NCBI RefSeq assembly: GCF_030646155.1
Contig: NZ_JAUTDN010000001.1
Span: 186,001 to 250,000, forward strand
DNA: 64,000 nt
Direction of reading: 5' to 3'
Source of the DNA: Conexibacter sp. CPCC 205762
GTDB lineage: Bacteria > Actinomycetota > Thermoleophilia > Solirubrobacterales > Solirubrobacteraceae
Translations under genes and position numbers: made by a program
Shown: positions 1 to 64,000 of the stretch, in pieces
How positions within the stretch are numbered: position 1 is the first letter of the stretch
Layout of the letters: each line of letters opens with the position of its first letter
The notes under the pieces: generated by a model
Database searches by the model: none
Seen by the model: only the letters and a program-made list of their open reading frames with translations
What the model was told of the DNA's origin: nothing

Positions 1-1284
1 GGAGCGGGCCGCCGCGCGTGCCATCGCGATCTTCGGCTGGTCGCCGCCGGCGAGGTCGTTCATCGAGCTGGAGCGGTCGAGCACGAGCTGCAGCGCCAAT
101 CTGCGTCTGCGCACGCCGCCCGGTCTGAGGCTGGCGACCGGCAGCAGCGCGTCGAGCGGGGTGCCGGCCCAGCCGCCGAGCGAGAGGCTGTGCTCGCCGC
201 CGAGCACGAGCAGGCCGAGCCCGTCGTCGCGGACGGCATCTGCGAGCGCCTGCTGCTGGGCGCCGCTGAGCGCTCTCGCCGGCAGGTCGGCGAGCACGAC
301 GAGGTCGCTTGCGGCGAGTGTCGCGGCGTTGATGTCCTGCGGCGCGGCGGCGGTCGACGCGATGCCGGCGTTCTGCAGCTGGGTGGGGAGCGCGCCGGCG
401 CTGCCGACGATCAGCGCCCGTGGGGCGGGCGCGATCCGCGTCGTCGCGTAGGCGGTGTCGTTGGCGGGGACGGCGTCGCCGGGCAGGTCGACCGTGAGCC
501 GGTAGGCGTGCCAGCCCTCGGGCGGCGCGTCGTACGTCAGCACGAGCGGGTTGTCGCCGCGTCTGAGCGTGAGCGGCTCGCTGCCGGCGGCGGCGCCGTC
601 GCGTGCGAGCCGGATCGTCGCTCTGCCCGCGACCGTGCTGCGGACCGTCGCCTGGATCGTCAGCGCGTCGCCCGCGCGCAGCGGCGACGGCACGGCGAGA
701 CGGGTGACGGCGGCGTCGGGGCGGGCGGTCGCGCCAGGGGCGGCGCCGGCGAGCGGGACGCCGTCCACGTGGACCTTCGCGGCACGCGCTCGTGCGGCCG
801 CCGCGGGCGCGTCGCCGTCGGTGGCAAAGCCGTCGGAGAGCACGATCGCGCGGCCGCCGTCTGGCAGGGCACCGGTCGCGAGCCGGAGCGCGGCGGCGAG
901 GTCGGTGGCGTCGGGTGCGGGGGTGGTGGCGTCGGGCGCGGGGATGGCGGCGTCAGGCGCGGCGGGGGCTCTGTCGGTCGCGTCGGGCGTCGTCGCGCCT
1001 GGGCGGCCGGCGGCCGCCGTCGCATCGACGCCCTCGAACTCGGCATCGCCGCCGAACGCGATCACGCGGCACGGTCTGCCGCAGCGGCCTTCGTCGATCG
1101 CGGCGCGGACCCACGCCTGCTGGCGGGCGACGGCGGCAGGGTCGCTCGCGACGCTCTCGGAACGGTCGAGCAGCAGCAGCGTCGGCGTCTCGTCGCTTGT
1201 GTCGCCGAACGACAGCGCCAGCGCCGCGACGAGCGCGAGCACGGCGGCGAGGCGCAGGATCCCGGCGAGCCGGGAGCGGGTCAC
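1..1284 (-). CDS. VWA-domain membrane protein, C-terminus cut by window edge
   Basis: The frame is open from a GTG at 1284 to the window edge (428 codons seen). The GTG overlaps the stop of the preceding gene as GTGA, which fixes the start and implies translational coupling. The N-terminus has one hydrophobic segment, followed by LLLLDRSESVASD, and a second MIDAS-like motif LVLDRSSSM lies near the edge, so two von Willebrand A-type modules are visible. This matches the large VWA/glutamine-amidotransferase-like membrane proteins that follow BatA in MoxR operons (family knowledge). Its role is probably metal-dependent protein-protein interaction at the membrane, downstream of a MoxR chaperone. 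The exact function is unknown. Confidence 0.8.
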   Translation of the reverse strand, partial: MTRSRLAGILRLAAVLALVAALALSFGDTSDETPTLLLLDRSESVASDPAAVARQQAWVRAAIDEGRCGRPCRVIAFGGDAEFEGVDATAAAGRPGATTPDATDRAPAAPDAAIPAPDATTPAPDATDLAAALRLATGALPDGGRAIVLSDGFATDGDAPAAAARARAAKVHVDGVPLAGAAPGATARPDAAVTRLAVPSPLRAGDALTIQATVRSTVAGRATIRLARDGAAAGSEPLTLRRGDNPLVLTYDAPPEGWHAYRLTVDLPGDAVPANDTAYATTRIAPAPRALIVGSAGALPTQLQNAGIASTAAAPQDINAATLAASDLVVLADLPARALSGAQQQALADAVRDDGLGLLVLGGEHSLSLGGWAGTPLDALLPVASLRPGGVRRRRLALQLVLDRSSSMNDLAGGDQPKIAMARAAARS

Positions 1285-3185
1285 GTGGCGACCTCCTCGC
1301 GGCGGCGCGACCAGCGCGGGTACGACCACTCGGCCAGCAGCAGGAGCAGACCGGCGGCGACGAGCCACGGCCACCACGCGTGCGGCGGCGCCGGCAGCGG
1401 CCCGCCGCCGTCGGAGGCGCGGATCGTCAGCGGTCGCGCGGCGCCGGCGGGCGAGGCGGCGCCGGCGGCGTCCGGCGCGGGCGCGGCGCTGCCGGCGAGA
1501 CCGTCCGCGTTGGGCGCGGCGCTGCCGCCAGGGGCGCCCGCGTTGAGCGCGTCCGCGGGCGAGGGACCCGCGCCGGGGGCGGCGGGCGTGGCGGCGGCGG
1601 GTTGCGCGGCCGCGACGACGTTCGCGAGCAGTGCTGGGAACGCGGCCAGCTGGGGCAGGGTCGAGGCGGCTGGGTCGAACGTCATCAGCGTCGTCTGCGC
1701 GGGCCGTTCGCCGGGCTCCGCTCCGGTTGCGAGCAGGGGACCGCCCGGCGCCCAGGCGATCGCGCGCAGCGACTGCGGCAGGACGGTGCCGCGGGCGGCG
1801 CCGGCGGCGAGCGCGAGGCCGTCGAGGTCGACGCCGGCCAGCAGCGGGTCGGCTCCGTCCAGGCCGCTGAGGACCGGATCGGCGAGCGGCGCGCCGACGC
1901 TCCCGCCGGGCAGCCGCGGCGGCGCGACCAGAAGCAGCGCCTGCGCGTCCGGCAGCCCTCCGTCAGGCAGCCAGCGGTCGAAGACGACGAGGTCGGCGCG
2001 CGCGGCGGCGTCCCCTTGGTAGACGCCGGGGGCGACGACACGCAGCGTCACGCCGGGCGTCGCCGCCAGGGCGCGGGCGAGCGCGGCGGTCGCCGGCCGG
2101 TCGCTCACGAGCGTGACGTTCGTCGGCACGGCGGCACCGGGGACGGTGACGGTCGCGGCGTCGTCGGCGGCGAGCGCGTCGGCGCGCGTCAACCGCAGCG
2201 TGAGCCGTTCGCCGGCTCTCGCCGCGAACGACAGCTCGACCCGCTCCCCGCCCGCGACGGTCAGCTCGCGCGCGGCCGTCTCGCGCCCGTCCCGCTCGAT
2301 CGCCAGCCGCTCCCGCACCGTGCTCGTGCCGTCGTTGCGGACGGCGGCGAAGACCGTGCAGGCGGGGGCGGGCGAGGCGCCGGGCGCGGGGTCGGGCGCG
2401 GCGGGCGAGGCGTCGGCGGGCGCGGCGGGGGCGCAGCGGGCGGAGGCGTCGGTGAGGGCGACGTCGTCGGGTGAGGCCGTGCCGATCGCCACCGCCGCGT
2501 ACGTGACGCCGTCGGCGCGGACCGGCGGCGGCGTCGTCCCGCGGCTGTGGAAGAGCGTGATCGCCCCGCCGCGCCGATGCAGCTGGCCCGCGGCGAGCGC
2601 GAGTGCGGGGCGGAGGTCGGCGCGCGGCGTCGTGGCGGTCGGTGCTCCCGTGTCGGCATCCGCGCGCGCTGCGGCGCCTGTGCCGGACGCCCTCGTGGCG
2701 GCGCGCGGACGCACGCCGGCGAGCGCCTCGCGGGCGTCGGCGGGGCTGACGGCGCTGACGAGCAGGCGCGGGGTGGCGGCTGCGAGGACGATCGTCACCG
2801 GGGTTGCGGCGGGAAGTCTGGCGAGGCGGGCATCGAGCTGGCGGCGTGCGGCGGTCAGGCGGTCAGGGGCGACGTCGCGCGTTGCCATCGCGGCGGAGTC
2901 GTCGAGCACGAAGACTGCCGGCGCCGCGCCGGCCGCAGGCGTGCCGCCACCGCTCGTCGGCCGCGCCAGCGCCGCCACCAGCAGCAGGACGATCAGCACC
3001 TGCAGCACCAGCAGCAGCGACGGCACCAGCCGCGCGCGCCGCCGCGCCGGCAGCGTGCCGGCCTGCTCGCGCCAGAGCATGAGGCTGTCGACCTCGAGCT
3101 GCCGCCGGCGCCGCCGCAGATGCAGCGCGAGCAGCGGCACGAGCGCCAGCAGCCCCGCCAGCCACCACGGCGCCAGCAGGCTCAT
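1281..3185 (-). CDS. BatA-like membrane protein with VWA domain
   Basis: A 634-residue protein. It opens with a membrane hairpin (MSLLAPWWLAGLLALVPLL, then a second hydrophobic stretch near residues 53-75), the BatA N-terminal pattern. A VWA-like domain follows with VFVLDDSAAMAT, a degenerate MIDAS (DxSxxM instead of DxSxS). A long Ala/Pro-rich extracytoplasmic part comes next, and a C-terminal membrane segment (WWPWLVAAGLLLLLAEW) ends in a basic tail. It sits between a DUF4175-like gene and another VWA gene, as in MoxR-BatA type operons. The likely role is a scaffold or adaptor in the envelope. The substrate is not evident. Confidence 0.8.
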   Translation of the reverse strand: MSLLAPWWLAGLLALVPLLALHLRRRRRQLEVDSLMLWREQAGTLPARRRARLVPSLLLVLQVLIVLLLVAALARPTSGGGTPAAGAAPAVFVLDDSAAMATRDVAPDRLTAARRQLDARLARLPAATPVTIVLAAATPRLLVSAVSPADAREALAGVRPRAATRASGTGAAARADADTGAPTATTPRADLRPALALAAGQLHRRGGAITLFHSRGTTPPPVRADGVTYAAVAIGTASPDDVALTDASARCAPAAPADASPAAPDPAPGASPAPACTVFAAVRNDGTSTVRERLAIERDGRETAARELTVAGGERVELSFAARAGERLTLRLTRADALAADDAATVTVPGAAVPTNVTLVSDRPATAALARALAATPGVTLRVVAPGVYQGDAAARADLVVFDRWLPDGGLPDAQALLLVAPPRLPGGSVGAPLADPVLSGLDGADPLLAGVDLDGLALAAGAARGTVLPQSLRAIAWAPGGPLLATGAEPGERPAQTTLMTFDPAASTLPQLAAFPALLANVVAAAQPAAATPAAPGAGPSPADALNAGAPGGSAAPNADGLAGSAAPAPDAAGAASPAGAARPLTIRASDGGGPLPAPPHAWWPWLVAAGLLLLLAEWSYPRWSRRREEVAT

Positions 3186-3204
3186 CGCGCGCTCCCGGCG
3201 GGAA

Positions 3205-3247
3205 GTCTGCGGCGTTGTGCACTCCTGGGGTACACGGAGCCGCAGAC
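3205..3247. promoter_or_regulatory. intergenic hairpin before the BatA-like gene
   Basis: Perfect 9-bp inverted arms GTCTGCGGC (3205-3213) and GCCGCAGAC (3239-3247) flank a 25-nt loop that contains a further GTG/CAC pair. It lies in the 97-nt gap between the DUF4175-like stop and the BatA-like start, so it would be in the leader of the BatA-like message. It could act as an attenuator, processing site or partial terminator. No U-tract follows. Confidence 0.45.
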
Positions 3248-3282
3248 ATCGGGGACGGAGGCCTCGGCGAGGGCGGGGCGGC

Positions 3283-4938
3283 TCACCGCGGCGGGAAGTA
3301 GGCGGCGACGAGCGCGCGCAGGTAGGGCGCGACGGCGTTGACCGTCGTCGGCACGAACGGCAGCTCGAGCGGGCCGCCGGCGCTGCCGCCGCTGACGCCG
3401 CCCTGGACGCGCGCGGCGCCTCTGCCGCTGCCGTCGGCGCCGGCTCTGCCGGCGCTCGTGCCGCGCCGGTCGCCGCCGCCGGCCGCCAGCAGGCGCAGCG
3501 GAAGCCGCTCGGCGCCAGCCCCGGTCGTCGGGCGGGCGGCGGTGCCGGAGCCGCTGCGGCCGGTCTGGCTGCCGGCGCCCCGGGTGCCGCTGCGAGCGAC
3601 GCCGCGGGCGCCGTCGCCGCCGGCTCTGCCGCTGCGCGACGGGGCTCCCGCAGCCAGCGGCGCCGTCGCTCTGCGGCCCTCCGCGGCGAACTCCTTCACC
3701 TGTCTCGGCGACGGCAGGCTGGCGGCCGGCTGCGGCGCAACCGACGACTGCGTCCGTCTGCGGGCGGTGCTGCCGGCGCCGGTGCCGGAGCGCGCGCCCG
3801 TCCCGGCGCTGCCGTTCACGCCGCTGCCGCTGCCTCTGCCGGCCGCTCGCGTGCCATCGCCCGCTCTCGCGGGCTGGCGGCGGATCGCGATCCCGGAGGC
3901 GTCGCGGCCGTTGGAGGCGGCGCTCGTCGGGCCGCTGTTGCCAAGCGTGCCCGGCGGGCGCGGCGTGCCGGCGGGCGTCGTCGCGGTCGCGCCGGGAGTC
4001 GTCGGCGTGGTCGGCAGCGTCGTGCGCGTGCCGGGTCTCGCCGGCTGCTGCGCCGAGGAGCCGGCGCCTGCGTCGGCGCGGACGGGTGCGCGGTCGGAGG
4101 AGCTGCCGGCGGGTGCGCCGGCCAGCGCGAGCCCGGCGACGACGGCGACGCCGCCGGCCAGCAGCGCCCACTCGCCGCGCGCCGGCGCCGGCCGCACGCG
4201 CGTCGTCGCGCGCGCTTCGCGCACGAGCCGCTCGCCGTCGGCGACGACCTGCGCCGCGAGCGGGTTGGGCGCGGCGTCGCGCCCGGGCAGGCCCGCGCCG
4301 GCGGCCGCGCGGCGGCTGCGGCGCTCCAGCTCCCACGCCGTCGCGACCGTCTCGTGCAGGCCGAGGCGACGGTCGAGCAGGCGGGCGACGGCGGCGGGCG
4401 ACGGGCGGCGGCGGGCGAGCGGCAGCAGCATCGCCGCGCCCACGCCGACAGCCACGATCGCGGCCGCGATGAGCGGCGGGCCGCCGAACGCGACCCGCGC
4501 GAGCAGCAGCAGCGCAGCCGTCGCCAGCGCGAGCAGCAGCGCCCGCCGCAGCAGCGCCAGCCGGCGAGCGTGGGCGAGCGCGTCGGCCCAGGCGGCGAGC
4601 GCGTCGGCGAGCGGGGAGTCGCCGTGTGCGGTGGCGGCGGGGCGTCCGGCGCGACGGGCGGAACCGTCGCGTGCTGGGGCGGCGGGGCGTCCGGCGCGAC
4701 GGGCGGAACCGTCGCGCGCTGGGGCGGCGGGGCGTTTGGCGCGATCGGCGGACTCGCTGCGCGCGCGGGTGCCGGGAGGGCCGGCGTCGCCGTGGACGCG
4801 GACGCTGCGAGAGGGCGAGGCGGAGCGGAGGGAATCCTCCCTTTTCAGCTCCACGACCTCCTCCGGCGGGGCCACCAGCCATCGTCCGGTGCGTTGGAGC
4901 AGCGCTCCGGCGCCGGGGACGGAACGGGGGTGGGCCAC
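3283..4938 (-). CDS. DUF4175-like membrane protein of the MoxR/VWA cluster
   Basis: 551 residues from the GTG at 4938. I chose this start because TACCAT ends 6 nt upstream, matching the leaderless pattern seen elsewhere here. The open frame continues to 5010 but would collide with the divergent gene. The N-terminus carries a basic 15-residue repeat. Two membrane segments follow, then VARLLDRRLGLHETVATAWE, typical of the DUF4175-type proteins that accompany MoxR/DUF58/VWA genes. A third hydrophobic segment leads into about 250 residues of Gly/Ser/Thr/Arg low complexity. The end, YLRALVAAYFPPR, resembles the family's C-terminal VxxYF signature. Several extracytoplasmic arginines are AGA. Function unknown; probably an envelope scaffold. 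Confidence 0.65.
   Translation of the reverse strand: MAHPRSVPGAGALLQRTGRWLVAPPEEVVELKREDSLRSASPSRSVRVHGDAGPPGTRARSESADRAKRPAAPARDGSARRAGRPAAPARDGSARRAGRPAATAHGDSPLADALAAWADALAHARRLALLRRALLLALATAALLLLARVAFGGPPLIAAAIVAVGVGAAMLLPLARRRPSPAAVARLLDRRLGLHETVATAWELERRSRRAAAGAGLPGRDAAPNPLAAQVVADGERLVREARATTRVRPAPARGEWALLAGGVAVVAGLALAGAPAGSSSDRAPVRADAGAGSSAQQPARPGTRTTLPTTPTTPGATATTPAGTPRPPGTLGNSGPTSAASNGRDASGIAIRRQPARAGDGTRAAGRGSGSGVNGSAGTGARSGTGAGSTARRRTQSSVAPQPAASLPSPRQVKEFAAEGRRATAPLAAGAPSRSGRAGGDGARGVARSGTRGAGSQTGRSGSGTAARPTTGAGAERLPLRLLAAGGGDRRGTSAGRAGADGSGRGAARVQGGVSGGSAGGPLELPFVPTTVNAVAPYLRALVAAYFPPR
4641..4775. repeat. 45-bp tandem repeat (about 3 copies) inside the DUF4175-like gene
   Basis: Units begin at 4641, 4686 and 4731, each starting GGCGTCCGGC or a close variant; the third copy decays. 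They encode ARDGSARRAGRPAAP-like units in the basic N-terminal tail, so the repeat is an exact multiple of three and keeps the frame. Such repeats are prone to copy-number change by slippage. Confidence 0.7.
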
Positions 4939-4944
4939 CGGCCA

Positions 4945-4950
4945 ATGGTA
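4945..4950 (-). promoter_or_regulatory. -10 element for the DUF4175-like gene
   Basis: TACCAT on the minus strand, 6 nt before the GTG start at 4938, with no Shine-Dalgarno between. This fits a leaderless transcript. No convincing -35 was seen. Confidence 0.4.
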
Positions 4951-5029
4951 GCCTTCGCCGCGCTTTCGACGCACGTTCTCGCAGGCTGTCCCGGCTTCGA
5001 CGGGCGTCACAGATTTGGAGAACCAGAAG

Positions 5030-6769
5030 ATGGAAAATCACGCCCGCCGCAGCCCGCGCGGGACACTCCGGTGGATCGCGCCCGTGCTTGGCGCCTTGGC
5101 GCTGACGTTGTCCGCCTGCGGCGGCGACGACAACGACGCGAAGACGACCTCCGCGGCGAACGGCACCACCACCAGCGCGAGCACGACCGCGAGCAGCGGC
5201 GGGTCCGGGAGCGCTCCCGACGAAGGCTTCAACCCCGGCGACTGGCCGGTCTTCGGCCGCGACCGCGACAACACCCGCTACGCGCCGCAGGACAGCATCA
5301 ACGAGGAGACGATCTCGCGCCTCGGCGAGGCGTGGCACTCCGACCTGGGCGGCAACCAGTGGCTCAACGAGGCCTTCCCGATCGTCGTCGACGGGGTCGC
5401 CTACGTCACCACCAGCACGAACGAGATCTACGCCTTCGACGGCGCCACCGGCAGAGTGAAGTGGAAGTACGCGCCGAAGGTCGACTTCTCGCTCTCCAGC
5501 GGCGTCGGCGGCTACGGCATCGTCGTCAACCGCGGCGTCGCGGTCGCCGATGGCAAGGTCTACATGCTGACGTTCGACTGCAGACTGAAGGCAGTCAGCG
5601 CGGCGACGGGCGAGGAAGTCTTCTCGACGCAGGTCGACGACCCGCGCACCGGCGCCTACGAGACGATGTCGCCGACCGTCTACAACGGCCTCGTCTACGT
5701 CGGCAACTCCGGCTCCGACCAGGGTGTCGGCGGCTTCGTCGCCGCCTACGACGCGAGAACCGGCAGAGAGGTGTGGAGATTCGACACGATCCCGCCGGTC
5801 GGTCAGGGCTGGCGCAGAAGAGACACCGGCGGTGGCACCGTCTACATGGCGCCGACGATCGACACGCAGACCAACCGCGTGATCTTCGGCACCGGCAACC
5901 CGTCGCCGGCGATCGTCGGCACGAGACGGCCGGGCAACAACCTCTACACCTCGTCGCTCGTCGCGCTCGACGCGACCACCGGCAGATACGTCTGGCACCA
6001 CCAGGTCGTCGCGCATGACCTGTGGGACTACGACGCCGCCTCGCCGGTCGTCCTCTTCGACACCGTCGTCGACGGCGAGAGAAAGCGGATGGTCGCCGAG
6101 GCCGGCAAGTCCGGCTGGCTGGTGATGCTCGACGCCGAGACCGGCAGACAGGTCCACGACCGCCTCTCGTTCGTCAGACAGCAGCGCAGCAAGCCGACGA
6201 CGACGCCGACGCTGCAGTGCCCCGGCCCGCTCGGCGGCTCGCAGTACGACCCGCTCGCGTACAGCCCGAGAGTCGACGCGGTCTACGTCTCCGGCATCGA
6301 CTTCTGCTTCATGCTCGCCGTCTCCGACGAGAGACTGCCGGGCGAGTCGAGATTCGGCGGCACGCGCACGTTCCCGCAGGACGGGAGAGCGTCGGGCAGC
6401 TTCTCCGCCGTCGACATGAAGACCGGCAGATTCATCTGGCGCAAGAGAATGTCGACGCCGATGGGCGCCGGCGCGATGGTCAACGGCGCGGACATCGTCT
6501 TCACCGTCGACCAGCTCGGCTGGATCTACGGCTTCGACGCCGCTGACGGCAGAGAGCTGTGGAAGGCCAACATCGGCCTGGCGGGCGCGGCGGCGCCGGT
6601 GCTCTACACGATCGACGGCGTCGACTACATCGGCGTCGCGACCGGCGGCTCCGGCCTCACCTCGTCCAACGACTTCGGCCCGATCGGGTCGCGCTTCACC
6701 GTCCTCAAGCTCGACGGCAGAAGAGTGATCCCGGCAAGAGCGCCGAGAAACCCGTCGGCGGACGACTGA
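5030..6769 (+). CDS. PQQ quinoprotein-like beta-propeller lipoprotein
   Basis: 579 residues. The ATG at 5030 is preferred over the in-frame TTG at 5015 because GGAG at 5017-5020 makes a good ribosome site for it. Lipobox LTLSAC gives an exported lipoprotein. Propeller docking motifs recur (ATGRVKW, RTGREVW, TTGRYVW, KTGRFIW, ADGRELW), as do the PQQ alcohol dehydrogenase motifs GTGNPSP and HDLWDYD. Deviations: the family's GDNLY catalytic Asp is GNNLY here, the vicinal Cys pair is a single Cys (FDCRL), and the usual Ca-binding Glu position reads GSDQG. There is no heme domain. About half the arginines are AGA. It is the first of four exported genes in one plus-strand unit. It may be an altered enzyme or a non-catalytic binding protein. 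Confidence 0.8.
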   Translation: MENHARRSPRGTLRWIAPVLGALALTLSACGGDDNDAKTTSAANGTTTSASTTASSGGSGSAPDEGFNPGDWPVFGRDRDNTRYAPQDSINEETISRLGEAWHSDLGGNQWLNEAFPIVVDGVAYVTTSTNEIYAFDGATGRVKWKYAPKVDFSLSSGVGGYGIVVNRGVAVADGKVYMLTFDCRLKAVSAATGEEVFSTQVDDPRTGAYETMSPTVYNGLVYVGNSGSDQGVGGFVAAYDARTGREVWRFDTIPPVGQGWRRRDTGGGTVYMAPTIDTQTNRVIFGTGNPSPAIVGTRRPGNNLYTSSLVALDATTGRYVWHHQVVAHDLWDYDAASPVVLFDTVVDGERKRMVAEAGKSGWLVMLDAETGRQVHDRLSFVRQQRSKPTTTPTLQCPGPLGGSQYDPLAYSPRVDAVYVSGIDFCFMLAVSDERLPGESRFGGTRTFPQDGRASGSFSAVDMKTGRFIWRKRMSTPMGAGAMVNGADIVFTVDQLGWIYGFDAADGRELWKANIGLAGAAAPVLYTIDGVDYIGVATGGSGLTSSNDFGPIGSRFTVLKLDGRRVIPARAPRNPSADD

Positions 6770-6771
6770 CG

Positions 6772-8370
6772 ATGCGACGCGGCGCGACGGCGGCGGCGCT
6801 GGCCGCGGTCGTCGCGCTCGCGTCCGCGCTCGGCGCGGCCGGCTGCGGCAGCGGCGAGTCGCGCACGACGACTGCCCCGGAGCCGGGCGCCGACGTCGCC
6901 TGGCCGCGCTTCGGCGGCGATGACGACCAGTCGCGCTTCTCGCCGCTGGCCGAGGTCAGCACGGCGAACGTCGGCAGGCTCGGGCTCGCCTGGTCGTGGC
7001 AGCCCGGCGACGACACGACGCTGTGGGAGAGCTTCCCGGTCGTCGCGGGCGGGACGCTCTACGTCACCACCGACAGCGGCCAGGTGGTCGCGTTCGACGC
7101 CGCCGCCGGCGTGCGGCGCTGGTCCTACACGCCGCAGGTCGACCTGCTGACCGCGACCGCCGAGGGGCAGGTGCCGGTCAACCGCGGCGTCGCCGTCGCG
7201 CAGGGCCGCGTCTACCTGCAGACCTGGGACGCGCGGCTGGTCGCGCTCGACGCCGACGACGGGCGCGAGCTGTGGAGCGTGCCGATCGCGCCCGGCGAGC
7301 CTGGGGTGACGGGCGCCGGCCCGCCGACCTACGACGGCGGCCGCCTCGTCGTCGGTGGCTCCGGCAGCGACCCGGCCGGCACGCGCGGCTTCGTCGCCGC
7401 CTTCGACGCCGCCGACGGGCACGAGCTGTGGCGCTTCCACACCGTTCCCAGAGAGCGCGGCGGCGGGCGCGTCTGGATGCCGCCGACGGTCAGCGGCGGA
7501 ACCGTCTACGCCGGCACCGGCAACCCGTCGCCGGCGCTGACCGGCGGCAGACGCGGCTGCGAGCCGTGGACGAGCGGGATGGTCGCGCTCGACGCGCGCG
7601 ACGGCAGGCTGCGCTGGGGCGCGACCGAGGTCTGCGACGACGTCTGGGACTACGACGGCGGGCAGCCGCCGCTGGTCTACGAGACCGACGTCAACGGCAT
7701 CGCGACGCGCGTCGTCGGCCACGCCAACAAGTCCGGCAGCTACTGGCTGCGCGACGCGGCCAGCGGCAGAGAGCTGGCGCCGCCGACGCAGCTGATCCCG
7801 CAGCCGGCCCGGCGTCCGCGGCCGACGCGCGCCGGCACGACGATCTGCCCCGGCGCGCTCGGCGGCGTCGCCTACGGACCGGCCGCGCACGACCCGCGCG
7901 GCGGGACGATCTTCCAGGGCGCGGCGGTGATGTGCATGGTCTACCGGCGCGGCGCCCACTCGCAGAGCGGCAGAGCGGTGCGGGTCGGAGGCGGCGAGGC
8001 GCGCGTCGTGCCGGGCAGAGCGGCGCGCGGCGCGCTCGTCGCGCTCGACGACGCGACCGGCCGCGTCAGATGGCGCCGCCGGCTGCCGGCGCCGCTGGCC
8101 GGCGGCGTGCTTGCGACCGCGGGCGGGATCGTCTTCAGCGGCTGCGACGACGGCTTCCTCTACGCCTTCGACGCGGACACGGGCAGAACGCTCTGGCGCG
8201 GGGCGATCGGGCTCGCCTTCGGCAGCGCGCCGCTGACGTTCCGCGCGGCCGGCCGCCAGTACGTCGCGGTCGTCGCGGGCGGCTCCAGCGTCGCCGAGCA
8301 GACGGGTGCGCCGGTCGGCGCGAGACTGGTCGTGCTGCGGCTCGGCGGAACCGCTTTGAGAGGGAAGTGA
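6772..8370 (+). CDS. second PQQ quinoprotein-like lipoprotein
   Basis: 532 residues from the ATG at 6772, two bases after the previous stop. The N-terminus is a lipoprotein signal (LGAAGC lipobox). It is a diverged paralogue of the preceding gene, with the same architecture, GTGNPSP, CDDVWDYD, CPGALGG and repeated GRELW/GHELW docking motifs. The segment aligned with the catalytic GDNLY of PQQ alcohol dehydrogenases reads GCEPW, so the catalytic Asp is absent, and there is no vicinal disulfide pair or heme. AGA use is moderate. Tight spacing suggests co-expression, perhaps as a pair of outer-face sensors or binding proteins. A novel oxidoreductase activity is possible but not shown. Confidence 0.78.
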   Translation: MRRGATAAALAAVVALASALGAAGCGSGESRTTTAPEPGADVAWPRFGGDDDQSRFSPLAEVSTANVGRLGLAWSWQPGDDTTLWESFPVVAGGTLYVTTDSGQVVAFDAAAGVRRWSYTPQVDLLTATAEGQVPVNRGVAVAQGRVYLQTWDARLVALDADDGRELWSVPIAPGEPGVTGAGPPTYDGGRLVVGGSGSDPAGTRGFVAAFDAADGHELWRFHTVPRERGGGRVWMPPTVSGGTVYAGTGNPSPALTGGRRGCEPWTSGMVALDARDGRLRWGATEVCDDVWDYDGGQPPLVYETDVNGIATRVVGHANKSGSYWLRDAASGRELAPPTQLIPQPARRPRPTRAGTTICPGALGGVAYGPAAHDPRGGTIFQGAAVMCMVYRRGAHSQSGRAVRVGGGEARVVPGRAARGALVALDDATGRVRWRRRLPAPLAGGVLATAGGIVFSGCDDGFLYAFDADTGRTLWRGAIGLAFGSAPLTFRAAGRQYVAVVAGGSSVAEQTGAPVGARLVVLRLGGTALRGK

Positions 8371-8409
8371 GAGACCTTTGTCTCGAATCTGGAGTCACCG
8401 AGCGTGTGC

Positions 8410-8415
8410 TAGGTT
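8410..8415 (+). promoter_or_regulatory. -10 element before the exported protein at 8423
   Basis: TAGGTT ends exactly 7 nt before the GTG at 8423. The same TANNNT-N7-start geometry is seen at several other genes here, implying a leaderless internal transcript. No clear -35. Confidence 0.35.
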
Positions 8416-8422
8416 CGCGAAC

Positions 8423-9394
8423 GTGTCACGCCGTACGCCGATCGCCTCGATTGCGGTCATCTGCCTCGCGTCAGCCGCCGGCCTCACCGCCGCGGCCCAC
8501 GCCACGACCGGAGTCGGAACCGGTCTCCCGCAGCCGAGAGTCGACGTCGCGCACAGCGACGGCGATCAGTTCACCGGCCGTTACGCGATCGGTGAGATCG
8601 ATCGCCGCGCGAAGATCGGCAGCGGCCAGCTGCAGATCGAGTACACCGACACGAGAAAGCCGTTCCTGATCGGCAGCCTCGGGATCTTCGGCTTCGACGA
8701 CGACGGTCGTCAGCAGAGCTCGCACTCGATCACGTATCCGTACAGCTTCGCGAACGACACGCTGTCGGCGCCGGTGATCGCGCAGGCGACGTTCGAGCCG
8801 ATCGGCGCGCTGAGAGTGTCGGTCCCGGACGCGCAGGACGAGCTGCACGGCCAGCTGACCTGGCGCGGCGGCACCTACCAGGTCGTCTTCGACCGGCTGC
8901 CGGCGAGCGACCTGCAGACGGAGCTGCCGGAGGCCAAGCAGGTCGATCCGGTGCCGCTGAGGCTGAGACACGACGGGCTCGGCAGAAGAGACTCCGCGCT
9001 GTACGGCCGCTGGAGACTGGTCGCCAGCGACGTCGACCCGGGCAGAGCCGCCTCGATCTACGCGCCGCTCGTGCGGGCCGCGAACTCGATCGGCAACGAC
9101 GCGACGATCGCCGACAGCGGCAACATGACGCTGTTCGAGGTGACGTCGAAGATGGATCCGCCGAGACCGGGCGGCATGGTCGCGATCCACACGCCGAGCC
9201 AGACGCGCGCCGAGTTCCTGACGGACTTCAGATGGGACGGCCCGTGGCGCAGCGCGAACGTGCGCGCCGGCAGCGACCAGGGCGCGATCGTCGGCAGATA
9301 CATCGCCCGGCTCGTCGGCGGCGACCGCCTCGTCGGCACGCTCACCAACGGCGACTTCCGCGTCGACCTGACGTTCCAGAGAGGCGGCAGATGA
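8423..9394 (+). CDS. secreted protein of unknown function
   Basis: 323 residues from the GTG at 8423. An in-frame TTG at 8378 is possible, but the GTG start leaves a textbook signal peptide (basic SRRTP, hydrophobic IASIAVICLASAAGL, cleavage near AHA) and has a TAGGTT 7 nt upstream. The mature part is beta-rich and weakly repetitive: two halves each carry a GRY/GRW motif followed by long strands. No cysteines or catalytic motif stand out. Many arginines are AGA, like its exported neighbours. It overlaps the next gene by ATGA, so the two are coupled. I do not recognise the family; the context suggests partnership with the quinoprotein-like lipoproteins. Confidence 0.75.
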   Translation: MSRRTPIASIAVICLASAAGLTAAAHATTGVGTGLPQPRVDVAHSDGDQFTGRYAIGEIDRRAKIGSGQLQIEYTDTRKPFLIGSLGIFGFDDDGRQQSSHSITYPYSFANDTLSAPVIAQATFEPIGALRVSVPDAQDELHGQLTWRGGTYQVVFDRLPASDLQTELPEAKQVDPVPLRLRHDGLGRRDSALYGRWRLVASDVDPGRAASIYAPLVRAANSIGNDATIADSGNMTLFEVTSKMDPPRPGGMVAIHTPSQTRAEFLTDFRWDGPWRSANVRAGSDQGAIVGRYIARLVGGDRLVGTLTNGDFRVDLTFQRGGR

Positions 9395-9867
9395 AGTCCC
9401 TGATCTGTTTCGGCGCGGTCGCCGCGGCGATCGCGGTCGCCGGCTGCGGCGGCGGTGGCGACGACGACGGCGGCAAGACCGAGAAGCTGTCGCACGAGGC
9501 GCTCGTGACGCAGGCCAACGCGGCCTGCAGAACCGCCTCGGCGAGCATCGCGAGAATCCCGAGCGTCGACTCGATCGAGGGCCTCGGCGACTACTCCCAG
9601 CGCGTCAGCGCGATCGGCACGAGACTGTACGGCGAGCTGACCCGGCTGACGCCGTCGCAGCCCGACGAGACCTCCTACACCCGCTTCCTCGACGCGCTCA
9701 GAACGTCGAACTCGGAGCTGGTCGCGCTCGAGCGCGCCGCCGACGCCGGCGACAGACGCGCGGTCGCGGCCGCGGCGCGCAGAGTCGCCAACGCCGAGCC
9801 CGGCACCTACGCGGCCGTGATCGGCCTCGACGTCTGCGCCGCGGCGACGCCGTCGCCCGGCTCCTGA
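9391..9867 (+). CDS. small helical lipoprotein of unknown function
   Basis: 158 residues; the ATG overlaps the preceding stop (ATGA). Lipobox AVAGC is followed by a Gly/Asp linker and an all-helical, Ala-rich domain with two cysteines (NAAC and DVCA) that could pair. It resembles small exported helical-bundle lipoproteins of actinobacteria in general, but I recognise no specific family. It is the last gene of the exported four-gene unit and meets the minus-strand GAP-family gene tail to tail 15 nt later. Confidence 0.75.
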   Translation: MKSLICFGAVAAAIAVAGCGGGGDDDGGKTEKLSHEALVTQANAACRTASASIARIPSVDSIEGLGDYSQRVSAIGTRLYGELTRLTPSQPDETSYTRFLDALRTSNSELVALERAADAGDRRAVAAAARRVANAEPGTYAAVIGLDVCAAATPSPGS

Positions 9868-9882
9868 CTCCTCCGGCGGGCG

Positions 9883-10548
9883 TCAGAGCCCGCCGAGGCC
9901 GTCGCCGAGCAGCTTCGTGCCGAGCAGCAGCAGGATCACGATCATGATCGCGCTGCTGTGCGCGGAGATGAAGCGCTCGACGGCTGCCAGCGGTGCGGCC
10001 GCGCGCTCGCCCGCGAGCAGGTGCGACGCGAGCGGGCCGACGACGGTGAACGAGCCGACGCAGACGTAGAGCACGAGCGCGATCGCCGTCTGCGGCGGGT
10101 CGAGCGCCGCCTCCGAGACCGAGGCGGAGACGGCGATCGTCAGCGCGAGGTTCTTCGGGTTGGCGCCTGACAGCGCGGCGCCGGTGACGAGGGCGCGTGG
10201 CGGGGTCAGCGACCCCAGCGAATCCATCCAGCCCGGTCGCGGCGGCTGCTCGCCGTCGCGCGGACGTTTCGCCCACGTGCGCGCCGCCAGCAGCAGGAAG
10301 CCCGCGCCGACGACGACGTCGAACCAGTCGATCCCCGTCTCGACGCCTGCGTCGACCCCGCTGCCGAGCACCAGCACGACGAGCGTGCTCAGCAGCGCGA
10401 GGCCGGCGATCCAGCCGAGCGCGAAGGCGCTGCCGGTCACGCGCGCTCGCGGCGTCCCGAGCGTGAGCACGATCGCGACGATCGGGAACGGGCTGAGCGC
10501 GACCGCGACCGCTGACGGCAGCAGATCCCCGGTCACCCCGTTCAGCAT
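9883..10548 (-). CDS. GAP/Sap-family six-helix membrane protein
   Basis: 221 residues with about six membrane segments and a GANPKN motif after the central loop. This is characteristic of the GAP (Sap, sulfolipid-1-addressing) family, which is related to LysE-type exporters. In mycobacteria, members assist export of surface glycolipids (family knowledge). It is on the same strand as the DUF58/MoxR pair, 87 nt downstream of the DUF58 stop, and may share its transcript. A LysE-like amino acid exporter is the alternative. The substrate here is unknown. Confidence 0.75.
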   Translation of the reverse strand: MLNGVTGDLLPSAVAVALSPFPIVAIVLTLGTPRARVTGSAFALGWIAGLALLSTLVVLVLGSGVDAGVETGIDWFDVVVGAGFLLLAARTWAKRPRDGEQPPRPGWMDSLGSLTPPRALVTGAALSGANPKNLALTIAVSASVSEAALDPPQTAIALVLYVCVGSFTVVGPLASHLLAGERAAAPLAAVERFISAHSSAIMIVILLLLGTKLLGDGLGGL

Positions 10549-10635
10549 CGGCCGATCCTCTCACGTCCGTTGCGGCGCGCGGGCCGGTCGCCGGGGGGCG
10601 GTGCGGGCGGGCTGGCGGCGCCGGCCGGCGGTCGC

Positions 10636-11568
10636 TCAGCGGGCACGCGCGAGCAGCTCTTGCGCGTCGGCGAGCACGGCGAGCTGGTCGAAGGCGTCGC
10701 CGTCGGCCGGCAGCCGCACGCAGCCGACGCCGTGCGCGCGGCAGCGCTCGGCGACCTGCCGCGCGTGCTCGTCGACGGCGCGCGCGTGGGCGGCGAGCGC
10801 CTGCGGCGTGAGGTCGAGCGAGAGGGTCGCGCCGGACTCGCGGTCGACCAGCTCGACGGGGCCGCTCGGGGCGTCCGCGGGGGCGTCGTCCGACGCTGCG
10901 AGGGGAGCCGTCTCCGTGACGTGCAGCAGCGTCGCCGCGCGCACGCCGCGGAGCGCGTCGAGGGCGGCGTTCAGCTCGGGTGCGGGGACGAGCGCGTCGG
11001 TGATCAGCGCGGCGACCTCGGCGCCGGCGGCGAGCGGGCGGCGGGCGCGGACGCCCGCCGCCAGGGAGGTCTCGCGGCCGCGCGGGAGCCGTTCGAGCTG
11101 GTCGAGCAGGGCCGGCAGCTGCTGCTCGCCCGAGAGCGGCTCGCCGTTGATCGCGCCGCCGTCGGCGACGACGGTCAGCTGGACGGTCGCGCCGCGCAGC
11201 AGCGCGACCGCGCCGAGCAGCGCGGCGAGCCGCTCGGCGTGGCGGCGGGCCGGGGCGCCCGGGTCGCCGAGCGAGCGGCTGCCGTCGAGCAGCAGCGCGA
11301 GGCCCAGCTCGCGCTCGGCCGGCGAGGTGCGCACGAACGGCTGCCGCAGGCGCGCGTAGACGTTCCAGTCGATCCGCCGCAGGTCGTCGCCGGGGGCGTA
11401 GGCGCGGTAGTCGGCGAACTCCAGCCCGCGGCCGCCGCTGGCGATCCCGGCGGCCGCGTCGCCGAGCACCCCGCGCACGATCGCGTCGAGGTCGCGCAGG
11501 CGCAGCCGCTGGAGCTGGCGCAGCGTCGCGCCGTCCAGCAGGGGAGGGGCGGCGGCCGGCGGCGTCAT
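10636..11568 (-). CDS. DUF58 protein partnering a MoxR ATPase
   Basis: 310 residues from the ATG at 11568. The DUF58 hallmark is near residues 43-75 (GRGLEFADYRAYAPGDDLRR, then IDWNVYARL and the FVR segment), with a VWA-like LLLDGSRS shortly after. It follows the MoxR gene by 34 nt on the same strand, the standard order in MoxR operons, where the ATPase and DUF58 protein act together in assembly or activation of envelope complexes. It lacks the N-terminal membrane segments of some DUF58 proteins, so it is probably cytosolic or peripheral. Confidence 0.85.
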   Translation of the reverse strand: MTPPAAAPPLLDGATLRQLQRLRLRDLDAIVRGVLGDAAAGIASGGRGLEFADYRAYAPGDDLRRIDWNVYARLRQPFVRTSPAERELGLALLLDGSRSLGDPGAPARRHAERLAALLGAVALLRGATVQLTVVADGGAINGEPLSGEQQLPALLDQLERLPRGRETSLAAGVRARRPLAAGAEVAALITDALVPAPELNAALDALRGVRAATLLHVTETAPLAASDDAPADAPSGPVELVDRESGATLSLDLTPQALAAHARAVDEHARQVAERCRAHGVGCVRLPADGDAFDQLAVLADAQELLARAR

Positions 11569-11602
11569 CGCGGGGCGGCGCGGCGACAGGCAGCCAGCGG
11601 GG

Positions 11603-12613
<1,011 letters not shown>

Positions 12614-12642
12614 CGCCGTGCTCGCGCCGTGAGCCGCCCTGC

Positions 12643-14211
12643 TCAGCTGGTCTTCACCAGTCTCGCGTCGTCGATGCGGCCATAGGCGGTCGAGCTGGAG
12701 CCCGCGCCGCTGTTGTCGATCCCGAGGCGGTAGTTGCCCGCCGTCGTGACGGTGAACGAGATCGAGTTGGTCGTCCAGGCGGTGTTCGTGAACGTCGTGC
12801 TCGCGGCGATGCTCAGCGGCGAGGCCTGCACGGCCAGCAGCCGGATCGACGCCCCGCTGCTCTGCGTGTTGACGCTGAACGTGTAGGTGCCGGTGGCGAG
12901 GTAGACGCCCTGCGTGATCGAGGCGTAGCCTCTGTCGAAGGCCGCGATCTCGCCGTAGCGGTTGCTGCCCGAGATGCCGCTCGTGCCGCCGCCCTCGGTC
13001 GACCAGAACGACGTGCCGACCTGCGTGCTGAAGGCGTTGAGGCCGTCGAAGTTGGAGTTGTAGATCCCCTCCGTGTTGCTGGAGACGCCGAAGTTGTAGA
13101 CCGCGTTGTCGGCCGACAGGTCGGTCGTCGCCATCTCGTTGAGGCCGCGCGCGAGCGGCGTGCCCGGCACGGTCGTGCTGAGTCTGTTGTTGGCGAACCG
13201 CAGCCACTTCGACGGCGTCTTCGGCCCGCCGTTGTAGATGTCGGTGTTGAGCGCGCCGATCGCGTAGGTCGCGCTGAACGAGTTGTCGTGGACGTTGACT
13301 CTGGAGATCTCGACTCTGGAGGCGTCCGGCGCGGCGCCGGTCCAGTTGATGAAGAGGAAGCCGTGCGAGCCGTTGGTCGCGAGGTTGTTGACGACGTTTC
13401 TGTAGACCTCGATGTCGTGCGAGGTGCGCGGCGTGTCGGAGTTCCACCAGGCGCTTCTGCGCGGGTCGGCGTAGCTGGCCCAGACGTAGATGCCGTCGTC
13501 GAGGGTCGTCAGGTCGTTGTCGTGGACGGAGACGTTGCCGCTGTTCATGATGCTGATGCCGTCTGAATTGAGCGAGCTCGGCGAGACCGTTCTGATGCCG
13601 GAGATCTCGATGTTGTCGCTGTTGCGCAGCGTCACGTTGTACGCCGACGCGCCGGAGATCGTGATCCCTCTGACGCTGAAGCCGTTGGCGAGGTGCGTGC
13701 CGATCCCGTGCACGAGGACCGAGTTGTCGTCGCTCCCGTTGGTGGTGAGCAGGACCGTGCCGCTGCCGGTGATCGCCGTGTTGGTCGTGCTGCCGGAGTA
13801 GATCAGCGGATAGTTCTGGTCGAGGTAGGTGATGAAGGCGATTCTGCTGCCGGGGATCACCCGGCCTCTCGTCGGCGTGTTGGCGTAGTCGGACGGGTTC
13901 TGGCTCTGCTTGATCGTCGCGCCGCTGGCGATGTTCAGCGTCACGTTGGACTTCAGGATCAGATTGCCGGTCAGGTAGGTGTACGTGCCCGGGACGGTGA
14001 CGGTGCCGCCGCCGGCTCTGTTGACCGCGTCGATCGCGCCCTGGATCGCGCCGCGGTCGTTGGTGACGCCGTCGCCTCTGGCGCCGTAGGCGACGTCGCG
14101 GACGCTGACGTCGAGCGCCGAGGCGGCGCCGGTGCTGCACCACAGGGATACGAGGGACGCACAGGCGAAGACGGCCAGGCGTCGATACGGCACTGCGGAT
14201 CGTGAGATCAC
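12643..14211 (-). CDS. secreted GH28-like beta-helix protein with C-terminal beta-sandwich domain
   Basis: 522 residues from a GTG at 14211 with an excellent AGGAGG 5 nt upstream. The signal peptide ends near ASA. GARGDGVTNDRGAIQGAID opens a right-handed beta-helix as in polygalacturonase/pectate-lyase-3 proteins. GH28-like active-site elements appear as NSDGIS (about 217), LDDGI (about 238) and GSHGF (about 283), in place of the usual NTDG, DD and GHG. The last 130 residues look like a carbohydrate-binding beta-sandwich. AGA codons are frequent. It lies 75 nt beyond the end of the transporter operon on the same strand, so it may feed that pathway with pectin- or uronide-type fragments (inference). 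Confidence 0.78.
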   Translation of the reverse strand: MISRSAVPYRRLAVFACASLVSLWCSTGAASALDVSVRDVAYGARGDGVTNDRGAIQGAIDAVNRAGGGTVTVPGTYTYLTGNLILKSNVTLNIASGATIKQSQNPSDYANTPTRGRVIPGSRIAFITYLDQNYPLIYSGSTTNTAITGSGTVLLTTNGSDDNSVLVHGIGTHLANGFSVRGITISGASAYNVTLRNSDNIEISGIRTVSPSSLNSDGISIMNSGNVSVHDNDLTTLDDGIYVWASYADPRRSAWWNSDTPRTSHDIEVYRNVVNNLATNGSHGFLFINWTGAAPDASRVEISRVNVHDNSFSATYAIGALNTDIYNGGPKTPSKWLRFANNRLSTTVPGTPLARGLNEMATTDLSADNAVYNFGVSSNTEGIYNSNFDGLNAFSTQVGTSFWSTEGGGTSGISGSNRYGEIAAFDRGYASITQGVYLATGTYTFSVNTQSSGASIRLLAVQASPLSIAASTTFTNTAWTTNSISFTVTTAGNYRLGIDNSGAGSSSTAYGRIDDARLVKTS

Positions 14212-14286
14212 TGCGGCCTCCTGGGTGGGTGGAGCGACCCGCTCGGATGAGCGGGCTGCCCCGATTCGATTGTGTGAACTGCGGTG

Positions 14287-15087
14287 CTACTCGCGCGCGG
14301 CCAGGATGCGGGCCTGTTCGAGGTCCGGATCCGCGACCGGGATCGCATCCATCAGGCTGCGCGTGTACTCGTGCCGCGGCTGCTCGAACAGCCTCGTGCG
14401 CGGCTGCGCCTCGACGACTCTGCCGTGGCGCATCACTGCGACCTGGTGCGCCATGTAGCGCACGATCGCAAGGTCGTGGGAGATGAAGAGGTAGGTCAGG
14501 CCCAGCTCCCGCTGCAGCTGCGTCAGCAGGTTGAGCACCTGCGCGCGGACGCTCACGTCGAGCGCCGAGACGGCCTCGTCGAGCACGACGAACTCGGGCT
14601 CCAGCGCCAGCGCGCGGGCGATCGCGACGCGCTGCGCCTGCCCGCCCGACAGCTCGCGCGGCCGCCGCTGCGCGTAGCCGCCGCCGAGGCCGACCAGCTC
14701 CAGCAGCTCCGCGACGCGGGCGGCGCGCGCGGCGCGGTCGCCGAGGCCGTGCGCGGCCAGCGGCGCCGTCAGGATCTGCTCGACGCTGCTGCGGCGGTTG
14801 AGCGAGCCGTGCGGATCCTGGAAGACGACCTGCATGCGGCGGCGCAGCCTGCGCAGCGGCTCGCGTCTGAGCGCGAGCACGTCCTCGCCGTCGAACAGGA
14901 CCGAGCCGCCGTCGGCCTCCAGCATCCGCAGCACGCAGCGGGCGGTCGTCGACTTGCCGGAGCCGGACTCGCCGACGAGCCCGAGCGTCTCGCCGCGCGC
15001 GAGCGTGAAGGAGACGTCGTCGACGACGCGTCTGCCGCCGAACTGCTTCACGAGCGAGCGGACTTCGAGCAGCGGGGCGTCAGCCAT
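14287..15087 (-). CDS. Dpp/Opp-type ABC transporter ATPase (DppF/OppF-like)
   Basis: 266 residues with Walker A GESGSGKS, Q-loop VVFQDPHGSL, signature LSGGQAQR, Walker B FVVLDEAVSALD and switch His ISHDL. It overlaps the upstream DppD-like gene by 8 nt and is the last of five transporter genes. The protein powers ATP-driven import through the two permeases. The substrate cannot be read from the ATPase; Dpp/Opp systems import di- and oligopeptides but also oligosaccharides and opine-like molecules, and the catabolic genes upstream point to a sugar-acid-type ligand. Confidence 0.9.
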   Translation of the reverse strand: MADAPLLEVRSLVKQFGGRRVVDDVSFTLARGETLGLVGESGSGKSTTARCVLRMLEADGGSVLFDGEDVLALRREPLRRLRRRMQVVFQDPHGSLNRRSSVEQILTAPLAAHGLGDRAARAARVAELLELVGLGGGYAQRRPRELSGGQAQRVAIARALALEPEFVVLDEAVSALDVSVRAQVLNLLTQLQRELGLTYLFISHDLAIVRYMAHQVAVMRHGRVVEAQPRTRLFEQPRHEYTRSLMDAIPVADPDLEQARILAARE

Positions 15088-16078
15088 GACGGACCTTCTC
15101 TCGGGTCAGCGCGAAGTGGCAGGCGACGCGCGCGGGCGCCGCCGCGTCCGGCGCCGCCAGCAGCGGCCGCTCCAGCGTGCAGACCTCCTGCGCGTAGGGG
15201 CAGCGGGGATGGAAGGAGCAGCCGCCGGCGAGCCTGCCCGGCAGGGGCGGCTGGCCGGCGATCGTCGGGATCGGCCGCTCCAGCGGCAGCGTCAGGTCGC
15301 AGGCGGCGCCGAGCAGCGCCTCGGTGTAGGGATGGCGCGGGGCGGCGTACAGCTCCCGCACCGGCGCCTGCTCGACCAGCCGGCCGGCGTACATAACCGC
15401 GATCTCGTCGCAGAAGCCGGCGGCGACGCCGAGGTCGTGCGTGATCATCACCATCGCGACGCCGCGCTCGCGCGAGATCCGCACCAGCAGCTCGACGATC
15501 CGCCGCTGCGTCGTGACGTCGAGCGCGGTCGTCGGCTCGTCGCACAGCAGCAGCTCGGGGTCGGCGGCGAGCGCCATCGCGATCATCACGCGCTGCCGCA
15601 TCCCGCCCGACAGCTCGTGCGGGTAGGCGCGGGCCTTCACGGCCGGGTCGTCGATGCCGACGTCGGTCAGCAGCTCGACCGCTCTCGCCATCGCCTCGCG
15701 GCGGCCGACCTCGGCGTGCAGCCGGATCGCCTCCGCGATCTGCTCGCCGACGCGGTGGAGCGGGTTGAGCGACTGCATCGGATCCTGGTAGATCATCGCC
15801 ACGCGGCCGCCGCGGACCCGCGCCAGCGCGCGCCCGCGCAGCGCCCGCAGGTCGGTGTCGCCGAGCAGGACGCTGCCGCCGCTGACGCGCAGCGGCCGCC
15901 GCAGCAGCCCCATCACGGCCATCGCCGTCATCGTCTTGCCGGAGCCGGACTCGCCGACGAGGCCCATGCGGGCGCCCCTCGCGACGGTGAACGAGACGTC
16001 GCGGACGATCTCCACCGCGCTGCCGCGACGGCCGTCGGCGACGACGGTGAGGCCTTCGACGGTGAGGGCAGGCGTCAT
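15080..16078 (-). CDS. Dpp/Opp-type ABC transporter ATPase (DppD/OppD-like)
   Basis: 332 residues with Walker A GESGSGKT, Q-loop MIYQDPMQSLNP, signature LSGGMRQR, Walker B LLLCDEPTTALD, and the C-terminal oligopeptide-transporter extension with a Cys cluster (CSFHPRCPYAQEVC, then VACH). In related DppD/OppD proteins this cluster can hold an iron-sulfur site. It overlaps the permease gene by ATGA and the next ATPase by 8 nt. It forms the heterodimeric motor with the DppF-like subunit. Confidence 0.9.
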   Translation of the reverse strand: MTPALTVEGLTVVADGRRGSAVEIVRDVSFTVARGARMGLVGESGSGKTMTAMAVMGLLRRPLRVSGGSVLLGDTDLRALRGRALARVRGGRVAMIYQDPMQSLNPLHRVGEQIAEAIRLHAEVGRREAMARAVELLTDVGIDDPAVKARAYPHELSGGMRQRVMIAMALAADPELLLCDEPTTALDVTTQRRIVELLVRISRERGVAMVMITHDLGVAAGFCDEIAVMYAGRLVEQAPVRELYAAPRHPYTEALLGAACDLTLPLERPIPTIAGQPPLPGRLAGGCSFHPRCPYAQEVCTLERPLLAAPDAAAPARVACHFALTREKVRHG

Positions 16079-16932
16079 GCGCGGCCTCGATTCGAGCGGG
16101 CGCCGAGCTGGTCGGCGACGACGTTGAGCATCCAGATCGTCAGCAGGATCGCCAGCGCCGGGAAGATCGCGTACTCCCAGCGCTGGTAGAGGAACTGGTA
16201 GCCCTCCTTCAGCAGCGTGCCCCAGGAGGCGTCGGGCGGCTGGATGCCGAGCCCGACGAAGCTGAGGCTCGCCTCCAGGATCATCGCGCTAGCGGCGTTG
16301 ATCGCCGCCTGCACGGCCAGCAGCGAGACCGTGTTCGGCAGCAGCTCGGCCAGCAGCAGCCGCCGGCGGCGCGCGCCGTAGGCGACCGCCGCGGCGTAGT
16401 AGTCGCGGTTCATCTCCTGCAGCGCGACGGTGCGCGCCATGCGGGCGGTCGTCGGCGCCAGCAGCACGCCGATCACGAGCGCGAGGTTGAGCGTCGAGGC
16501 GCCGAAGGCGGAGATGCAGACGAGCGCGAACAGCAGCTGCGGGATCGCCATCAGCGCGTCGGCGCTGCGCATCAGCAGCTCGTCGACGATCCCCCGCCGC
16601 AGCGCCGCGAGGAAGCCCCAGGCGGTGCCGAGCAGGAACGCGACGACGACGGCGCCGCCGGCGATCAGCAGCGTCAGGCGGCCGCCGTAGAGGACGCGCG
16701 CGAAGAGGTCGCGGCCGAGGTCGTCGGTGCCGAACCAGTGCGCCCAGCTCGAGCCCGCGAAGGCGATCGCCGGGTCCTGCTCGTTGGGGTCGTAGCGGGC
16801 GACCAGCGGGGCGGCCAGCACGAGCACCACGAGCAGCAGCAGGATCCCGGCGCTGACGGCCAGCAGCGAGGGGCGGGGAAGGCGGCGCAGGCGCTCGCGC
16901 GCCGTGACGGCGGGAACGGGCAGCTCAGCCAT
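16075..16932 (-). CDS. Dpp/Opp-type ABC permease (DppC-like)
   Basis: 285 residues. An N-terminal membrane helix after a basic cytosolic tail is followed by the DppC loop (NEQDPAIAFAGSSWAHWFGTD as separate pieces) and five more helices. The EAA coupling motif region lies near residues 185-205 (YYAAAVAYGARRRRLLLAEL). It overlaps the DppB-like gene by 8 nt and the DppD-like gene by 4 nt. It forms the import channel with the DppB-like subunit. Confidence 0.88.
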   Translation of the reverse strand: MAELPVPAVTARERLRRLPRPSLLAVSAGILLLLVVLVLAAPLVARYDPNEQDPAIAFAGSSWAHWFGTDDLGRDLFARVLYGGRLTLLIAGGAVVVAFLLGTAWGFLAALRRGIVDELLMRSADALMAIPQLLFALVCISAFGASTLNLALVIGVLLAPTTARMARTVALQEMNRDYYAAAVAYGARRRRLLLAELLPNTVSLLAVQAAINAASAMILEASLSFVGLGIQPPDASWGTLLKEGYQFLYQRWEYAIFPALAILLTIWMLNVVADQLGARSNRGRA

Positions 16933-17887
16933 CGGCGCTCACCGTCCGCAGCCGCGGGTCGAGCCAGCGCGAGGCGAGGTCGACGACGAGCGTCGTCAGG
17001 ATGAAGCCCGCGCACAGCAGCAGCGTCACCGTCTGCAGCACCGCGTAGTCGCGTCTCAACGCGGACTCGACCGCGAGCGAGCCGAGCCCCGGCAGGCCGA
17101 AGACGTACTCGACCAGCACCGCGCCGCCGAGCGTGTAGCCGAAGATCAGGCCGACCGAGGTCAGCGCCGGCAGCAGCGCGTTGCGCAGCGCGTGGTGCAG
17201 CACGACGCGGCCGCGCGTCGCGCCCTTGCCCTCGGCCGTGCGCACGTACGGCTGCTTCAGCGCCTCGATCAGCTCGGCGCGCAGGTAGCGCACGATCAGC
17301 GGCGAGGCGACCGCCGCCAGCGCGGCCGACGGCAGCACGAGGTGGCGCAGGTTCTCGCCGACGTCCTCGTCGAGCGGCACCCAGCCGCGCGCCGGCAGCC
17401 AGCCGAGCTGGACGCTGAAGACGATCAGCAGGAAGATCGCCGCCACGAACGGCGGGAAGGCCATCCCCAGCGACGAGACCGCCGACACCAGCCGGTCGAC
17501 CCAGCCGCCGGGCCGCAGCGCGGCGACCACGGCGGTCGGGACTGCCAAAGCGACCGCCAGGGCGACGGAGGCGATCGTCAGCTCCAGCGTCGTGCCGATC
17601 CGCTGCCCGACCAGCGCCGAGACCGAGAACTGGCTGAAGTAGGAGCTGCCGAAGTCGCCGTGCAGCAGGCCGCCGACCCAGTCGAAGTACTGCGCGACGA
17701 CCGAGCGGTCGAGGCCGAGCTGCTCGCGCAGACGGTCGATCGTCTCCTGCGAGACGCCCTGCGTCGAACCGAGCCGCGTGATCACCGGGTCGCCCGGGAG
17801 CGCACGCAGGACCGCGAAGACGATGACCGACGTGGCGACGAGCAACAGCAGGCTCGTCGCCACCCGGATGATCACGTAGCGGCTCAC
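16925..17887 (-). CDS. Dpp/Opp-type ABC permease (DppB-like)
   Basis: 320 residues from a GTG one nucleotide after the substrate-binding-protein stop. The N-terminal helix with RALPGDPV, the extracytoplasmic loop, and the EAA-type coupling loop (PYVRTAEGKGATRGRVVLHH) are typical of DppB/OppB. Six membrane segments. Arginine codons are almost all CGN, unlike the adjacent exported binding protein. Partner of the DppC-like permease. Confidence 0.88.
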   Translation of the reverse strand: MSRYVIIRVATSLLLLVATSVIVFAVLRALPGDPVITRLGSTQGVSQETIDRLREQLGLDRSVVAQYFDWVGGLLHGDFGSSYFSQFSVSALVGQRIGTTLELTIASVALAVALAVPTAVVAALRPGGWVDRLVSAVSSLGMAFPPFVAAIFLLIVFSVQLGWLPARGWVPLDEDVGENLRHLVLPSAALAAVASPLIVRYLRAELIEALKQPYVRTAEGKGATRGRVVLHHALRNALLPALTSVGLIFGYTLGGAVLVEYVFGLPGLGSLAVESALRRDYAVLQTVTLLLCAGFILTTLVVDLASRWLDPRLRTVSADG

Positions 17888-17888
17888 G

Positions 17889-19448
17889 TCACTCCGCGAG
17901 ACCGGCCGACTCGAAGTGCGGCAGGCCGCCGCCCTCGACCCACACGCCGGTGACGTCCTTCTGCGTCGCGGTCGCGACCGTCGTCTGGACCGGCACGATG
18001 ATCGGGACCTCTCTGTTGATCAGCTGCTGCGCTCTGTCCCAGACCGCCTTGCGGGCGTCTCTATCAGGCGTCGCGACCGCCTCGTCGAACAGGTCGGTGA
18101 ACTCGCTGCTGTCCCAGTTGCACTCGCAGCGGCCTCTCAGCAGGAAGCTGAGCTGGAAGTACGGGTCGGGCGCGAAGCTCTGGAAGTTCGGCACGACCAG
18201 GCCCGGGAATCTTCTGCCGGCCGGGTAGAACTTCGCCGGCCAGCTGGACAGCTCTCTGTTCTCGATCTTGAGGTCGACACCGGCCTTCTTGAGGCTCTGC
18301 TGGAGGATCTGGCCGGAGGTGTTCCACTCCGGGTACTGGCCGGCGACGCCCCACCAGGTCAGCTCTCTCACGCCGGCCTCGGCGAACAGCGCTCTCGCCT
18401 TGTCGACGTCGTAGCTGTAGTCGGTCATCCCCTGCGCGAACCAGGGGCTGTTGTCGGCCAGCGGCGTGTTGGTCGGCGCGACCAGGCCCTGGTTGTAGTA
18501 GGCGGCCTTGAAGATCGCCTCGCGGTCGGTCGCGTACGCGAGCGCCTGGCGGGCGCGCACGTCGTCGAACGGCGGCGAGCTGAGGTCCATCTCCCAGGAG
18601 ACGTAGACGCCGGTGACCTCGGGCTCGACGATCGAGATCGACGGCTCGTTTCTGAGCTGCGGGATGTCGGAGGAGGGGACCGACCAGAGCGCGTCGAGGT
18701 CGCCCGAGCGCAGCGAGGTGACGGCGGCGGTCGAGTCGGCCGCCTTCACCAGTCTGATCTCGTCCAGCGACGCCGGGTCGCCCCAGTAGTCGGGGTTTCT
18801 TCTGAGGTAGACGTGGTCGCCGGGGACGAACTCGGCGACCGTGAAGGGACCGGTGACGGCCGGCTCTCTGTCGATCGTTCTGAGCGAGTCGGTGTCGACG
18901 ATCTTGACCGGGACGAGCACCTCCGGCAGCAGCGTGTTCGGTCTGCTGAGTCTGAAGACGACGTCGCCGCCGCTGGCGGTGACGCTCTTGATCGGCTCCA
19001 GCGCGGTCTTCAGCTGCGTCGCCGTGTCGGGGTCCTGGTAGTACTTCAGCGTCGCCACGACGTCGTTGGCGGTCAGCGCCTTGCCGTTGCTGAATCTGAC
19101 GTCGTCGCGGAGGCTGAACGTCCACGTCTTGTTGTCGGCCGAGGGCGTCCATCTCGTCGCCAGGTCGGGCTCGACGGTGCCGTCGGGGCCGAGTCTGGAG
19201 AGCCCGTCCCACAGCAGCGGGAAGAGCGCCTCCTCCCAGGCGGTGCCCTTCAGGACCGGGTTCAGCTGGGGGATCCCGGAGGCTGCGCCGACGGTCAGCG
19301 AGCCGCCCGTTCTGGCGCTGCCGCCTGAGGTCGTCTCGGCGGGCGTGCCGGCGGGCGTCGAGGTCGTGTCCTCCGACGAGCCGCTGCCGCATGCGGCGAG
19401 CGTGACCGCCGCCACCGCAGGCAGCGAGAGTGCAACGAGGCGCTTCAT
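17889..19448 (-). CDS. Dpp/Opp-type substrate-binding lipoprotein (SBP_bac_5)
   Basis: 519 residues from the ATG at 19448, with AAAGGA upstream. Lipobox LAACGSG, a Ser/Thr linker, then the family-5 solute-binding fold: NPVLKGTAWEEALFPLLWDG, the WTFSLRDDVRFSNG motif and the DPDTATQLK region. By hand count 21 of 29 arginines are AGA, against nearly none in the permease next to it. It captures the ligand outside the membrane and hands it to the two permeases. The first hundred or so residues fit peptide/nickel-type binding proteins, but family-5 proteins also bind sugars. Confidence 0.9.
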   Translation of the reverse strand: MKRLVALSLPAVAAVTLAACGSGSSEDTTSTPAGTPAETTSGGSARTGGSLTVGAASGIPQLNPVLKGTAWEEALFPLLWDGLSRLGPDGTVEPDLATRWTPSADNKTWTFSLRDDVRFSNGKALTANDVVATLKYYQDPDTATQLKTALEPIKSVTASGGDVVFRLSRPNTLLPEVLVPVKIVDTDSLRTIDREPAVTGPFTVAEFVPGDHVYLRRNPDYWGDPASLDEIRLVKAADSTAAVTSLRSGDLDALWSVPSSDIPQLRNEPSISIVEPEVTGVYVSWEMDLSSPPFDDVRARQALAYATDREAIFKAAYYNQGLVAPTNTPLADNSPWFAQGMTDYSYDVDKARALFAEAGVRELTWWGVAGQYPEWNTSGQILQQSLKKAGVDLKIENRELSSWPAKFYPAGRRFPGLVVPNFQSFAPDPYFQLSFLLRGRCECNWDSSEFTDLFDEAVATPDRDARKAVWDRAQQLINREVPIIVPVQTTVATATQKDVTGVWVEGGGLPHFESAGLAE

Positions 19449-19488
19449 TCCGCGTCGTCCTTTCGATCCATGGGGAAATGGCACTGCG

Positions 19489-19506
19489 CGGCGTCCGCGG
19501 ACGCCG
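19489..19506. promoter_or_regulatory. perfect 18-bp palindrome before the binding-protein gene
   Basis: A fully symmetric CGGCGTCCGCGGACGCCG sits in the only sizeable gap (100 nt) inside the operon, between the M24 peptidase stop and the binding-protein start. It may be an internal operator or an mRNA stem that adjusts binding-protein yield. Confidence 0.4.
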
Positions 19507-19548
19507 TCCTGCGGTGGGGGAGCGGCAACGGCCGGCGGCGGTCGCGCT

Positions 19549-20592
19549 TCACGACAGCTCCAGCCGGTGACGGGAGAGGACCTCGCAGCCGTCGGCGGTC
19601 ACCCGCACGACGTGTTCGAGGCGGACGCCGAACGTCTCGGCGTAGCTGGCCGGCTCCAGCGCGATCACCATGCCTTCGCGCAGCGAGCCGGTCGCGGACG
19701 GCACGAGGCGGGGCTGCTCGTGGTACGAGCTGCCGATGCCGTGACCGCTGTGATGGGGGTAGTCGAGGTCCGCGCCGCGCGCGATCCGGTCGAGCGCGGC
19801 GGCGTCGACGCCGGGGCGGACCGCGTCGATCGCACGGTCGAGCGCCTGCGTGACGCGGGCGTGCGCTGCGCGCGCGGCGGCCGGCGGCTCGCCGACCGCG
19901 ATCGTCGCGCAGGAGTCGCCCCAGACGCCGCCGACGCGCGGCGCGAGGTCGCAGAGGATCAGCTCGCCGTCGTGCACGAGGCGGTCGCTCGGCGCGCCGC
20001 CCATGCTGGCGGTGCGCGGGGCGCTGACGAGGTCTGCGAGCACCGGCACGCGCGTGCCGGCGCTCGCCTCCATCGCCCCGCGCACGATCGAGAACAGCTC
20101 GATCTCGCTGGCGCCGATCGCGTCGTCGCCGATCGCGCGCAGCGCGGCCTGGCCGGCGTCGGCGACGGCGAGCGCGCGGCGCAGCTCGGCGAGCGCGAGC
20201 GCGTCCTTGACGGCGCGGGCGTCGAGCAGGGCCGGCCCCAGACCATCGAACTGGTCGGTGACGGGGGTGCGCCCGTCGAGCGCCTCGCCGACGAGCCGCT
20301 GCGCATGCCGCGGGCCGTCGAGCGGGCCGGTCGTGAAGCCCTCGTAGGAGAGCGTCGCGACGCCCTCCGGCAGCGTCGCCGGCAGCTCGTCGTCGCTGAC
20401 GATCAGCCGCACCGGCTCGCCGCGGCTGAGCAGCACGAGCGGGCCGGGCGCGAACGGGCTCGGGCCGGTCTCGATCTCGCAGGCGAGGCCGGTCAGCCAG
20501 TGGACGTTGGCGGGGTCGGCGCACAGCAGCACGTCGGCGCCGGCGGCGGCCGTCAGCTCCAGCGCCTGCGCGTGGCGGTCGGCGAAGCTCAT
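19549..20592 (-). CDS. M24-family metallopeptidase (Xaa-Pro aminopeptidase/creatinase-like)
   Basis: 347 residues from an ATG overlapping the previous stop (ATGA). The pita-bread metal ligands are recognisable: LILCDLAPRVGG and GVWGDSC (two Asp), HHSGHGIG (His), ALEPAS (Glu) and RLEHVV (Glu). The N-terminal creatinase-like domain is present. M24 enzymes cleave Xaa-Pro bonds or, as creatinase, C-N bonds in small molecules. In this operon, after a PIG-L deacetylase and next to a Dpp/Opp importer, it may remove an amide-linked or aminoacyl group from the imported substrate (inference). Confidence 0.85.
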   Translation of the reverse strand: MSFADRHAQALELTAAAGADVLLCADPANVHWLTGLACEIETGPSPFAPGPLVLLSRGEPVRLIVSDDELPATLPEGVATLSYEGFTTGPLDGPRHAQRLVGEALDGRTPVTDQFDGLGPALLDARAVKDALALAELRRALAVADAGQAALRAIGDDAIGASEIELFSIVRGAMEASAGTRVPVLADLVSAPRTASMGGAPSDRLVHDGELILCDLAPRVGGVWGDSCATIAVGEPPAAARAAHARVTQALDRAIDAVRPGVDAAALDRIARGADLDYPHHSGHGIGSSYHEQPRLVPSATGSLREGMVIALEPASYAETFGVRLEHVVRVTADGCEVLSRHRLELS

Positions 20593-21302
20593 GGCAGCAG
20601 CGACGCCGTCGGGATGCGGCGCTCCATCAGGCAGGGACGGAAGACCTCGGCGTACGGCTGCACGAGGCGGGCACCGGTCTGGCGGTCGGCGTCGCGCTGC
20701 AGGTCGGCGTAGTCGACGCCGCGCAGCTCGCGCATCACCGCCATCTGGCTGTCGTGCAGGCGCACGATCCGCGCCTTCTTGTCGGCGACCGCTTCGTCGA
20801 ACGTGACGAAGTGGGTGCCGTCGAAGCCGTGACCGGGTCCGGGATCGCAGTGGAAGATCGCCGGCACGCGCGCCAGCGCCGGGCTGTTCGTCTCGACCGA
20901 GGCGATCGTCGTCATCAGCGCCGCGTGGGTCGTCAGCCGCGCGGTCGCGTCGTGGTCGACGCTGTACTCCGCGGGGTTGTGCGTGAAGATCAGGTCGGGT
21001 GCGGCGGCGCGCAGCGCCTCGATCAGCGCGAGCCGCACGCGCGGCGCGTCGAAGAGGAACTGGTCGGGCTCGCCGAGGCAGACGTAGGACCCGCCGAGTG
21101 CGGCAGCGACGGCGCTCATCTCGCGCTCGCGCACGACGGCCGCCTCCGCGAGCGGGATCGACGGATCCCACGACATGCCCTTGTCGCCGTTGGTCGTGGC
21201 GATGAACGCGATCTCCGCGCCGCGTTCGGCGCGCAGCCGCAGCAGCGTCGCGAGGCAGGCCTTCTCGTCGTCCTGGTGGGCGAAGACGCAGGCGATTCTC
21301 AT
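20589..21302 (-). CDS. PIG-L/LmbE-type zinc deacetylase
   Basis: 237 residues from the ATG at 21302, overlapping both neighbours by ATGA. The N-terminal zinc motif is AHQDDE (usually AHPDDE), and the downstream DHDA region supplies the third ligand. Family members de-N-acetylate N-acetylglucosamine-containing small molecules such as mycothiol and glycolipid intermediates. Inside a catabolic operon it more probably deacylates the imported substrate than a thiol precursor. The Pro-to-Gln change in the motif is conservative for metal binding. Confidence 0.85.
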   Translation of the reverse strand: MRIACVFAHQDDEKACLATLLRLRAERGAEIAFIATTNGDKGMSWDPSIPLAEAAVVREREMSAVAAALGGSYVCLGEPDQFLFDAPRVRLALIEALRAAAPDLIFTHNPAEYSVDHDATARLTTHAALMTTIASVETNSPALARVPAIFHCDPGPGHGFDGTHFVTFDEAVADKKARIVRLHDSQMAVMRELRGVDYADLQRDADRQTGARLVQPYAEVFRPCLMERRIPTASLLP

Positions 21303-22108
21303 GCCGTTCCTCCCGGCAGCTCGGTCATCGCCAGCGACATGCCGCCGTCGACGCGCAGGGTCGTGCCGGTGACGTACTCGGCCGCGGGCGAGGCGAGGAA
21401 GGCGACCGCGGCGGCAACGTCCTCGACCGTGCCGAGGCGGCCCCACGGGTGCGCCGCGGCGGCTGCCGCGAGCCGCTCCGGCGTGTGGAAGCGGCGCTCG
21501 CCCGAGGTCAGGATCCAGCCCGGCTCGACGACGTTGACGGCGATCCGGTGTCTCAGCAGGTCGCGCGCGAGCGACCGCGCCAGCGCCAGCAGGGCGGCCT
21601 CGGCGGTGTTGTAGCCGGCGGTGCCGGGAAAGGCGAGCGTCGCGTGCAGCGAGCCGATCAGGACGATCCGGCCGGGCCTGCCGGCGTCGACCATCTGCCG
21701 CGCGGCCGGCTGCGCGAGCGCGAGCGCGGCGCCCGCGGTGCCCTCGACGGAGGCGCGCAGCGCGGCCGCGTCGAGCGCGAGCGCGTCGTCGTGGCGCTCG
21801 TGCGAGACGGTGCCGACGGCGACGTCGAGCGGGCGGCCCGCGTCGGCGCGCACCTGCGCCAGCGCTTCCGCCATCGCGGCGGGGTCGGTCGCGTCGGCGA
21901 CGAGGGTGTGGACGGCCGGCGCGGCGGCGGCGGCGTGCGCGGGCGAGGCGTGCGCGGCATCGCCGAGCCGCGCGGCGGCGGCGGCGAGCCCCGCGGCGTC
22001 CACGTCGATCAGCGCCAGGTCGTGTCCTGCCGCGGCGAGCGCGGCGCCGATCGCGCCGCCGATCCCGCCGGCGGCACCGGTCACGACGGCGAGCGGGCGG
22101 GGGCTCAT
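21299..22108 (-). CDS. SDR-family oxidoreductase lacking the catalytic lysine
   Basis: 269 residues from the ATG at 22108. The Rossmann TGAAGGIGGAIG is intact, and Ser (IGSLHA) lies the usual 12 residues before Tyr. The YxxxK motif is YNTAE: the codon in place of Lys is GAG, read directly from the DNA. The NNAG motif is also degenerate (VGTVSH). C-terminal features (VEPGWI, RVDGGMS) are normal. By position in the operon it would oxidise a sugar or sugar acid, but loss of the Lys suggests altered chemistry or a non-catalytic role. ATGA overlaps on both sides. Confidence 0.82.
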   Translation of the reverse strand: MSPRPLAVVTGAAGGIGGAIGAALAAAGHDLALIDVDAAGLAAAAARLGDAAHASPAHAAAAAPAVHTLVADATDPAAMAEALAQVRADAGRPLDVAVGTVSHERHDDALALDAAALRASVEGTAGAALALAQPAARQMVDAGRPGRIVLIGSLHATLAFPGTAGYNTAEAALLALARSLARDLLRHRIAVNVVEPGWILTSGERRFHTPERLAAAAAAHPWGRLGTVEDVAAAVAFLASPAAEYVTGTTLRVDGGMSLAMTELPGGTA

Positions 22109-23256
22109 GCGACGCGGTACCGGTCGACGACGGCAGGATCGACCTCGACCCCGAGTCCGGGGCCGCTGGGCACGCGGACGCGACCGTCCGCGAGGCCGAG
22201 GTCGAGCGGGGCGAGCTGCGCGACCAGCGGCGCCGTCGAGGCGTTGACCTCGACCAGCGGCTCGTTCGGCAGCCAGGCGGCGGCCTGGAGCGTCGCCGCC
22301 GTCAGCAGGTGCGAGGTCCACGCGTGCGGGACGACCAGCGCGCCTGCGCGGCCGGCCAGCTCGGCGACCTGCTGCAGCACGGTGTAGCCGCCACAGCGGC
22401 CGAGGTCCGGCTGCACGACCGCGACGCCCGGCTCGCGCAGCAGCTCCGCGTACTCGGAGATGCCGCCGAGCTGCTCGCCGCTGGCGACCCGCAGCGACGT
22501 CGAGCGGCCGAGCTGCGCCAGCTCGCCCGGCCGGTCGGCCGGCAGCGGCTCCTCGACCCAGAACGGCGCCAGCTCCTCCAGCGCGCGCACGTGGGCGCGC
22601 ACCGCGGCGGCGTCGCCGGCGATGTGGCCGTCGACCATCAGCTTCACATCCGGCCCGGCCTCCTCGCGCGCGGCAGCCAGCAGCGCGTGGTCGCGGCGCG
22701 CGTCGGCGCCCCACGGCCCCCAGCCGAACTTGATCGCGCGGAAGCCCTGGTCGAGGTAGCGGCGGGTGGCGGCGCGCATCTCGTCGGGCGTCTCGCGGAA
22801 GAGGGTGGAGGCGTACGCCTGCACGCTGTCGCGGCGGCGGCCGCCGAGCAGCTGCGCGACCGGCACGCCGGCGGCGCGCGCGGCGAGGTCCCACAGCGCG
22901 ACGTCGATCCCGCTGATCGCGTGCAGCGCCGGCCCGCGGCGGCCGTGGTACCAGGAGGCCTGGTACATCCGCTCCCAGGCGTGGTGGCGATCCCAGGCGC
23001 TCAGCCCGACGACCGCGTCCTTCAGGCCTGAGCAGAAGTCGGGGATGTGCGGATGCGCCTCGACGATCGCCTTGACGATCCACGGGTGCGAGTCGACGTC
23101 GGCCCAGCCGACATGGCCCTCCTCGCTCGTGACGCGGATCAGCGTCCAGTGGCGCGGGCCGGAGCGCTCGCCGTCGGCGGTCGCCGTCCCGTACTCGACC
23201 CCGCCGTCGAGGATCAGCACCTCGACGTCGGCGATCGTCAGCGCGGGCGCGCTCAT
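22105..23256 (-). CDS. enolase-superfamily (mandelate racemase/sugar-acid dehydratase-like) protein
   Basis: 383 residues from the ATG at 23256, overlapping its neighbours by ATGA. Metal ligands fit the superfamily: VDGH (Asp, about 208), WVEEP (Glu, about 233), SGEQL (Glu, about 260). Candidate acid/base groups are the Lys in AIKFG (about 176) and the His in VVPHAW (about 310), with Asp in QPDLGRCGG as its dyad partner. This is the mandelate-racemase subgroup layout, which contains many aldonate and uronate dehydratases. Expected reaction: Mg-dependent dehydration of an aldonate to a 2-keto-3-deoxy acid, feeding the aldolase gene upstream. Confidence 0.85.
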   Translation of the reverse strand: MSAPALTIADVEVLILDGGVEYGTATADGERSGPRHWTLIRVTSEEGHVGWADVDSHPWIVKAIVEAHPHIPDFCSGLKDAVVGLSAWDRHHAWERMYQASWYHGRRGPALHAISGIDVALWDLAARAAGVPVAQLLGGRRRDSVQAYASTLFRETPDEMRAATRRYLDQGFRAIKFGWGPWGADARRDHALLAAAREEAGPDVKLMVDGHIAGDAAAVRAHVRALEELAPFWVEEPLPADRPGELAQLGRSTSLRVASGEQLGGISEYAELLREPGVAVVQPDLGRCGGYTVLQQVAELAGRAGALVVPHAWTSHLLTAATLQAAAWLPNEPLVEVNASTAPLVAQLAPLDLGLADGRVRVPSGPGLGVEVDPAVVDRYRVA

Positions 23257-24089
23257 GCGGCGAGCCCCAGCAGCTCGAAGGTCGGTCGCTCGAGGATCCC
23301 CTCGATCACGGCGTCGGGGACCTGCGGCAGCGCGGTGCCCGCGGTGAAGCGGTTGACGGCGCGCAGGCCGACGATCGAGGCGTCGAGCTGCGCGAACGGC
23401 CAGTCTGTGCCGAACAGCAGCTTGTCGGCGACGCCGTACTCGACCGCGCTCAGCAGCGCGTTGTAGAGCTGCCACGGCCGCGGGTGCAGCGCGGAGACGT
23501 CGGCGTAGACGTTGGGGTGCTTGCGCACGACGACCATCGCGTCGTCGATCCACGGGTGGCCCATGTGGGCGATCACGATCTTCAGCTCGGGGAAGCGGAT
23601 CGCGACGCGGTCGATCTGCAGCGGCAGCGCGTAGCGCAGCTCGGCCGTGCGGACGAACGTCGTCCCCTGGTGCCAGAGGATCGGCAGCCCGAGGTCCTCG
23701 GCCGCCTCGCAGACGCCGAGCGCGGCGGGCGAGAGCGGGTCGTAGCCCTGGTAGGTCGGCGCCAGCTTCAGCCCGCGCAGGCCCATCTCGACGCCCCGTC
23801 GCAGCAGCGGCACCGCGTCGATGTCGTTGGCGTCGACGCTCGCGAAGCCGACCAGCTTCTCGGGATGCTGCGCGACGTACTCGGCGACGTACTCGTTCGG
23901 CACGTCGAAGCCGATCCGCGGCGCCGCGAAGGCGAGCACGATCGCCTTGTCGACCGGCGCGACCGCCTCCCAGTGCTCCTCCAGCGAGCGCGCCGGATTC
24001 GCCTGCGGGCCCCACGCGCGCACCATGTCGTCGATGAAGGCGCCGCTGAAGTGGCGCCGCTCGCCGACGTGCGTGTGGCAGTCGATCAT
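23253..24089 (-). CDS. amidohydrolase-2 family hydrolase (lactonase/decarboxylase type)
   Basis: 278 residues from the ATG at 24089. The family metal site is visible: DCHTHVG at the N-terminus, LWHQGTT, IAHMGHPW and LFGTDWPF. COG2159/COG3618-type relatives include sugar lactonases and ACMSD-like decarboxylases. Between an enolase-superfamily dehydratase and a DapA-family aldolase, hydrolysis of a sugar-derived lactone is the simplest role (inference). ATGA overlaps on both sides indicate coupled translation. Confidence 0.83.
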   Translation of the reverse strand: MIDCHTHVGERRHFSGAFIDDMVRAWGPQANPARSLEEHWEAVAPVDKAIVLAFAAPRIGFDVPNEYVAEYVAQHPEKLVGFASVDANDIDAVPLLRRGVEMGLRGLKLAPTYQGYDPLSPAALGVCEAAEDLGLPILWHQGTTFVRTAELRYALPLQIDRVAIRFPELKIVIAHMGHPWIDDAMVVVRKHPNVYADVSALHPRPWQLYNALLSAVEYGVADKLLFGTDWPFAQLDASIVGLRAVNRFTAGTALPQVPDAVIEGILERPTFELLGLAA

Positions 24090-25027
24090 CGCGCGGGGAT
24101 CCCGTCGGCGGCGGGCGCGGCGGCGGCGCCGTCGTCGGCCGCGAGGCGCGCGAGGCCGGCGTCGCGGCCCAGCTCGTAGGCCTGCTTGAGCTGCTGCGCG
24201 CGCGCCGGCGCGACCGGCTGCAGCGGAGACAGCAGCTCGCCGCTGTCGAAGATCCCGATCTCGGCGTAGAGCGCCTTCGTCGTCGCGATCTCGTCGCCGA
24301 TCCCGAAGGCGTGGATGAACGGCGCCAGCTCGGTCGAGACGATCCGCAGCGCGCCGTCGAGGTCGCCGGCGCGCATCCGCGCCCAGGCGGTCGCGAACGA
24401 CTCCGGCAGCACCGCCGGAGCGATCACCATCGCGCCGTCGACGCCGGCCGCGAGGAACTGCGACAGGATCGGGTCGTCGCCGGCGAGGACCGTCAGGCCG
24501 GCCTCGCGCCAGAGGGGGATCTTGCCGAGGTCGTGGTCGGTCAATTTGACTGAATTGAGCCGCGAAAGTCTGCGCGCCCAGTCGATCACCCAGTCGGCCT
24601 GCAGCGGCGTCTTGGTCGTGAAGGGGTTGTCGTAGAGGACCAGCTCGATCTCGATCGCGGCGTCGATCCGCGCGAGGTGGGCGTAGATCCCGTCGGGCGA
24701 GTTGGCGAAGTAGAAGGGCGAGCAGCAGAGCACCCCGGCGGCGCCGTGCTCCTGCGCGTGGCGGGCCAGCTCGGCGGCTGCGTCGGCGCTCGTGTGCGAG
24801 ACGCCGGCGACGACGGTCTTGCCGGCCGGGGTCATCGCCAGCGCCTCGGCGACGATCTGCGCCCGCTGCGCGTCGGGCAGCGACGGCGCCTCGCCGGTGC
24901 TGCCCATCAACGTGTAGCCGTCGACCCACGGCAGCATGTGGTCGAGCAGGCGCTGGAAGCTGGCACGGTCGAAGACGCCATCCCGAAACGGCGTCGGGAT
25001 GACGGGCAGGACTCCACTGATGGGCAC
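24086..25027 (-). CDS. DapA/N-acetylneuraminate-lyase superfamily aldolase
   Basis: 313 residues from the GTG at 25027, preceded by AAGGAG at 25032-25037. An upstream ATG at 25090 is rejected because it lies inside the operator. Family motifs: GSTGEAPSL, the Tyr in LYDNPFTT (about 131) and the Schiff-base Lys in LNSVKLTD (about 160). The length is typical. Members cleave or form 2-keto-3-deoxy acids and pyruvate-derived adducts. As first gene of the operon it would split the dehydratase product into pyruvate and an aldehyde. Dihydrodipicolinate synthase itself is unlikely in this context. Confidence 0.85.
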   Translation of the reverse strand: MPISGVLPVIPTPFRDGVFDRASFQRLLDHMLPWVDGYTLMGSTGEAPSLPDAQRAQIVAEALAMTPAGKTVVAGVSHTSADAAAELARHAQEHGAAGVLCCSPFYFANSPDGIYAHLARIDAAIEIELVLYDNPFTTKTPLQADWVIDWARRLSRLNSVKLTDHDLGKIPLWREAGLTVLAGDDPILSQFLAAGVDGAMVIAPAVLPESFATAWARMRAGDLDGALRIVSTELAPFIHAFGIGDEIATTKALYAEIGIFDSGELLSPLQPVAPARAQQLKQAYELGRDAGLARLAADDGAAAAPAADGIPAR

Positions 25028-25074
25028 GGCGCTCCTTGCTGGTTCGGCTGCGGCGCTCTCTCCTGTTGATTCCG

Positions 25075-25098
25075 TATCTCGAATCAACATTCGAAATA
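25075..25098. promoter_or_regulatory. palindromic operator at the start of the IclR-linked operon
   Basis: Arms TATCTCGAAT (25075-25084) and ATTCGAAATA (25089-25098) match at 9 of 10 positions around the 4-nt spacer CAAC. It lies directly downstream of the -10, over the expected transcription start, so bound regulator would block transcription. It is in an AT-rich island between the IclR gene and the operon. IclR proteins typically bind such palindromes. Confidence 0.65.
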
Positions 25099-25128
25099 AG
25101 GATACTCACGAACGGGACGCCGACGCAA
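25099..25128 (-). promoter_or_regulatory. promoter of the IclR-linked catabolic operon
   Basis: On the minus strand a -35 TTGCGT (25123-25128) and -10 TATCCT (25099-25104) are separated by 18 bp. Transcription would begin inside the adjacent palindrome and give a leader of about 65 nt before the GTG at 25027. Confidence 0.5.
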
Positions 25129-25214
25129 GCGATTTTTCAGGCACGTGTCAGCAACCGCCAAAGGCGGGGGAAGCGGTGGGATGGAGCCTCCCGCGCGGGA
25201 CGCAGCCGCGGACG

Positions 25215-25955
25215 CTAGACCGGCTGCGGCGCGCGGAAGCCGAGCTGCGCGGAGATCGCGCGTGCGGCGCCGACGACGGAGGCGGCCGCCGGCGGCTCGC
25301 CGCCCGGCAGCAGGTTGCGCGAGAAGCCGGTCAGGCCGACGCTGGCGACGACCCGTCCGTCGGCGCCGAAGACGGGCGCGGCGATGCAGCCGACGCCGTC
25401 GATCTCCTCGCTGTCCTCGACCGCGTAACCGGTCGCGTGCGTCTCGCGCAGCAGCGGCTCGACCGACGGCTCCAGCCCCGCCGTCAGCGCCTCCTGCTGG
25501 GCTGGCGGCAGCCAGGCGGCGATCGCGCGGCCGAGCGCGGTGATGTGGAACGGGCTCAGCTTGCCAGGGAAGGTGTTGAACTGGATGAACGTCGGCGTCT
25601 CCGCCTTCTCCAGGTACATCACGTCGTCGCCGACGAGCACGCCGAGGTGGGCGGGCACGTCGAAGGCGGCCGACAGCTCGCGCAGGTGCGGCATCGCGAT
25701 GTCGCGGATCGCGAAGCGCGAGACGACCGCCGAGCCGAGGTGGAACAGCGCCAGCGTCGGCTCCCAGTACTGCGTGCGGCCCTCCGAGCGGCGCGTCACG
25801 TAGCCGGCCTCCTGGAGCGTGTGCATGATCGCGTGGCAGCTCGCGGTCGGGATCCCGGTGCGCGCGACGATGTCGCTCAGCATCAGCGGCTCGGACTCGC
25901 TCGCGAGCAGTTCGAGCACGTTGAGCGCGCGCTTGACGGCCGGCACCGGGGGCAT
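25215..25955 (-). CDS. IclR-family transcriptional regulator
   Basis: 246 residues from the ATG at 25955. An N-terminal winged helix (AVKRALNVLELLA, LSDIVARTGIPTASCHAIMH) is followed by the effector-binding domain with GYAVEDSEEIDGVGCIAAPVF pieces typical of IclR. Length is normal. It is upstream of, and on the same strand as, the catabolic operon, with the palindrome at 25075-25098 between them, and is the probable local regulator. TATGCT ends 6 nt before the ATG with no Shine-Dalgarno, so its message may be leaderless. Confidence 0.9.
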   Translation of the reverse strand: MPPVPAVKRALNVLELLASESEPLMLSDIVARTGIPTASCHAIMHTLQEAGYVTRRSEGRTQYWEPTLALFHLGSAVVSRFAIRDIAMPHLRELSAAFDVPAHLGVLVGDDVMYLEKAETPTFIQFNTFPGKLSPFHITALGRAIAAWLPPAQQEALTAGLEPSVEPLLRETHATGYAVEDSEEIDGVGCIAAPVFGADGRVVASVGLTGFSRNLLPGGEPPAAASVVGAARAISAQLGFRAPQPV

Positions 25956-25961
25956 CTCGCA

Positions 25962-25967
25962 AGCATA
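25962..25967 (-). promoter_or_regulatory. -10 element of the IclR gene
   Basis: TATGCT on the minus strand, 6 nt before the start codon. It fits the leaderless pattern and lies in the 28-nt gap after the EamA gene, so IclR can be transcribed separately. Confidence 0.4.
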
Positions 25968-25983
25968 CGCGCGGCGCGGCGAC

Positions 25984-26892
25984 TCAGCGTGCGCTCTGCG
26001 ACGCCGCCAGCCGCCGCTCGATCCGGCCGGGCAGGCGGCCGTCGGTCGAGAACCACGAGCCGGCGAGGATCAGCACGAGGCCGACGATCGCGCCCGCGCC
26101 CGGCTGCTCGTCCAGCAGCGCGACGCCGAGCGCGAGCGCGATCACCGGGTTGACGTAGGTGACGATCGTCGAGCGGGTCGGCCCGGCGGTGCGGACCAGC
26201 TCGGCGAAGGCGACGAACGCCGCGGCGGTGCAGACGAGCCCGAGCACGACGATCGCGGCGATCGCGCCGGCGGGCGGGACCTCGGTCGGCGGGTCGAGCG
26301 CGGCCAGCGGCGTCAGCACGATCGTCGCGAGCGCGAGGCTGGCGCCCATCGTCGCGCGGCCGTCGAGGCCGCCGAGGCCGCGCGCGATGATCAGCGCGCC
26401 GCAGGCGTAGCCGGCGGCGGCGAGCACGATCGCGCCGATCCCGAGCAGCTCCTCGGAGCTGCCGGAGACGTCGATCCCGACCAGCGCCGCGACGCCCGCG
26501 AAGCCGACCAGCATGCCGACGAGCCGGCGGCCGGTGAGCGACTCGCCAGGCGCGAACTTGAGCGCCAGCAGCGAGGCGATCAGCGGAACCGTCGCGATCG
26601 CGATCGCGGTGGTCGAGGAGGAGACGTGCTGCTCGCCGAACGCGATCAGCGGGAAGGGGATCGAGATCTCGATCACGGCGTAGGCGATCAGCCACTTCCA
26701 GCGGCTCCTGAGCCCGCCGAGCGCTCTCGCGCGCCAAGCCAGCGCGAGCAGGACGACCGCTCCCATCAGCACCCGCGCCCAGGCGACGAAACCCGGCGGA
26801 ACCCCGTCGTCGACGGCGATCTTGATGAACAGGTAGGGGATGCCCCAGAGGATCGACATCGTGGCGAAGGCCGCCCAGGCGCGAGGCGTCAT
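25984..26892 (-). CDS. EamA/DMT-family permease
   Basis: 302 residues from the ATG at 26892, chosen because TACCCT ends 7 nt upstream; longer in-frame starts at 26922 and beyond would overlap the divergent gene. About ten membrane helices occur in two EamA repeats (opening WAAFATMSILWGIPYLFIK, second half from SSEELLGIGAIVLAAAGYAC). Members export metabolites such as amino acids and nucleosides; the substrate here is unknown. It is 28 nt upstream of the IclR gene and might be read through into it. Confidence 0.85.
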   Translation of the reverse strand: MTPRAWAAFATMSILWGIPYLFIKIAVDDGVPPGFVAWARVLMGAVVLLALAWRARALGGLRSRWKWLIAYAVIEISIPFPLIAFGEQHVSSSTTAIAIATVPLIASLLALKFAPGESLTGRRLVGMLVGFAGVAALVGIDVSGSSEELLGIGAIVLAAAGYACGALIIARGLGGLDGRATMGASLALATIVLTPLAALDPPTEVPPAGAIAAIVVLGLVCTAAAFVAFAELVRTAGPTRSTIVTYVNPVIALALGVALLDEQPGAGAIVGLVLILAGSWFSTDGRLPGRIERRLAASQSAR

Positions 26893-26899
26893 GCCGTCG

Positions 26900-26909
26900 A
26901 GGGTATGCA
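26900..26909. promoter_or_regulatory. overlapping divergent -10 elements in a 28-bp gap
   Basis: Minus strand: TACCCT (26900-26905), 7 nt before the EamA start. Plus strand: TATGCA (26904-26909), 11 nt before the aldo/keto reductase start. The two elements share bases, so the two polymerases could not load together. Confidence 0.35.
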
Positions 26910-26920
26910 AACTGTTCTCC

Positions 26921-27844
26921 ATGTCGCAGATCGGTCTCGGCCTCGCCGCCATCGGGCGGCCGGCGTACATCAACATCGGACGTGATTCGGACCTCGGAGC
27001 GGACCGCTCGGTCGAGACGCTCCGCCGCGAGGCGTGGGAGCTGCTCGACGCGGCGCTCGCGGCCGGGGTGCGCTGGGTCGACGCGGCCCGCTCCTACGGC
27101 CTGGCCGAGGAGTTCCTCGCCGGCTGGCTCGACGCACGCTCGCTGGCCGCCGACGTGCTGACGATCTCGTCGAAGTGGGGCTACGCCTACGTCGGCGATT
27201 GGCGCATGGACGCGGACGTGCACGAGCGCAAGCAGCTCGACGCCGCCCAGCTGCGCAGACAGCTCGCCGAGACCCGCGCGCTGCTCGGCGACCAGCTCGA
27301 CATGTACGCGATCCACTCCGCGACGATCGAGTCGGGCGTGCTGGAGGACGCGGACGTGCTCGCCCAGCTCGCCTCGCTGCGCGCCTCGGGCGTGCGCGTC
27401 GGGCTGTCGACGACCGGCCCGGCCCAGGCCGCGACGATCGACCGCGCCGTCGAGCTGGGCGCCTTCGACGCCGTCCAGTCGACCTGGAACCTGCACGAGC
27501 GGTCTGCCGGCGACGCCCTCGCCCGCGCGCACGCCGCCGGGCTCACGGTGCTGATCAAGGAGGGCGTCGCCAACGGCCGCCTGACCGCCCACGCCGCCCC
27601 GCCGCCGCTCTCCGCCGCCGCCGCGGACCTCGACACCACCCCCGACGCCCTCGCCCTCGCCGCGATCCTCGCCCGCCCCTGGGTCGACGTCGTCCTCAGC
27701 GGCGCCGTCTCACCGGCGATGCTCGCCTCGAACCTGGCGGCCTCGTCAGTGGAATGGAACGACTCCCTGGAGGCCCGCCTCGCCGTCCTGTCCGAGGATC
27801 CGGAGTCGTACTGGCGGACGCGCAGCGAGCTGGTGTGGAGCTGA
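26921..27844 (+). CDS. aldo/keto reductase family protein
   Basis: 307 residues from the ATG at 26921. TIM-barrel AKR pattern: GLGLAAIGRPAYINIG, catalytic Asp/Tyr in WVDAARSYGLAEEFLAGWL, Lys in ISSKWGYAYV, His in DMYAIHSA. The C-terminal NADPH-binding part is short and diverged (VVLSGAVSPAMLASNL). Members reduce carbonyls with NADPH. Divergent from the EamA gene with only 28 bp between them. Its stop codon is followed by the repeat array of the toxin-antitoxin locus. Confidence 0.85.
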   Translation: MSQIGLGLAAIGRPAYINIGRDSDLGADRSVETLRREAWELLDAALAAGVRWVDAARSYGLAEEFLAGWLDARSLAADVLTISSKWGYAYVGDWRMDADVHERKQLDAAQLRRQLAETRALLGDQLDMYAIHSATIESGVLEDADVLAQLASLRASGVRVGLSTTGPAQAATIDRAVELGAFDAVQSTWNLHERSAGDALARAHAAGLTVLIKEGVANGRLTAHAAPPPLSAAAADLDTTPDALALAAILARPWVDVVLSGAVSPAMLASNLAASSVEWNDSLEARLAVLSEDPESYWRTRSELVWS

Positions 27845-27845
27845 T

Positions 27846-27923
27846 CGGCCGCACGGGCCGGAGTTAGCGGCCATACGAGATTGCACTAACGGCCACACGA
27901 GGCGCTATTATCGGCCACACGAG
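27846..27923. repeat. four direct repeats with exact 22-bp period upstream of the MNT-HepT pair
   Basis: CGGCCAYACGAG begins at 27868, 27890 and 27912, and a 10/12 match (CGGCCGCACGGG) begins at 27846, each 22 bp apart, which is about two helical turns. The three better copies extend leftwards to YTANCGGCCAYACGAG. Copies 2 and 3 overlap the predicted promoter spacer and transcription start, as expected for an autorepressor operator. The downstream antitoxin carries an N-terminal helix-turn-helix that could bind here. Confidence 0.75.
27881..27911 (+). promoter_or_regulatory. promoter of the MNT-HepT operon
   Basis: -35 TTGCAC (27881-27886) and -10 TATTAT (27906-27911) with a 19-bp spacer. 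Repeat copies 2 and 3 cover the spacer and start region. The expected leader is about 12 nt. Confidence 0.5.
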
Positions 27924-27930
27924 CGACCTC

Positions 27931-28485
27931 ATGGCGTCCTCCTCCCTGAACACTCTCGCTGAGCATCTCGGCGTCCCCGAGCGGACGCTGCGCCGCGCCG
28001 CGGCGGAGGGCTTGGTGCGGGGTGAGCGCACCAGTGCTCGGAAGTTCGTCACCTCGATGCGCGAGGAGGCGTACCTGCGCACCCATTGGCCGCTGCTGAG
28101 CGGGCTGCGAGCGGCGCTGCGGACGGAACCGGGCGTGCGCCTGGCAGTCATGTTCGGCTCGCTTGCCGCGGGCACCGCAGGTGACGGTTCCGACATCGAC
28201 CTGCTGGTGAGGCTCGGTGACCCCTCGGCTCGCCGTGTCGCCGAGCTGACCGGCCGGTTGGAGGAGCGCATCGGACGGGACGTCCAGCTGGTGCGCATCC
28301 AAGACGCGGAGCGCACGCCGTTGCTGATGCGCGACGCGCTGGAGCAGGGTCGCGTGCTGATCGACCGCGAGCATGAGTGGGCCGGCCTCGTCGCCAGGCT
28401 GCCCACATGGCGCCGCCGTGCGAGGACTGCGGAGACCTCGTTGCTCGACGCGATGCCCGACCTCGATCTCGGCCGGACGCTGTGA
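27931..28485 (+). CDS. mntA: MNT-type nucleotidyltransferase antitoxin with N-terminal HTH
   Basis: 184 residues. Residues 8-50 form a DNA-binding-like region (LAEHLGVPERTLRRAAAEG then a wing-like segment). Residues 68-150 are a minimal nucleotidyltransferase with GS (76-77) and DID (88-90), the GSX10DXD active site, intact. In characterised MntA-HepT pairs the antitoxin AMPylates the toxin's HxY tyrosine. The stop overlaps the toxin start as GTGA, so the two are coupled. The HTH fusion is an addition to the minimal MNT fold and probably represses the operon through the 22-bp-phased repeats (inference). Confidence 0.85.
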   Translation: MASSSLNTLAEHLGVPERTLRRAAAEGLVRGERTSARKFVTSMREEAYLRTHWPLLSGLRAALRTEPGVRLAVMFGSLAAGTAGDGSDIDLLVRLGDPSARRVAELTGRLEERIGRDVQLVRIQDAERTPLLMRDALEQGRVLIDREHEWAGLVARLPTWRRRARTAETSLLDAMPDLDLGRTL

Positions 28486-29012
28486 GCGCGCCAGCGGCGC
28501 CGTTGGAAGCGCAGGACCCGGAACGCGCCCGCGCGCTGAAGGCGAAGATCCGCGACCGCGTGACCGACGTCCGCCGGCACCTGATCGCGCTGCGCGCCGC
28601 AATGGCCGAGTTCGGCGAAGACTTCGACCTCGACATGTTCCAGCGCGCGTACGCCTCAGAAGATCCCGCTGAGTTGAACCGCGTCAACGCCGTCGAGCGC
28701 GGTGTCGACAAGCTCTACAACACGATCGCCGAGCTGACGGCCTTCGGCCTCGAACTTGCCGAGGTCCGTCCGCGGGCCGCTGACCTCAACGCGCGCCGCG
28801 ACCTCGCGAACCTGAGACGGATCGGCGTGATCGGCCCCGAGCGCGCCCGGCGGCTGGAACGCCTGCGCGAGCTGCGCCGGCTGCTCGTTCACGAGTACGC
28901 CACCGCCACCGCCGAACAGGTCCACGAAGCTGCGCTGATCGTCGCCGACGAGTTCGCCCCCTTCTACGACGCCTACCGCGCCTGGATCGGCCGCGGGTTC
29001 AGCTCAGAGTGA
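28482..29012 (+). CDS. hepT: HepT-like HEPN RNase toxin
   Basis: 176 residues from a GTG overlapping the antitoxin stop. All-helical HEPN fold with the diagnostic RX4HXY motif at residues 132-139 (R132, H137, Y139), the RNase site and AMPylation target of HepT toxins. The N-terminus has an extra basic helix (about 45 residues) before the core, making it longer than the roughly 130-140-residue minimal HepT. It follows the MNT gene, the reverse of some known pairs where hepT comes first. Toxicity is inferred from family membership. Confidence 0.83.
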   Translation: MSAPAAPLEAQDPERARALKAKIRDRVTDVRRHLIALRAAMAEFGEDFDLDMFQRAYASEDPAELNRVNAVERGVDKLYNTIAELTAFGLELAEVRPRAADLNARRDLANLRRIGVIGPERARRLERLRELRRLLVHEYATATAEQVHEAALIVADEFAPFYDAYRAWIGRGFSSE

Positions 29013-29030
29013 GCGCGTCGTGACTTCGGC

Positions 29031-29747
29031 TCAGACGTCCGCGCGGCGGACGGCGGCGATGCCGAGGGCGAGGTAGGCGAGGGAGCTGCCGAGGAGGATC
29101 GCCATGCCGGCCGAGAACGCGTAGGTGTGGGGGAGCGTCGGCTCGATGACGGAGTTGGCGGCCGCCGTCAGGCCCCAGTCGTGGTAGGCGGGGACGCGGG
29201 CGACGAGGACGCCCTCGACGACGAGGTACATCACCGCCATCAGCGTGATCGCGCCGCCGACGTGGCGCACGAGCGCGCCGAAGCCGGTGCCGGCGACGGC
29301 GATCAGGGCCGTCAGCGCGATCGTGCCGCCGGCGCCCTCCAGCGTCTGGTGGCCCGTCCACGGCCAGACGCCGCCGGCGGAGGAGATCCAGACCGCCGCG
29401 ACGCCGAGGCAGAGGGCGCAGAAGAGCGTCGCCATCGCGAGCGAGACGATCGCCGCCGCGCCGGCCTTCGCGACGATCACGCGCTCTCGCCGCGGCTCGG
29501 TCATTAAGGCGACGGTGATCGTTCTGTGCTCGAACTCGCGCGCGCAGGCGGTCACCGCCAGCACGCCGGCGATCGCGGCCGGCAGCACGGCGAGGTCGAT
29601 CACGTTCTGGGCCACCGGGCCGTAGTCGCTGGTCCCGATCAGCATCGCGATCACGATCGGCAGCGGCATCAGCACGCCGGCCGCGAACAGCAGCCACGCG
29701 CTGCGGATCGTCCGCAGCTTCTCCAGCTCGACCAGCAGCAGCGTCAC
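29031..29747 (-). CDS. ABC-2 type membrane permease
   Basis: 238 residues from a GTG overlapping the ATPase stop (GTGA). An N-terminal cytosolic amphipathic stretch (VELEKLRTIRSAW) typical of ABC-2 exporters is followed by about six helices. With the adjacent ATPase it forms a two-component exporter. The substrate is unknown; antibiotics or lipids are common for this class. Confidence 0.85.
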   Translation of the reverse strand: MTLLLVELEKLRTIRSAWLLFAAGVLMPLPIVIAMLIGTSDYGPVAQNVIDLAVLPAAIAGVLAVTACAREFEHRTITVALMTEPRRERVIVAKAGAAAIVSLAMATLFCALCLGVAAVWISSAGGVWPWTGHQTLEGAGGTIALTALIAVAGTGFGALVRHVGGAITLMAVMYLVVEGVLVARVPAYHDWGLTAAANSVIEPTLPHTYAFSAGMAILLGSSLAYLALGIAAVRRADV

Positions 29748-30703
29748 GCGGCGCTCTCCGGCGACGGCGACGCTGACGCGGGCACGACGCCGCCATCCGC
29801 GGCGCGCGCAGAGGAGGCCCGCGGGCCCGGCCCCGCGGTCAGCGCGAGGTAGCGCTCCTCCAAGTCGTCCTCGTCCTCGACCAGGCGGTGGACGGCGATC
29901 TGCGCCGCCAGCGCCAGCTCGCCGATCGCGCGCGCGTCGGCGCCGGCGACGACCAGCTCCTCGTCCTCCTCGCTCACCGTCAGCCCGCGCGCTCTCAGCC
30001 GCGCGCCGAGCACGCGCGGATTCGCGCAGCGGATCCGCACGCGCCGCTCGCGCACCGATGCCAGCTCGCTCAACGGCCCGCTCGCGACCAGCCGCCCGTG
30101 CGCGATCACGACGACGTCGTCGGCGAGCCGCTCCATCTCCGCCAGCAGGTGGCTGGAGACAAGCACGGTCTTGCCCTCCCCGGCCAGCTCGCGCAGCAGC
30201 GCCCGCAGCCAGTGCATGCCGGCCGGATCGAGGCCGTTGGCGGGCTCGTCGGCTATCAGCAGCGGCGCGTCGGCCAGCAGCGCCCGCGCGAGCGCGAGCC
30301 GCTGGCGCATCCCAAGCGAGAGCGTGCCGATGCGGCTGCGCGCGGCGGGCAGCAGCTCGACGCGGTCGAGCAGCTCCTCGGCTCGCTCCGGGTCGGCGCC
30401 GGCCGCGTAGGCCTGCAGCTGCAGCTCGTCGAGCACGCGCCGGCCGGGGTGAAACGCACCGCCGTCGAGCACGCCGCTGGCGACGCGGCCGGGGCGAGGA
30501 TGGTCGAGCAGCGCGCTGCCGCCGATCGTCACGCGGCCGGCGGTCGGGTGGATCAGGCCGAGGATCATCTTGATCGTCTGCGTCTTGCCGGCGCCGTTGG
30601 GGCCGAGGAAGCCGGTGACGCGGCCGGCGCGGGCCTCGAACGACAGCCCGTCGACGACCGATTCCCCGCGGTAGCGCTTCGTGAGTCCCTCGACGGTCAG
30701 CAT
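29744..30703 (-). CDS. ABC exporter ATPase
   Basis: 319 residues from the ATG at 30703. Walker A GPNGAGKT, Q-loop at LDGGAFHPGR, signature LSLGMRQR, Walker B LLIADEPANGLDP and switch SSHLL. The C-terminal extension (residues about 215-300) is the regulatory tail seen in drug and bacteriocin exporters. The Q-loop lacks the usual Gln (SGVLDGGAF), a common variation in this exporter class. It is translationally coupled to the permease. Confidence 0.87.
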   Translation of the reverse strand: MLTVEGLTKRYRGESVVDGLSFEARAGRVTGFLGPNGAGKTQTIKMILGLIHPTAGRVTIGGSALLDHPRPGRVASGVLDGGAFHPGRRVLDELQLQAYAAGADPERAEELLDRVELLPAARSRIGTLSLGMRQRLALARALLADAPLLIADEPANGLDPAGMHWLRALLRELAGEGKTVLVSSHLLAEMERLADDVVVIAHGRLVASGPLSELASVRERRVRIRCANPRVLGARLRARGLTVSEEDEELVVAGADARAIGELALAAQIAVHRLVEDEDDLEERYLALTAGPGPRASSARAADGGVVPASASPSPESAA

Positions 30704-30801
30704 CGGCGGCCGCGATCGTAACGGCGGCGCGGGCGGGGCACCGTACGGCTGACCCGTGTCTCTGCGCATGGCGACGTGCGCGGTCGGCGAGACTTCACTG
30801 C

Positions 30802-31359
30802 ATGGCTCCTCCCGAGATCCCCGCCGGCGCCGCGCCCGAGGGCGACGGCATCGCCGTCGGCAGCGGACCCGTCCGCGTCGACGCGTACATCGACCTGCTC
30901 TGCCCCTACTGCCGCGCCTTCGAGCAGCGTGCCGGCGCGACGCTCGACGCGCTCGTCGCCGAGGGCCGCGCGACGATCGTCTACCACCCGGTCGCGTTCC
31001 TCGACCGCTTCTCGGAGGGCACCGAGTACTCGACCCGCGCCGCGGCCGCCCTCGGCGCTGCTGCCCAGGCCGGCGCCTTCCCCGCCTACAAGGACGCGCT
31101 GTTCGCTCAGCAGCCGGAGGAGAACACGCCAGGCCTCAGCGACGAGCAGCTCACGCGGATCGGCGCCGAGAGCGGGATCGCCGATCCGTCGTTCGCCGAC
31201 GACCTGCTCGGCGGCCGCTTCCGCCCCTGGGTCGAGCTGGTCACCGAAGCGGCCGTCGAGCGCGGCGTCAACGGCATCCCGACCGTCTTCGTCGCCGGCC
31301 GCCAGGTCGACGCCGACGCCGATCCGATCGCCGCGGCCGTGGCGGCTGCCGGCGGCTGA
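30802..31359 (+). CDS. DsbA/FrnE-like thioredoxin-fold protein
   Basis: 185 residues with the active-site CPYC at residues 34-37 and a cis-Pro loop GIPTVFV near the C-terminus; the helical insert between them is typical of DsbA-like folds. No signal peptide, so probably cytosolic, acting as thiol oxidoreductase or isomerase. It ends 3 nt before the convergent sbcC stop. Confidence 0.82.
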   Translation: MAPPEIPAGAAPEGDGIAVGSGPVRVDAYIDLLCPYCRAFEQRAGATLDALVAEGRATIVYHPVAFLDRFSEGTEYSTRAAAALGAAAQAGAFPAYKDALFAQQPEENTPGLSDEQLTRIGAESGIADPSFADDLLGGRFRPWVELVTEAAVERGVNGIPTVFVAGRQVDADADPIAAAVAAAGG

Positions 31360-31362
31360 GGA

Positions 31363-34300
31363 TCAGCTCGCGGGAGCGACGGCCGCCTGCTCGACGTGGG
31401 AGCCGTCGCGGCCCTTGACGACGAGCAGCTGGGCCGGGACGCGCTGGCGCAGCTCGGCGACGTGGGAGACGATCCCGACGGCGCGGCCGCCCTCGCGCAG
31501 CTGGTCGAGCACGTCGAGCACCTCGTCGAGCGTGCGCTCGTCGAGCGAGCCGAAGCCCTCGTCGATGAACAGCGTCTCGAGGCGGCTGCCGCCGGCGTCG
31601 GCGGCGACGACGTCGGCGAGGCCGAGCGCGAGCGCGAGGCTGGCGAGGAAGGTCTCGCCGCCGGACAGCGTCGCGGGCGAGCGCTCCTGCCCGGTCCAGC
31701 CGTCGACGATCTTGAGGTCGAGGCCGCCGCGCTTTCTGCCGCGGGCGCCGTCGTCGGCGTGGATCAGCGCGTAGCGGCCGTTGGACATCCGCTCCAGCCG
31801 CTGCGTCGCCGCCTCCGCGACCTCTTCGAGCCGTGCCGCGAGGACGTAGGCGGAGAGCCGCATCTTGAGCCTGTTGGCGGGCGAGCCGCCGTCGACCAGG
31901 CCGGCCAGCTCCTTGATCAGCCGCTCGCGCGCGGCGACCGGGGCGAGCTGCGTCAGCGCGCTGTCGAGCGCGCCGGTGAGGCTCGTGACCTCGGCGAGGC
32001 GGCGCTGCTCGACCGTGTTGCGCCCCTGGCACGACTCGTCGGCGGCGGCCGCGCTGTCAGCCACGGCTCGCAGCGCCGGCAGGTCGGGCGCCGGCTGCGC
32101 GACGGCGGCCTGCAGGACCGGGTCGGCGACGATCGCGGTGCGGCTGGCAACGCCCTCGTCGTAGCCGCGCAGCTTGCGCTCCAGCTCCTGCAGCGCGGCC
32201 GCGTCGCGGATCGCCGCGGCTGCGGCGGTGACCGTCTCGAAGCCGGCGGCGTCGACCGCTCTCGCGACGGCGGTCGCGGCCTCGTCACGCGCGACGGCGG
32301 CGCGCGCGGCCTGCTCGCGCGCGGCAGCGGCGGCGTCGGCCGCGCGCGCGTGCTGCGTGAGCTGCTCCACGCGGGCGGCGATCGAGTCGGCCTCACCGCG
32401 GGCGCCCGCGACCTGCTCGCGCTCGCTGGTGAGCGCCGCAGCGCGCTCGGCGTGCGCGGCGCGAGCGCTGGCGGCGGCCTGCTCGGCGTCGCGGCGCTGC
32501 TGCTCGTGCGCGGCCGTCGTCGTGGCGAGCGCGGCCAGCTTGCGCTCGACGTCGGCCAGCGCGGCGGCTTCGGCGCGGGTCGTCGTGAGCTGCTCGGCGC
32601 GTGCCGTGGCGTCGGCCCGCAGCTCCTCCACGCTCGCAGCGCCCGCGACCGCCTGCGCCGCCGCCAGCGCGCTCGCGTTCGCCGCCGCCGCCCGCTCGGC
32701 CTCCGCCCGCAGCTCGGCCGCGCCCGCCTGCGCCTCCTGCGCCGCGCGCTCCTGGTCGGCGAGCGAGCCGCTCGTGTCCGAGGGGGGCGCGGGGGCGGCG
32801 TCTGGGGCCGCGGCGTCCGCGGCGCGAGCAGCGGCATCGAGCGCGGCGGCGTCCGCGGCGGAGGCGGCGGCATCGAGCGCGGGGGCGGCGTCCGCGGCGG
32901 AGGCAGCGGCGAGATGCGCCGGCGCGGGATGGTCGAGGGCGCCGCAGACGGTGCACGGCTCGCCGGGGACGAGGCCGCTGGCCAGCTCGGCGGCCATGCC
33001 GGCGAGGCGGCGCTCGCGCAGGTCGAGCCAGCGCTCGCGGGCGGCCTGCTCGCTGCCGACGGCCTCACGCACCTGTGCATCGAGTCGGATCTGCTCTGCT
33101 GCGCGACGATCCCGCTCAAGCGCTTGCTCGGCTCGCTCGGCGGCGGCTTTCGCCTCGACTTCGAGCGCCTCGACGCGGTCGCTCGCGCGGCGGGCGACGA
33201 CGAGCGCGCCGTCGAGCTGGACGCGCTCGCCGGCGGCGGCTTCGAGCGCCGCGGACGCGCTGGCGGCACGGGCGTCGGCGTCCTCGGCGTCGGCGAGCAG
33301 CCTCGCGAGCGCCTGCTCGGAGGCGTCGAGCCGCTGCTCGACCGCGACCAGCTCCCCGAGCGCCCCCGCCCGCGTCCGCAGCTCGCCCGCATGCGCACGC
33401 AGCGCGACGGCGGCGGGGTCGGCGTCATCGGCGGGCGCGCGCAGCGCGGCGGCGGAATCGGCGTCGTCGGCGGGGGCGGGCTCGGCCGCCGGCGCCACCT
33501 CCGACACGACCTCCGGACGTTCGACCCTTTCAGGGGTCAAACGTCCGCTGCTCGGGAGGTCGAAGAGGGTCAGCTCGGCTTCCGGCTCGGGCTCGGGCTC
33601 AGGCGGCGCGGCGGGCGGCGGCGCGTCGACGCGAGCGGCGGCTGTCGGCGGCGCGTCGGCGGCCGGCGCATCCGCGTGAGCGGCGGGCGGCGACGCGTCA
33701 GCGCTCGCGGCGGCCGCCTCCGCAACGGCACGCGCCTCGTCGTCCAGCGCGTCCCAGGCGGACGCTGCCGCGCGGTCGGCGGTGGCGGCGTCGGCGGCGC
33801 GGGTGCGGGCCGCCTCCAGCGCGGGGGCCACGGGGGCGGCGGCGCGAGCGGCGCGCAGCTCGCGCTCGGCCTCGTCGCGGGCGTCCTGGCGGGCGCGCCA
33901 CGACTCCAGCTCGCGCTGCGCTCTGGCGTGGCGCTGCTGGCGCTCGGCCAGCTCAGTCGCGGCTGACAGGGCGGCGTCGGCGGCGGCGCGGGCGGCGCGG
34001 GCGCTGGCGGCCGACTCCTCCGCGGTGACCGCTCCGGCCTGGGCGCCGACGCTGAGGCCGCCGGCCCATTCGCGCAGCCGCTCGGGGTCGAGCTCCCAGT
34101 CGGCGGGCGGCTCCTCGCCAGACGCCTGCGCCAGCCGCGCGACGACGTCGCGGACCGCGCCGAGCTGGCCGTGCAGCTCGATCCGGGCGGTTCTCGCGCG
34201 ATCTCTCAGCCACCACTCGACGGCCGCGAAGCGCTCGGTGCCGAACAGCCGCTCGAGCAGCTTCCAGCGCTCGTCGCTGCCGGCGCGCAGGAAGGAGGCG

Positions 34301-34782
34301 AACTCGCCCTGCGGCAGCAGCACGACCTGGCAGAACTGCTCGCAGCTCATCCCGAGCGGATCGGACAGCTCCGCTCTCGCCTCGTCAGGCCGGGCGGCGA
34401 CCGTCACCCACTCGCCGTCGCGCAGCTCCTGGACGGTGCAGCCGTGGCCCTCCTCGGTGATGCCCTCGCCGCGCACCTTCGGCCGCTCCTGCTTCGGGCG
34501 GCGGACGATTCTGAAGCGGCGGTCGCGCAGCGTCACGTCCAGCTCGACCTCTGTGCGCGCCTCGGGTGACGCATGGTCGGAGCGGAGACGGGCGTCCTTC
34601 GCGCGGGCGCCCGGGACCTCGCCGTAGAGCGCGAAGCAGACCGAGTCGAGCAAGGTCGTCTTGCCGGCGCCGGTGTCGCCCCGCAGCAGGAACAGCCCGG
34701 CGGCCGAGAGCGCGTCGAAATCGACCTGCTCGGTGCCTGCGAACGCCTGGAAGGCGGTCACGCGAAGGTGGTGCAGGCGCAT
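31363..34782 (-). CDS. sbcC: SbcC exonuclease subunit (SMC-like ATPase)
   Basis: 1139 residues. Walker A GDTGAGKT near residue 35, a long Ala-rich coiled coil, the zinc hook CTVC near residues 608-611, the ABC signature LSGGETFLASLALALG and Walker B LFIDEGFGSLDE at the C-terminus. With SbcD it cuts hairpins and processes DNA ends. Two low-complexity insertions are unusual: a Pro/Ala/Glu-rich stretch (about 355-450) holding a palindromic element, and Ala-Asp repeats beside the hook. TAGCCT lies 6 nt before the ATG, so it may be transcribed separately from sbcD, 144 nt upstream. Confidence 0.92.
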   Translation of the reverse strand: MRLHHLRVTAFQAFAGTEQVDFDALSAAGLFLLRGDTGAGKTTLLDSVCFALYGEVPGARAKDARLRSDHASPEARTEVELDVTLRDRRFRIVRRPKQERPKVRGEGITEEGHGCTVQELRDGEWVTVAARPDEARAELSDPLGMSCEQFCQVVLLPQGEFASFLRAGSDERWKLLERLFGTERFAAVEWWLRDRARTARIELHGQLGAVRDVVARLAQASGEEPPADWELDPERLREWAGGLSVGAQAGAVTAEESAASARAARAAADAALSAATELAERQQRHARAQRELESWRARQDARDEAERELRAARAAAPVAPALEAARTRAADAATADRAAASAWDALDDEARAVAEAAAASADASPPAAHADAPAADAPPTAAARVDAPPPAAPPEPEPEPEAELTLFDLPSSGRLTPERVERPEVVSEVAPAAEPAPADDADSAAALRAPADDADPAAVALRAHAGELRTRAGALGELVAVEQRLDASEQALARLLADAEDADARAASASAALEAAAGERVQLDGALVVARRASDRVEALEVEAKAAAERAEQALERDRRAAEQIRLDAQVREAVGSEQAARERWLDLRERRLAGMAAELASGLVPGEPCTVCGALDHPAPAHLAAASAADAAPALDAAASAADAAALDAAARAADAAAPDAAPAPPSDTSGSLADQERAAQEAQAGAAELRAEAERAAAANASALAAAQAVAGAASVEELRADATARAEQLTTTRAEAAALADVERKLAALATTTAAHEQQRRDAEQAAASARAAHAERAAALTSEREQVAGARGEADSIAARVEQLTQHARAADAAAAAREQAARAAVARDEAATAVARAVDAAGFETVTAAAAAIRDAAALQELERKLRGYDEGVASRTAIVADPVLQAAVAQPAPDLPALRAVADSAAAADESCQGRNTVEQRRLAEVTSLTGALDSALTQLAPVAARERLIKELAGLVDGGSPANRLKMRLSAYVLAARLEEVAEAATQRLERMSNGRYALIHADDGARGRKRGGLDLKIVDGWTGQERSPATLSGGETFLASLALALGLADVVAADAGGSRLETLFIDEGFGSLDERTLDEVLDVLDQLREGGRAVGIVSHVAELRQRVPAQLLVVKGRDGSHVEQAAVAPAS
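33514..33547. repeat. dispersed palindromic element, copy 1 (inside sbcC)
   Basis: Arms CGGACGTTCGACCC and GGGGTCAAACGTCCG match at 13 of 15 positions around a loop with TTTCA. A second element with the same core occurs in the helicase gene at 40506-40544. Both keep the reading frame and fall in low-complexity or inter-domain protein segments. Confidence 0.65.
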
Positions 34783-34788
34783 CCGATC

Positions 34789-34794
34789 AGGCTA
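34789..34794 (-). promoter_or_regulatory. -10 element of sbcC
   Basis: TAGCCT on the minus strand, 6 nt before the start codon, without a Shine-Dalgarno. The 144-nt gap between sbcD and sbcC otherwise shows only GC-rich sequence. Confidence 0.4.
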
Positions 34795-34926
34795 TCGAGC
34801 GATCGTGACGGCGCCGCTCCGCGCTCGCCGCACACTGCGGGAAGAAGAGCGCCGACACGGCGCAGCTGCGCGCTGGCCGGAGCGGCGCGCTGATGTGGCG
34901 GGCGCGCGACAAGCGACCGGCGTCGC

Positions 34927-36075
34927 TTACGCGACGGCTTCGGCGACGCGACGGGCGGTGAGCGCGTCACGCAGCAGCGTCAGCTCCTCGTCGTCGGCGT
35001 CGCTGCCGCGCACGTCGGCGACGAAGCGGCGCAGCAGCTCGTCGTCGTCCAGGCCGCGCAGGCGCTGGTAGGAGTCGGCCGGCGAGCCGGCGTCGCCCTG
35101 TGGGTCGAAGGCGAGCACGACCGCATGCGGGAAGCGCGCCCGCAGCCGCTCCATCGCGTCGCCGGGGCGGACCGGATCGGTCAGCGTCGCCTGCACCCAC
35201 GCGCCCTCGCGGTCGCGCAGGCGCGGATCGGCGAGCAGCTCGTCGAGCGTGCCGCGCAGCGTCGCCAGCGGACGCGGGACGGGGACCGGGATCAGCGTCA
35301 CGTCGGCGGGCGATGCGGTGTCCACGATCGCCAGCGACTTTCTCTGCGTCGCCTCGCTGAAGGAGAAGGCCAGCGGCGAGCCGGCGTAGCGGCCCGCGCC
35401 GCCGCCGACGATCTGCGGCCCGTGCAGATGGCCGAGCGCGACGTAGTCGGCGCCGGCGAAGGCACCCGGCGGCACGTGCGCCGCGCCGCCGACGGCGAGA
35501 TCGCGCTCGCTCTCCGAGCCGGCCGCGCCGGAGACGAAGGCGTGCGCCATCACGATCACCGGCGCGCCGCCCGCGGCAGCGCCCGCGCCGCGCGCCGCGA
35601 CGTCCGCCCGCACCCGCGCCATCGCCGCCCCGGTGACGGCCGCGTGCGAGCGCTCCTCGACCCCGAGCGGCTCGCGCACGAGATCGGGCTCCAGGTAGGG
35701 GAGGGGATAGACGAGCGCGCCGCCGACAGCAACCGGCGTCCCGATCTGAAGGGGATCGGTCGCGATGTGGACGCGCGCCCGCGCGAACAGCTCCGCGCCG
35801 AAGCCGAGCCGTGCGGCCGAGTCGTGGTTGCCGGAGATGACGACGACCGGCGCGACCTCGGCCAGCCGCGCCAGCGCCTCCGACGCCAGCCGCACCGCGT
35901 CGACCGGCGGCAGCGCGCGGTCGTAGAGGTCGCCGGCCAGGAGGATCCCGTCCACCTGCTCGTCGCGCGCGACCGAGACCGCGAAGTCGACGAACTCCGC
36001 CTGTGACCGCAGCAGGTCCTCGCCGTGGAAGGCGCGGCCGAGGTGCCAGTCGGCGGTGTGGAGGAAACGAGCCAT
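34927..36075 (-). CDS. sbcD: SbcD nuclease subunit (metallophosphoesterase)
   Basis: 382 residues with the ordered phosphoesterase motifs TADWHLG, LAGDLYDRA, SGNHDS, AHAFVSG and GHLHGPQ. A capping domain follows and contacts SbcC. GGAGGGGCG just before the ATG is a good ribosome site. It is the Mn-dependent nuclease of the SbcCD complex, which opens hairpins and degrades palindromic or blocked ends. Interestingly, its partner gene contains a palindrome itself. Confidence 0.93.
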   Translation of the reverse strand: MARFLHTADWHLGRAFHGEDLLRSQAEFVDFAVSVARDEQVDGILLAGDLYDRALPPVDAVRLASEALARLAEVAPVVVISGNHDSAARLGFGAELFARARVHIATDPLQIGTPVAVGGALVYPLPYLEPDLVREPLGVEERSHAAVTGAAMARVRADVAARGAGAAAGGAPVIVMAHAFVSGAAGSESERDLAVGGAAHVPPGAFAGADYVALGHLHGPQIVGGGAGRYAGSPLAFSFSEATQRKSLAIVDTASPADVTLIPVPVPRPLATLRGTLDELLADPRLRDREGAWVQATLTDPVRPGDAMERLRARFPHAVVLAFDPQGDAGSPADSYQRLRGLDDDELLRRFVADVRGSDADDEELTLLRDALTARRVAEAVA

Positions 36076-36094
36076 CGCCCCTCCACGATGAAGG

Positions 36095-36122
36095 GCGGGC
36101 CGGACGGAATCGCCCGGCCCGC
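36095..36122 (-). terminator. terminator-like hairpin after the PQQ-cytochrome gene
   Basis: Perfect 9-bp arms GCGGGCCGG (36095-36103) and CCGGCCCGC (36114-36122) with a 10-nt loop lie between the PQQ dehydrogenase stop and sbcD start. On the minus strand a pyrimidine-rich CCCTTCATC follows. It probably insulates sbcD from the upstream gene. Confidence 0.55.
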
Positions 36123-36139
36123 ATCGCGCGCGCGAGGCG

Positions 36140-38446
36140 CTATCTGACGAGCGTCGTCACGTACGTCGAGACCGCTCTGATCTCGTCGGCGCTGAGCGTC
36201 CCTCTGAACGCCGGCATTCCGCCGCCGCCGTTCTCGACCTGTCTCTGGACCGCCGCCATGTCTCTCGCGGACGGGATCGTCGTCAGGTCGGGTCCGCCGT
36301 TGCCGCCTCTGGCGTCGGCGCCGTGGCAGACCGAGCAGTTGTCGGAGAAGACCTGGGCGCCGTTGGCGGCCGCGCCGCCGGCGCTGTTCTCCGACGACTC
36401 GGTCGTTCTGTCTCTGTCGTTGGACGGCTGGACGGTCGTTCTCTCGGTCTCGACCTGGCCGGCCTCGCCGGCGTGCTCGATCGCTCTCGCGGCGGCGCCG
36501 GGCGCGACCGGCCCGATCTTCCCGTCGAGCGAGAAGAGCCACAGCGAGTCGCCGTGGGAGGTGCCCGCGAGCGAGTTGCCGGCGGCGTAGAACGCGATCA
36601 TCTGTCTGCCTCTGTACTCGAAGATCGCGGGGGTCGAGTTGGCGCCGGCGCCGGTCTGGAATCTCCACAGCTGCTCGCCGGTGGAAGCGTTGAAGGCCTG
36701 CAGCTCGCCGTTGTTGCGGCCGACGAAGACGAGGTTGCCGGCGGTCGTCGTCGTGCCCGAGTAGCAGGCGTCGTTTCTGCCGGTGAATCTTCTCGTCCAG
36801 GCGATCTCGCCGGTCGTCACGTCCTGCGCGACGAGCAGGCCGGGGTAGGTGCCGAAGCCCTGCAGCGTGAAGACCGACGAGAGGTACTGTCTGCCGACGA
36901 CCGGTCTCGTCGGGCCCTCGGTGAGGTAGCCGGCGAAGGTGTCGGCGCCGCATATGTAGACCATGTTGGTCGTGCGGTTGAACGACGACGGCGGCCAGTT
37001 GGTCCCGCCCGACGGGCCGGGCTTGATCACCTTCGGGATGTTCGTGTACGGCTCGTAGATCGATCTCGCCGCCTGCACGGTGACTCTTCTTCTGCCTCTC
37101 GTCTGCGCGTCGAGGATCGCCTGGATCGTCTGGATCTCCTCGGGCCGGATCTCGTGCGGCGCGAACGGCGGGTAGTCGGGGATCGGCTGCGTGTCGGCCG
37201 TCTCCTGGATCTCCTTGTCCTGCGTCACCGGCATGTCTCTGATCCCGTGCAGCGGTCTGCCGGTCTCGCGGTCGAGCATGTAGAGCCAGCCGGTCTTGGC
37301 CGGCTCCGACAGGCCCTTGACCTCTCTGCCGTCGATCTCCGCGTCCCACAGCACGACGGGCGACGGCATGTCGTAGTCCCAGATGTCGTGTCTGACCGCC
37401 TGGAAGTGCCACTTGACCTTGCCGGTGGCCGGGTCGAGCGCGACGATCGAGGCGCCGTAGAGGTTGTCGCCTCTGCGGTTCTTGCCGTTGAGGTCGGGCG
37501 CGACGTTGCCGGTCGAGAGGTACATCGTGTTCAGCTCGGGGTCGACGGCCGGCGTCTGCCAGATCGGCGCGCCGCCGTTTCTCCAGGCGTCGTTGCTCGG
37601 CCAGGTGTCGCTGCCCTCCTCGCCGGGCGCGGGAATCGCCCACCAGCGCCAGTCGAGCTTGCCGGTCTGCGCGTCGACCGCGGTCAGGCGGCCGCGGATG
37701 CCGTACTCGCCGCCGGAGACGCCGGTGTAGACGCGGCCGTTGTAGTAGAGCGGCGCGTTCGTGAGCGTCTCGCCGTCTCTCCAGTCGCCGACCGAGTACG
37801 ACCAGTTGACGGTGCCGGTCGCCTGGTCGAGCGCGACCAGTCTGCCGTCGAGCTGGCCGACGTAGACCTGACCGGCGCCGATCGCGACGCCGCGGCTGGT
37901 CCAGCCGCAGCAGATCGTGTCGATGTCCTGCGGGATGTTCGACTCGTACTTCCACAGCCGTCTGCCGTCGGAGACGCGGTTGGCGAAGACGTCGTCGTTG
38001 CCGGTGACGGTGTAGATCACGCCGTCGTAGACGATCGGCGTCGCCTCGCCGCTGTACTTGGCGGCCGTGCCCGATCTGTCGAAGCGGGCCTCCCACAGGC
38101 CTCTCAGCTGACTGACGTTTCTGTCGGTCACCTGCGTGAGCGGCGAGTAACGCTGGTTGTAGGTCGAGCCGCCGTTGGTGAGCCAGTTCTCGCGCGGCAG
38201 CGCGGCCAGCTCGGCGCTGGTGAAGGCGGGGGCGGGGTTGATCGGCGAGTTGGCCGCCTCGGCGGCGGTCTCGGGGTTGGTGTCGTTCGGTCTCACCGGC
38301 GCCGTCACGGTGACGGTCGTCGTCTTGTCATGCCCGGTGAAGTGACCTATCAGGTACCCGGCGAGGAGCGAGACGCCGAACCCGACCGCCACCGCGGTCG
38401 AGACGACGATGCCCCAGAAGAGCCCACTGCCTCCGTCGCTGCCCAT
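36140..38446 (-). CDS. membrane-anchored PQQ-dependent alcohol dehydrogenase with C-terminal cytochrome c
   Basis: 768 residues from the ATG at 38446, chosen over a GTG at 38491 for its GGAG site. An N-terminal membrane anchor (GLFWGIVVSTAVAVGFGVSL) precedes the eight-bladed quinoprotein: vicinal disulfide TICCGW (about 178-179), Ca-site Glu in GGEYG, catalytic Asp in GDNLY, HDIWDYD and repeated TGKxxW docking motifs. The C-terminal cytochrome c has CSVCH (about 705-709) and an axial Met in GMPAF (about 744). It oxidises alcohols or aldehydes outside the membrane and passes electrons through heme. All hallmarks are intact, unlike the two lipoproteins at 5030-8370. AGA codons are frequent. Confidence 0.9.
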   Translation of the reverse strand: MGSDGGSGLFWGIVVSTAVAVGFGVSLLAGYLIGHFTGHDKTTTVTVTAPVRPNDTNPETAAEAANSPINPAPAFTSAELAALPRENWLTNGGSTYNQRYSPLTQVTDRNVSQLRGLWEARFDRSGTAAKYSGEATPIVYDGVIYTVTGNDDVFANRVSDGRRLWKYESNIPQDIDTICCGWTSRGVAIGAGQVYVGQLDGRLVALDQATGTVNWSYSVGDWRDGETLTNAPLYYNGRVYTGVSGGEYGIRGRLTAVDAQTGKLDWRWWAIPAPGEEGSDTWPSNDAWRNGGAPIWQTPAVDPELNTMYLSTGNVAPDLNGKNRRGDNLYGASIVALDPATGKVKWHFQAVRHDIWDYDMPSPVVLWDAEIDGREVKGLSEPAKTGWLYMLDRETGRPLHGIRDMPVTQDKEIQETADTQPIPDYPPFAPHEIRPEEIQTIQAILDAQTRGRRRVTVQAARSIYEPYTNIPKVIKPGPSGGTNWPPSSFNRTTNMVYICGADTFAGYLTEGPTRPVVGRQYLSSVFTLQGFGTYPGLLVAQDVTTGEIAWTRRFTGRNDACYSGTTTTAGNLVFVGRNNGELQAFNASTGEQLWRFQTGAGANSTPAIFEYRGRQMIAFYAAGNSLAGTSHGDSLWLFSLDGKIGPVAPGAAARAIEHAGEAGQVETERTTVQPSNDRDRTTESSENSAGGAAANGAQVFSDNCSVCHGADARGGNGGPDLTTIPSARDMAAVQRQVENGGGGMPAFRGTLSADEIRAVSTYVTTLVR

Positions 38447-38585
38447 GCCTGACTCCGTTCCTCCGCCCGCCGCCGCTGCCGCGGCGCTCACGGGTCTCGC
38501 CTACCCGTTCCGATGTCTTCGGGCGACCGAAGGAACTGGAATCAGGCGCGTCGCCGCTCGTGCGCGGCGGGCGGCCGGCGCCGGG

Positions 38586-38591
38586 TACGGT
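38586..38591 (+). promoter_or_regulatory. -10 element of the helicase gene
   Basis: TACGGT ends exactly 7 nt before the ATG at 38599, with no Shine-Dalgarno. The 152-nt divergent region with the PQQ gene shows no other clear signal. Confidence 0.4.
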
Positions 38592-38598
38592 CTGCGCG

Positions 38599-41500
38599 AT
38601 GACGGCGACCTCCGACGGCTGGTCCGGACTGGCGTTCACGCCCGCGTGGCGGCACTACCAGCAGCTGGCGCTGGCGGCCTTCGACGCGGACGTGGCGGCG
38701 CGGCGGCGGGCGACCCACATCGTCGCGCCGCCGGGGTCGGGCAAGACGGTGATCGGGCTTGAGATCGCGCGGCGGCTGGGGCGGCCGGCGCTGGTGCTGT
38801 GCCCGACGAGCGCGATCCGCGCGCAGTGGGGGAGCGCGCTGGCGCTGTTCGGCGGGGGCGACGCGGTGCCGCTGCACGCCCACACGTACCAGGCGATCTG
38901 CCAGACGGCGGACCCGGGCGGGGCGCTGGCCGAAGCGGCGCTCGGGCGGCTGGCGGCGGAGCGGGCGCGCGACACGGCGGTGGGGGTCGACGCGGCGCGA
39001 GCGGAGATGGAGGCGTGGGAGGGCGCCGCGCGCAGACGGCTGCAGCGCGACGTCGCGACCGTGACGGCATCGCTCAAGCGCGAGATCGCGCGCGGCGGCG
39101 AGCTGGGGCTGGCGGCGCACGACCTGCTCGGCGACGGCGCCCGCGCGCGGCTGGCGGAGCTGCAGGCGGCGGGCGTGCGGACGGTCCTGCTCGACGAGTG
39201 TCACCACCTCGTCTCGACCTGGGGCTATCTCGTGCGCGCGGTGATCGCGGCGCTCGGCGACGACGTGCACGTCGTCGGGCTGACGGCGACGAGCCCGGCC
39301 GACCTCAGCGGCGAGGAGGCCGTGCTCTACGACGACCTGCTCGGCGAGGTCGACTTCGAGATCCCCACGCCGGCGGTCGTCAAGGAGGGCTACCTCGCGC
39401 CCTACCAGGAGCTGGCGCTGTTCACGACGCCGCTGGCGAGCGAGCGCGCCTGGCTGCGCGAGCACCACGTCCGCTTCCAGGAGCTGCTCGACCGGCTGCA
39501 GACGCCGGCGCCGATCGGCAGCGCCGAGGAGGAGCTGTCGTTCGGCGCCTGGACGATCGCGCGGATGCGGTATCGGGACGCGGAGGCGGCGACGGCGTTC
39601 GCGGCGGCCGGCGACCCGGGCTCGGGCGCGGGCGCCGGTGGCGACGCAGCGGGTGTGGGCGACGGCGAGGACGCGGCTGACGCGGACGCGGCGGATGCCG
39701 GCGCCGGCATCGCAGGTGCGGGCGCAGCCGAGCCGGCGCGGCTCTCGTTCGCCGCCTTCGCCAAGCGCCAGCCGCGGCTCGCGCGCGCCGGGCTGCGCTA
39801 CCTCGCCTCGGGCGGGCTGGAGCTGCCGCCGGACGCGCCCCGCGGCGAGCTGACGCGCGCGCCGCTGGAGCTGGACGACTGGCTCGTGCTGCTCGACGAC
39901 TGGGCGCTGCGGTGCCTGCGCGCCCATCCCGGCGACGCCGCCGAGCGGCTCTGGCAGCAGCTCGCCGACGGCCTCGCCGACCTCGGCTACGCGCTCACCC
40001 GCCGCGGGATCCGCCCCGGCCGCGACGACCTCGACCGCGTGCTCGTCCACTCGGCCGCGAAGTCGCTGCTGGTGGTCGACGCGCTCGACGCCGAGCACGG
40101 CGTGCGCGGGGAGGCGCTGCGGGGCGTCGTGCTGTGCGACAGCGAGCGGCCGGCGCGCGCTCCGGAGTCGACCTCGCTGACGCTCGGCGGCGGGCTCGCG
40201 CTGCTGCGGGCGATCGCCGCCGACACGCGCACGGAGCTGCTCGCGCCGCTGCTGGTGACGGGCACGACCGTCGCGTGCGCGGTCGGCGACCACGCGCGCT
40301 GGCGCGAGGCGCTGGCGGCTGAGCTGCCGCAGCCGCTCGCCGCGCTGCTGACGGTCGAGCCGCTGCCGGGCGCGGGCGGCGACGTCCCGCTCGTGCGCCT
40401 CACCGCCGCCCACCCCGACTGGACCACCGCGACCTGGGTGCCGGCCGTGACGCGCGCCTTCGCCGCCGCCGGGGCGAACCTGCCGCAGGCCGGGGCGCAC
40501 GAGGACCGGACGATCGCACCCCTGTCAGGGGGTCGAACGTCCGGAGGTCGCGACGCGGAGCGCTGCGGGCGGGTGCTGATCGGGACGCGGGCGCTGCTGG
40601 GCGAGGGATGGGACTGCCCGCCGGTCAACGTGCTGATCGACTGCACGGCGGTCGCGGCGTCGGTCTCGGTGCGGCAGATGCGCGGCCGCTCGCTGCGGCT
40701 CGACCCGGCCGACGGCGGCAAGATCGCCTCCAACTGGGACGTCGTCTGCGTCGATCCGGAGCTGGAGCGCGGCACCGCCGACTACCAGCGCTTCGTCCGC
40801 CGCCACGCCCACCTGCACGCGCCCTGCGAGGACGGCTCGATCGAGTCGGGCGTCTCGCACGTCCACCCGCAGCTGTCGCCCTACGCGCCGCCGCCGGAGC
40901 AGCAGTTCACCGCCCTCAACCTCGCCGCCCTCGACCGCGCCGCCGGCCTCGACGCCGCCCGCGAGCGCTGGCGGATCGGCGCGCCCTACCGCGGGGAGGA
41001 GCTGCCGGTGCTGCTCGTCGCGTCTGCGTCATCCGCGCCAGGGTCTGCGTCATCCGTGCCGGCAATTGCAACATCCGCGCGCGGAAATGCGCAAGCCGCC
41101 CCGCGGTCTGCGTCAGACGCGCCCGCCTCTGCGTCAGCCGCGCCGTGGGCTGCGGCGTTCGCGCCCGCCCGTCCGCTGCCGTCGAGCGGGCGCGGGACGG
41201 GGAGCGGGGCGATCGTGGCGCTGGTGCTGGCGGTCGTCGCGGGCCTGACCGCGAATCCGGCGGCGGCGGTCGGGATGGTGTGCGTCGCGCTCGTGCTGGC
41301 GGGGCTCGCGCTGCACCAGGCGACTCTGCGCGGACGCGTGCCGACCGGACCGCCGGCGCTGGAGCGGACAGCGCGCGCGGTCGCGGAGGCGTACGTCGCG
41401 CTCGGCGAGATCGCACCGGCCAGCGCGGCCAGCCTCGCCTTCGCGCCGCGGCTCGGCGGGCGGATCCGCGTCGCGCTCGCCGCAGGCACGAGCGAGGAGA

Positions 41501-41949
41501 ACCGCCGCTTCGCCGGCGCGCTGGAGGAGGCGATCGGCAGCGCGACCGCACACCGCTACCTCGTCAGCCGCCCGCTCCCGCGCCCGGCGCCAGGCACTCG
41601 CGCCACCCGCCCGCGCCCGGCGCCGGATCATCGCGCCACGCGTCCGCGCCCCGCGTTCGCCACTCGCGCCACCGCCGCGCAGCCTCACTCCGCGCTCTCC
41701 ACCGCCATCCGCGCCGCCCGCGCGATCGCCGGGCGGGAGCAGCCGGAGCTGCACTGGCATCCGGTCCCGTCCGACCTCGGCCGCAACCGCGCCCGCGCGG
41801 ACGCCTATGCGAACGCCTGGCGCGCGCAGGTCGCGCCGGAGGGGACGCTTCAGTACACCGGCGGCAGCGAGGAAGGGCGCGCGCTGCTGCTGCGAGCAAC
41901 GGACGAGCCGGCCGCGTACGCGGCCAGCCATCGCACCCTCTGGGTCTGA
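38599..41949 (+). CDS. SF2 DEAD/DEAH-type helicase with C-terminal membrane segments
   Basis: 1116 residues. Helicase motifs: Walker A APPGSGKT (about 44-51), motif II as DECH (about 199-202), motif III GLTATSP, then GEGWDCP and motif VI QMRGRSLRLD (about 693). An Asp/Ala-rich loop interrupts the core near residue 350. After a Ser/Ala linker (about 810-860) two hydrophobic helices (GAIVALVLAVVAGLT and AAVGMVCVALVLAGLALH, about 869-910) are followed by a soluble domain with a Pro/Arg-rich insert and a conserved-looking WHPVPSDLGRNR end. Helicases tethered to a membrane are unusual. Type III restriction-like or defence functions are possible, but no nuclease or methyltransferase neighbour is present. 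Confidence 0.8.
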   Translation: MTATSDGWSGLAFTPAWRHYQQLALAAFDADVAARRRATHIVAPPGSGKTVIGLEIARRLGRPALVLCPTSAIRAQWGSALALFGGGDAVPLHAHTYQAICQTADPGGALAEAALGRLAAERARDTAVGVDAARAEMEAWEGAARRRLQRDVATVTASLKREIARGGELGLAAHDLLGDGARARLAELQAAGVRTVLLDECHHLVSTWGYLVRAVIAALGDDVHVVGLTATSPADLSGEEAVLYDDLLGEVDFEIPTPAVVKEGYLAPYQELALFTTPLASERAWLREHHVRFQELLDRLQTPAPIGSAEEELSFGAWTIARMRYRDAEAATAFAAAGDPGSGAGAGGDAAGVGDGEDAADADAADAGAGIAGAGAAEPARLSFAAFAKRQPRLARAGLRYLASGGLELPPDAPRGELTRAPLELDDWLVLLDDWALRCLRAHPGDAAERLWQQLADGLADLGYALTRRGIRPGRDDLDRVLVHSAAKSLLVVDALDAEHGVRGEALRGVVLCDSERPARAPESTSLTLGGGLALLRAIAADTRTELLAPLLVTGTTVACAVGDHARWREALAAELPQPLAALLTVEPLPGAGGDVPLVRLTAAHPDWTTATWVPAVTRAFAAAGANLPQAGAHEDRTIAPLSGGRTSGGRDAERCGRVLIGTRALLGEGWDCPPVNVLIDCTAVAASVSVRQMRGRSLRLDPADGGKIASNWDVVCVDPELERGTADYQRFVRRHAHLHAPCEDGSIESGVSHVHPQLSPYAPPPEQQFTALNLAALDRAAGLDAARERWRIGAPYRGEELPVLLVASASSAPGSASSVPAIATSARGNAQAAPRSASDAPASASAAPWAAAFAPARPLPSSGRGTGSGAIVALVLAVVAGLTANPAAAVGMVCVALVLAGLALHQATLRGRVPTGPPALERTARAVAEAYVALGEIAPASAASLAFAPRLGGRIRVALAAGTSEENRRFAGALEEAIGSATAHRYLVSRPLPRPAPGTRATRPRPAPDHRATRPRPAFATRATAAQPHSALSTAIRAARAIAGREQPELHWHPVPSDLGRNRARADAYANAWRAQVAPEGTLQYTGGSEEGRALLLRATDEPAAYAASHRTLWV
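40506..40544. repeat. dispersed palindromic element, copy 2 (inside the helicase gene)
   Basis: Arms CCGGACGATCGCACCCCT and AGGGGGTCGAACGTCCGG match at 15 of 18 positions around GTC. The right arm is nearly identical to that of the sbcC copy. It encodes a short loop (DRTIAPLSGGRTSGG) between helicase subdomains. Confidence 0.65.
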
Positions 41950-41959
41950 CCAGGAACGG

Positions 41960-42184
41960 CTAGGCCGTGCGGGGACCGGGCGGGTCCGTGGGGCGCAGCT
42001 TGCGGCGGGCGTCCTCGGCGGCGCGGCGGGCGAGGCGGCGCTGGGCCAGCTCGTCCATCGACGTCGGCGCGGGGGCGGCCGTCGCACGCACCTTGCGGGC
42101 GCGCTCGATCGCGGCGGTGATCTCGGCCGAAGAACGCCCGGCGTTCCGGCTCCAGGCCTCCGGCATGTCGCGGTCGGTTCGCAT
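41960..42184 (-). CDS. small charged protein of unknown function
   Basis: 74 residues (MRTDRDMPEAWSRNAGRSS at the start), highly charged, helical, with an Ala/Arg-rich coiled-coil-like C-terminus (MDELAQRRLARRAAEDARRK). It occupies the gap between the helicase stop and the divergent holin-fusion gene. No ribosome site or family was recognised; coding status is supported by composition and placement only. Confidence 0.5.
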   Translation of the reverse strand: MRTDRDMPEAWSRNAGRSSAEITAAIERARKVRATAAPAPTSMDELAQRRLARRAAEDARRKLRPTDPPGPRTA

Positions 42185-42268
42185 ACCCGCGGAATCGGCA
42201 GCCGCTCCACAATCCTTGAATCGAGACCGGAAAACCCGCAAACGTCCGTCCTGACGGCCGGATGCGCG

Positions 42269-44314
42269 ATGCTTCCGACCATGCGCAACGGATCGGTCCG
42301 CCGCCTGAGCCGACTCGCCTCGGTCACGCTGCTCGAAGCCCTGCTGCTGCTCCTGCTGGCGGAGGTCCTGCCCGGCTTCAACGCCGACGGCTTCGGCGCC
42401 GCGCTGGCGCTCGCGATCCTGCTCGGGCTCGCGAACGCGCTGCTGTGGCCGCTGCTGATCCGGGTCGCGCTGCCGTTCACGGTCCTGACGCTCGGCCTCG
42501 GCGCGCTGCTGCTCAACGGCGTCGTGCTGCTCGCGATCGCCGCGATCGACGAGGGCGTCCACGTCCACGGCGTCGGCACCGCGGTCGTCGTGACGCTGGC
42601 GCTGACGGCGCTGTCGGCGATCTCGAACGCGATCCTCGCGCTCGACTCCGGCGACCTCTGGTACCGCCATGTCGTCCGCCGGCAGCTGAAGCGGACCCAG
42701 CTGGCGGTCGACAGCGACGTGCCGGGGATCCTCTTCCTCGAGATCGACGGGCTCGCGCACGAGATCGCCCAGCGCGCGCTGCGCGACGGCAACGCGCCCG
42801 CGCTCGCCCGCTGGCTGCACGACGGCAGTCACGAGCTGAAGCGCTGGGAGACCGACTGGTCGTCCCAGACCGGCGCGTGCCAGGCGGGCATCCTGCATGG
42901 CAGAAACGACGACATGCCGGCCTTCCGCTGGTGGGAGAAGGAGCACGGCAGAGCGATCGTCACCAACCATCCGAAGGACGCCGCCGAGCTGGAGCGGCGC
43001 GCCTCGGACGGGCGCGGCCTGCTGCACGCCGACGGCGCCAGCCGCGCGAACATCCTCTCCGGCGACGCGCCCCACTCGCTGCTGACGATGAGCACCGTGC
43101 TCGACCGCAGACGCCAGGGCCGGCTCGGGCAGGACTACTTCGCCTACTTCGCCAGCCCGTACGGCGTCGCGCTGACGTTCATGCGCTGCCTCGGCGAGAT
43201 CGTCTCCGAGCGCTGGTCGGCGATCCAGCAGGTCCGCCGCGACGTGCGCCCGCGGATCGACCGCGGCGGCAGCTACCCGCTGATGCGCGCCTTCGGCACC
43301 GTGATCCAGCTCGACCTGCAGGTCGCCGCCGTCACCGCCGACGTGCTCGCCGGCCGCCCAGTCGTCTACACGACCTTCCTCGCCTACGACGAGGTCGCGC
43401 ACCACTCGGGCGTCGAGCGGCCGGAGACGCTCGCGGTGCTGCGGCGGGTCGACCGCGCGATCGCGCGGATCGCCGCCGCCGTCGAGCACGCGCCGCGGCC
43501 GTACAGACTGGTCGTGCTCGCCGACCACGGCCAGAGCCAGGGCGCGACCTTCCTGCAGCGCTACCACGAGTCGCTGGAGCAGCTCGTCAGACGGACCTGC
43601 GGCGACGGGTCGGTCGCTGCCGCGACGAGCGCCGAGTCCGACGAGAGCCGCGGCCAGCTGCGCGCCGGCATCGCCGAGCTGGGGACGCGGCCCGGCGTCA
43701 CCGGCAGGGCGGCGAGAAGGCTCGCGGACAGACAGACCGAGAAGGCGCAGCTGGAAGCGGGCGAGCAGCCGCCGGAGATCGCCGTGATGGCCTCCGGCAA
43801 CCTCGGCCTGATCTCGTTCCCGCGCGAGCCCGGCCGCGTCACGCTGGAGCAGATCGAGCAGCGTCGCCCGGGCCTGCTCGACACGCTCCGCACCCACCCC
43901 GGGATCGGCTTCGTGCTCGTCAGATCGGAGCGGGACGGCGCCGTCGTGCTCGGCGCCGACGGCCGTCACCTGCTCGACCGCGGCGTCGTCGAGGGGGAGG
44001 ACCCGCTGGCGCCGTACGGCCCGCGCGCCGCCGACCACGTCCGCCGCACCGACCGCTTCTCGACCTGCCCGGACATCGTCGTCAACAGCACCTACTGGGC
44101 CGACACCGACGAGGTCGCCGCGTTCGAGGAGCTGGTCGGCTCCCACGGCGGGCTCGGCGGCACGCAGGCGCAGCCGTTCGTGCTCCACCCGGCCGAGCTG
44201 CCATGGCCGGCCGCGCGCGGCGAGGACGTCGTCGGCTCGGAGACGATCCACCGCATCTTCTGCGGCTGGCTGCACCAGCTCGGCCACGACGGCTACGACG
44301 CTTTCACCGGCTAG
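42269..44314 (+). CDS. holin-like membrane domain fused to an alkaline-phosphatase-superfamily phosphodiesterase
   Basis: 681 residues from the ATG at 42269; a second ATG at 42281 is possible. Residues about 10-125 form a four-helix domain like the phage_holin_4_2/mycobacterial membrane family. The rest is a type I phosphodiesterase/nucleotide pyrophosphatase fold with LEIDGL, YDEVAHHSG and LADHGQSQGATF metal-binding segments. AGA codons occur in the soluble part, suggesting it may face outside. The architecture is known in actinobacteria, but the substrate (lipid or cell-wall phosphodiester) is unassigned. The stop overlaps the convergent MBL gene. Confidence 0.82.
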   Translation: MLPTMRNGSVRRLSRLASVTLLEALLLLLLAEVLPGFNADGFGAALALAILLGLANALLWPLLIRVALPFTVLTLGLGALLLNGVVLLAIAAIDEGVHVHGVGTAVVVTLALTALSAISNAILALDSGDLWYRHVVRRQLKRTQLAVDSDVPGILFLEIDGLAHEIAQRALRDGNAPALARWLHDGSHELKRWETDWSSQTGACQAGILHGRNDDMPAFRWWEKEHGRAIVTNHPKDAAELERRASDGRGLLHADGASRANILSGDAPHSLLTMSTVLDRRRQGRLGQDYFAYFASPYGVALTFMRCLGEIVSERWSAIQQVRRDVRPRIDRGGSYPLMRAFGTVIQLDLQVAAVTADVLAGRPVVYTTFLAYDEVAHHSGVERPETLAVLRRVDRAIARIAAAVEHAPRPYRLVVLADHGQSQGATFLQRYHESLEQLVRRTCGDGSVAAATSAESDESRGQLRAGIAELGTRPGVTGRAARRLADRQTEKAQLEAGEQPPEIAVMASGNLGLISFPREPGRVTLEQIEQRRPGLLDTLRTHPGIGFVLVRSERDGAVVLGADGRHLLDRGVVEGEDPLAPYGPRAADHVRRTDRFSTCPDIVVNSTYWADTDEVAAFEELVGSHGGLGGTQAQPFVLHPAELPWPAARGEDVVGSETIHRIFCGWLHQLGHDGYDAFTG

Positions 44315-45060
44315 GGCAGCTCGAAGGACGCGCCGGGAGCGAGCGTCTCGACGCGCGTGCCCGGCGCGACCCGCGCGACGGCGGTCGCGAAGTCGCCGGC
44401 CGGCGAGGTCAGCAGGCCGCCGTGGCGGCGGGCGAGGCCATAAGGGAGATAGGTGCCCCAGTGGATCGGGATCGCGACCCGCGGGCGCACGAGCGCGACC
44501 GCGCGCGCCGCGCCGCTCGGGTCGAGGTGGCCGGGGCCGAGTGACGGGCCCCAACCCCAGATCGGCACGAGCGCGACCTCGACGCGACCGCGCAGCTCGC
44601 CCATCCGCTCGTCCAGGTCGGTGTCGCCGGCGAACCAGATCCCCTCGACCAGGTAGCCGAGCGCGTCGAGCTGCGGCGAGCGCGGCCAGCGTCTCGTCGG
44701 GTGCCAGGCGGGGACGACCTCGACCTCGGCCGCGCCGGCGCGCAGCCGCACGCCGCTGCCGACCTCGCGGACCGCGCCGAAGCCGAGCCCGCCGACGAGC
44801 TTGCGGCCGCCGAGCGGCAGCACGACCTCGGTCTCGCGCGCGGCGAGCGTCCGCAGCGAGGGGCGGTCGAGGTGGTCGTGGTGCACGTGCGAGACGAGCA
44901 CCGCGTCGAGCGCCCCGAGCGCGGCGGCGTCCGGCGGCGCCGGCGCGTGCCGCCGCAGATGCGCGACCCGCCCGCGCAGCAGCGGATCGGTCAGCAGCCG
45001 CGCGCCGCTGTCGGTCTCGATCAGGACGGTGGCGTGGCCGAGCCAGGTGATCCGTCGCAC
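44311..45060 (-). CDS. MBL-fold metal-dependent hydrolase (UlaG-like)
   Basis: 249 residues from a GTG. WLGHATVLIE opening, metal site SHVHHDHLD, AGDTD and IHWGTY. This is the L-ascorbate-6-phosphate lactonase/NAPE-PLD-like branch of the metallo-beta-lactamase fold. It overlaps the end of the upstream spermidine-synthase-like gene by 40 nt, so the two are coupled. The substrate is not evident; phosphodiester, lactone or RNA have all been found in the fold. Confidence 0.87.
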   Translation of the reverse strand: MRRITWLGHATVLIETDSGARLLTDPLLRGRVAHLRRHAPAPPDAAALGALDAVLVSHVHHDHLDRPSLRTLAARETEVVLPLGGRKLVGGLGFGAVREVGSGVRLRAGAAEVEVVPAWHPTRRWPRSPQLDALGYLVEGIWFAGDTDLDERMGELRGRVEVALVPIWGWGPSLGPGHLDPSGAARAVALVRPRVAIPIHWGTYLPYGLARRHGGLLTSPAGDFATAVARVAPGTRVETLAPGASFELP

Positions 45061-46058
45061 GCGCCCACTCTCGCAGGCGGCGACGCGGTGCGCAGCGGGT
45101 CGGCCTCTGGGGCGGGCGCGTCGGCGGGCTGCGGCGGGGACGCGGCGCGCAGCGGATGAGCCTCCGGCGCGGGCGCGTCGGCGGGCTGTGCGGGCGGCTC
45201 CGGATCGCGGAACGGCCGCGCGCCGCCGAGCCAGCGCGTCAGCTCCTCGCCGCTGACGGCCAGCTCGGGCACGCCGCCGCGCAGCGCCCGCCGGCCCAGC
45301 TCGGCCAGCGGCAGCAGGCCGGCGGCGGCGCCGAAGACGACGACGTTGCCGCCCTGGCGGCCTCTGATCGTCTTGCGCGTCGCCATCACCGCGGCCTGCT
45401 CGAAGACTTCGGCGGCGGCCGCCGCGACGCCGCGCGCGACCTCCAGCGGCGGCACGTCGATCACGTTCGCGGCGAACGCGCCGCCCGGTCGCAGCGCCCG
45501 CCGCGCGGCGGCGACGAACTCCAGCGTCGTCAGGTGCGACGGCACGTTCGTCCCGTGGAAGGCGTCGAGCACGACGAGGTCGGCGCTGGCCGGGTCGCGC
45601 CGCTCCAGCAGCTCGCGCGCGTCGAGCACGCGCACGCGCAGCCCGCGCTCGCTGCGCAGCCCCAGCTCGGCGCGCGCCAGCTCGACCAGGCCCGGGTCGA
45701 TCTCCGCCACCTCGTTGCGCGCGCCCGGCCGCGTCGCGAGCACGTAGCGCGGCAGCGTGAAGCCGCCGCCGCCGAGATGGACGACGTCAAGCGGCTCGCC
45801 GCGTGGCGCCAGCAGGTCGCAGAGGTCGGCGAAGCGGCGCACGTAGGCGAAGTCGATCGCGGTCGGGTCGCGCAGGTCGACGTGCGAGCAGTCCTCGCCG
45901 TCGAGCCGCAGCAGCCGCCGCCACGGCCGGCCGGCCTCGGGGATCACCTGCGCGAGCGCGAACGGCGTCTGCAGCTCGACCGGCTCGCCGGACCAGCGGC
46001 GGTCGTCGCGCTCGTGACGCGCGCGAGAGCCGGAGCGGGAGCGGGAGCGCGAGGCCAT
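45021..46058 (-). CDS. spermidine-synthase-like methyltransferase-fold protein
   Basis: 345 residues from the ATG at 46058. A basic N-terminus (ASRSRSRSGSRARH) precedes the Rossmann core VVHLGGGGFTLPRYVLATR, the acidic EIDPGLVELAR and VLDAFHG. Actinobacterial relatives are annotated as fused spermidine-synthase-like proteins and often lack the polyamine-specific residues, so polyamine synthesis is uncertain. The C-terminal 60 residues are a Pro/Ala tandem repeat that runs into the MBL gene. The CATCCT 7 nt upstream may be a -10. Confidence 0.78.
   Translation of the reverse strand: MASRSRSRSGSRARHERDDRRWSGEPVELQTPFALAQVIPEAGRPWRRLLRLDGEDCSHVDLRDPTAIDFAYVRRFADLCDLLAPRGEPLDVVHLGGGGFTLPRYVLATRPGARNEVAEIDPGLVELARAELGLRSERGLRVRVLDARELLERRDPASADLVVLDAFHGTNVPSHLTTLEFVAAARRALRPGGAFAANVIDVPPLEVARGVAAAAAEVFEQAAVMATRKTIRGRQGGNVVVFGAAAGLLPLAELGRRALRGGVPELAVSGEELTRWLGGARPFRDPEPPAQPADAPAPEAHPLRAASPPQPADAPAPEADPLRTASPPARVGACDGSPGSATPPS
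45076..45189. repeat. 57-bp tandem duplication at the end of the spermidine-synthase-like gene
   Basis: Two diverged copies with 57-bp period encode QPADAPAPEAHPLRAASPP and a close variant. The unit is a multiple of three, preserving frame. It probably arose by slippage in the disordered tail. Confidence 0.65.
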
Positions 46059-46113
46059 TCCCAACAGGATGCACGACGGCGGCCGATCGGCCGCCGTCGA
46101 CGCGGGCGCCGGA

Positions 46114-46641
46114 TCAGGCGACGGCGGCGGCCGCGGCGACGGCGAGTCTGTCGGCGCGGTCGTTGAGCGCCTTGTGCTCGTGGTCGGAGCCGGTCTCATG
46201 ACCGCGCACCCAGTGCCAGCGGACGTTCTCGTGGCGGGCGATCTCGGCTTCGAGCGCCTGCACGAGGTCCTGGTTCTTGACCGGGTCGCCGCTGGCCGTC
46301 TTCCAGCCCTTGCGCTTCCAGCCGGCGATCCATCTCGTCATCGAGTTCAGCATCAGCTGCGAGTCGGTGACGATGCACACCTTGCTGCCGGCCGGCAGCG
46401 AGCGCATGCCCTCCAGCGCGGCGGTGTACTCCATCCGGTTGTTGGTCGTGGCAGGATCGCCGCCGGAGTACTCCAGCGGCGAGCCGCCGTCGGCGGGGAC
46501 GACGATCGCGGCCCAGCCGCCAGGGCCGGGGTTGCCCTTGCAGGCTCCGTCGGTCCACACGAGCGCCTCGCCGAGCAGCTGCTCGACGGGGGTCTCGACC
46601 GGTTTGCTTCGTCTGGGGCGGCGGCGGGGAGCTGGTGACAT
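46114..46641 (-). CDS. rnhA: ribonuclease HI
   Basis: 175 residues from the ATG at 46641. Catalytic carboxylates are in place: Asp31 (WTDGACKGNPGPGGW), Glu71 (NRMEYTA), Asp93 (VTDSQ) and Asp164 (NDRADRLA), with the basic-protrusion region WIAGWKRKGWK. A 20-residue basic N-terminal tail is extra relative to E. coli RNase HI. It degrades the RNA strand of RNA-DNA hybrids during replication. It ends 55 nt before the spermidine-synthase-like gene. Confidence 0.93.
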   Translation of the reverse strand: MSPAPRRRPRRSKPVETPVEQLLGEALVWTDGACKGNPGPGGWAAIVVPADGGSPLEYSGGDPATTNNRMEYTAALEGMRSLPAGSKVCIVTDSQLMLNSMTRWIAGWKRKGWKTASGDPVKNQDLVQALEAEIARHENVRWHWVRGHETGSDHEHKALNDRADRLAVAAAAAVA

Positions 46642-46723
46642 CGGCGCGGAAGGGTAGCGCGCCGGTCGGTCGGCGCGCCCGGCGGGAACGAGACGGACCC
46701 GCCCGCCCCCGCCGCCGCCGCGA

Positions 46724-47458
46724 TCAGGCGGGGACGAGGTCGCCGCTGCCGCCCGACCAGCTGCCCGGCTGCGTCGAGCCCTGGTCGTCGCTGTCGGATC
46801 TGTCGCTTCTGTCGGCTCTCGGCGCGGGTCTGCCGGCTCTGTCGCCCGGTCTGCCCGGGAAGCCACGGCCGCCCGGGCCGCCCGGCCCGCAGCCCGGCGC
46901 GCCGCGGAAGCCTCTGCCCGCTCTGTCGCCTCTGCCCGGGAAGGCGGGCGGTCTCGGCAGGTCGGCGTTGACGAGCGCGGTGATCCGCTCTCTCAGGTCT
47001 CTGACGAGCTGGTCGCGGCCTCTCTCGCCGAGCCAGCCGTCGGCGACCGCTCTGTCGAGCCGCTCCGTCGCGGCCGTCACGAGCGCGTCGATCAGGCCGT
47101 CGACGTCCTTGCCCTGCGCTCTGGCGACGTCGGCGAGCGATCTGCCGTCTCTCAGCTGCGTCTGCAGCTCGTCCGCGCTGAGGCCGAGGTAGTCGGCGGC
47201 GGTTCTGCCGACGTCACCGAAGCCGCCGAAGCCGAAGCCGCGGCCGCCGTGTCCGGGGCCGCCCGGTCCGCCGGGGCCGCCGGGGCCGAAGCCTCTCGCG
47301 CCGTCCGGCCCGCTCGGCGGCTGCGGCGCGCTGTTGGCGTCCGGTCTCGACGGGGTGGTGCTGCCGTTGTTGCTGGCTGCGACGGCGACGCCGCCGCCGG
47401 TGAGCACGAGCGCGGCTGCCGCGCCGGCGAGCGCACGGCCGGTCAGTCTGCGATTCAC
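46724..47458 (-). CDS. exported Gly/Pro-rich protein with helical core
   Basis: 244 residues from the GTG at 47458, preceded by GGAGGA; an upstream ATG at 47494 has no ribosome site. A signal sequence (RALAGAAAALVLTGGGVAVA) is followed by a Gly/Pro-rich segment, a helical domain (DYLGLSADELQTQLRDGRSL, then VARAQGKDVDGLIDALV) resembling DUF2680-like repeats, then a Gly/Arg-rich and Ser/Asp-rich tail. Arginines in the mature part are often AGA. Function unknown; possibly a cell-surface or stress protein. Confidence 0.72.
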   Translation of the reverse strand: MNRRLTGRALAGAAAALVLTGGGVAVAASNNGSTTPSRPDANSAPQPPSGPDGARGFGPGGPGGPGGPGHGGRGFGFGGFGDVGRTAADYLGLSADELQTQLRDGRSLADVARAQGKDVDGLIDALVTAATERLDRAVADGWLGERGRDQLVRDLRERITALVNADLPRPPAFPGRGDRAGRGFRGAPGCGPGGPGGRGFPGRPGDRAGRPAPRADRSDRSDSDDQGSTQPGSWSGGSGDLVPA

Positions 47459-47562
47459 GGGGGTTGCTCCTCCGGTTGCTTGCTTGCGTTCCATGGCACC
47501 AGCCGGATCTGAGAGCGGCCTAAGAACGCTGAGAGGGTGCTCAGGGATCCCTGGCAGGAGGC

Positions 47563-48480
47563 TCAGGGGACGAGCAGCGGCGCCAGCTCCTCGAGCTGCT
47601 CCAGCTGGCCCTCCAGGGTCGGCGCGAGCGGCTGGATCGCGACGTGGTCGGCGCCCGCCTCACGGTGGGCGCCGAGCTTCGCGACGACCGTCTCGGCGTC
47701 GCCCCAGGCGACGAGCGCGTCGACGAGCCGGTCGCTGCCGCCGTCGGCGAAGTCGCGCTGCGCGAAGCCGAGCGTCTCCAGGTTTCTCGTGTAGTTGGGG
47801 AGCGTCAGGTAGAGCTTCAGGAAGCCGCGCCCGACCTCGCGCGCCAGCTCCGGATCGCTCTCCAGCACGACCGCGTGCTCGGGCGCCAGCAGCGGCGCGG
47901 GGCCGAGCAGCGCGCGCGTGCGGGCGGTGTGCTCGGGGGTGATCAGATACGGGTGCGCGCCGGCGGTGCGATCGCGTGACAGCTCGACCATCTTCGGCCC
48001 GAGCGCGGCGAGCACGACCGGCACGGGCGGGTCGGCCTTCGGGCCGGCGTAGCTGGCGCCCGCCTCCGTCATCCCGTCGAGGTAGGCGGTCATCGCGGCG
48101 AGCGGCTTGGCGTAGTCGTGGCCGCGCATGTTCACCAGCGGCGCGTGGCTGACGCCGAGCCCGAGCAGGAACCGCTCCGGGTAGGCCTCGCCGAGCGCCT
48201 CGGCGGCGTTGACGGTCGCGCGCGCGTCACGCGCCCAGATGTTGGCGATCCCGGTCGCGACCACGAGCCGCTCGGTCGCGCTCAGCAGCAGCCCGGCGTG
48301 CGTGTACGCCTCCTTGCCGACCGGCGTCTCGCCGAACCACAGCGCGCCGTAGCCGAGCCGCTCGATCGTGCGCGCCGCGGCGGCGCCCTCGGCGGCGGAG
48401 ACGGTGGCCAGCGACGACAGCCAGACGCCGGTGGCGCCGATCCGGTCGCGGGCGGTGGGCACAGCACTGGGTTCGCTCAT
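47563..48480 (-). CDS. LLM-class F420-dependent oxidoreductase
   Basis: 305 residues; a TIM-barrel luciferase-like protein opening with GATGVWLSSLATVS and containing LWFGETPVGKEAYTH, ATGIANIWARD and RFLLGLGVSH. This is the actinobacterial F420-dependent branch (TIGR03620-type). It uses F420H2 or F420 for hydride transfer; the substrate is unknown. The promoter with an internal palindrome at 48488-48517 suggests tight regulation. TAGACT sits 7 nt before the start, so the mRNA may be leaderless. Confidence 0.87.
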   Translation of the reverse strand: MSEPSAVPTARDRIGATGVWLSSLATVSAAEGAAAARTIERLGYGALWFGETPVGKEAYTHAGLLLSATERLVVATGIANIWARDARATVNAAEALGEAYPERFLLGLGVSHAPLVNMRGHDYAKPLAAMTAYLDGMTEAGASYAGPKADPPVPVVLAALGPKMVELSRDRTAGAHPYLITPEHTARTRALLGPAPLLAPEHAVVLESDPELAREVGRGFLKLYLTLPNYTRNLETLGFAQRDFADGGSDRLVDALVAWGDAETVVAKLGAHREAGADHVAIQPLAPTLEGQLEQLEELAPLLVP

Positions 48481-48487
48481 GTGACCC

Positions 48488-48517
48488 AGTCTAGTTCGAC
48501 ATACGTCGAAACGTCAA
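48488..48517 (-). promoter_or_regulatory. promoter of the LLM oxidoreductase with palindrome in the spacer
   Basis: -35 TTGACG (48512-48517) and -10 TAGACT (48488-48493) with an 18-bp spacer; the start codon follows 7 nt after the -10. A perfect inverted repeat TTCGAC-N4-GTCGAA (48495-48510) fills the spacer, so a bound repressor would exclude sigma factor. Confidence 0.65.
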
Positions 48518-48531
48518 AGCCCCAACGCAAA

Positions 48532-48552
48532 GCGCCCGCATGGCGCGGGCGC
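48532..48552 (-). terminator. terminator-like hairpin after the DtxR-like gene
   Basis: Perfect 8-bp arms GCGCCCGC (48532-48539) and GCGGGCGC (48545-48552) with a 5-nt loop, followed on the minus strand by TTTGCGTT. It separates the DtxR-like gene from the LLM gene promoter. Confidence 0.55.
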
Positions 48553-48576
48553 AGGGTGCGTCGATGTGACTGCCGT

Positions 48577-49056
48577 CTAGCGCGCGGCGGAGGGGCGGCG
48601 GCCCGCGCTGCTGCGCGGGGTCTGCGTCCTGATGCGATCGCTGACCGCGACCGGGGAGGTGTCGCAGGGGCGCTCGCCGGTCCAGCTCGCGAGCCGCAGG
48701 TGCTGCTCGAGCTTCGGCGAGATCGCCGCCAGCAGGTGGTCGGCCTCGTCGGCGATCTCCTCGGCGGGGATCGTCGTCTGCGTGCGCAGGAAGCGCTCGA
48801 CGACCGAGCGGCGGCGGCGCATCGCGGCCGCCTCGTGGCGGCCGGCGGCGGTCAGCTGCCAGCCGCGCTGGGCGGCTCTCTCGATGTAGCCGTCCCGCGC
48901 GAGGCGACGGAGCATCTCGTGGACGGTCGGCGCTGAAAGGTCCAGCGCACGGGCGACGGCGGCCGCCGCAACGGTGTGACGATCGCCTCCAAGCTGGGCG
49001 ATCGTCTCGAGGTAGCGCGACTCGGCGCGGCTAGGGGACGTCGTCTGCTCCGTCAT
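48577..49056 (-). CDS. DtxR/MntR-like regulator with altered metal site
   Basis: 159 residues. The N-terminal winged helix (SRYLETIAQL, VARALDLSAPTVHEMLRRLA, GYIERA) and dimerisation helices are typical. The metal-binding helix usually reading EACxxEH reads EADHLLA, so the Cys and the Glu-His pair are replaced, and the later CPHGNP-type loop is CDTSP. There is no SH3 domain. It may sense something other than Fe or Mn, or act without metal. The probable operator is TTACGGTCGCCCTAA at 49122-49136. TATCAT lies 8 nt before the start. Confidence 0.8.
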   Translation of the reverse strand: MTEQTTSPSRAESRYLETIAQLGGDRHTVAAAAVARALDLSAPTVHEMLRRLARDGYIERAAQRGWQLTAAGRHEAAAMRRRRSVVERFLRTQTTIPAEEIADEADHLLAAISPKLEQHLRLASWTGERPCDTSPVAVSDRIRTQTPRSSAGRRPSAAR

Positions 49057-49064
49057 GGCCCGGA

Positions 49065-49070
49065 ATGATA
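49065..49070 (-). promoter_or_regulatory. -10 element of the DtxR-like gene
   Basis: TATCAT on the minus strand, 8 nt before the start codon; no Shine-Dalgarno is visible. Confidence 0.4.
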
Positions 49071-49121
49071 ACGCAAGGCGCTAAAGATAGCCAGCCGTTA
49101 AACACAGTCGCGGGGTCGGAA

Positions 49122-49136
49122 TTACGGTCGCCCTAA
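49122..49136. promoter_or_regulatory. candidate operator of the DtxR-like regulator
   Basis: TTACGG-TCG-CCCTAA, an imperfect palindrome with 5 of 6 arm positions matching, similar in form to DtxR/IdeR boxes (TTAGG...CCTAA). It lies upstream of the regulator's promoter in the 95-nt gap, as expected for autoregulation. Confidence 0.45.
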
Positions 49137-49151
49137 CTTCTGCGGAGTCGC

Positions 49152-49901
49152 TCAGGCGAGCCCTGCGCGCGCCCCTTCGATCAGCTCGACGATCGTCGCG
49201 ACGGCGACGTCGATGATCGCGCGGCCCTTGTCGGCGGTCGCGAGCGTCGGGTCGCCGAGCACGGGCGAGTCGGGCGAGAAGGTGTGCCACGGCGTCGGCG
49301 AGACGTCGATGTCGGCCGGGAGCGTCGGGCGGTTGGGTCTCGCCAGCTCGATTCTCACGTGCTCGGGCGCGAGGTGGAGCATGTACGACGTCTCCAGCTC
49401 GCACGCGTGGAAGTAGGAGGGGTGGACCCGCTGCTCCTCCAGCACCGCCCGCGAGATCTCGCCGATCCCCGGGTAGGTCAGCGACAGCACCTTCATGCCG
49501 TGCTCGTCGTGGAGGCGGCGGGCGGCGAGCTTCATCGCGTCGAGGTTGCCCATGTGGCCGTTGACGAAGGCGAGCAGCGGCACGCCCTGCGCGAACAGCG
49601 AGGCGCCGATCTCGTAGAGCGCGTTGACCATCGTCTCCAGCGTCAGCGAGATCGTGCCGGCGTAGGCGCTCGTCGACCAGACCTGGCCGTACGGCAGCGC
49701 CGGCAGCACGACGCTGTCCGCGACGCGCGTGGAGACCTGGCGTGCGACGGCGTCGGCGAGCAGGTTGTCGGTCGACAGCGGCAGGTGCTCGCCGTGGTTC
49801 TCGACCGCGCCGAGCGGCAGCAGCGCGACCGGTCTGCGCGCGAGCAGCTGCTTCACCTCGCCGTCGTTGAGCAGCTCGTAGGAGACGGCCGCGGCGCTCA
49901 C
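49152..49901 (-). CDS. creatininase-family amidohydrolase
   Basis: 249 residues from a GTG overlapping the aldolase stop (GTGA). Metal motif GAVENHGEHLPLSTD, NGHMGN and the ACELETSYM segment define the family. Members open cyclic amides; relatives act in F420/mycofactocin maturation, and I recall some acting on cyclic ketones in inositol breakdown (memory, unchecked). As last gene of a sugar operon it probably hydrolyses a ring intermediate rather than creatinine. Confidence 0.85.
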   Translation of the reverse strand: MSAAAVSYELLNDGEVKQLLARRPVALLPLGAVENHGEHLPLSTDNLLADAVARQVSTRVADSVVLPALPYGQVWSTSAYAGTISLTLETMVNALYEIGASLFAQGVPLLAFVNGHMGNLDAMKLAARRLHDEHGMKVLSLTYPGIGEISRAVLEEQRVHPSYFHACELETSYMLHLAPEHVRIELARPNRPTLPADIDVSPTPWHTFSPDSPVLGDPTLATADKGRAIIDVAVATIVELIEGARAGLA

Positions 49902-50572
49902 GCCGTCACCCCGCCGCGGGCCGCGGCGACGGCGGCGACGAACGCCTTCGAGCGCTCCGTCACCAGCTCCCAGTCGCCGTCGCGCAGCGCGGTGGCCGGG
50001 GCCAGCTCGCCGCCCGCGGCGACGGCGAGCGCGCCGGCCGCGAACCACTCGCCGACATTGGCGGCGCTGACGCCGCCGGTCGGCAGGAACGACAGCTGCG
50101 GGAACGGCGCGCGCAGCGCCTTCAGCAGGGCCGGGCCGCCGAGCGAGCCGGGGAACAGCTTCACGACGTCGACGCCGAGGCGGCGGGCGCGCATCACCTC
50201 GGTCGGCGTCACGGCGCCGGCCATCACGACGCGGCCGGTCGCCCTCATCGCCGTGACCAGCTCGTCGTCGAGGCCGGGCGAGACGAGGTACGCGGCGCCG
50301 GCGTCGGCGGCCTCGGCCGCCTGCGGCGGGTCGAGCAGCGTGCCGGCGCCGAGCACGACCGTGTCGCCATGGCGCGCGCGGATCCCAGCCAGCGCGGCCG
50401 GCACGTCGGGCGTCGAGTAGGTGATCTCGATCCCGCGCACCCCGCCGGCGACGAGCGCGTCGGCAGCGTCGATCGCGGCCTGCGCGGAGGGGGCGCGGAC
50501 GACGGCGAGCACGCCGGCGGCGCGCAGCGCGTCGAGGGTCTGAGCGTGGTCTGCAACGGCAGCGGCGGTCAT
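49898..50572 (-). CDS. KDPG/KHG-type (Eda family) aldolase
   Basis: 224 residues from the ATG at 50572. Family motifs: VLAVVRA, GIEITYST (catalytic Glu), GAGTLLDP, SPGLD, the Schiff-base Lys in VVKLFPGS, and PTGGVS. It cleaves a 2-keto-3-deoxy-(phospho)sugar acid to pyruvate and an aldehyde. ATGA/GTGA overlaps on both sides tie it to the Gfo/Idh and creatininase genes. Whether the substrate is phosphorylated depends on the FGGY kinase step. Confidence 0.88.
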   Translation of the reverse strand: MTAAAVADHAQTLDALRAAGVLAVVRAPSAQAAIDAADALVAGGVRGIEITYSTPDVPAALAGIRARHGDTVVLGAGTLLDPPQAAEAADAGAAYLVSPGLDDELVTAMRATGRVVMAGAVTPTEVMRARRLGVDVVKLFPGSLGGPALLKALRAPFPQLSFLPTGGVSAANVGEWFAAGALAVAAGGELAPATALRDGDWELVTERSKAFVAAVAAARGGVTA

Positions 50573-51708
50573 GCGGAGACGGTCTCCTCGGGGGCGGTGG
50601 TGGCGGGGAGCGCGACGGCGGCGCGGCGCGCGGAAGAGCGGTAGATCGCGTCGAGCACGCGGATCACGTCGCGCGCCTGCAGCAGCGACGCCTGCGACGG
50701 CGCGGCGCCGGAGCGGAGGCGGTCGAGCAGCGCGTCGAGCTGGCGGTCGTAGGCGGGGTCGGGGACGAGCGTCAGCTCGTGGCCGGCGGGGCTCGGCCAG
50801 GTCTGCTCGTGGCGGCCGGCGGCGATCCCGGCGGCGGCCGTGCGCAGCTCCAGCGTCAGCGACGGCGGCACGGGGCGGACCTTCAGCGTGCCGTTGACAC
50901 CCTGGAACTCCAGCCACCAGTTGTGGACCCAGTCGCTCGACTCCCAGGCGGTCACGTCGAGCGTCGCCAGCAGCGTCGGGTAGCGCAGCAGCGCGCCGCC
51001 GACGTCCTCGTACAGCAGGCGGCCGACCGCGGCCGTGTCGTCGGGCAGCGGATCGGCGAACAGGTCGCGCTTGACGACGTCGGAGCGGACGACGGTGCCG
51101 GCCGGCAGCCGCTCGACCATCCCCATCACCTCCGACGGGACGCCGAGCGCGTCGACGATCAGCTGCAGCATGTGGCAGCCCTCGGTGAAGACGACGCCGC
51201 CGAGGTCGCCGGGGACCGACTGCCACAGCTCGTCGCCGCAGCCGATCGGGCAGCCGCAGTTGAAGCGGGCGAGCGTGATCTGGCCCAGCGCGCCGGAGGC
51301 GAGCAGCTCGCGCATCCGCGCGATCGAGGGCGAGTGGTGCAGCTGGTAGGCGATCTCTACCTCGACCTCGTGCTGGGCCAGGCCGCTGACCATCCGCTCC
51401 ATCTCAGCGAGGCCGGACGCGCCCGGCTTCTCCAGCAGCAGTGCCCGCACGTGCGGCGCCGCGGCGAGCGCGAGGTCGGGCAGCTCGGTGTCGAGCGCCT
51501 CGCTCACGAGCAGGTCGGGCTTCAGCGCGAGCAGCTCGTCGAGTGATGCGAAGCGCCGCAGCCCGGTCTCCGACGCGAAGCGCTCCGCGAGCCCGGCATC
51601 GCTTTCGTGAAACCCCAGCAGCTCGACGTCCGCGCGCGCCCGCAGCTGCGCGACGCGCACGAACACGTGCGGGTGGCGGATCCCCGCGACGGCGGCGGTC
51701 AGGCCCAT
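50569..51708 (-). CDS. Gfo/Idh/MocA-family oxidoreductase
   Basis: 379 residues. A Rossmann start that is diverged (AAVAGIRHPHVF rather than GxGxxG) precedes LLLEKPGAS with the catalytic Lys of the EKP motif. The later GGVVFTEGCHMLQLIVDALG corresponds to the DxGxH region with Glu-Gly-Cys-His. Members oxidise sugar or cyclitol hydroxyls with NAD(P). The start overlaps the PTE-like stop by one base (TGATG). Confidence 0.82.
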   Translation of the reverse strand: MGLTAAVAGIRHPHVFVRVAQLRARADVELLGFHESDAGLAERFASETGLRRFASLDELLALKPDLLVSEALDTELPDLALAAAPHVRALLLEKPGASGLAEMERMVSGLAQHEVEVEIAYQLHHSPSIARMRELLASGALGQITLARFNCGCPIGCGDELWQSVPGDLGGVVFTEGCHMLQLIVDALGVPSEVMGMVERLPAGTVVRSDVVKRDLFADPLPDDTAAVGRLLYEDVGGALLRYPTLLATLDVTAWESSDWVHNWWLEFQGVNGTLKVRPVPPSLTLELRTAAAGIAAGRHEQTWPSPAGHELTLVPDPAYDRQLDALLDRLRSGAAPSQASLLQARDVIRVLDAIYRSSARRAAVALPATTAPEETVSA

Positions 51709-52655
51709 CAGTACGGCGCCGTGAAGCTGAAGTAGCGGCGCGGGTTGTGGACCAGCAGCGTCTCCACGACCTCATCCACTCTCGCGTCGGTGTACCCGCG
51801 CTCGCCCAGCTCCGAGCGCAGCCGCGGCACCCACGTCTCCAGCACGAATCTGAGCCCCGGCCCGCGCTCGTAGGCGTACAGGTCGGACTGGCGCGCGAGG
51901 TCGCCGCCGAGCAGCAGCTGCTCCAGGTGGCCGGCCTCGATCAGCGCGATCGTCGCGTCGACGCGGTCAGACTCCGGCCCGTACTTGACCTTCGACAGCT
52001 GGTCGAAGGAGAGGAAGACGCCGGTCGCGGCGACCTGGCGGTGGTACCAGGGGTCGACGTTGCGGGTCAGGTGCGCGACCGCGAGGCGGCGCACGTCGAC
52101 GCCCTCCTCGCGCATGATCTCGACCTGCTCCAGCGCCATCGTGCCGGCCTCGGTGTGCGAGTGCAGCGGCGCGCCGGTGCGGCGGTGGGCGCGGGCGGCG
52201 GCGCGCGCGACCCGCTCCTCGGCTTCGGAGATCGAGTTGTAGCCGGTGCCGAACTTGATCACGCCGCCGCGCACGCCGGTGTCGCCGATCCCCTCGGTCA
52301 CCTCGCGCACCATCAGCTCTTCGTACTGCTCGGTGCTCCAGTCGCCGGCGCGGTCGCGGAACCAGAGGCCCTTGTTGAAGCCGGCGGTGGCGATGATCTG
52401 CACGCCGGTCCGCTCGGCGATCGTCTTCAGCGCGGCGGCGTCGCGGCCGTAGTCCCAGGCGCTCGCCTCGTACATCGAGACGCCGCCGGCGGCACGGAAC
52501 AGCTCCGTCTCGAGGATCGCCTTGTCGAGGTCGAGGATCACGAGGTCGGGATCCTTCTCGGCCATCCACTGCGGCGGGGTCGCGATCAGGTGCTCGTGGG
52601 CGTAGGTGACGCCGAGCTGCTCGGGGGCGATGTCCCCGGTGACGGTGCGGATCAT
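51708..52655 (-). CDS. phosphotriesterase-like lactonase
   Basis: 315 residues with the binuclear metal site of the PTE family: YAHEHL, bridging Lys in VIKFGTG, HSHTEAG, AHLTRN and GGDLAR. Most bacterial PTE homologues in sugar operons are lactonases, some on phospho-furanolactones. With a dehydrogenase and kinase alongside, lactone hydrolysis is the likely role. One-base TGATG overlaps with both neighbours. Confidence 0.86.
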   Translation of the reverse strand: MIRTVTGDIAPEQLGVTYAHEHLIATPPQWMAEKDPDLVILDLDKAILETELFRAAGGVSMYEASAWDYGRDAAALKTIAERTGVQIIATAGFNKGLWFRDRAGDWSTEQYEELMVREVTEGIGDTGVRGGVIKFGTGYNSISEAEERVARAAARAHRRTGAPLHSHTEAGTMALEQVEIMREEGVDVRRLAVAHLTRNVDPWYHRQVAATGVFLSFDQLSKVKYGPESDRVDATIALIEAGHLEQLLLGGDLARQSDLYAYERGPGLRFVLETWVPRLRSELGERGYTDARVDEVVETLLVHNPRRYFSFTAPY

Positions 52656-54178
52656 CAGACGGTTCCTTCGGGTGCTTGCGAAGAGGAGGAGTAGGCGAGC
52701 GCGAGCGCGCGGGCGGCGGCGTAGCGCTCGCGGCGGGCGGCCCAGGCGGCGGCGTGCCGCGGCCGCGGGGCGACCGCGCCGGCGACGCGGCCGACGGCGC
52801 TGGCGGGCAGCGGATCGCCGAGCGCGTCACGCGCCAGCAGCGCGGCTCCGACGGCGGAGACGTCGTGGCTGGAGAGGATCTCGACCGGCGCGCCGAGCAC
52901 GTCGGCGAGCGTCTGGACCCAGGCGCCGATGTTCGCGCCGCCGCCGGTCGCGACGACGCGGGCGGCGGCGTCGGGGCCGACCAGCTCGGCGATCGTCTTC
53001 AGCTCGAAGGCGATCGCCTCGAACAGCGCCAGCGCGATCCGCTCGCCGCGCACGTGCGGCGTGAGGCCGAGCAGCGCGCCGCGCAGGTGCGGGGCGAAGG
53101 CGGGCGAGCCGGCGCCGGAGAGCTGCGGCACGAAGACCAGCTCGTCGTCGGGGTCGGGGATCACGGCGTCGCCGTCCGGCAGCGCCAGCGTGCCGCCGAC
53201 GAGCGTCCGCAGCCAGTTGAGCGCGAGCCCGCCGGTCAGCAGCGAGGCGAGCGCGAAGGCGCCGCGGCCGCCGGGCAGCGGGTGCAGCGTCAGCTTGCCG
53301 ATCCAGTCGTCGTGGAACGCCTGCGGGCTGGCGAGCGGCGCGATCGCGGTGACGGAGGTGCCGAGCGACAGCGCGAGCGTGCCGGGCTCGACGGCGCCGG
53401 CGCCGAGCGCCGCGGTCGCCATGTCGCCGCCGCCGACGGCGACCGGGATGCCGGCGGGGAGGCCGGTCGCGCGCGCGGCCGCGTCGGTCAGCATGCCGCG
53501 CACCGCGCCGCCGTCTGCGAGCGGCGGGAAGAGCGCGGGATCGAGCCCGGCGCGCGCGATCAGCTCGCGGTCCCAGTCGCCGCTCAGCGCGTCGTGGACG
53601 AGCGCGTTGTGCGCGTCGCTGCCGTCGCTGACGAGCGCGCCGGTCAGGCGCAGCCCGATGAAGTCCTTCGCGTGGACCCAGACCCGCGCGCGGGCGAAGG
53701 TCGCGGCGTCGTGGTCGCGCAGCCACAGCAGCGCGGCGAGCGACGACATCGTCGTCACGGGGTGGCGCGAGCGCGCGGCCAGGTCGGCGCGCAGCGCCGG
53801 GTCGAGCGCGGCCAGCTCGGCGGCGCCGCGCGGGTCGGCCAGCAGCGGCGCCGGCCGCAGCGGCTCGCCGTCGCCATCCAGCAGCACGACGCTGCTCATG
53901 TTGCCGGAGAGGCCGACGGCGGCGATCTCGCGCAGCGGCGTGCGCAGCTGCTGCAGCGCGGCCAGCGTCGCCTCCCACCAGCCCTGCGCGTCGGCCTCGA
54001 CGGCGCCGGGGGTGGGGACGAGCGCGTGCGCCGTGCTGACCGACTCGACGACGCTGCCGTCGCCGGCCAGCACGAGCGCCTTGACGCTGGAGCTGCCGAC
54101 GTCGATGCCGATCACTCGCCCTGCGGGCTCGGATCGGTCGCGCGAACTCGCCGGGGGCTCCTTCGCGCCGCGCGTCAC
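52655..54178 (-). CDS. FGGY-family carbohydrate kinase
   Basis: 507 residues from a GTG overlapping the GntR stop (GTGA). ATP/sugar fold motifs: VIGIDVGSSSVKALVL, GLSGNMSSVVLLD, the catalytic-region VSDGSDAHN, SLGTSVTAI and ATGGGANIGAWVQTLADVLG. It is close to xylulokinase/gluconokinase-type enzymes. It phosphorylates the imported sugar or a pathway intermediate. Confidence 0.88.
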   Translation of the reverse strand: MTRGAKEPPASSRDRSEPAGRVIGIDVGSSSVKALVLAGDGSVVESVSTAHALVPTPGAVEADAQGWWEATLAALQQLRTPLREIAAVGLSGNMSSVVLLDGDGEPLRPAPLLADPRGAAELAALDPALRADLAARSRHPVTTMSSLAALLWLRDHDAATFARARVWVHAKDFIGLRLTGALVSDGSDAHNALVHDALSGDWDRELIARAGLDPALFPPLADGGAVRGMLTDAAARATGLPAGIPVAVGGGDMATAALGAGAVEPGTLALSLGTSVTAIAPLASPQAFHDDWIGKLTLHPLPGGRGAFALASLLTGGLALNWLRTLVGGTLALPDGDAVIPDPDDELVFVPQLSGAGSPAFAPHLRGALLGLTPHVRGERIALALFEAIAFELKTIAELVGPDAAARVVATGGGANIGAWVQTLADVLGAPVEILSSHDVSAVGAALLARDALGDPLPASAVGRVAGAVAPRPRHAAAWAARRERYAAARALALAYSSSSQAPEGTV

Positions 54179-55026
54179 GTGGCCCCCGTCGCGGGCAGGT
54201 CCGCGCGCAGCTCGACGTCGCGCGCCGGGGCGGCGTCGCCCTCGCCCGGCAGCAGCGTCACGCGCACGCGGTAGGCGTCGGCGCGCATGTACGAGCGCAC
54301 CAGCTCGACCGCCTGCCCGTCGGCCAGGTAGGCGACACGACGGGAGCGCAGCAGCGCGCGGTCGACCGGCACGTGCAGCCTCGTCGCCAGCTCGGCGGTC
54401 GCGTTCAGCGCGCTGTACTCCTCGTCGGCCCAGGTCGGGCGGCCGGCGGTCCCGTAGCGGGCTTCGAGGAAGGCGTAGAGCGAGCCGGCGGCGATCGCGT
54501 CGCGGTCGATCTCGGGGTAGCGGTCGGCCCGCAGCGCGGAGGCGATGTGGACGACCGGCCGCTCGTCGGCCAGCACGGTCCGCTCGATCGCCCATATCGC
54601 GGCGCCGGGCTCGATCCCGAGCGCGGCGGCCGTCTCGTGGTCGGCGGCGCCGCTCTCGCAGCGCTCGATCCGCTCGCGCGTGCTGTGGCCGGCGCGCTCG
54701 AGGTCCTCGGAGAACGACGGCAGCTTGCCGGCGTCGAGCGAGCGCGTGAAGGAGCCGGGGGAGGGGCTCGCCTTGAACGTGCCCGACCCCTGCACGCGCA
54801 CGACGAGGTCGCGATGCTCCAGCTCGCGCAGCGCCTGCACCGCGGTGCCGCGGCTGACGCCGGCCCGTCTGGCGATGGCGGTCTCCGACGGCAGCCGCGT
54901 CCCGACCGGCAGCGACTCCAGGTGGGCCGCGAGCTGTTCGGCGATCTGGCGGTAGATCGGCACGCCGCTGGTCGTGTCGACCGGAGCGAGCGCCTCTGCC
55001 TGCAGCGTTGCCGTCGGATGCTCCAT
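54175..55026 (-). CDS. GntR/HutC-family regulator with UTRA domain
   Basis: 283 residues from the ATG at 55026, preceded by GGAGGG; an in-frame upstream start is weaker. N-terminal winged helix (PIYRQIAEQLAAHLESLPVG, LPSETAIARRAGVSRGTAVQ) and a UTRA effector domain (VVHIASALRADRYPEID). It is embedded between the permease and kinase genes, and is the obvious candidate to bind the palindrome at 59796-59819. UTRA domains bind sugar phosphates or related effectors. Confidence 0.9.
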   Translation of the reverse strand: MEHPTATLQAEALAPVDTTSGVPIYRQIAEQLAAHLESLPVGTRLPSETAIARRAGVSRGTAVQALRELEHRDLVVRVQGSGTFKASPSPGSFTRSLDAGKLPSFSEDLERAGHSTRERIERCESGAADHETAAALGIEPGAAIWAIERTVLADERPVVHIASALRADRYPEIDRDAIAAGSLYAFLEARYGTAGRPTWADEEYSALNATAELATRLHVPVDRALLRSRRVAYLADGQAVELVRSYMRADAYRVRVTLLPGEGDAAPARDVELRADLPATGAT

Positions 55027-55072
55027 CGATCCCTCCATGTCGATCCGGCGAGCGAGCGCCCGCCGGCGATTC

Positions 55073-56086
55073 TCAGCGCCCAGCACTGCCGGACCCCCGT
55101 CCGGACAAGCGGCGATTCACCAGCATCATCCCGATCAGGACGGCGCCCTGGACGACGTACTGGACCGCCGAGTCGACGTTCAGCGTCTCGAGGATCGTCG
55201 TCAGGAAGACGAGCACCGCGACGCCGGCGAACGCGCCGGCGAGGCGGCCGATGCCGCCGCTGAAGGCGACGCCGCCGATCACCGCCGCCGCGACCGTCTG
55301 CAGCGTGTAGCTGTCCGCGCCCGAGACCGACGGCGAGCCGGTGTAGGCGGTCAGCGCGACGCCGGCGATCGCGGCGCAGATCCCGCTCAGCACGTAGGCG
55401 CCGACGACGTAGCGCGAGACCGCGACGCCCGACAGCCACGAGGCGCGCGGCGAGGCGCCGGCCGCGTAGAAGCGGCGGCCCCAGGTCGTGCGGTAGAGCA
55501 GGAACGCGACGACCGCCCAGACGGCCAGCCACAGCACCAGCCACCAGGGCAGGATCGAGCCGAAGACCTTCGCGTCGGCGGCCGACTGCAGGCCGGGTGC
55601 GACGCCGCCCTTCGGCTGGCCCTCCGTGTAGACGTAGTAGCCGCCCTGCACGATCGTGCCGACCGCGAGCGTCGCCAGCAGCGGCGGGATCTTCGCGCGC
55701 GCGACCAGCAGGCCGTTGACGAGGCCGACGAGGCCGCCGGCCGCGAGCGCGACCGCGATCCCCTGCACGATGTTGCCGTCCTGGCCTCTCATCTGCGCCG
55801 AGGATGTGACGGACGCGAGGTTCATGACGGGGCCGATCGAGAGGTCGAGGCCGCCGGACAGCAGCACGACCGTCTGCCCGATCGCGGCGATCCCGAGCTG
55901 CGCGTTCTGGCCCAGGATCGTGAGGATCCGCTGCGGTTCCCAGCCGCCCGGCGTCGCGACCGCGAAGGCGGCCAGCAGCGCCAGCGCGAGCGCGTAGGAG
56001 ACGAGCAGCTCGCGGCTGCGCAGCAGCCTGCGGCGGAGCGCCCCGCGCCGCTCGCTGCGTTCGGGCGGAGCGGTGACGGCGCTCAT
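55073..56086 (-). CDS. Rbs-type ABC sugar permease 2
   Basis: 337 residues from an ATG overlapping permease 1 (ATGA). RbsC-like features: IGQTVVLLSGGLDLSIGPVM, NGLLVARAKIPPLLATLAVG and the GYYVYTEGQ region, with about ten helices. Pairs with permease 1 to form a heterodimeric channel, as in LsrCD/YtfT-YjfF systems. Confidence 0.9.
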   Translation of the reverse strand: MSAVTAPPERSERRGALRRRLLRSRELLVSYALALALLAAFAVATPGGWEPQRILTILGQNAQLGIAAIGQTVVLLSGGLDLSIGPVMNLASVTSSAQMRGQDGNIVQGIAVALAAGGLVGLVNGLLVARAKIPPLLATLAVGTIVQGGYYVYTEGQPKGGVAPGLQSAADAKVFGSILPWWLVLWLAVWAVVAFLLYRTTWGRRFYAAGASPRASWLSGVAVSRYVVGAYVLSGICAAIAGVALTAYTGSPSVSGADSYTLQTVAAAVIGGVAFSGGIGRLAGAFAGVAVLVFLTTILETLNVDSAVQYVVQGAVLIGMMLVNRRLSGRGSGSAGR

Positions 56087-57120
56087 CTCGCACCGTCCTT
56101 GTCCGCGCCGGCGCCCTTGCGCCAGCCGCCGCGCGCCATCGTCAGCAGGCCGCTTGGCCGCCCGGCCGCGTGGTAGGCGGCAAGCGTCGCGATCAGGATC
56201 ACGCCCTTGGCGATGTACTGCCAGTAGGAGAAGACGCCGGCGAGGTTGAGCAGGTTGTCGGTCAGCGCCAGCAGCAGCACCGCCGGGATCACCGCCAGGA
56301 CCGAGCCGCGGCCGCCGGTGACGGCGATCCCGCCGATCAGCGCGGCGGTGATCGCGTCGAGCGCGAACGGGTCGCCGACGTTCGGGTCGCCGGAGTAGAT
56401 CCGCGCGACCAGCGCGAGCCCCCCGAGCGCGGCGAACAGGCCGGAGACGGAGTAGGCGATCAGCAGCGTGCGGCGGACCGGCAGGCGCGCGCGGCGGGCG
56501 TGGCCCTCGTCGCCGCCGACGGCGAACAGCGCCCGGCCCCAGCGCGTCTCGGCGCTTGCCAGCCACAGCAGCGCGACGCCGGCCAGCGCCAGCAGGAAGG
56601 TCAGCGGGACGTGGCCGAAGACGGTCGTCAGCGGCGTCAGCAGGTCGGCGGGGACGACGCCGCCGGGCTGGCCGAGCACGAGCAGCGCGACGCCTCTGAA
56701 GATCGCCATCGTGCCGAGCGTCATCACGAGCGGGTTGACGCCGGAGACGACGCCGACCCCGTTCAGCAGGCCGCCGGCGATCCCGACGGCGAGCACGATC
56801 GCGACGACCGCACCGGCCGAGCTGGAGGAGGCGGCCGCGAGCACGGTCGCCAGCGACATCATCGAGCCGACCGAGAGGTCGATCCCGGCGGTCGTGATGA
56901 CGACCGCCTGGCCGGCCGCGACGAGCAGCAGCGGCGCCATCTGGAACAGCAGCGACTCGACGTTGGTCGAGGAGCGGAACGGCTCGGAGACGACGGCCGC
57001 GACCACGACCGCGAGCGCCGAGACGAGCGTGATGAACAGCGCCGGCTTGAGCCCGGCGAGGGTCGTGGTGCCGAGCGGGGTGGAGCGCCGCGCGGTCGCG
57101 TGGGTCAGCGCGCTCATCAC
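56083..57120 (-). CDS. Rbs-type ABC sugar permease 1
   Basis: 345 residues from a GTG at 57120; an ATG at 57117 makes TGATG with the ATPase stop and is equally good. Conserved AAGQAVVITTAGIDLSVGSM, NPLVMTLGTMAIFRG and ALIGGIAVTGGRGS. About ten membrane helices. Adjacent to the ATPase and permease 2. Confidence 0.9.
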   Translation of the reverse strand: MMSALTHATARRSTPLGTTTLAGLKPALFITLVSALAVVVAAVVSEPFRSSTNVESLLFQMAPLLLVAAGQAVVITTAGIDLSVGSMMSLATVLAAASSSSAGAVVAIVLAVGIAGGLLNGVGVVSGVNPLVMTLGTMAIFRGVALLVLGQPGGVVPADLLTPLTTVFGHVPLTFLLALAGVALLWLASAETRWGRALFAVGGDEGHARRARLPVRRTLLIAYSVSGLFAALGGLALVARIYSGDPNVGDPFALDAITAALIGGIAVTGGRGSVLAVIPAVLLLALTDNLLNLAGVFSYWQYIAKGVILIATLAAYHAAGRPSGLLTMARGGWRKGAGADKDGAR

Positions 57121-58610
57121 GCCGCCCCGGCTGCAAGGGTCATGATCTCTTCCTCGGTGGCGGAGTGCCCGGGCACGCTGCCGCGCACGGCGCCCTCGTA
57201 CATCACGTGGATCTCGTCGGCGAGCCCGATCAGCTCGAGCATGTCGGTCGAGACGAGCAGCACGCCGACGCCTCTGTCGGCCAGCTCGCGCAGGACGCCG
57301 TAGATCTCGGCGCGGGCGCCGACGTCGACGCCGCGCGTCGGGTCGTCGAGCACCAGCAGGCGCAGGTCTCTGACGAGCAGCCAGCGGCCGAACAGGACCT
57401 TCTGCTGGTTGCCGCCCGACAGCTCGCCGACGCGCTGCTCCAGCTCCGCGAAGCGCAGTCTGAGCCGCTCGACGACGGGCTGGATCGCGCGCTTCTCGTT
57501 GCCGTTGTCGAGCAGGCGGGTGGGGTGGAGGCGATGGGCGGCGGCGACCGTCAGGTTCTCGGCGATCGACAGCGGCAGCATCAGGCCGGAGGTGCGGCGG
57601 TCCGGCGGCACGAACGCGACGCCGGCGGCGATCGCCTCGCGCGGGCTCTTGAAGCCGCCGTTCGCGCGGGTGGAGCCGTCGAGCACGAGGCGCCCGGCGC
57701 GCGGCTTGCGGACGCCGGCCGCCAGCTCGGCGACGACGTGCTGGCCGTGGCCCTCGAGGCCGGCGATGCCGACGATCTGGCCGGGGCGGATCGCGAAGCT
57801 GACCTCGCGGACGCCGTGGCCGCTGACCTGCTCGAAGCGCAGGACCGGCTCGGCCTCGGGGCGGTCGGCGGAGCGCTCGGGGTAGAGCTGCTCCAGCTCG
57901 CGGCCGACCATCGAGGCGACGAGCGACTCGCGCGTGTAGTCCGCGGCGGGGCCGGCGCCGACGAGCGCGCCGGAGCGCATCACGGCGATCTCGTCGGCGA
58001 AGCGGAAGACCTCTTCGAGCCGGTGCGAGACGAAGATGACGGAGGTGCCCTGCGCCTTCAGCCGCTCGGTCGCGGTGAACAGCAGGTCGACCTGGCTCGG
58101 CTCCAGCGACGAGGTCGGCTCGTCGAGGATCAGCAGGGCCGGATCCAGCGCGACGGCGCGCGCGATCTCGACCAGCTGCTGCTCGGCCGGGCTGAGCCGC
58201 TCGACGACCGTGTCGACGTCGAGCGCGACGCCGATCCGGTCCAGCGCCGCGCGCCCGTCGGCGCGCAGCCTGCGGTTGTTGACGGGGCCGCCGGGGAACA
58301 GCCGCGGCTCGCGGCCGAGGCCGAGGTTCTCGGCGACCGTCAGCAGCGGGAAGAGGCTCAGCTCCTGGTGCACGACCGCGACGCGGCCGTCGACGGCGAC
58401 GCTGCCGGAGCCGGGCTTCAGCTCGCCGGCCAGCATCGCCATCAGCGTCGACTTGCCGGCGCCGTTCTCGCCCATCAGCGCGAGCGTCCGCCCGCGGCCG
58501 AGCGTCAGCGAGACGCCTCTGACCGCGTGCGTCGCGCCGAAGCGCTTGTCGAGCTCGTCGCAGACGAGCGTGTACGGCGACCCCGTGGGGCCGCCGTGCG
58601 CGCTGCTCAC
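57117..58610 (-). CDS. Rbs-type ABC sugar transporter ATPase (duplicated)
   Basis: 497 residues from the GTG at 58610; an upstream ATG at 58652 overlaps the binding protein and lacks a ribosome site. Two ATPase halves: the first has GENGAGKS, SPAEQQLVEIA and LLILDEPTSSL; the second has a degenerate Walker A (GLEGHGQH), LSGGNQQKVLFGRW and LLVLDDPTRGVDVG, as usual for RbsA/MglA. Drives sugar import with both permeases. Confidence 0.9.
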   Translation of the reverse strand: MSSAHGGPTGSPYTLVCDELDKRFGATHAVRGVSLTLGRGRTLALMGENGAGKSTLMAMLAGELKPGSGSVAVDGRVAVVHQELSLFPLLTVAENLGLGREPRLFPGGPVNNRRLRADGRAALDRIGVALDVDTVVERLSPAEQQLVEIARAVALDPALLILDEPTSSLEPSQVDLLFTATERLKAQGTSVIFVSHRLEEVFRFADEIAVMRSGALVGAGPAADYTRESLVASMVGRELEQLYPERSADRPEAEPVLRFEQVSGHGVREVSFAIRPGQIVGIAGLEGHGQHVVAELAAGVRKPRAGRLVLDGSTRANGGFKSPREAIAAGVAFVPPDRRTSGLMLPLSIAENLTVAAAHRLHPTRLLDNGNEKRAIQPVVERLRLRFAELEQRVGELSGGNQQKVLFGRWLLVRDLRLLVLDDPTRGVDVGARAEIYGVLRELADRGVGVLLVSTDMLELIGLADEIHVMYEGAVRGSVPGHSATEEEIMTLAAGAA

Positions 58611-58620
58611 GTCGATCGGC

Positions 58621-59691
58621 TCAGCGATCGAAGAGCGCTCTGATCTGGGCATCGTCGAGTCTCGTGTCGACCCAGAAGCTGTCCGGCAGGTCGGTGCGGA
58701 CGTATCTGTCGAGCGTCGAGCTGGTGATCGGCGCCGGGTTGACGAGGTTGACCTTTCTGACCTCGTCGCCTCTGAGCAGGTTGAGCGTCTGCGTCAGCGC
58801 CTCGGAGCCGACCCACGTCGGGTTGACGACGCCGATCGAGTCGAAGCTTCTGTCGCCGCTTCTGGCGAGTCTGTCCCAGACCTTCATCAGGCCGTTGTTG
58901 TTCTCGCCCGTCATCGGCACGAGCGGGTGGCCGGCGGCTCTGAACGCCTGGATCGCGCCGAGCGTCATCGCCCCGCCCTGCGACCAGACGCCGTCGACGT
59001 CGGGGTGGGCGGCGAGCATGTTGGAGACGGCGGTCTTCGCTCTGGCGGTGTCCCAGGCGGCGTGCGCGTCGGCGACGACCTTGATGTCCGGGTATCTGTC
59101 GAAGACGTCCTTGGCGCCCTTCCAGCGGAGCGTGTCGGTCGAGAAGCCGGGCAGGCCGTTGAGGACGTAGATGTTGCCTCTGCCGCCGAGCTTGTCGACG
59201 AGCCACTCGGCGCCGGTTCTGCCGAAGACGACGTCGTCGGCGCGGACCTCGGCGGCCGTGTCTCTCGTGTCCGCCTGGGCGGCGACGAGGATCACGGGGA
59301 TGCCAGCGCGGTTGGCCTGCTGGATGACCGGGACGCTCGCCGACGGCGAGATCGGGGTCATGATGATCGCGTCGACTCTGCGCGAGATCATCGACTGGAC
59401 GTTGGAGATCTGCTTCTGGACCTGGTTGTCCGACTGCGTGTAGACGACGTTCTCGATGCTGTCTCTGTTGCGCTCGACAGCGGCTCTGAACTCCTCGGCG
59501 AGCTGGGTCGACCAGCTGTTGCCGAGCCAGTAGACGTCGTAGCCGATCGTGAATCTGCCGGTCGGGTCGGCTCTCGTGGTCGCGGCTCCACCGCCGGAGG
59601 AGGACGAGCTGCCGCATCCAACGGCGGTCAGCGCGACGGCGGCGACGGCGGCGACCAGGGGCAGGCGCCGCCGCAGGGGCGTGAACAGCAT
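58621..59691 (-). CDS. sugar-binding lipoprotein (Peripla_BP_4, RbsB-like)
   Basis: 356 residues from the ATG at 59691. Lipobox LTAVGC, Ser/Gly linker, then the type I periplasmic-binding fold: IGYDVYWLGNSWSTQLAEEF, VDAIIMTPISPSASVPVIQQ, and VDGVWSQGGAMTLGAI. Captures a monosaccharide-type ligand for the Rbs-type importer. AGA is the main arginine codon in the mature part, while the transporter subunits behind it use CGN. First gene of the operon, about 80 nt downstream of the start site. Confidence 0.9.
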   Translation of the reverse strand: MLFTPLRRRLPLVAAVAAVALTAVGCGSSSSSGGGAATTRADPTGRFTIGYDVYWLGNSWSTQLAEEFRAAVERNRDSIENVVYTQSDNQVQKQISNVQSMISRRVDAIIMTPISPSASVPVIQQANRAGIPVILVAAQADTRDTAAEVRADDVVFGRTGAEWLVDKLGGRGNIYVLNGLPGFSTDTLRWKGAKDVFDRYPDIKVVADAHAAWDTARAKTAVSNMLAAHPDVDGVWSQGGAMTLGAIQAFRAAGHPLVPMTGENNNGLMKVWDRLARSGDRSFDSIGVVNPTWVGSEALTQTLNLLRGDEVRKVNLVNPAPITSSTLDRYVRTDLPDSFWVDTRLDDAQIRALFDR

Positions 59692-59780
59692 GGGTCTCTC
59701 GGTCTCCCTCACGGTGTGGAGCCGCCGCGGTGCATCGGGGAATGGGGACGGCGGCCCCGTTCGACGGAACGTGAGGCGAA

Positions 59781-59809
59781 AGTATCCACATGACAAGTCG
59801 ACTAGTCAA
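59781..59809 (-). promoter_or_regulatory. promoter of the sugar operon
   Basis: -35 TTGACT (59804-59809) and -10 GATACT (59781-59786) on the minus strand with an ideal 17-bp spacer. The -35 lies in the centre of the palindrome at 59796-59819. Confidence 0.65.
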
Positions 59810-59819
59810 GTAGTCGACT
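59796..59819. promoter_or_regulatory. operator palindrome of the sugar operon
   Basis: Perfect 9-bp arms AGTCGACTA (59796-59804) and TAGTCGACT (59811-59819) around GTCAAG. It covers the -35 of the operon promoter, the classic repressor position. The GntR/UTRA protein of the same operon is the likely ligand. Confidence 0.7.
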
Positions 59820-59908
59820 GCGCCATTTGGTCAAAGTCGTCTGGACATCTGCACGAAGCCTCTGCCGGCGTGCGCACGAGCGCACCCTCGCGCGCGCCGC
59901 GGCGGCCG

Positions 59909-59914
59909 TAGGCT
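59909..59914 (+). promoter_or_regulatory. -10 element of the cupin gene
   Basis: TAGGCT ends 7 nt before the ATG at 59922; no Shine-Dalgarno. No good -35. Confidence 0.35.
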
Positions 59915-59921
59915 CCCGCGC

Positions 59922-60392
59922 ATGAGCTACACCGTCCTTTCCGCCGCCGACGCCTTCTGGCGCCCGTCGAACCAGCTCGGCGTCCTCAACACGGACCTCG
60001 CCAAGCAGCTCGGCGCGACCGCGATGGGCGCGCGCATGTGGCACCTGAGACCGGGCCAGGCGTCGACCTGGCACCGCCACGGCGAGGAGCAGGAGCTGTA
60101 CGTCGTGCTGGAGGGGACGGGCCGCGTGCGGATCGGCGGCGGCGCGGCGGAGGGCGAGGCCGGCACCGCGGAGGTGGCCGGCGCGGAGCGCCTCACGCTC
60201 CCGCCGCTGTCCGCCCTGCTGGTCCAGCCGCGGACGCTGCGCCAGGTCTTCAACGACACCGATGCGGACGTCCTCTGGCTCGTCGTCGGCGCCCCGCCCG
60301 AGCCGGCCAACACGCTCGAGATGACCCCCGAGCGGCTTGCCGACATGTACCCCGAAGGCCCCAGATCGCTTCCGCCCGAGCTGCGCGGCTGA
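59922..60392 (+). CDS. cupin-domain protein
   Basis: 156 residues with the two cupin motifs: GQASTWHRHGEEQELYVVLEG (as HxH...E) and the PRTLRQVFNDTD region. A single double-stranded beta-helix, probably metal-binding. Divergent from the sugar operon with 230 nt between start codons; it might act on the same sugar (isomerase or epimerase) but nothing specific shows this. Confidence 0.8.
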   Translation: MSYTVLSAADAFWRPSNQLGVLNTDLAKQLGATAMGARMWHLRPGQASTWHRHGEEQELYVVLEGTGRVRIGGGAAEGEAGTAEVAGAERLTLPPLSALLVQPRTLRQVFNDTDADVLWLVVGAPPEPANTLEMTPERLADMYPEGPRSLPPELRG

Positions 60393-60432
60393 CCCCTCAG
60401 ATCTGGGGGCGAAAAGTCACAGATAGTTGGTG

Positions 60433-60461
60433 TTGAGCAGGCCTTTCTCGCGGCGTAGCCT
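60433..60461 (+). promoter_or_regulatory. promoter of the MazF-type toxin-antitoxin pair
   Basis: -35 TTGAGC (60433-60438) and -10 TAGCCT (60456-60461) with a 17-bp spacer; the ATG follows after 7 nt, so the transcript would be leaderless. Confidence 0.55.
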
Positions 60462-60468
60462 CGTCAGC

Positions 60469-60666
60469 ATGACCGAGATCGCCACCTCCGCCGCCCCGCC
60501 GAGCGCCCCCACCGCCGAAGAGATCGCCGCCTGCAATCCCGAGTGGGACGAGGAGCTGGCCCGCGAGTACCGCGAGGCCTACACCCGCATACCCGAGACC
60601 GAGGAGGAGCGCAGGTGGACCGCCGTGGCGACCCGCGCAGCGATCCTCGCCGATCCGCCATGGTGA
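60469..60666 (+). CDS. small antitoxin partner of the MazF-like toxin
   Basis: 65 residues, acidic, with a disordered N-terminus (TSAAPPSAPTAEE) and a helical Glu-rich half (WDEELAREYREAYTRIPETE). Placement fits an antitoxin: immediately upstream of a MazF/PemK toxin with a 7-nt overlap. No AbrB or ribbon-helix-helix DNA-binding domain is recognisable, so how it represses its promoter, if it does, is unclear. Confidence 0.72.
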   Translation: MTEIATSAAPPSAPTAEEIAACNPEWDEELAREYREAYTRIPETEEERRWTAVATRAAILADPPW

Positions 60667-60980
60667 GCCGCGGCGACATCTGCTGGATGGATCGGCCGGA
60701 CATCGGTCGTCGTCCGGCATGCGTCCTCACGCGCAACGAGGCGATCCCGGTGCTCACGAAGGTGACGGTCGCCATCGTGACCAGCACGATCCGCGGCAAC
60801 AAGACCGAGGTCCACCTGACGCGAGAAGACGGCGTCTCGCGCGACTGCGTGATCAGCCTCGACAACCTCTTCACCGTCGAGCGCGATTCGCTCGAACGCC
60901 CGATAGCCCACCTCTCGGCGACGAAGATGATCGAGGTCTGCCGGGCGTTGGACCATGCCGCCGGCTGCGGCCGCCGCTGA
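60660..60980 (+). CDS. MazF/PemK-family endoribonuclease toxin
   Basis: 106 residues from an ATG overlapping the antitoxin stop. MazF fold motifs: SRGDICWMDRP at the N-terminus, GRRPACVLTRN, the VTSTIRG loop and DCVISLDNL, with the C-terminal helix ATKMIEVCRAL. These enzymes cut single-stranded mRNA at short motifs. All core residues are present, so it is probably active. Followed by an intrinsic-type hairpin shared with the convergent surface-protein gene. Confidence 0.87.
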   Translation: MVSRGDICWMDRPDIGRRPACVLTRNEAIPVLTKVTVAIVTSTIRGNKTEVHLTREDGVSRDCVISLDNLFTVERDSLERPIAHLSATKMIEVCRALDHAAGCGRR

Positions 60981-61052
60981 AGAAGAAGCAGGGCGGCCGC
61001 AGCCGGGGGATGGTTGCCGTGGCGCTGCCTCCCGTCAGCGCCAGGGCATGCG

Positions 61053-61092
61053 CCGTCCCGCCGGCCCGGAGGAGAGAAGGCCGGCGGGACGG
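61053..61092. terminator. strong hairpin between convergent mazF-like and Ig-repeat genes
   Basis: Perfect 14-bp arms CCGTCCCGCCGGCC (61053-61066) and GGCCGGCGGGACGG (61079-61092) with a 12-nt loop. It lies in the 129-nt gap between two convergent stops and probably terminates both directions. A smaller GGCGCTG/CAGCGCC hairpin precedes it at 61021. Confidence 0.65.
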
Positions 61093-61109
61093 GAGCTTGG
61101 TGCGGTGGG

Positions 61110-64000
61110 TCAGTGCACGATGAACGAGCTGCGGCTGGCGATCCGCGAGCCGAAGACCCGCGTCCGCACGACCAGCTTGCCGCTGCCCGACGGCGCTCTC
61201 ACGTGCAGCGTGTAGGCGCCGGTGCGGCGGTTGACGAGCGTCTTGCCGGTCGTTCTCAGCAGCGGCGATCTGCGGCAGGCCGCTGCGCCCGCGCCGCCGT
61301 AGGCGCGGATCCGCGTCACTCTGCCGAGCCGCGTCAGGTCGACGCGGCCGCTGATGGTGACGGTCGTGCCGCGCACGCTCACGCCGGTGACGACGTTGGC
61401 GCGACGCAGCCGCACGACCGGCGAGCGCTTCGTGCCGACGACCGCGCGGTAGCCGGCCGCGAGGCGGGCTCTCGCCGTTCTCGGGGCCGTCACGACGACG
61501 CGGAAGGCGCCCTTCGAGCTGCTTCTCGCGCTGCCGACTCTCTTGCCGGAGAGGTCGACGATCGTGACCGTCGTCCCCGGCGCGAAGCGGGTCAGGCCGG
61601 CGACCGTCACGCGCGTGCCGCGGAGCGTCACGTCGGTGAGCACGACGTCGCCGCCGAAGCACTGCTGCAGGACCGTGCCGAACTGGCCTGGATCGGTGAT
61701 CGGCAGGGCGCCGTCACCGCCGCCGGGGTTGGTCGGATTCGTGGGGTTCGTGGGATTGGTCGGGTTTCTGGGCTCGTCGGGCGGGTTGACGACCGGCGCT
61801 CTGCGCGTGTACGGGGTCGACGGCGTCGTGGCGCTGTTGCCGGACGCGTCGGTCTGCACGACGCGGATGCTGTAGTCGCCCGGCGTGTCGGGCATGTCGA
61901 CCGTCGCCGTGCCGCCGCTGGCGACCGGGACTCTGAGGACGACGTTGCCGTTCCCGTCGAGCACCTCGATCACGGCGGTCGCCGCGTCCGGGGCGCGTCT
62001 GAACGTGACCGTCAGCGCGTCCGGGTTGTCGCCGGTGACGGTCGGCGCGGGGCCGGCGTCGGGGGCGACGGTGTCGAGCGTGACGGTCGTCGCCGGCGTC
62101 AGCGAGGCGATCCCGTTTCTGTTCTCCTGCCGCACCTGGACGGTGTAGTCACCGTCGAGGGCCGGGAGCGTGATGCCCGCGCTGCTGCCGGCGACCGGCA
62201 CGCTCGCGACGAGGTTCCCGCCTCTGTCGTAGACGAGGATCGTCGCGGTCGTCGTCTCCGGGTCGCGCGTGAACGAGACCGTCCGCTCACGGCTGTTGCC
62301 GGCGCCGGTCACGGTCGGCGCCGGGCCGGGCACCGGGGCGCCGCGGTCGAGCGTCGCGCCGGTGCCGGGCGTCGTCGCGCTGTTGCCGGCGGCGTCGGTC
62401 TGTCTGACCTGGATCGTGTAGTCGCCGTCGACGTCCGGCAGCGTCACTCTCGCGCTGCCGCCGGCCGGGACGGCCACGGTCGCGACGACTCTTCTGTTCT
62501 GGTCGAGCACCTCGACCTGCACGCTGGCGGCGTCCGGGGCGCGGGTGAAGCTGACGTCGCGGTCACGCGAGGTCACGCTGCCGGTCACCGTCGGCGCCGG
62601 GCCCGGATCGGGCGCGGCGCGGTCGAGCGTCACCGGGGTCGCCGGCGAGTCGGCGACGTTGCCGGCGTCGTCGGCCTGCTCGACGCGGATCGTGTAGTCG
62701 CCGTCGAGGTCCGGCAGCGTCACCGTGCCGGTCGAGCCGGTCGCGACCGGTGCGGATGCGACGACGCTGCCGCCTCTGTCGAGCACCTGGATCGTGACTC
62801 TGGTGGCGCTCGGGTCGCGCGTGAAGTCGACCGTGCGGTCGCGCGCGTTGTCGGCGCCTCTGACGGTCGGCGCGGGGCCGGCGTCGGGGGCGGCGCGGTC
62901 GAGCGAGATCGCCGTCGCCGGCGTCGTCGCGCTGTTGCCGGCGGCGTCGCTCTGTCTCACCTGGACGGAGTAGTCGCCGTCGGCGTCGGGCAGTCTGATC
63001 GCGGCGCTGGAGCCGGACGGAACCGGCACCGTGTCGATCACTCTGCCATCTCTGTCGAGCAGCTCGACCGACACGTCGGTCGCGCTCGGGTCACGCGTGA
63101 ACGAGACGGTGCGGTCGCGGCTGTTGCCGGCGCCGGTGACGGTCGGCGCGGGGCCGGCGTCAGGCGCGACGCGGTCGAGCGTGACGCTCGTCGCCGGCGA
63201 GGTGGCGCTGTTGCCGGCGTCGTCGGTCTGTCTGACGCGGATGCTGTACGTGCCGTCGGCGTCCGGCAGTCTGATCGAGCCGGTGGAGCCGGTCGGGACC
63301 GTGACGGTGTCGATCACTCTGCCGCTTCTGTCGAGCACCTCGATCGCGACGGTCGACGCGCTCGGGTCGCGCGTGAAGTCGACCGTGCGGTCGCGGTCGT
63401 TGCCGGCGCCCGTGACGGTCGGCGCAGGGCCCGGATCGGGCGCGACGCGGTCGAGCACGATGCTCGCGGCCGGGGAGGTCGCGCTGTTGGTCGCGGCGTC
63501 GGTCTGTCTGACGCGCACGCTGTATCCGCCGTCCGTGTCGGGCAGTCTGATCGAGCCGGAGGAGCCTGACGGCACCGTCACGGTGTCGATCACGGCGTTG
63601 CCGGCGTCGAGCACCTCGATCACGGCGCTGGTCGTCTCCGGATCGCGCTGGAACGAGACCTCGCGGTCGCGGCTGGTCGAGGGGCCGGTGACTGTCGGCG
63701 CCGGGCCTGCGCTCGGCGGGACGCGGTCGAGCGTCACCGGCGTGCCGGCGCTGACCGCGCTGTTGCCGGCGAGGTCGGCCTGTCTGACGCGGATCGTGTA
63801 GGCGCCGTCGGCGTCCGGCAGCGTGATCGTGCCGTTGTTGCCGAGCAGCACGGTCGAGGTCGCGACGACGGTGCCGGTTCTGTCGAGCGCCTCGATCGTC
63901 GCGGTGACGGTCGTCAGGTCGCGGTCGAACGTGACGCTGCGGTCGCGGCTGTTGCCGGCGCCCGTGACGGTCGGCGCGCCGCCCGCGCTCGGCGCGGTCG
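61110..64000 (-). CDS. surface protein with tandem Ig-like repeats, N-terminus beyond window
   Basis: At least 963 codons; the frame is open to the window edge, so the start is missing. Eight units (seven complete) of about 92 residues, each starting near APDxGPAPTVTG and ending with VRQTDxAGNSAT, resemble bacterial Ig-like adhesin repeats. An NPTNPTNPTNPTN linker leads to a C-terminal domain with VTVAGLTRFAPGTTVTIVD and Arg-rich strands, ending RSSFIVH. AGA is frequent. No sortase motif or membrane anchor is visible at the C-terminus. Probably secreted or attached through the missing part; adhesion or matrix role inferred. Confidence 0.82.
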   Translation of the reverse strand, partial: TAPSAGGAPTVTGAGNSRDRSVTFDRDLTTVTATIEALDRTGTVVATSTVLLGNNGTITLPDADGAYTIRVRQADLAGNSAVSAGTPVTLDRVPPSAGPAPTVTGPSTSRDREVSFQRDPETTSAVIEVLDAGNAVIDTVTVPSGSSGSIRLPDTDGGYSVRVRQTDAATNSATSPAASIVLDRVAPDPGPAPTVTGAGNDRDRTVDFTRDPSASTVAIEVLDRSGRVIDTVTVPTGSTGSIRLPDADGTYSIRVRQTDDAGNSATSPATSVTLDRVAPDAGPAPTVTGAGNSRDRTVSFTRDPSATDVSVELLDRDGRVIDTVPVPSGSSAAIRLPDADGDYSVQVRQSDAAGNSATTPATAISLDRAAPDAGPAPTVRGADNARDRTVDFTRDPSATRVTIQVLDRGGSVVASAPVATGSTGTVTLPDLDGDYTIRVEQADDAGNVADSPATPVTLDRAAPDPGPAPTVTGSVTSRDRDVSFTRAPDAASVQVEVLDQNRRVVATVAVPAGGSARVTLPDVDGDYTIQVRQTDAAGNSATTPGTGATLDRGAPVPGPAPTVTGAGNSRERTVSFTRDPETTTATILVYDRGGNLVASVPVAGSSAGITLPALDGDYTVQVRQENRNGIASLTPATTVTLDTVAPDAGPAPTVTGDNPDALTVTFRRAPDAATAVIEVLDGNGNVVLRVPVASGGTATVDMPDTPGDYSIRVVQTDASGNSATTPSTPYTRRAPVVNPPDEPRNPTNPTNPTNPTNPGGGDGALPITDPGQFGTVLQQCFGGDVVLTDVTLRGTRVTVAGLTRFAPGTTVTIVDLSGKRVGSARSSSKGAFRVVVTAPRTARARLAAGYRAVVGTKRSPVVRLRRANVVTGVSVRGTTVTISGRVDLTRLGRVTRIRAYGGAGAAACRRSPLLRTTGKTLVNRRTGAYTLHVRAPSGSGKLVVRTRVFGSRIASRSSFIVH
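61990..64000. repeat. 276-bp tandem repeats encoding Ig-like units
   Basis: Eight near-identical units with 92-codon period; the motif GGCGCCGG...GTGACGGTCGGCGC recurs at each junction. High DNA similarity between units implies recent duplication or gene conversion and likely length variation between strains. Confidence 0.8.

What the first reader, a model, noticed from the sequence alone, without database searches (positions are those of the whole stretch)
38599..41949. Membrane-tethered SF2 helicase
A complete helicase core is followed by a low-complexity linker, two hydrophobic helices and a distinct C-terminal domain. Cytosolic helicases rarely have transmembrane anchors; this could be a defence protein acting on incoming DNA at the membrane, or part of a DNA uptake or segregation process. 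No partner gene is evident next door.
Basis: partly seen in the sequence, partly recalled or inferred. Interest (0 to 1): 0.55.

Follow-up and report, generated by a model that had tools for sequence, protein, structure and literature searches.

The report
Membrane-anchored DNA helicase family
The gene encodes a nucleic-acid motor (helicase) that appears to be pinned to the inner side of the cell membrane by a two-helix hairpin and ends in a domain that matched no described family; relatives occur in several distant bacterial groups, and nothing found points to virus defence.

Summary
Observation confirmed. window:38599-41949 (+) encodes 1116 aa: an SF2 core (motifs I, II DECH, III, V, VI intact), a low-complexity linker, a hydrophobic helical hairpin (867-905) and a C-terminal domain. 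Nine other loci carry the gene. Of nine copies with a readable C-terminus (window included), six have the hairpin at the same place (window, Conexibacter, Paenibacillus, an unclassified bacterium, two gut contigs filed as phage). In those three a small gene overlaps the helicase start by 4 bases, a candidate stand-in. Between window and Conexibacter the hairpin is 28% identical (linker 45%, domains 62-82%) yet stays hydrophobic, like an anchor rather than a buried core. The C-domain matches no Pfam family or solved structure; in the plasmid and phage collections it occurs only with this helicase. Nearest relatives are XPB/RadD-type DNA motors, but curated cut-offs are not met. No defence system was recognised. 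Best reading: membrane-tethered DNA translocase in housekeeping; role unknown. Whole-genome search gave no answer, so sampling is small.

The parts
38599..41949 (+). gene for the 1116-aa membrane-tethered SF2 helicase
   Evidence: translation; orthologue L001 72% over full length
38635..39423 (+). first RecA-like domain (residues about 13-275) with Q-like motif, Walker A 38728-38748, DECH box 39193-39207, motif III 39280-39291
   Evidence: Pfam ResIII/DEAD; motif patterns; Foldseek match to XPB with a mostly low-confidence model
39436..40068 (+). middle insertion between the two motor domains (residues about 280-490), low-complexity around 336-380 in the window copy
   Evidence: alignment A1; boundaries inferred by eye
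40069..40803 (+). second RecA-like domain (residues about 491-735) with motif V 40594-40614 and motif VI 40675-40698
   Evidence: motif patterns; sub-threshold Helicase_C; boundary inferred; model confidence mostly low after residue 626
40999..41184 (+). Ala/Ser/Pro linker (residues 801-862) on a degenerate 21-bp tandem repeat at 41022-41165; 45% identical in L001
41197..41313 (+). transmembrane hairpin (residues 867-905): two hydrophobic helices, very short loop, both ends predicted cytosolic
   Evidence: two helices 867-885 and 887-910 in a low-confidence model
41314..41946 (+). C-terminal domain (residues 906-1116), conserved in the family, without Pfam or PDB match; holds a 33-bp repeat insert at 41577-41680 that is mostly missing from L001
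   Evidence: alignment A4

Best explanation
It is a membrane-anchored SF2 motor. The XPB/RadD-like core binds ATP and nucleic acid (probably duplex DNA) in the cytosol. A two-helix hairpin holds it at the inner face of the cytoplasmic membrane with helicase and C-terminal domain both inside. The C-terminal domain acts as the family's own adaptor, binding nucleic acid, a partner or both. Through a flexible linker the motor can work on DNA close to the membrane. The likeliest role is housekeeping, such as handling DNA (or membrane-near RNA) under stress or damage, not phage defence. SHOWN by sequence: intact motor motifs, the hairpin at a conserved place in six copies, a conserved C-domain seen only with this helicase in the plasmid and phage collections, absence of the hairpin in Rhodobacterales. 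INFERRED: actual membrane insertion, N-in/C-in topology, DNA as substrate, housekeeping role. In Rhodobacterales the overlapping upstream small gene may replace the anchor or recruit the helicase; this is inference from gene order alone.
For: Motifs I, II, III, V and VI found in all 9 copies with a whole core (motif V reads FLGQGWD in L008 and L014; only the C-terminal ORF of split L007 was scanned). Hairpin in 6 of 9 copies with a readable C-terminus. Hairpin identity window against L001 28%, while core is 78%, 741-800 82%, and the two halves of the C-domain 66% and 62%. Loops of 1-19 residues; 3-5 basic residues in the 20 after helix 2 in 6 of 6. C-domain queries hit only records that also carry the helicase: 4 of 4 plasmid records and 2 of 2 phage-collection records, the same as the helicase queries. 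Best profile and fold matches are XPB/RAD25 and RadD DNA-repair motors. Gene order shared with L001; no defence system recognised.
Against: Rhodobacterales copies lack the hairpin (3 of 3). The linker next to the hairpin is also fast-evolving (45% identity), so low hairpin identity is partly a property of the region. The first helix carries a charged residue in Paenibacillus (K) and in one gut copy (E); the flank before helix 1 has more acidic than basic residues in L005 and L006, and the L005 loop has two basic residues. Paenibacillus has an equally hydrophobic stretch inside the motor at 497, so hydropathy alone is not proof. Both structure models are low confidence (pLDDT 51.9 and 51.1), so burial of the helices is not excluded. 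Only one Foldseek match is within E 0.001 and TM-scores are low. No neighbour was seen in common between phyla in the loci read. Only ten loci were seen, because whole-genome search gave no answer.
Confidence: 0.55

Rival explanations
1. Anti-phage defence protein that attacks or blocks incoming DNA at the membrane.
For: SF2/ResIII motors are common in defence systems (recalled). Weak PADLOC hits: REase_III 0.0017, mad8 0.0046. Three of seven members match the Dnd restriction helicase TIGR04095, best 7.6e-8, and single members match restriction-enzyme models (positions not shown there). Patchy distribution in a small sample.
Against: No PADLOC match at 1e-5. 28 PADLOC families match somewhere among 47 window ORFs (25 listed). 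Of 20 ORFs scanned singly, five had hits: SbcC (17 models, mostly its N-terminal ATPase stretch), three ORFs hit by mad3 and mad8 models over part of their length, and one partial mad2 match; 27 ORFs were not traced. Gene order shared with L001. Annotated neighbours in Paenibacillus and Rhodovulum include no defence gene by name. No nuclease family in Pfam.
Confidence: 0.1
2. The hydrophobic pair is not a membrane anchor but two buried helices of a soluble multi-domain helicase.
For: Homologues without the pair exist; an isolated peak is not beyond chance in this Ala-rich protein; models too weak to decide.
Against: Hairpin sequence far less conserved than both flanking domains (28% against 62-82%, linker 45%) while hydrophobicity is kept: unlike a packed core. 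The pair beats 495-500 of 500 shuffles in six copies. Its absence in Rhodobacterales leaves the C-domain aligned, so it is not needed for that fold.
Confidence: 0.15
3. Membrane-near RNA helicase, comparable in place to the membrane-bound RNA degradosomes (RNase E/RhlB, RNase Y/CshA; recalled).
For: SF2 ATPases include RNA and DNA motors; membrane placement of RNA decay is known (recalled).
Against: Most sequence and fold neighbours are DNA-repair motors, though a few RNA-related chains are in the lists; no RNase directly beside the helicase was recognised in the loci read.
Confidence: 0.15
4. DNA uptake or chromosome segregation motor at the membrane (ComFA- or FtsK-like in role).
For: Location alone.
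Against: No competence or segregation gene by name next to the two annotated copies or among the Pfam-scanned neighbours.
Confidence: 0.05

Closest known systems
XPB/RAD25 helicase (archaeal and bacterial XPB; XPB-Bax1 structures PMC7293015, listing and start of abstract seen)
   Same: best sequence and fold relative of the motor: profile of seven family members 1.2e-16, Foldseek best E 5.1e-4 with low TM-score
   Different: scores 29.6 bits against an NCBIfam cut-off of 610; best profile stretch limited to about positions 16-114; has middle insertion, hairpin and C-domain
RadD (YejH) DNA repair helicase
   Same: among the fold matches after XPB (E 0.016 and weaker); one of seven members matches NF053632 at 0.00013
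   Different: window protein 9.6 bits against cut-off 720; RadD is soluble (recalled)
ResIII-type motors of restriction and Dnd systems
   Same: Pfam ResIII domain; member matches to TIGR04095 and restriction models
   Different: no nuclease or methylase family found in the protein; PADLOC not reached at 1e-5
HCV NS3-4A (viral SF2 helicase tied to a membrane by a cofactor; recalled)
   Same: works like: SF2 motor held at a membrane by hydrophobic helices
   Different: different family, anchor in trans, with protease; analogy only

Membership tests
SF2 helicase (DExH type) | Walker A, DExH, TAT, motif V and arginine-finger motif VI in order | tested here: met
   PPGSGKT 44, DECHH 199, LTAT 228, LLGEGWD 666, QMRGRSLR 693
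SF2 helicase (DExH type) | two RecA-like folds | tested here: inconclusive
   first domain modelled, fold match to XPB; second has pLDDT mostly below 50 after residue 626
SF2 helicase (DExH type) | nucleic-acid-stimulated ATPase or unwinding | not testable with these tools
   needs biochemistry
XPB/RAD25 | NCBIfam NF045503 cut-off (610 bits) | tested here: not met
   29.6 bits, best stretch residues 17-81
RadD/YejH | NCBIfam NF053632 cut-off (720 bits) | tested here: not met
   9.6 bits
Known anti-phage defence protein | PADLOC-DB model match | tested here: not met
   best E 0.0017; none at 1e-5
Type III restriction enzyme | endonuclease domain after the motor, Mod partner gene | tested here: not met
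   only motor/ATPase families matched in the window protein; C-domain matches no nuclease in Pfam; no methylase named among the annotated neighbours of L004 and L007
ComFA (DNA uptake helicase) | ComFA family signature and com operon | not tested
   no ComFA model was compared by name; no com genes named next to L004 and L007
XpaC (small upstream gene of Rhodobacterales) | Pfam PF10112 cut-off 29.8 | tested here: not met
   L008 copy 13.9 bits, E 0.054; L007 none at 0.1; L014 none at 0.001
Integral membrane protein | membrane insertion of the 867-905 hairpin | not testable with these tools
   supported only by hydropathy, conservation pattern and charge

The most novel reading that the evidence does not exclude
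An undescribed family of membrane-tethered SF2 DNA motors, defined by a C-terminal domain of its own, in which the tether is modular. Most lineages fuse a hairpin into the protein; Rhodobacterales have dropped it and instead translate the helicase together with a small upstream protein that recruits it. In Tritonibacter this pair lies beside DUF4178 and spermidine-synthase genes of the kind reported with PspA envelope-stress operons. The family would couple envelope state to DNA handling at the membrane.
Probability: 0.25. Interest if true: 0.7.

Novelty: new variant of a known kind. Interest (0 to 1): 0.5.

Why it matters
SF2 helicases are usually thought of as soluble. A family found across bacterial phyla in which the motor is built into the membrane, with a natural anchor-less branch for comparison, would make it directly testable what a membrane-fixed DNA motor is for. 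The C-terminal domain is unclaimed by Pfam and has no solved relative by sequence, so it is a clean target for structure work. In the two annotated records the motor part is called only 'DEAD/DEAH box helicase family protein'. Phrase searches of the open-access library found no paper on a membrane-anchored bacterial helicase by title or abstract start; most subscription papers are not in that library.

Tried and rejected
Considered and rejected: phage origin. Two homologues (L005, L006) are filed as 'Bacteriophage sp.', but both records are titled UNVERIFIED and carry no annotation; L005's neighbours read by eye as a pyruvate-formate-lyase-like gene, an amino-acid ABC transporter and a NUDIX gene, so host chromosome is likelier. 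Considered: XPB or RadD membership, failed on curated cut-offs. Considered: defence island, none recognised. Considered: a paper record of such a helicase; searches returned nothing relevant by title or abstract start (one returned no paper).

Both structure models too weak for the C-domain or the topology; no fold search was run on the C-domain model for that reason. Rfam none in 34000-46000. Paper searches on XpaC/TelA/TerB gave no helicase link in titles or abstract starts. L008 small-protein N-terminus as amphipathic membrane helix: moment 0.22, not convincing.

Rows dropped before counts: L002 (Thermomicrobiaceae) ends with its contig inside the hairpin region, so it is left out of hairpin and C-domain counts (one peak at 775). 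L007 (Rhodovulum) is split into two ORFs; only its C-terminal ORF entered the hairpin, motif and C-domain analyses, and it is not in the tree. L014 is 97.3% identical to L008, is not in A4 and was left out of the tree. In the A5 scan 47 ORFs were given of 54 called; one of the other 7 is cut by the window end and six looked doubtful by base composition. MAFFT misplaces the hairpin of L003 in A3, so the L003 hairpin identity is not used.
Full report
What is there. The gene at 38599-41949 (+) encodes 1116 residues. Pfam finds ResIII and DEAD at the N-terminus and a sub-threshold Helicase_C. The core motifs are present and in order, so the motor is probably active. The middle of the protein (about 280-490) is an insertion between the two motor domains. 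After motif VI come an Ala/Ser/Pro linker on a degenerate 21-bp tandem repeat, a hydrophobic pair at 867-905 and a C-terminal domain.

Is it more than chance. In an alanine-rich protein a single hydrophobic stretch means little: the best peak lies inside the range of shuffles. Two such stretches side by side are rare (1 of 500 shuffles). The strong evidence is comparative. Homologues were found in genome contigs (3 loci from 28 pattern-matched stretches), in plasmids (Paenibacillus, two Tritonibacter, Rhodovulum) and in the phage collection (2 records). With the window that makes ten loci. Nine reach the C-terminus; the tenth (L002) is cut off by its contig end.

Hairpin. Six of nine have the pair between the motor and the C-domain (window, L001, L003, L004, L005, L006). 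The loops are 1-19 residues long, and 3-5 basic residues follow helix 2 in all six, as for a hairpin with both ends in the cytosol. Not all fits: the flank before helix 1 is more acidic than basic in L005 and L006, the L005 loop has two basic residues, and helix 1 holds one charged residue in L004 and in L005. Three of nine, all Rhodobacterales (L007, L008, L014; two species), lack the pair while the C-domain still aligns or matches. An 8-sequence tree of the motor joins Tritonibacter with Paenibacillus and the gut copies (support 100 for that split; midpoint-rooted). Hairpin copies lie on both sides of the root, so loss in Rhodobacterales is the simplest history. Between the window and L001 the hairpin is 28% identical; the linker before it is 45%, the core 78%, residues 741-800 82%, the C-domain 66% and 62%. 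Hydrophobicity is kept, the letters are not. That is how an anchor behaves, not a packed core. Two structure models are too weak to add more (pLDDT 51.9 and 51.1); the first draws two helices at 867-885 and 887-910.

C-domain. Eight copies align and the ninth matches the profile. It matches no Pfam family better than E 0.05 (8 members scanned) and no PDB chain better than E 0.45. tblastn with the C-domain alone finds 4 plasmid records and 2 phage-collection records, the same that the helicase finds (against 42, 110, 43). In these two collections, at E 0.01, it does not occur apart from the helicase.

Relatives of the motor. A seven-member profile hits archaeal XPB/RAD25 first (1.2e-16), then TFIIH XPB, RadD and others. 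Foldseek gives XPB first (5.1e-4, the only match counted within 0.001, low TM-scores) and RadD among the next. The protein fails the curated XPB and RadD cut-offs. So it probably works like a DNA-repair type motor but is not filed in those families.

Surroundings. In the window the order is sbcC(-), sbcD(-), a PQQ dehydrogenase with cytochrome domain (-), the helicase (+), a small convergent ORF (-, about 41960-42184), a holin-like/phosphodiesterase membrane protein (+) and a metallo-beta-lactamase fold protein (-). In L001 an sbcD-like ORF (by eye; sbcC was not looked for) is adjacent to and divergent from the helicase, without the PQQ gene; the small ORF and the beta-lactamase-fold ORF are recognised by eye, the holin-phosphodiesterase by Pfam. 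So the place is shared by two related genomes. A PADLOC scan of 47 of 54 called window ORFs matches 28 families (25 listed), led by mad3 in five ORFs and mad8 in four. I traced 20 of the 47 singly: SbcC takes 17 models, mostly over its N-terminal ATPase stretch; three other ORFs match mad3 together with mad8 over part of their length; 45021-46199 has one partial mad2 match; fifteen have none. The repeated part-length ATPase-type matches do not make a defence system; 27 ORFs were not traced. Paenibacillus neighbours are envelope enzymes, transporters and NAD genes by their annotation. L003 is preceded by a rhomboid protease, L002 by an MFS transporter. I saw no neighbour shared between phyla; L005 and L006 neighbours were only read by eye.

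The Rhodobacterales branch. In L008 a 145-aa gene (7546-7983) overlaps the helicase start at 7980 by 4 bases; L014 has the same pair, and in L007 the annotated small gene overlaps likewise (8851 against 8848). tblastn finds this small gene in 3 plasmid records only, directly before the helicase in each. It is a weak, sub-threshold match to XpaC in one copy and should not be filed there. On the opposite strand upstream in L008 are two DUF4178 genes and a spermidine-synthase-domain gene. Ravi et al. 2024 (PMC11237479; author name recalled; passages read) describe DUF4178 and 7TM-spermidine-synthase genes in PspA-CesT/Tir operons; the term search found no 'helicase' in its main text. I did not see PspA in the L008 ORF list (no profile search was made for it), and the annotated list of L007 does not show this module (that table is incomplete). 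The envelope link therefore rests on one species.

Verdict. The membrane tether is probable (not proven) and optional. Defence is unlikely on this evidence. The best-supported mechanism is an ATP-driven DNA motor held at the inner face of the membrane, with a family-specific C-terminal adaptor, in a housekeeping role that remains to be found.

Noticed in passing
L008:7546-7983, L014:7546-7983, L007:8486-8851: Small conserved gene overlapping the start of the hairpin-less helicase in Rhodobacterales, found only there among plasmids; weak sub-threshold XpaC match in one copy.
   Followed up: partly
L008:3462-7291: Two DUF4178 genes and a spermidine-synthase-domain gene upstream on the other strand, resembling a PspA-linked envelope-stress module.
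   Followed up: partly
window:45021-46199: ORF that looks by eye like a spermidine-synthase/methyltransferase protein, about 3 kb after the helicase; partial PADLOC mad2 match. Not run against Pfam.
   Followed up: no
L007:8848-11183: The Rhodovulum helicase gene is split into two ORFs, so this copy is probably inactive; intact relatives exist.
   Followed up: no
window:41577-41680: 33-bp tandem repeat (3.2 copies) expanding a loop inside the C-terminal domain of the window copy; L001 lacks most of it.
   Followed up: partly
window:42269-44314: Membrane protein joining a Phage_holin_4_2 domain to a type I phosphodiesterase domain; conserved in L001.
   Followed up: no
window:36140-38491: PQQ-dependent dehydrogenase with C-terminal cytochrome c domain sits between sbcD and the helicase here but not in L001.
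   Followed up: no
window:41960-42184: Small convergent ORF of about 74 aa after the helicase; a similar one is seen by eye in L001.
   Followed up: no
L005, L006: Records filed as unverified bacteriophage; L005 carries what look like host chromosomal genes, so it is probably misfiled bacterial DNA, and L006 may be.
   Followed up: partly
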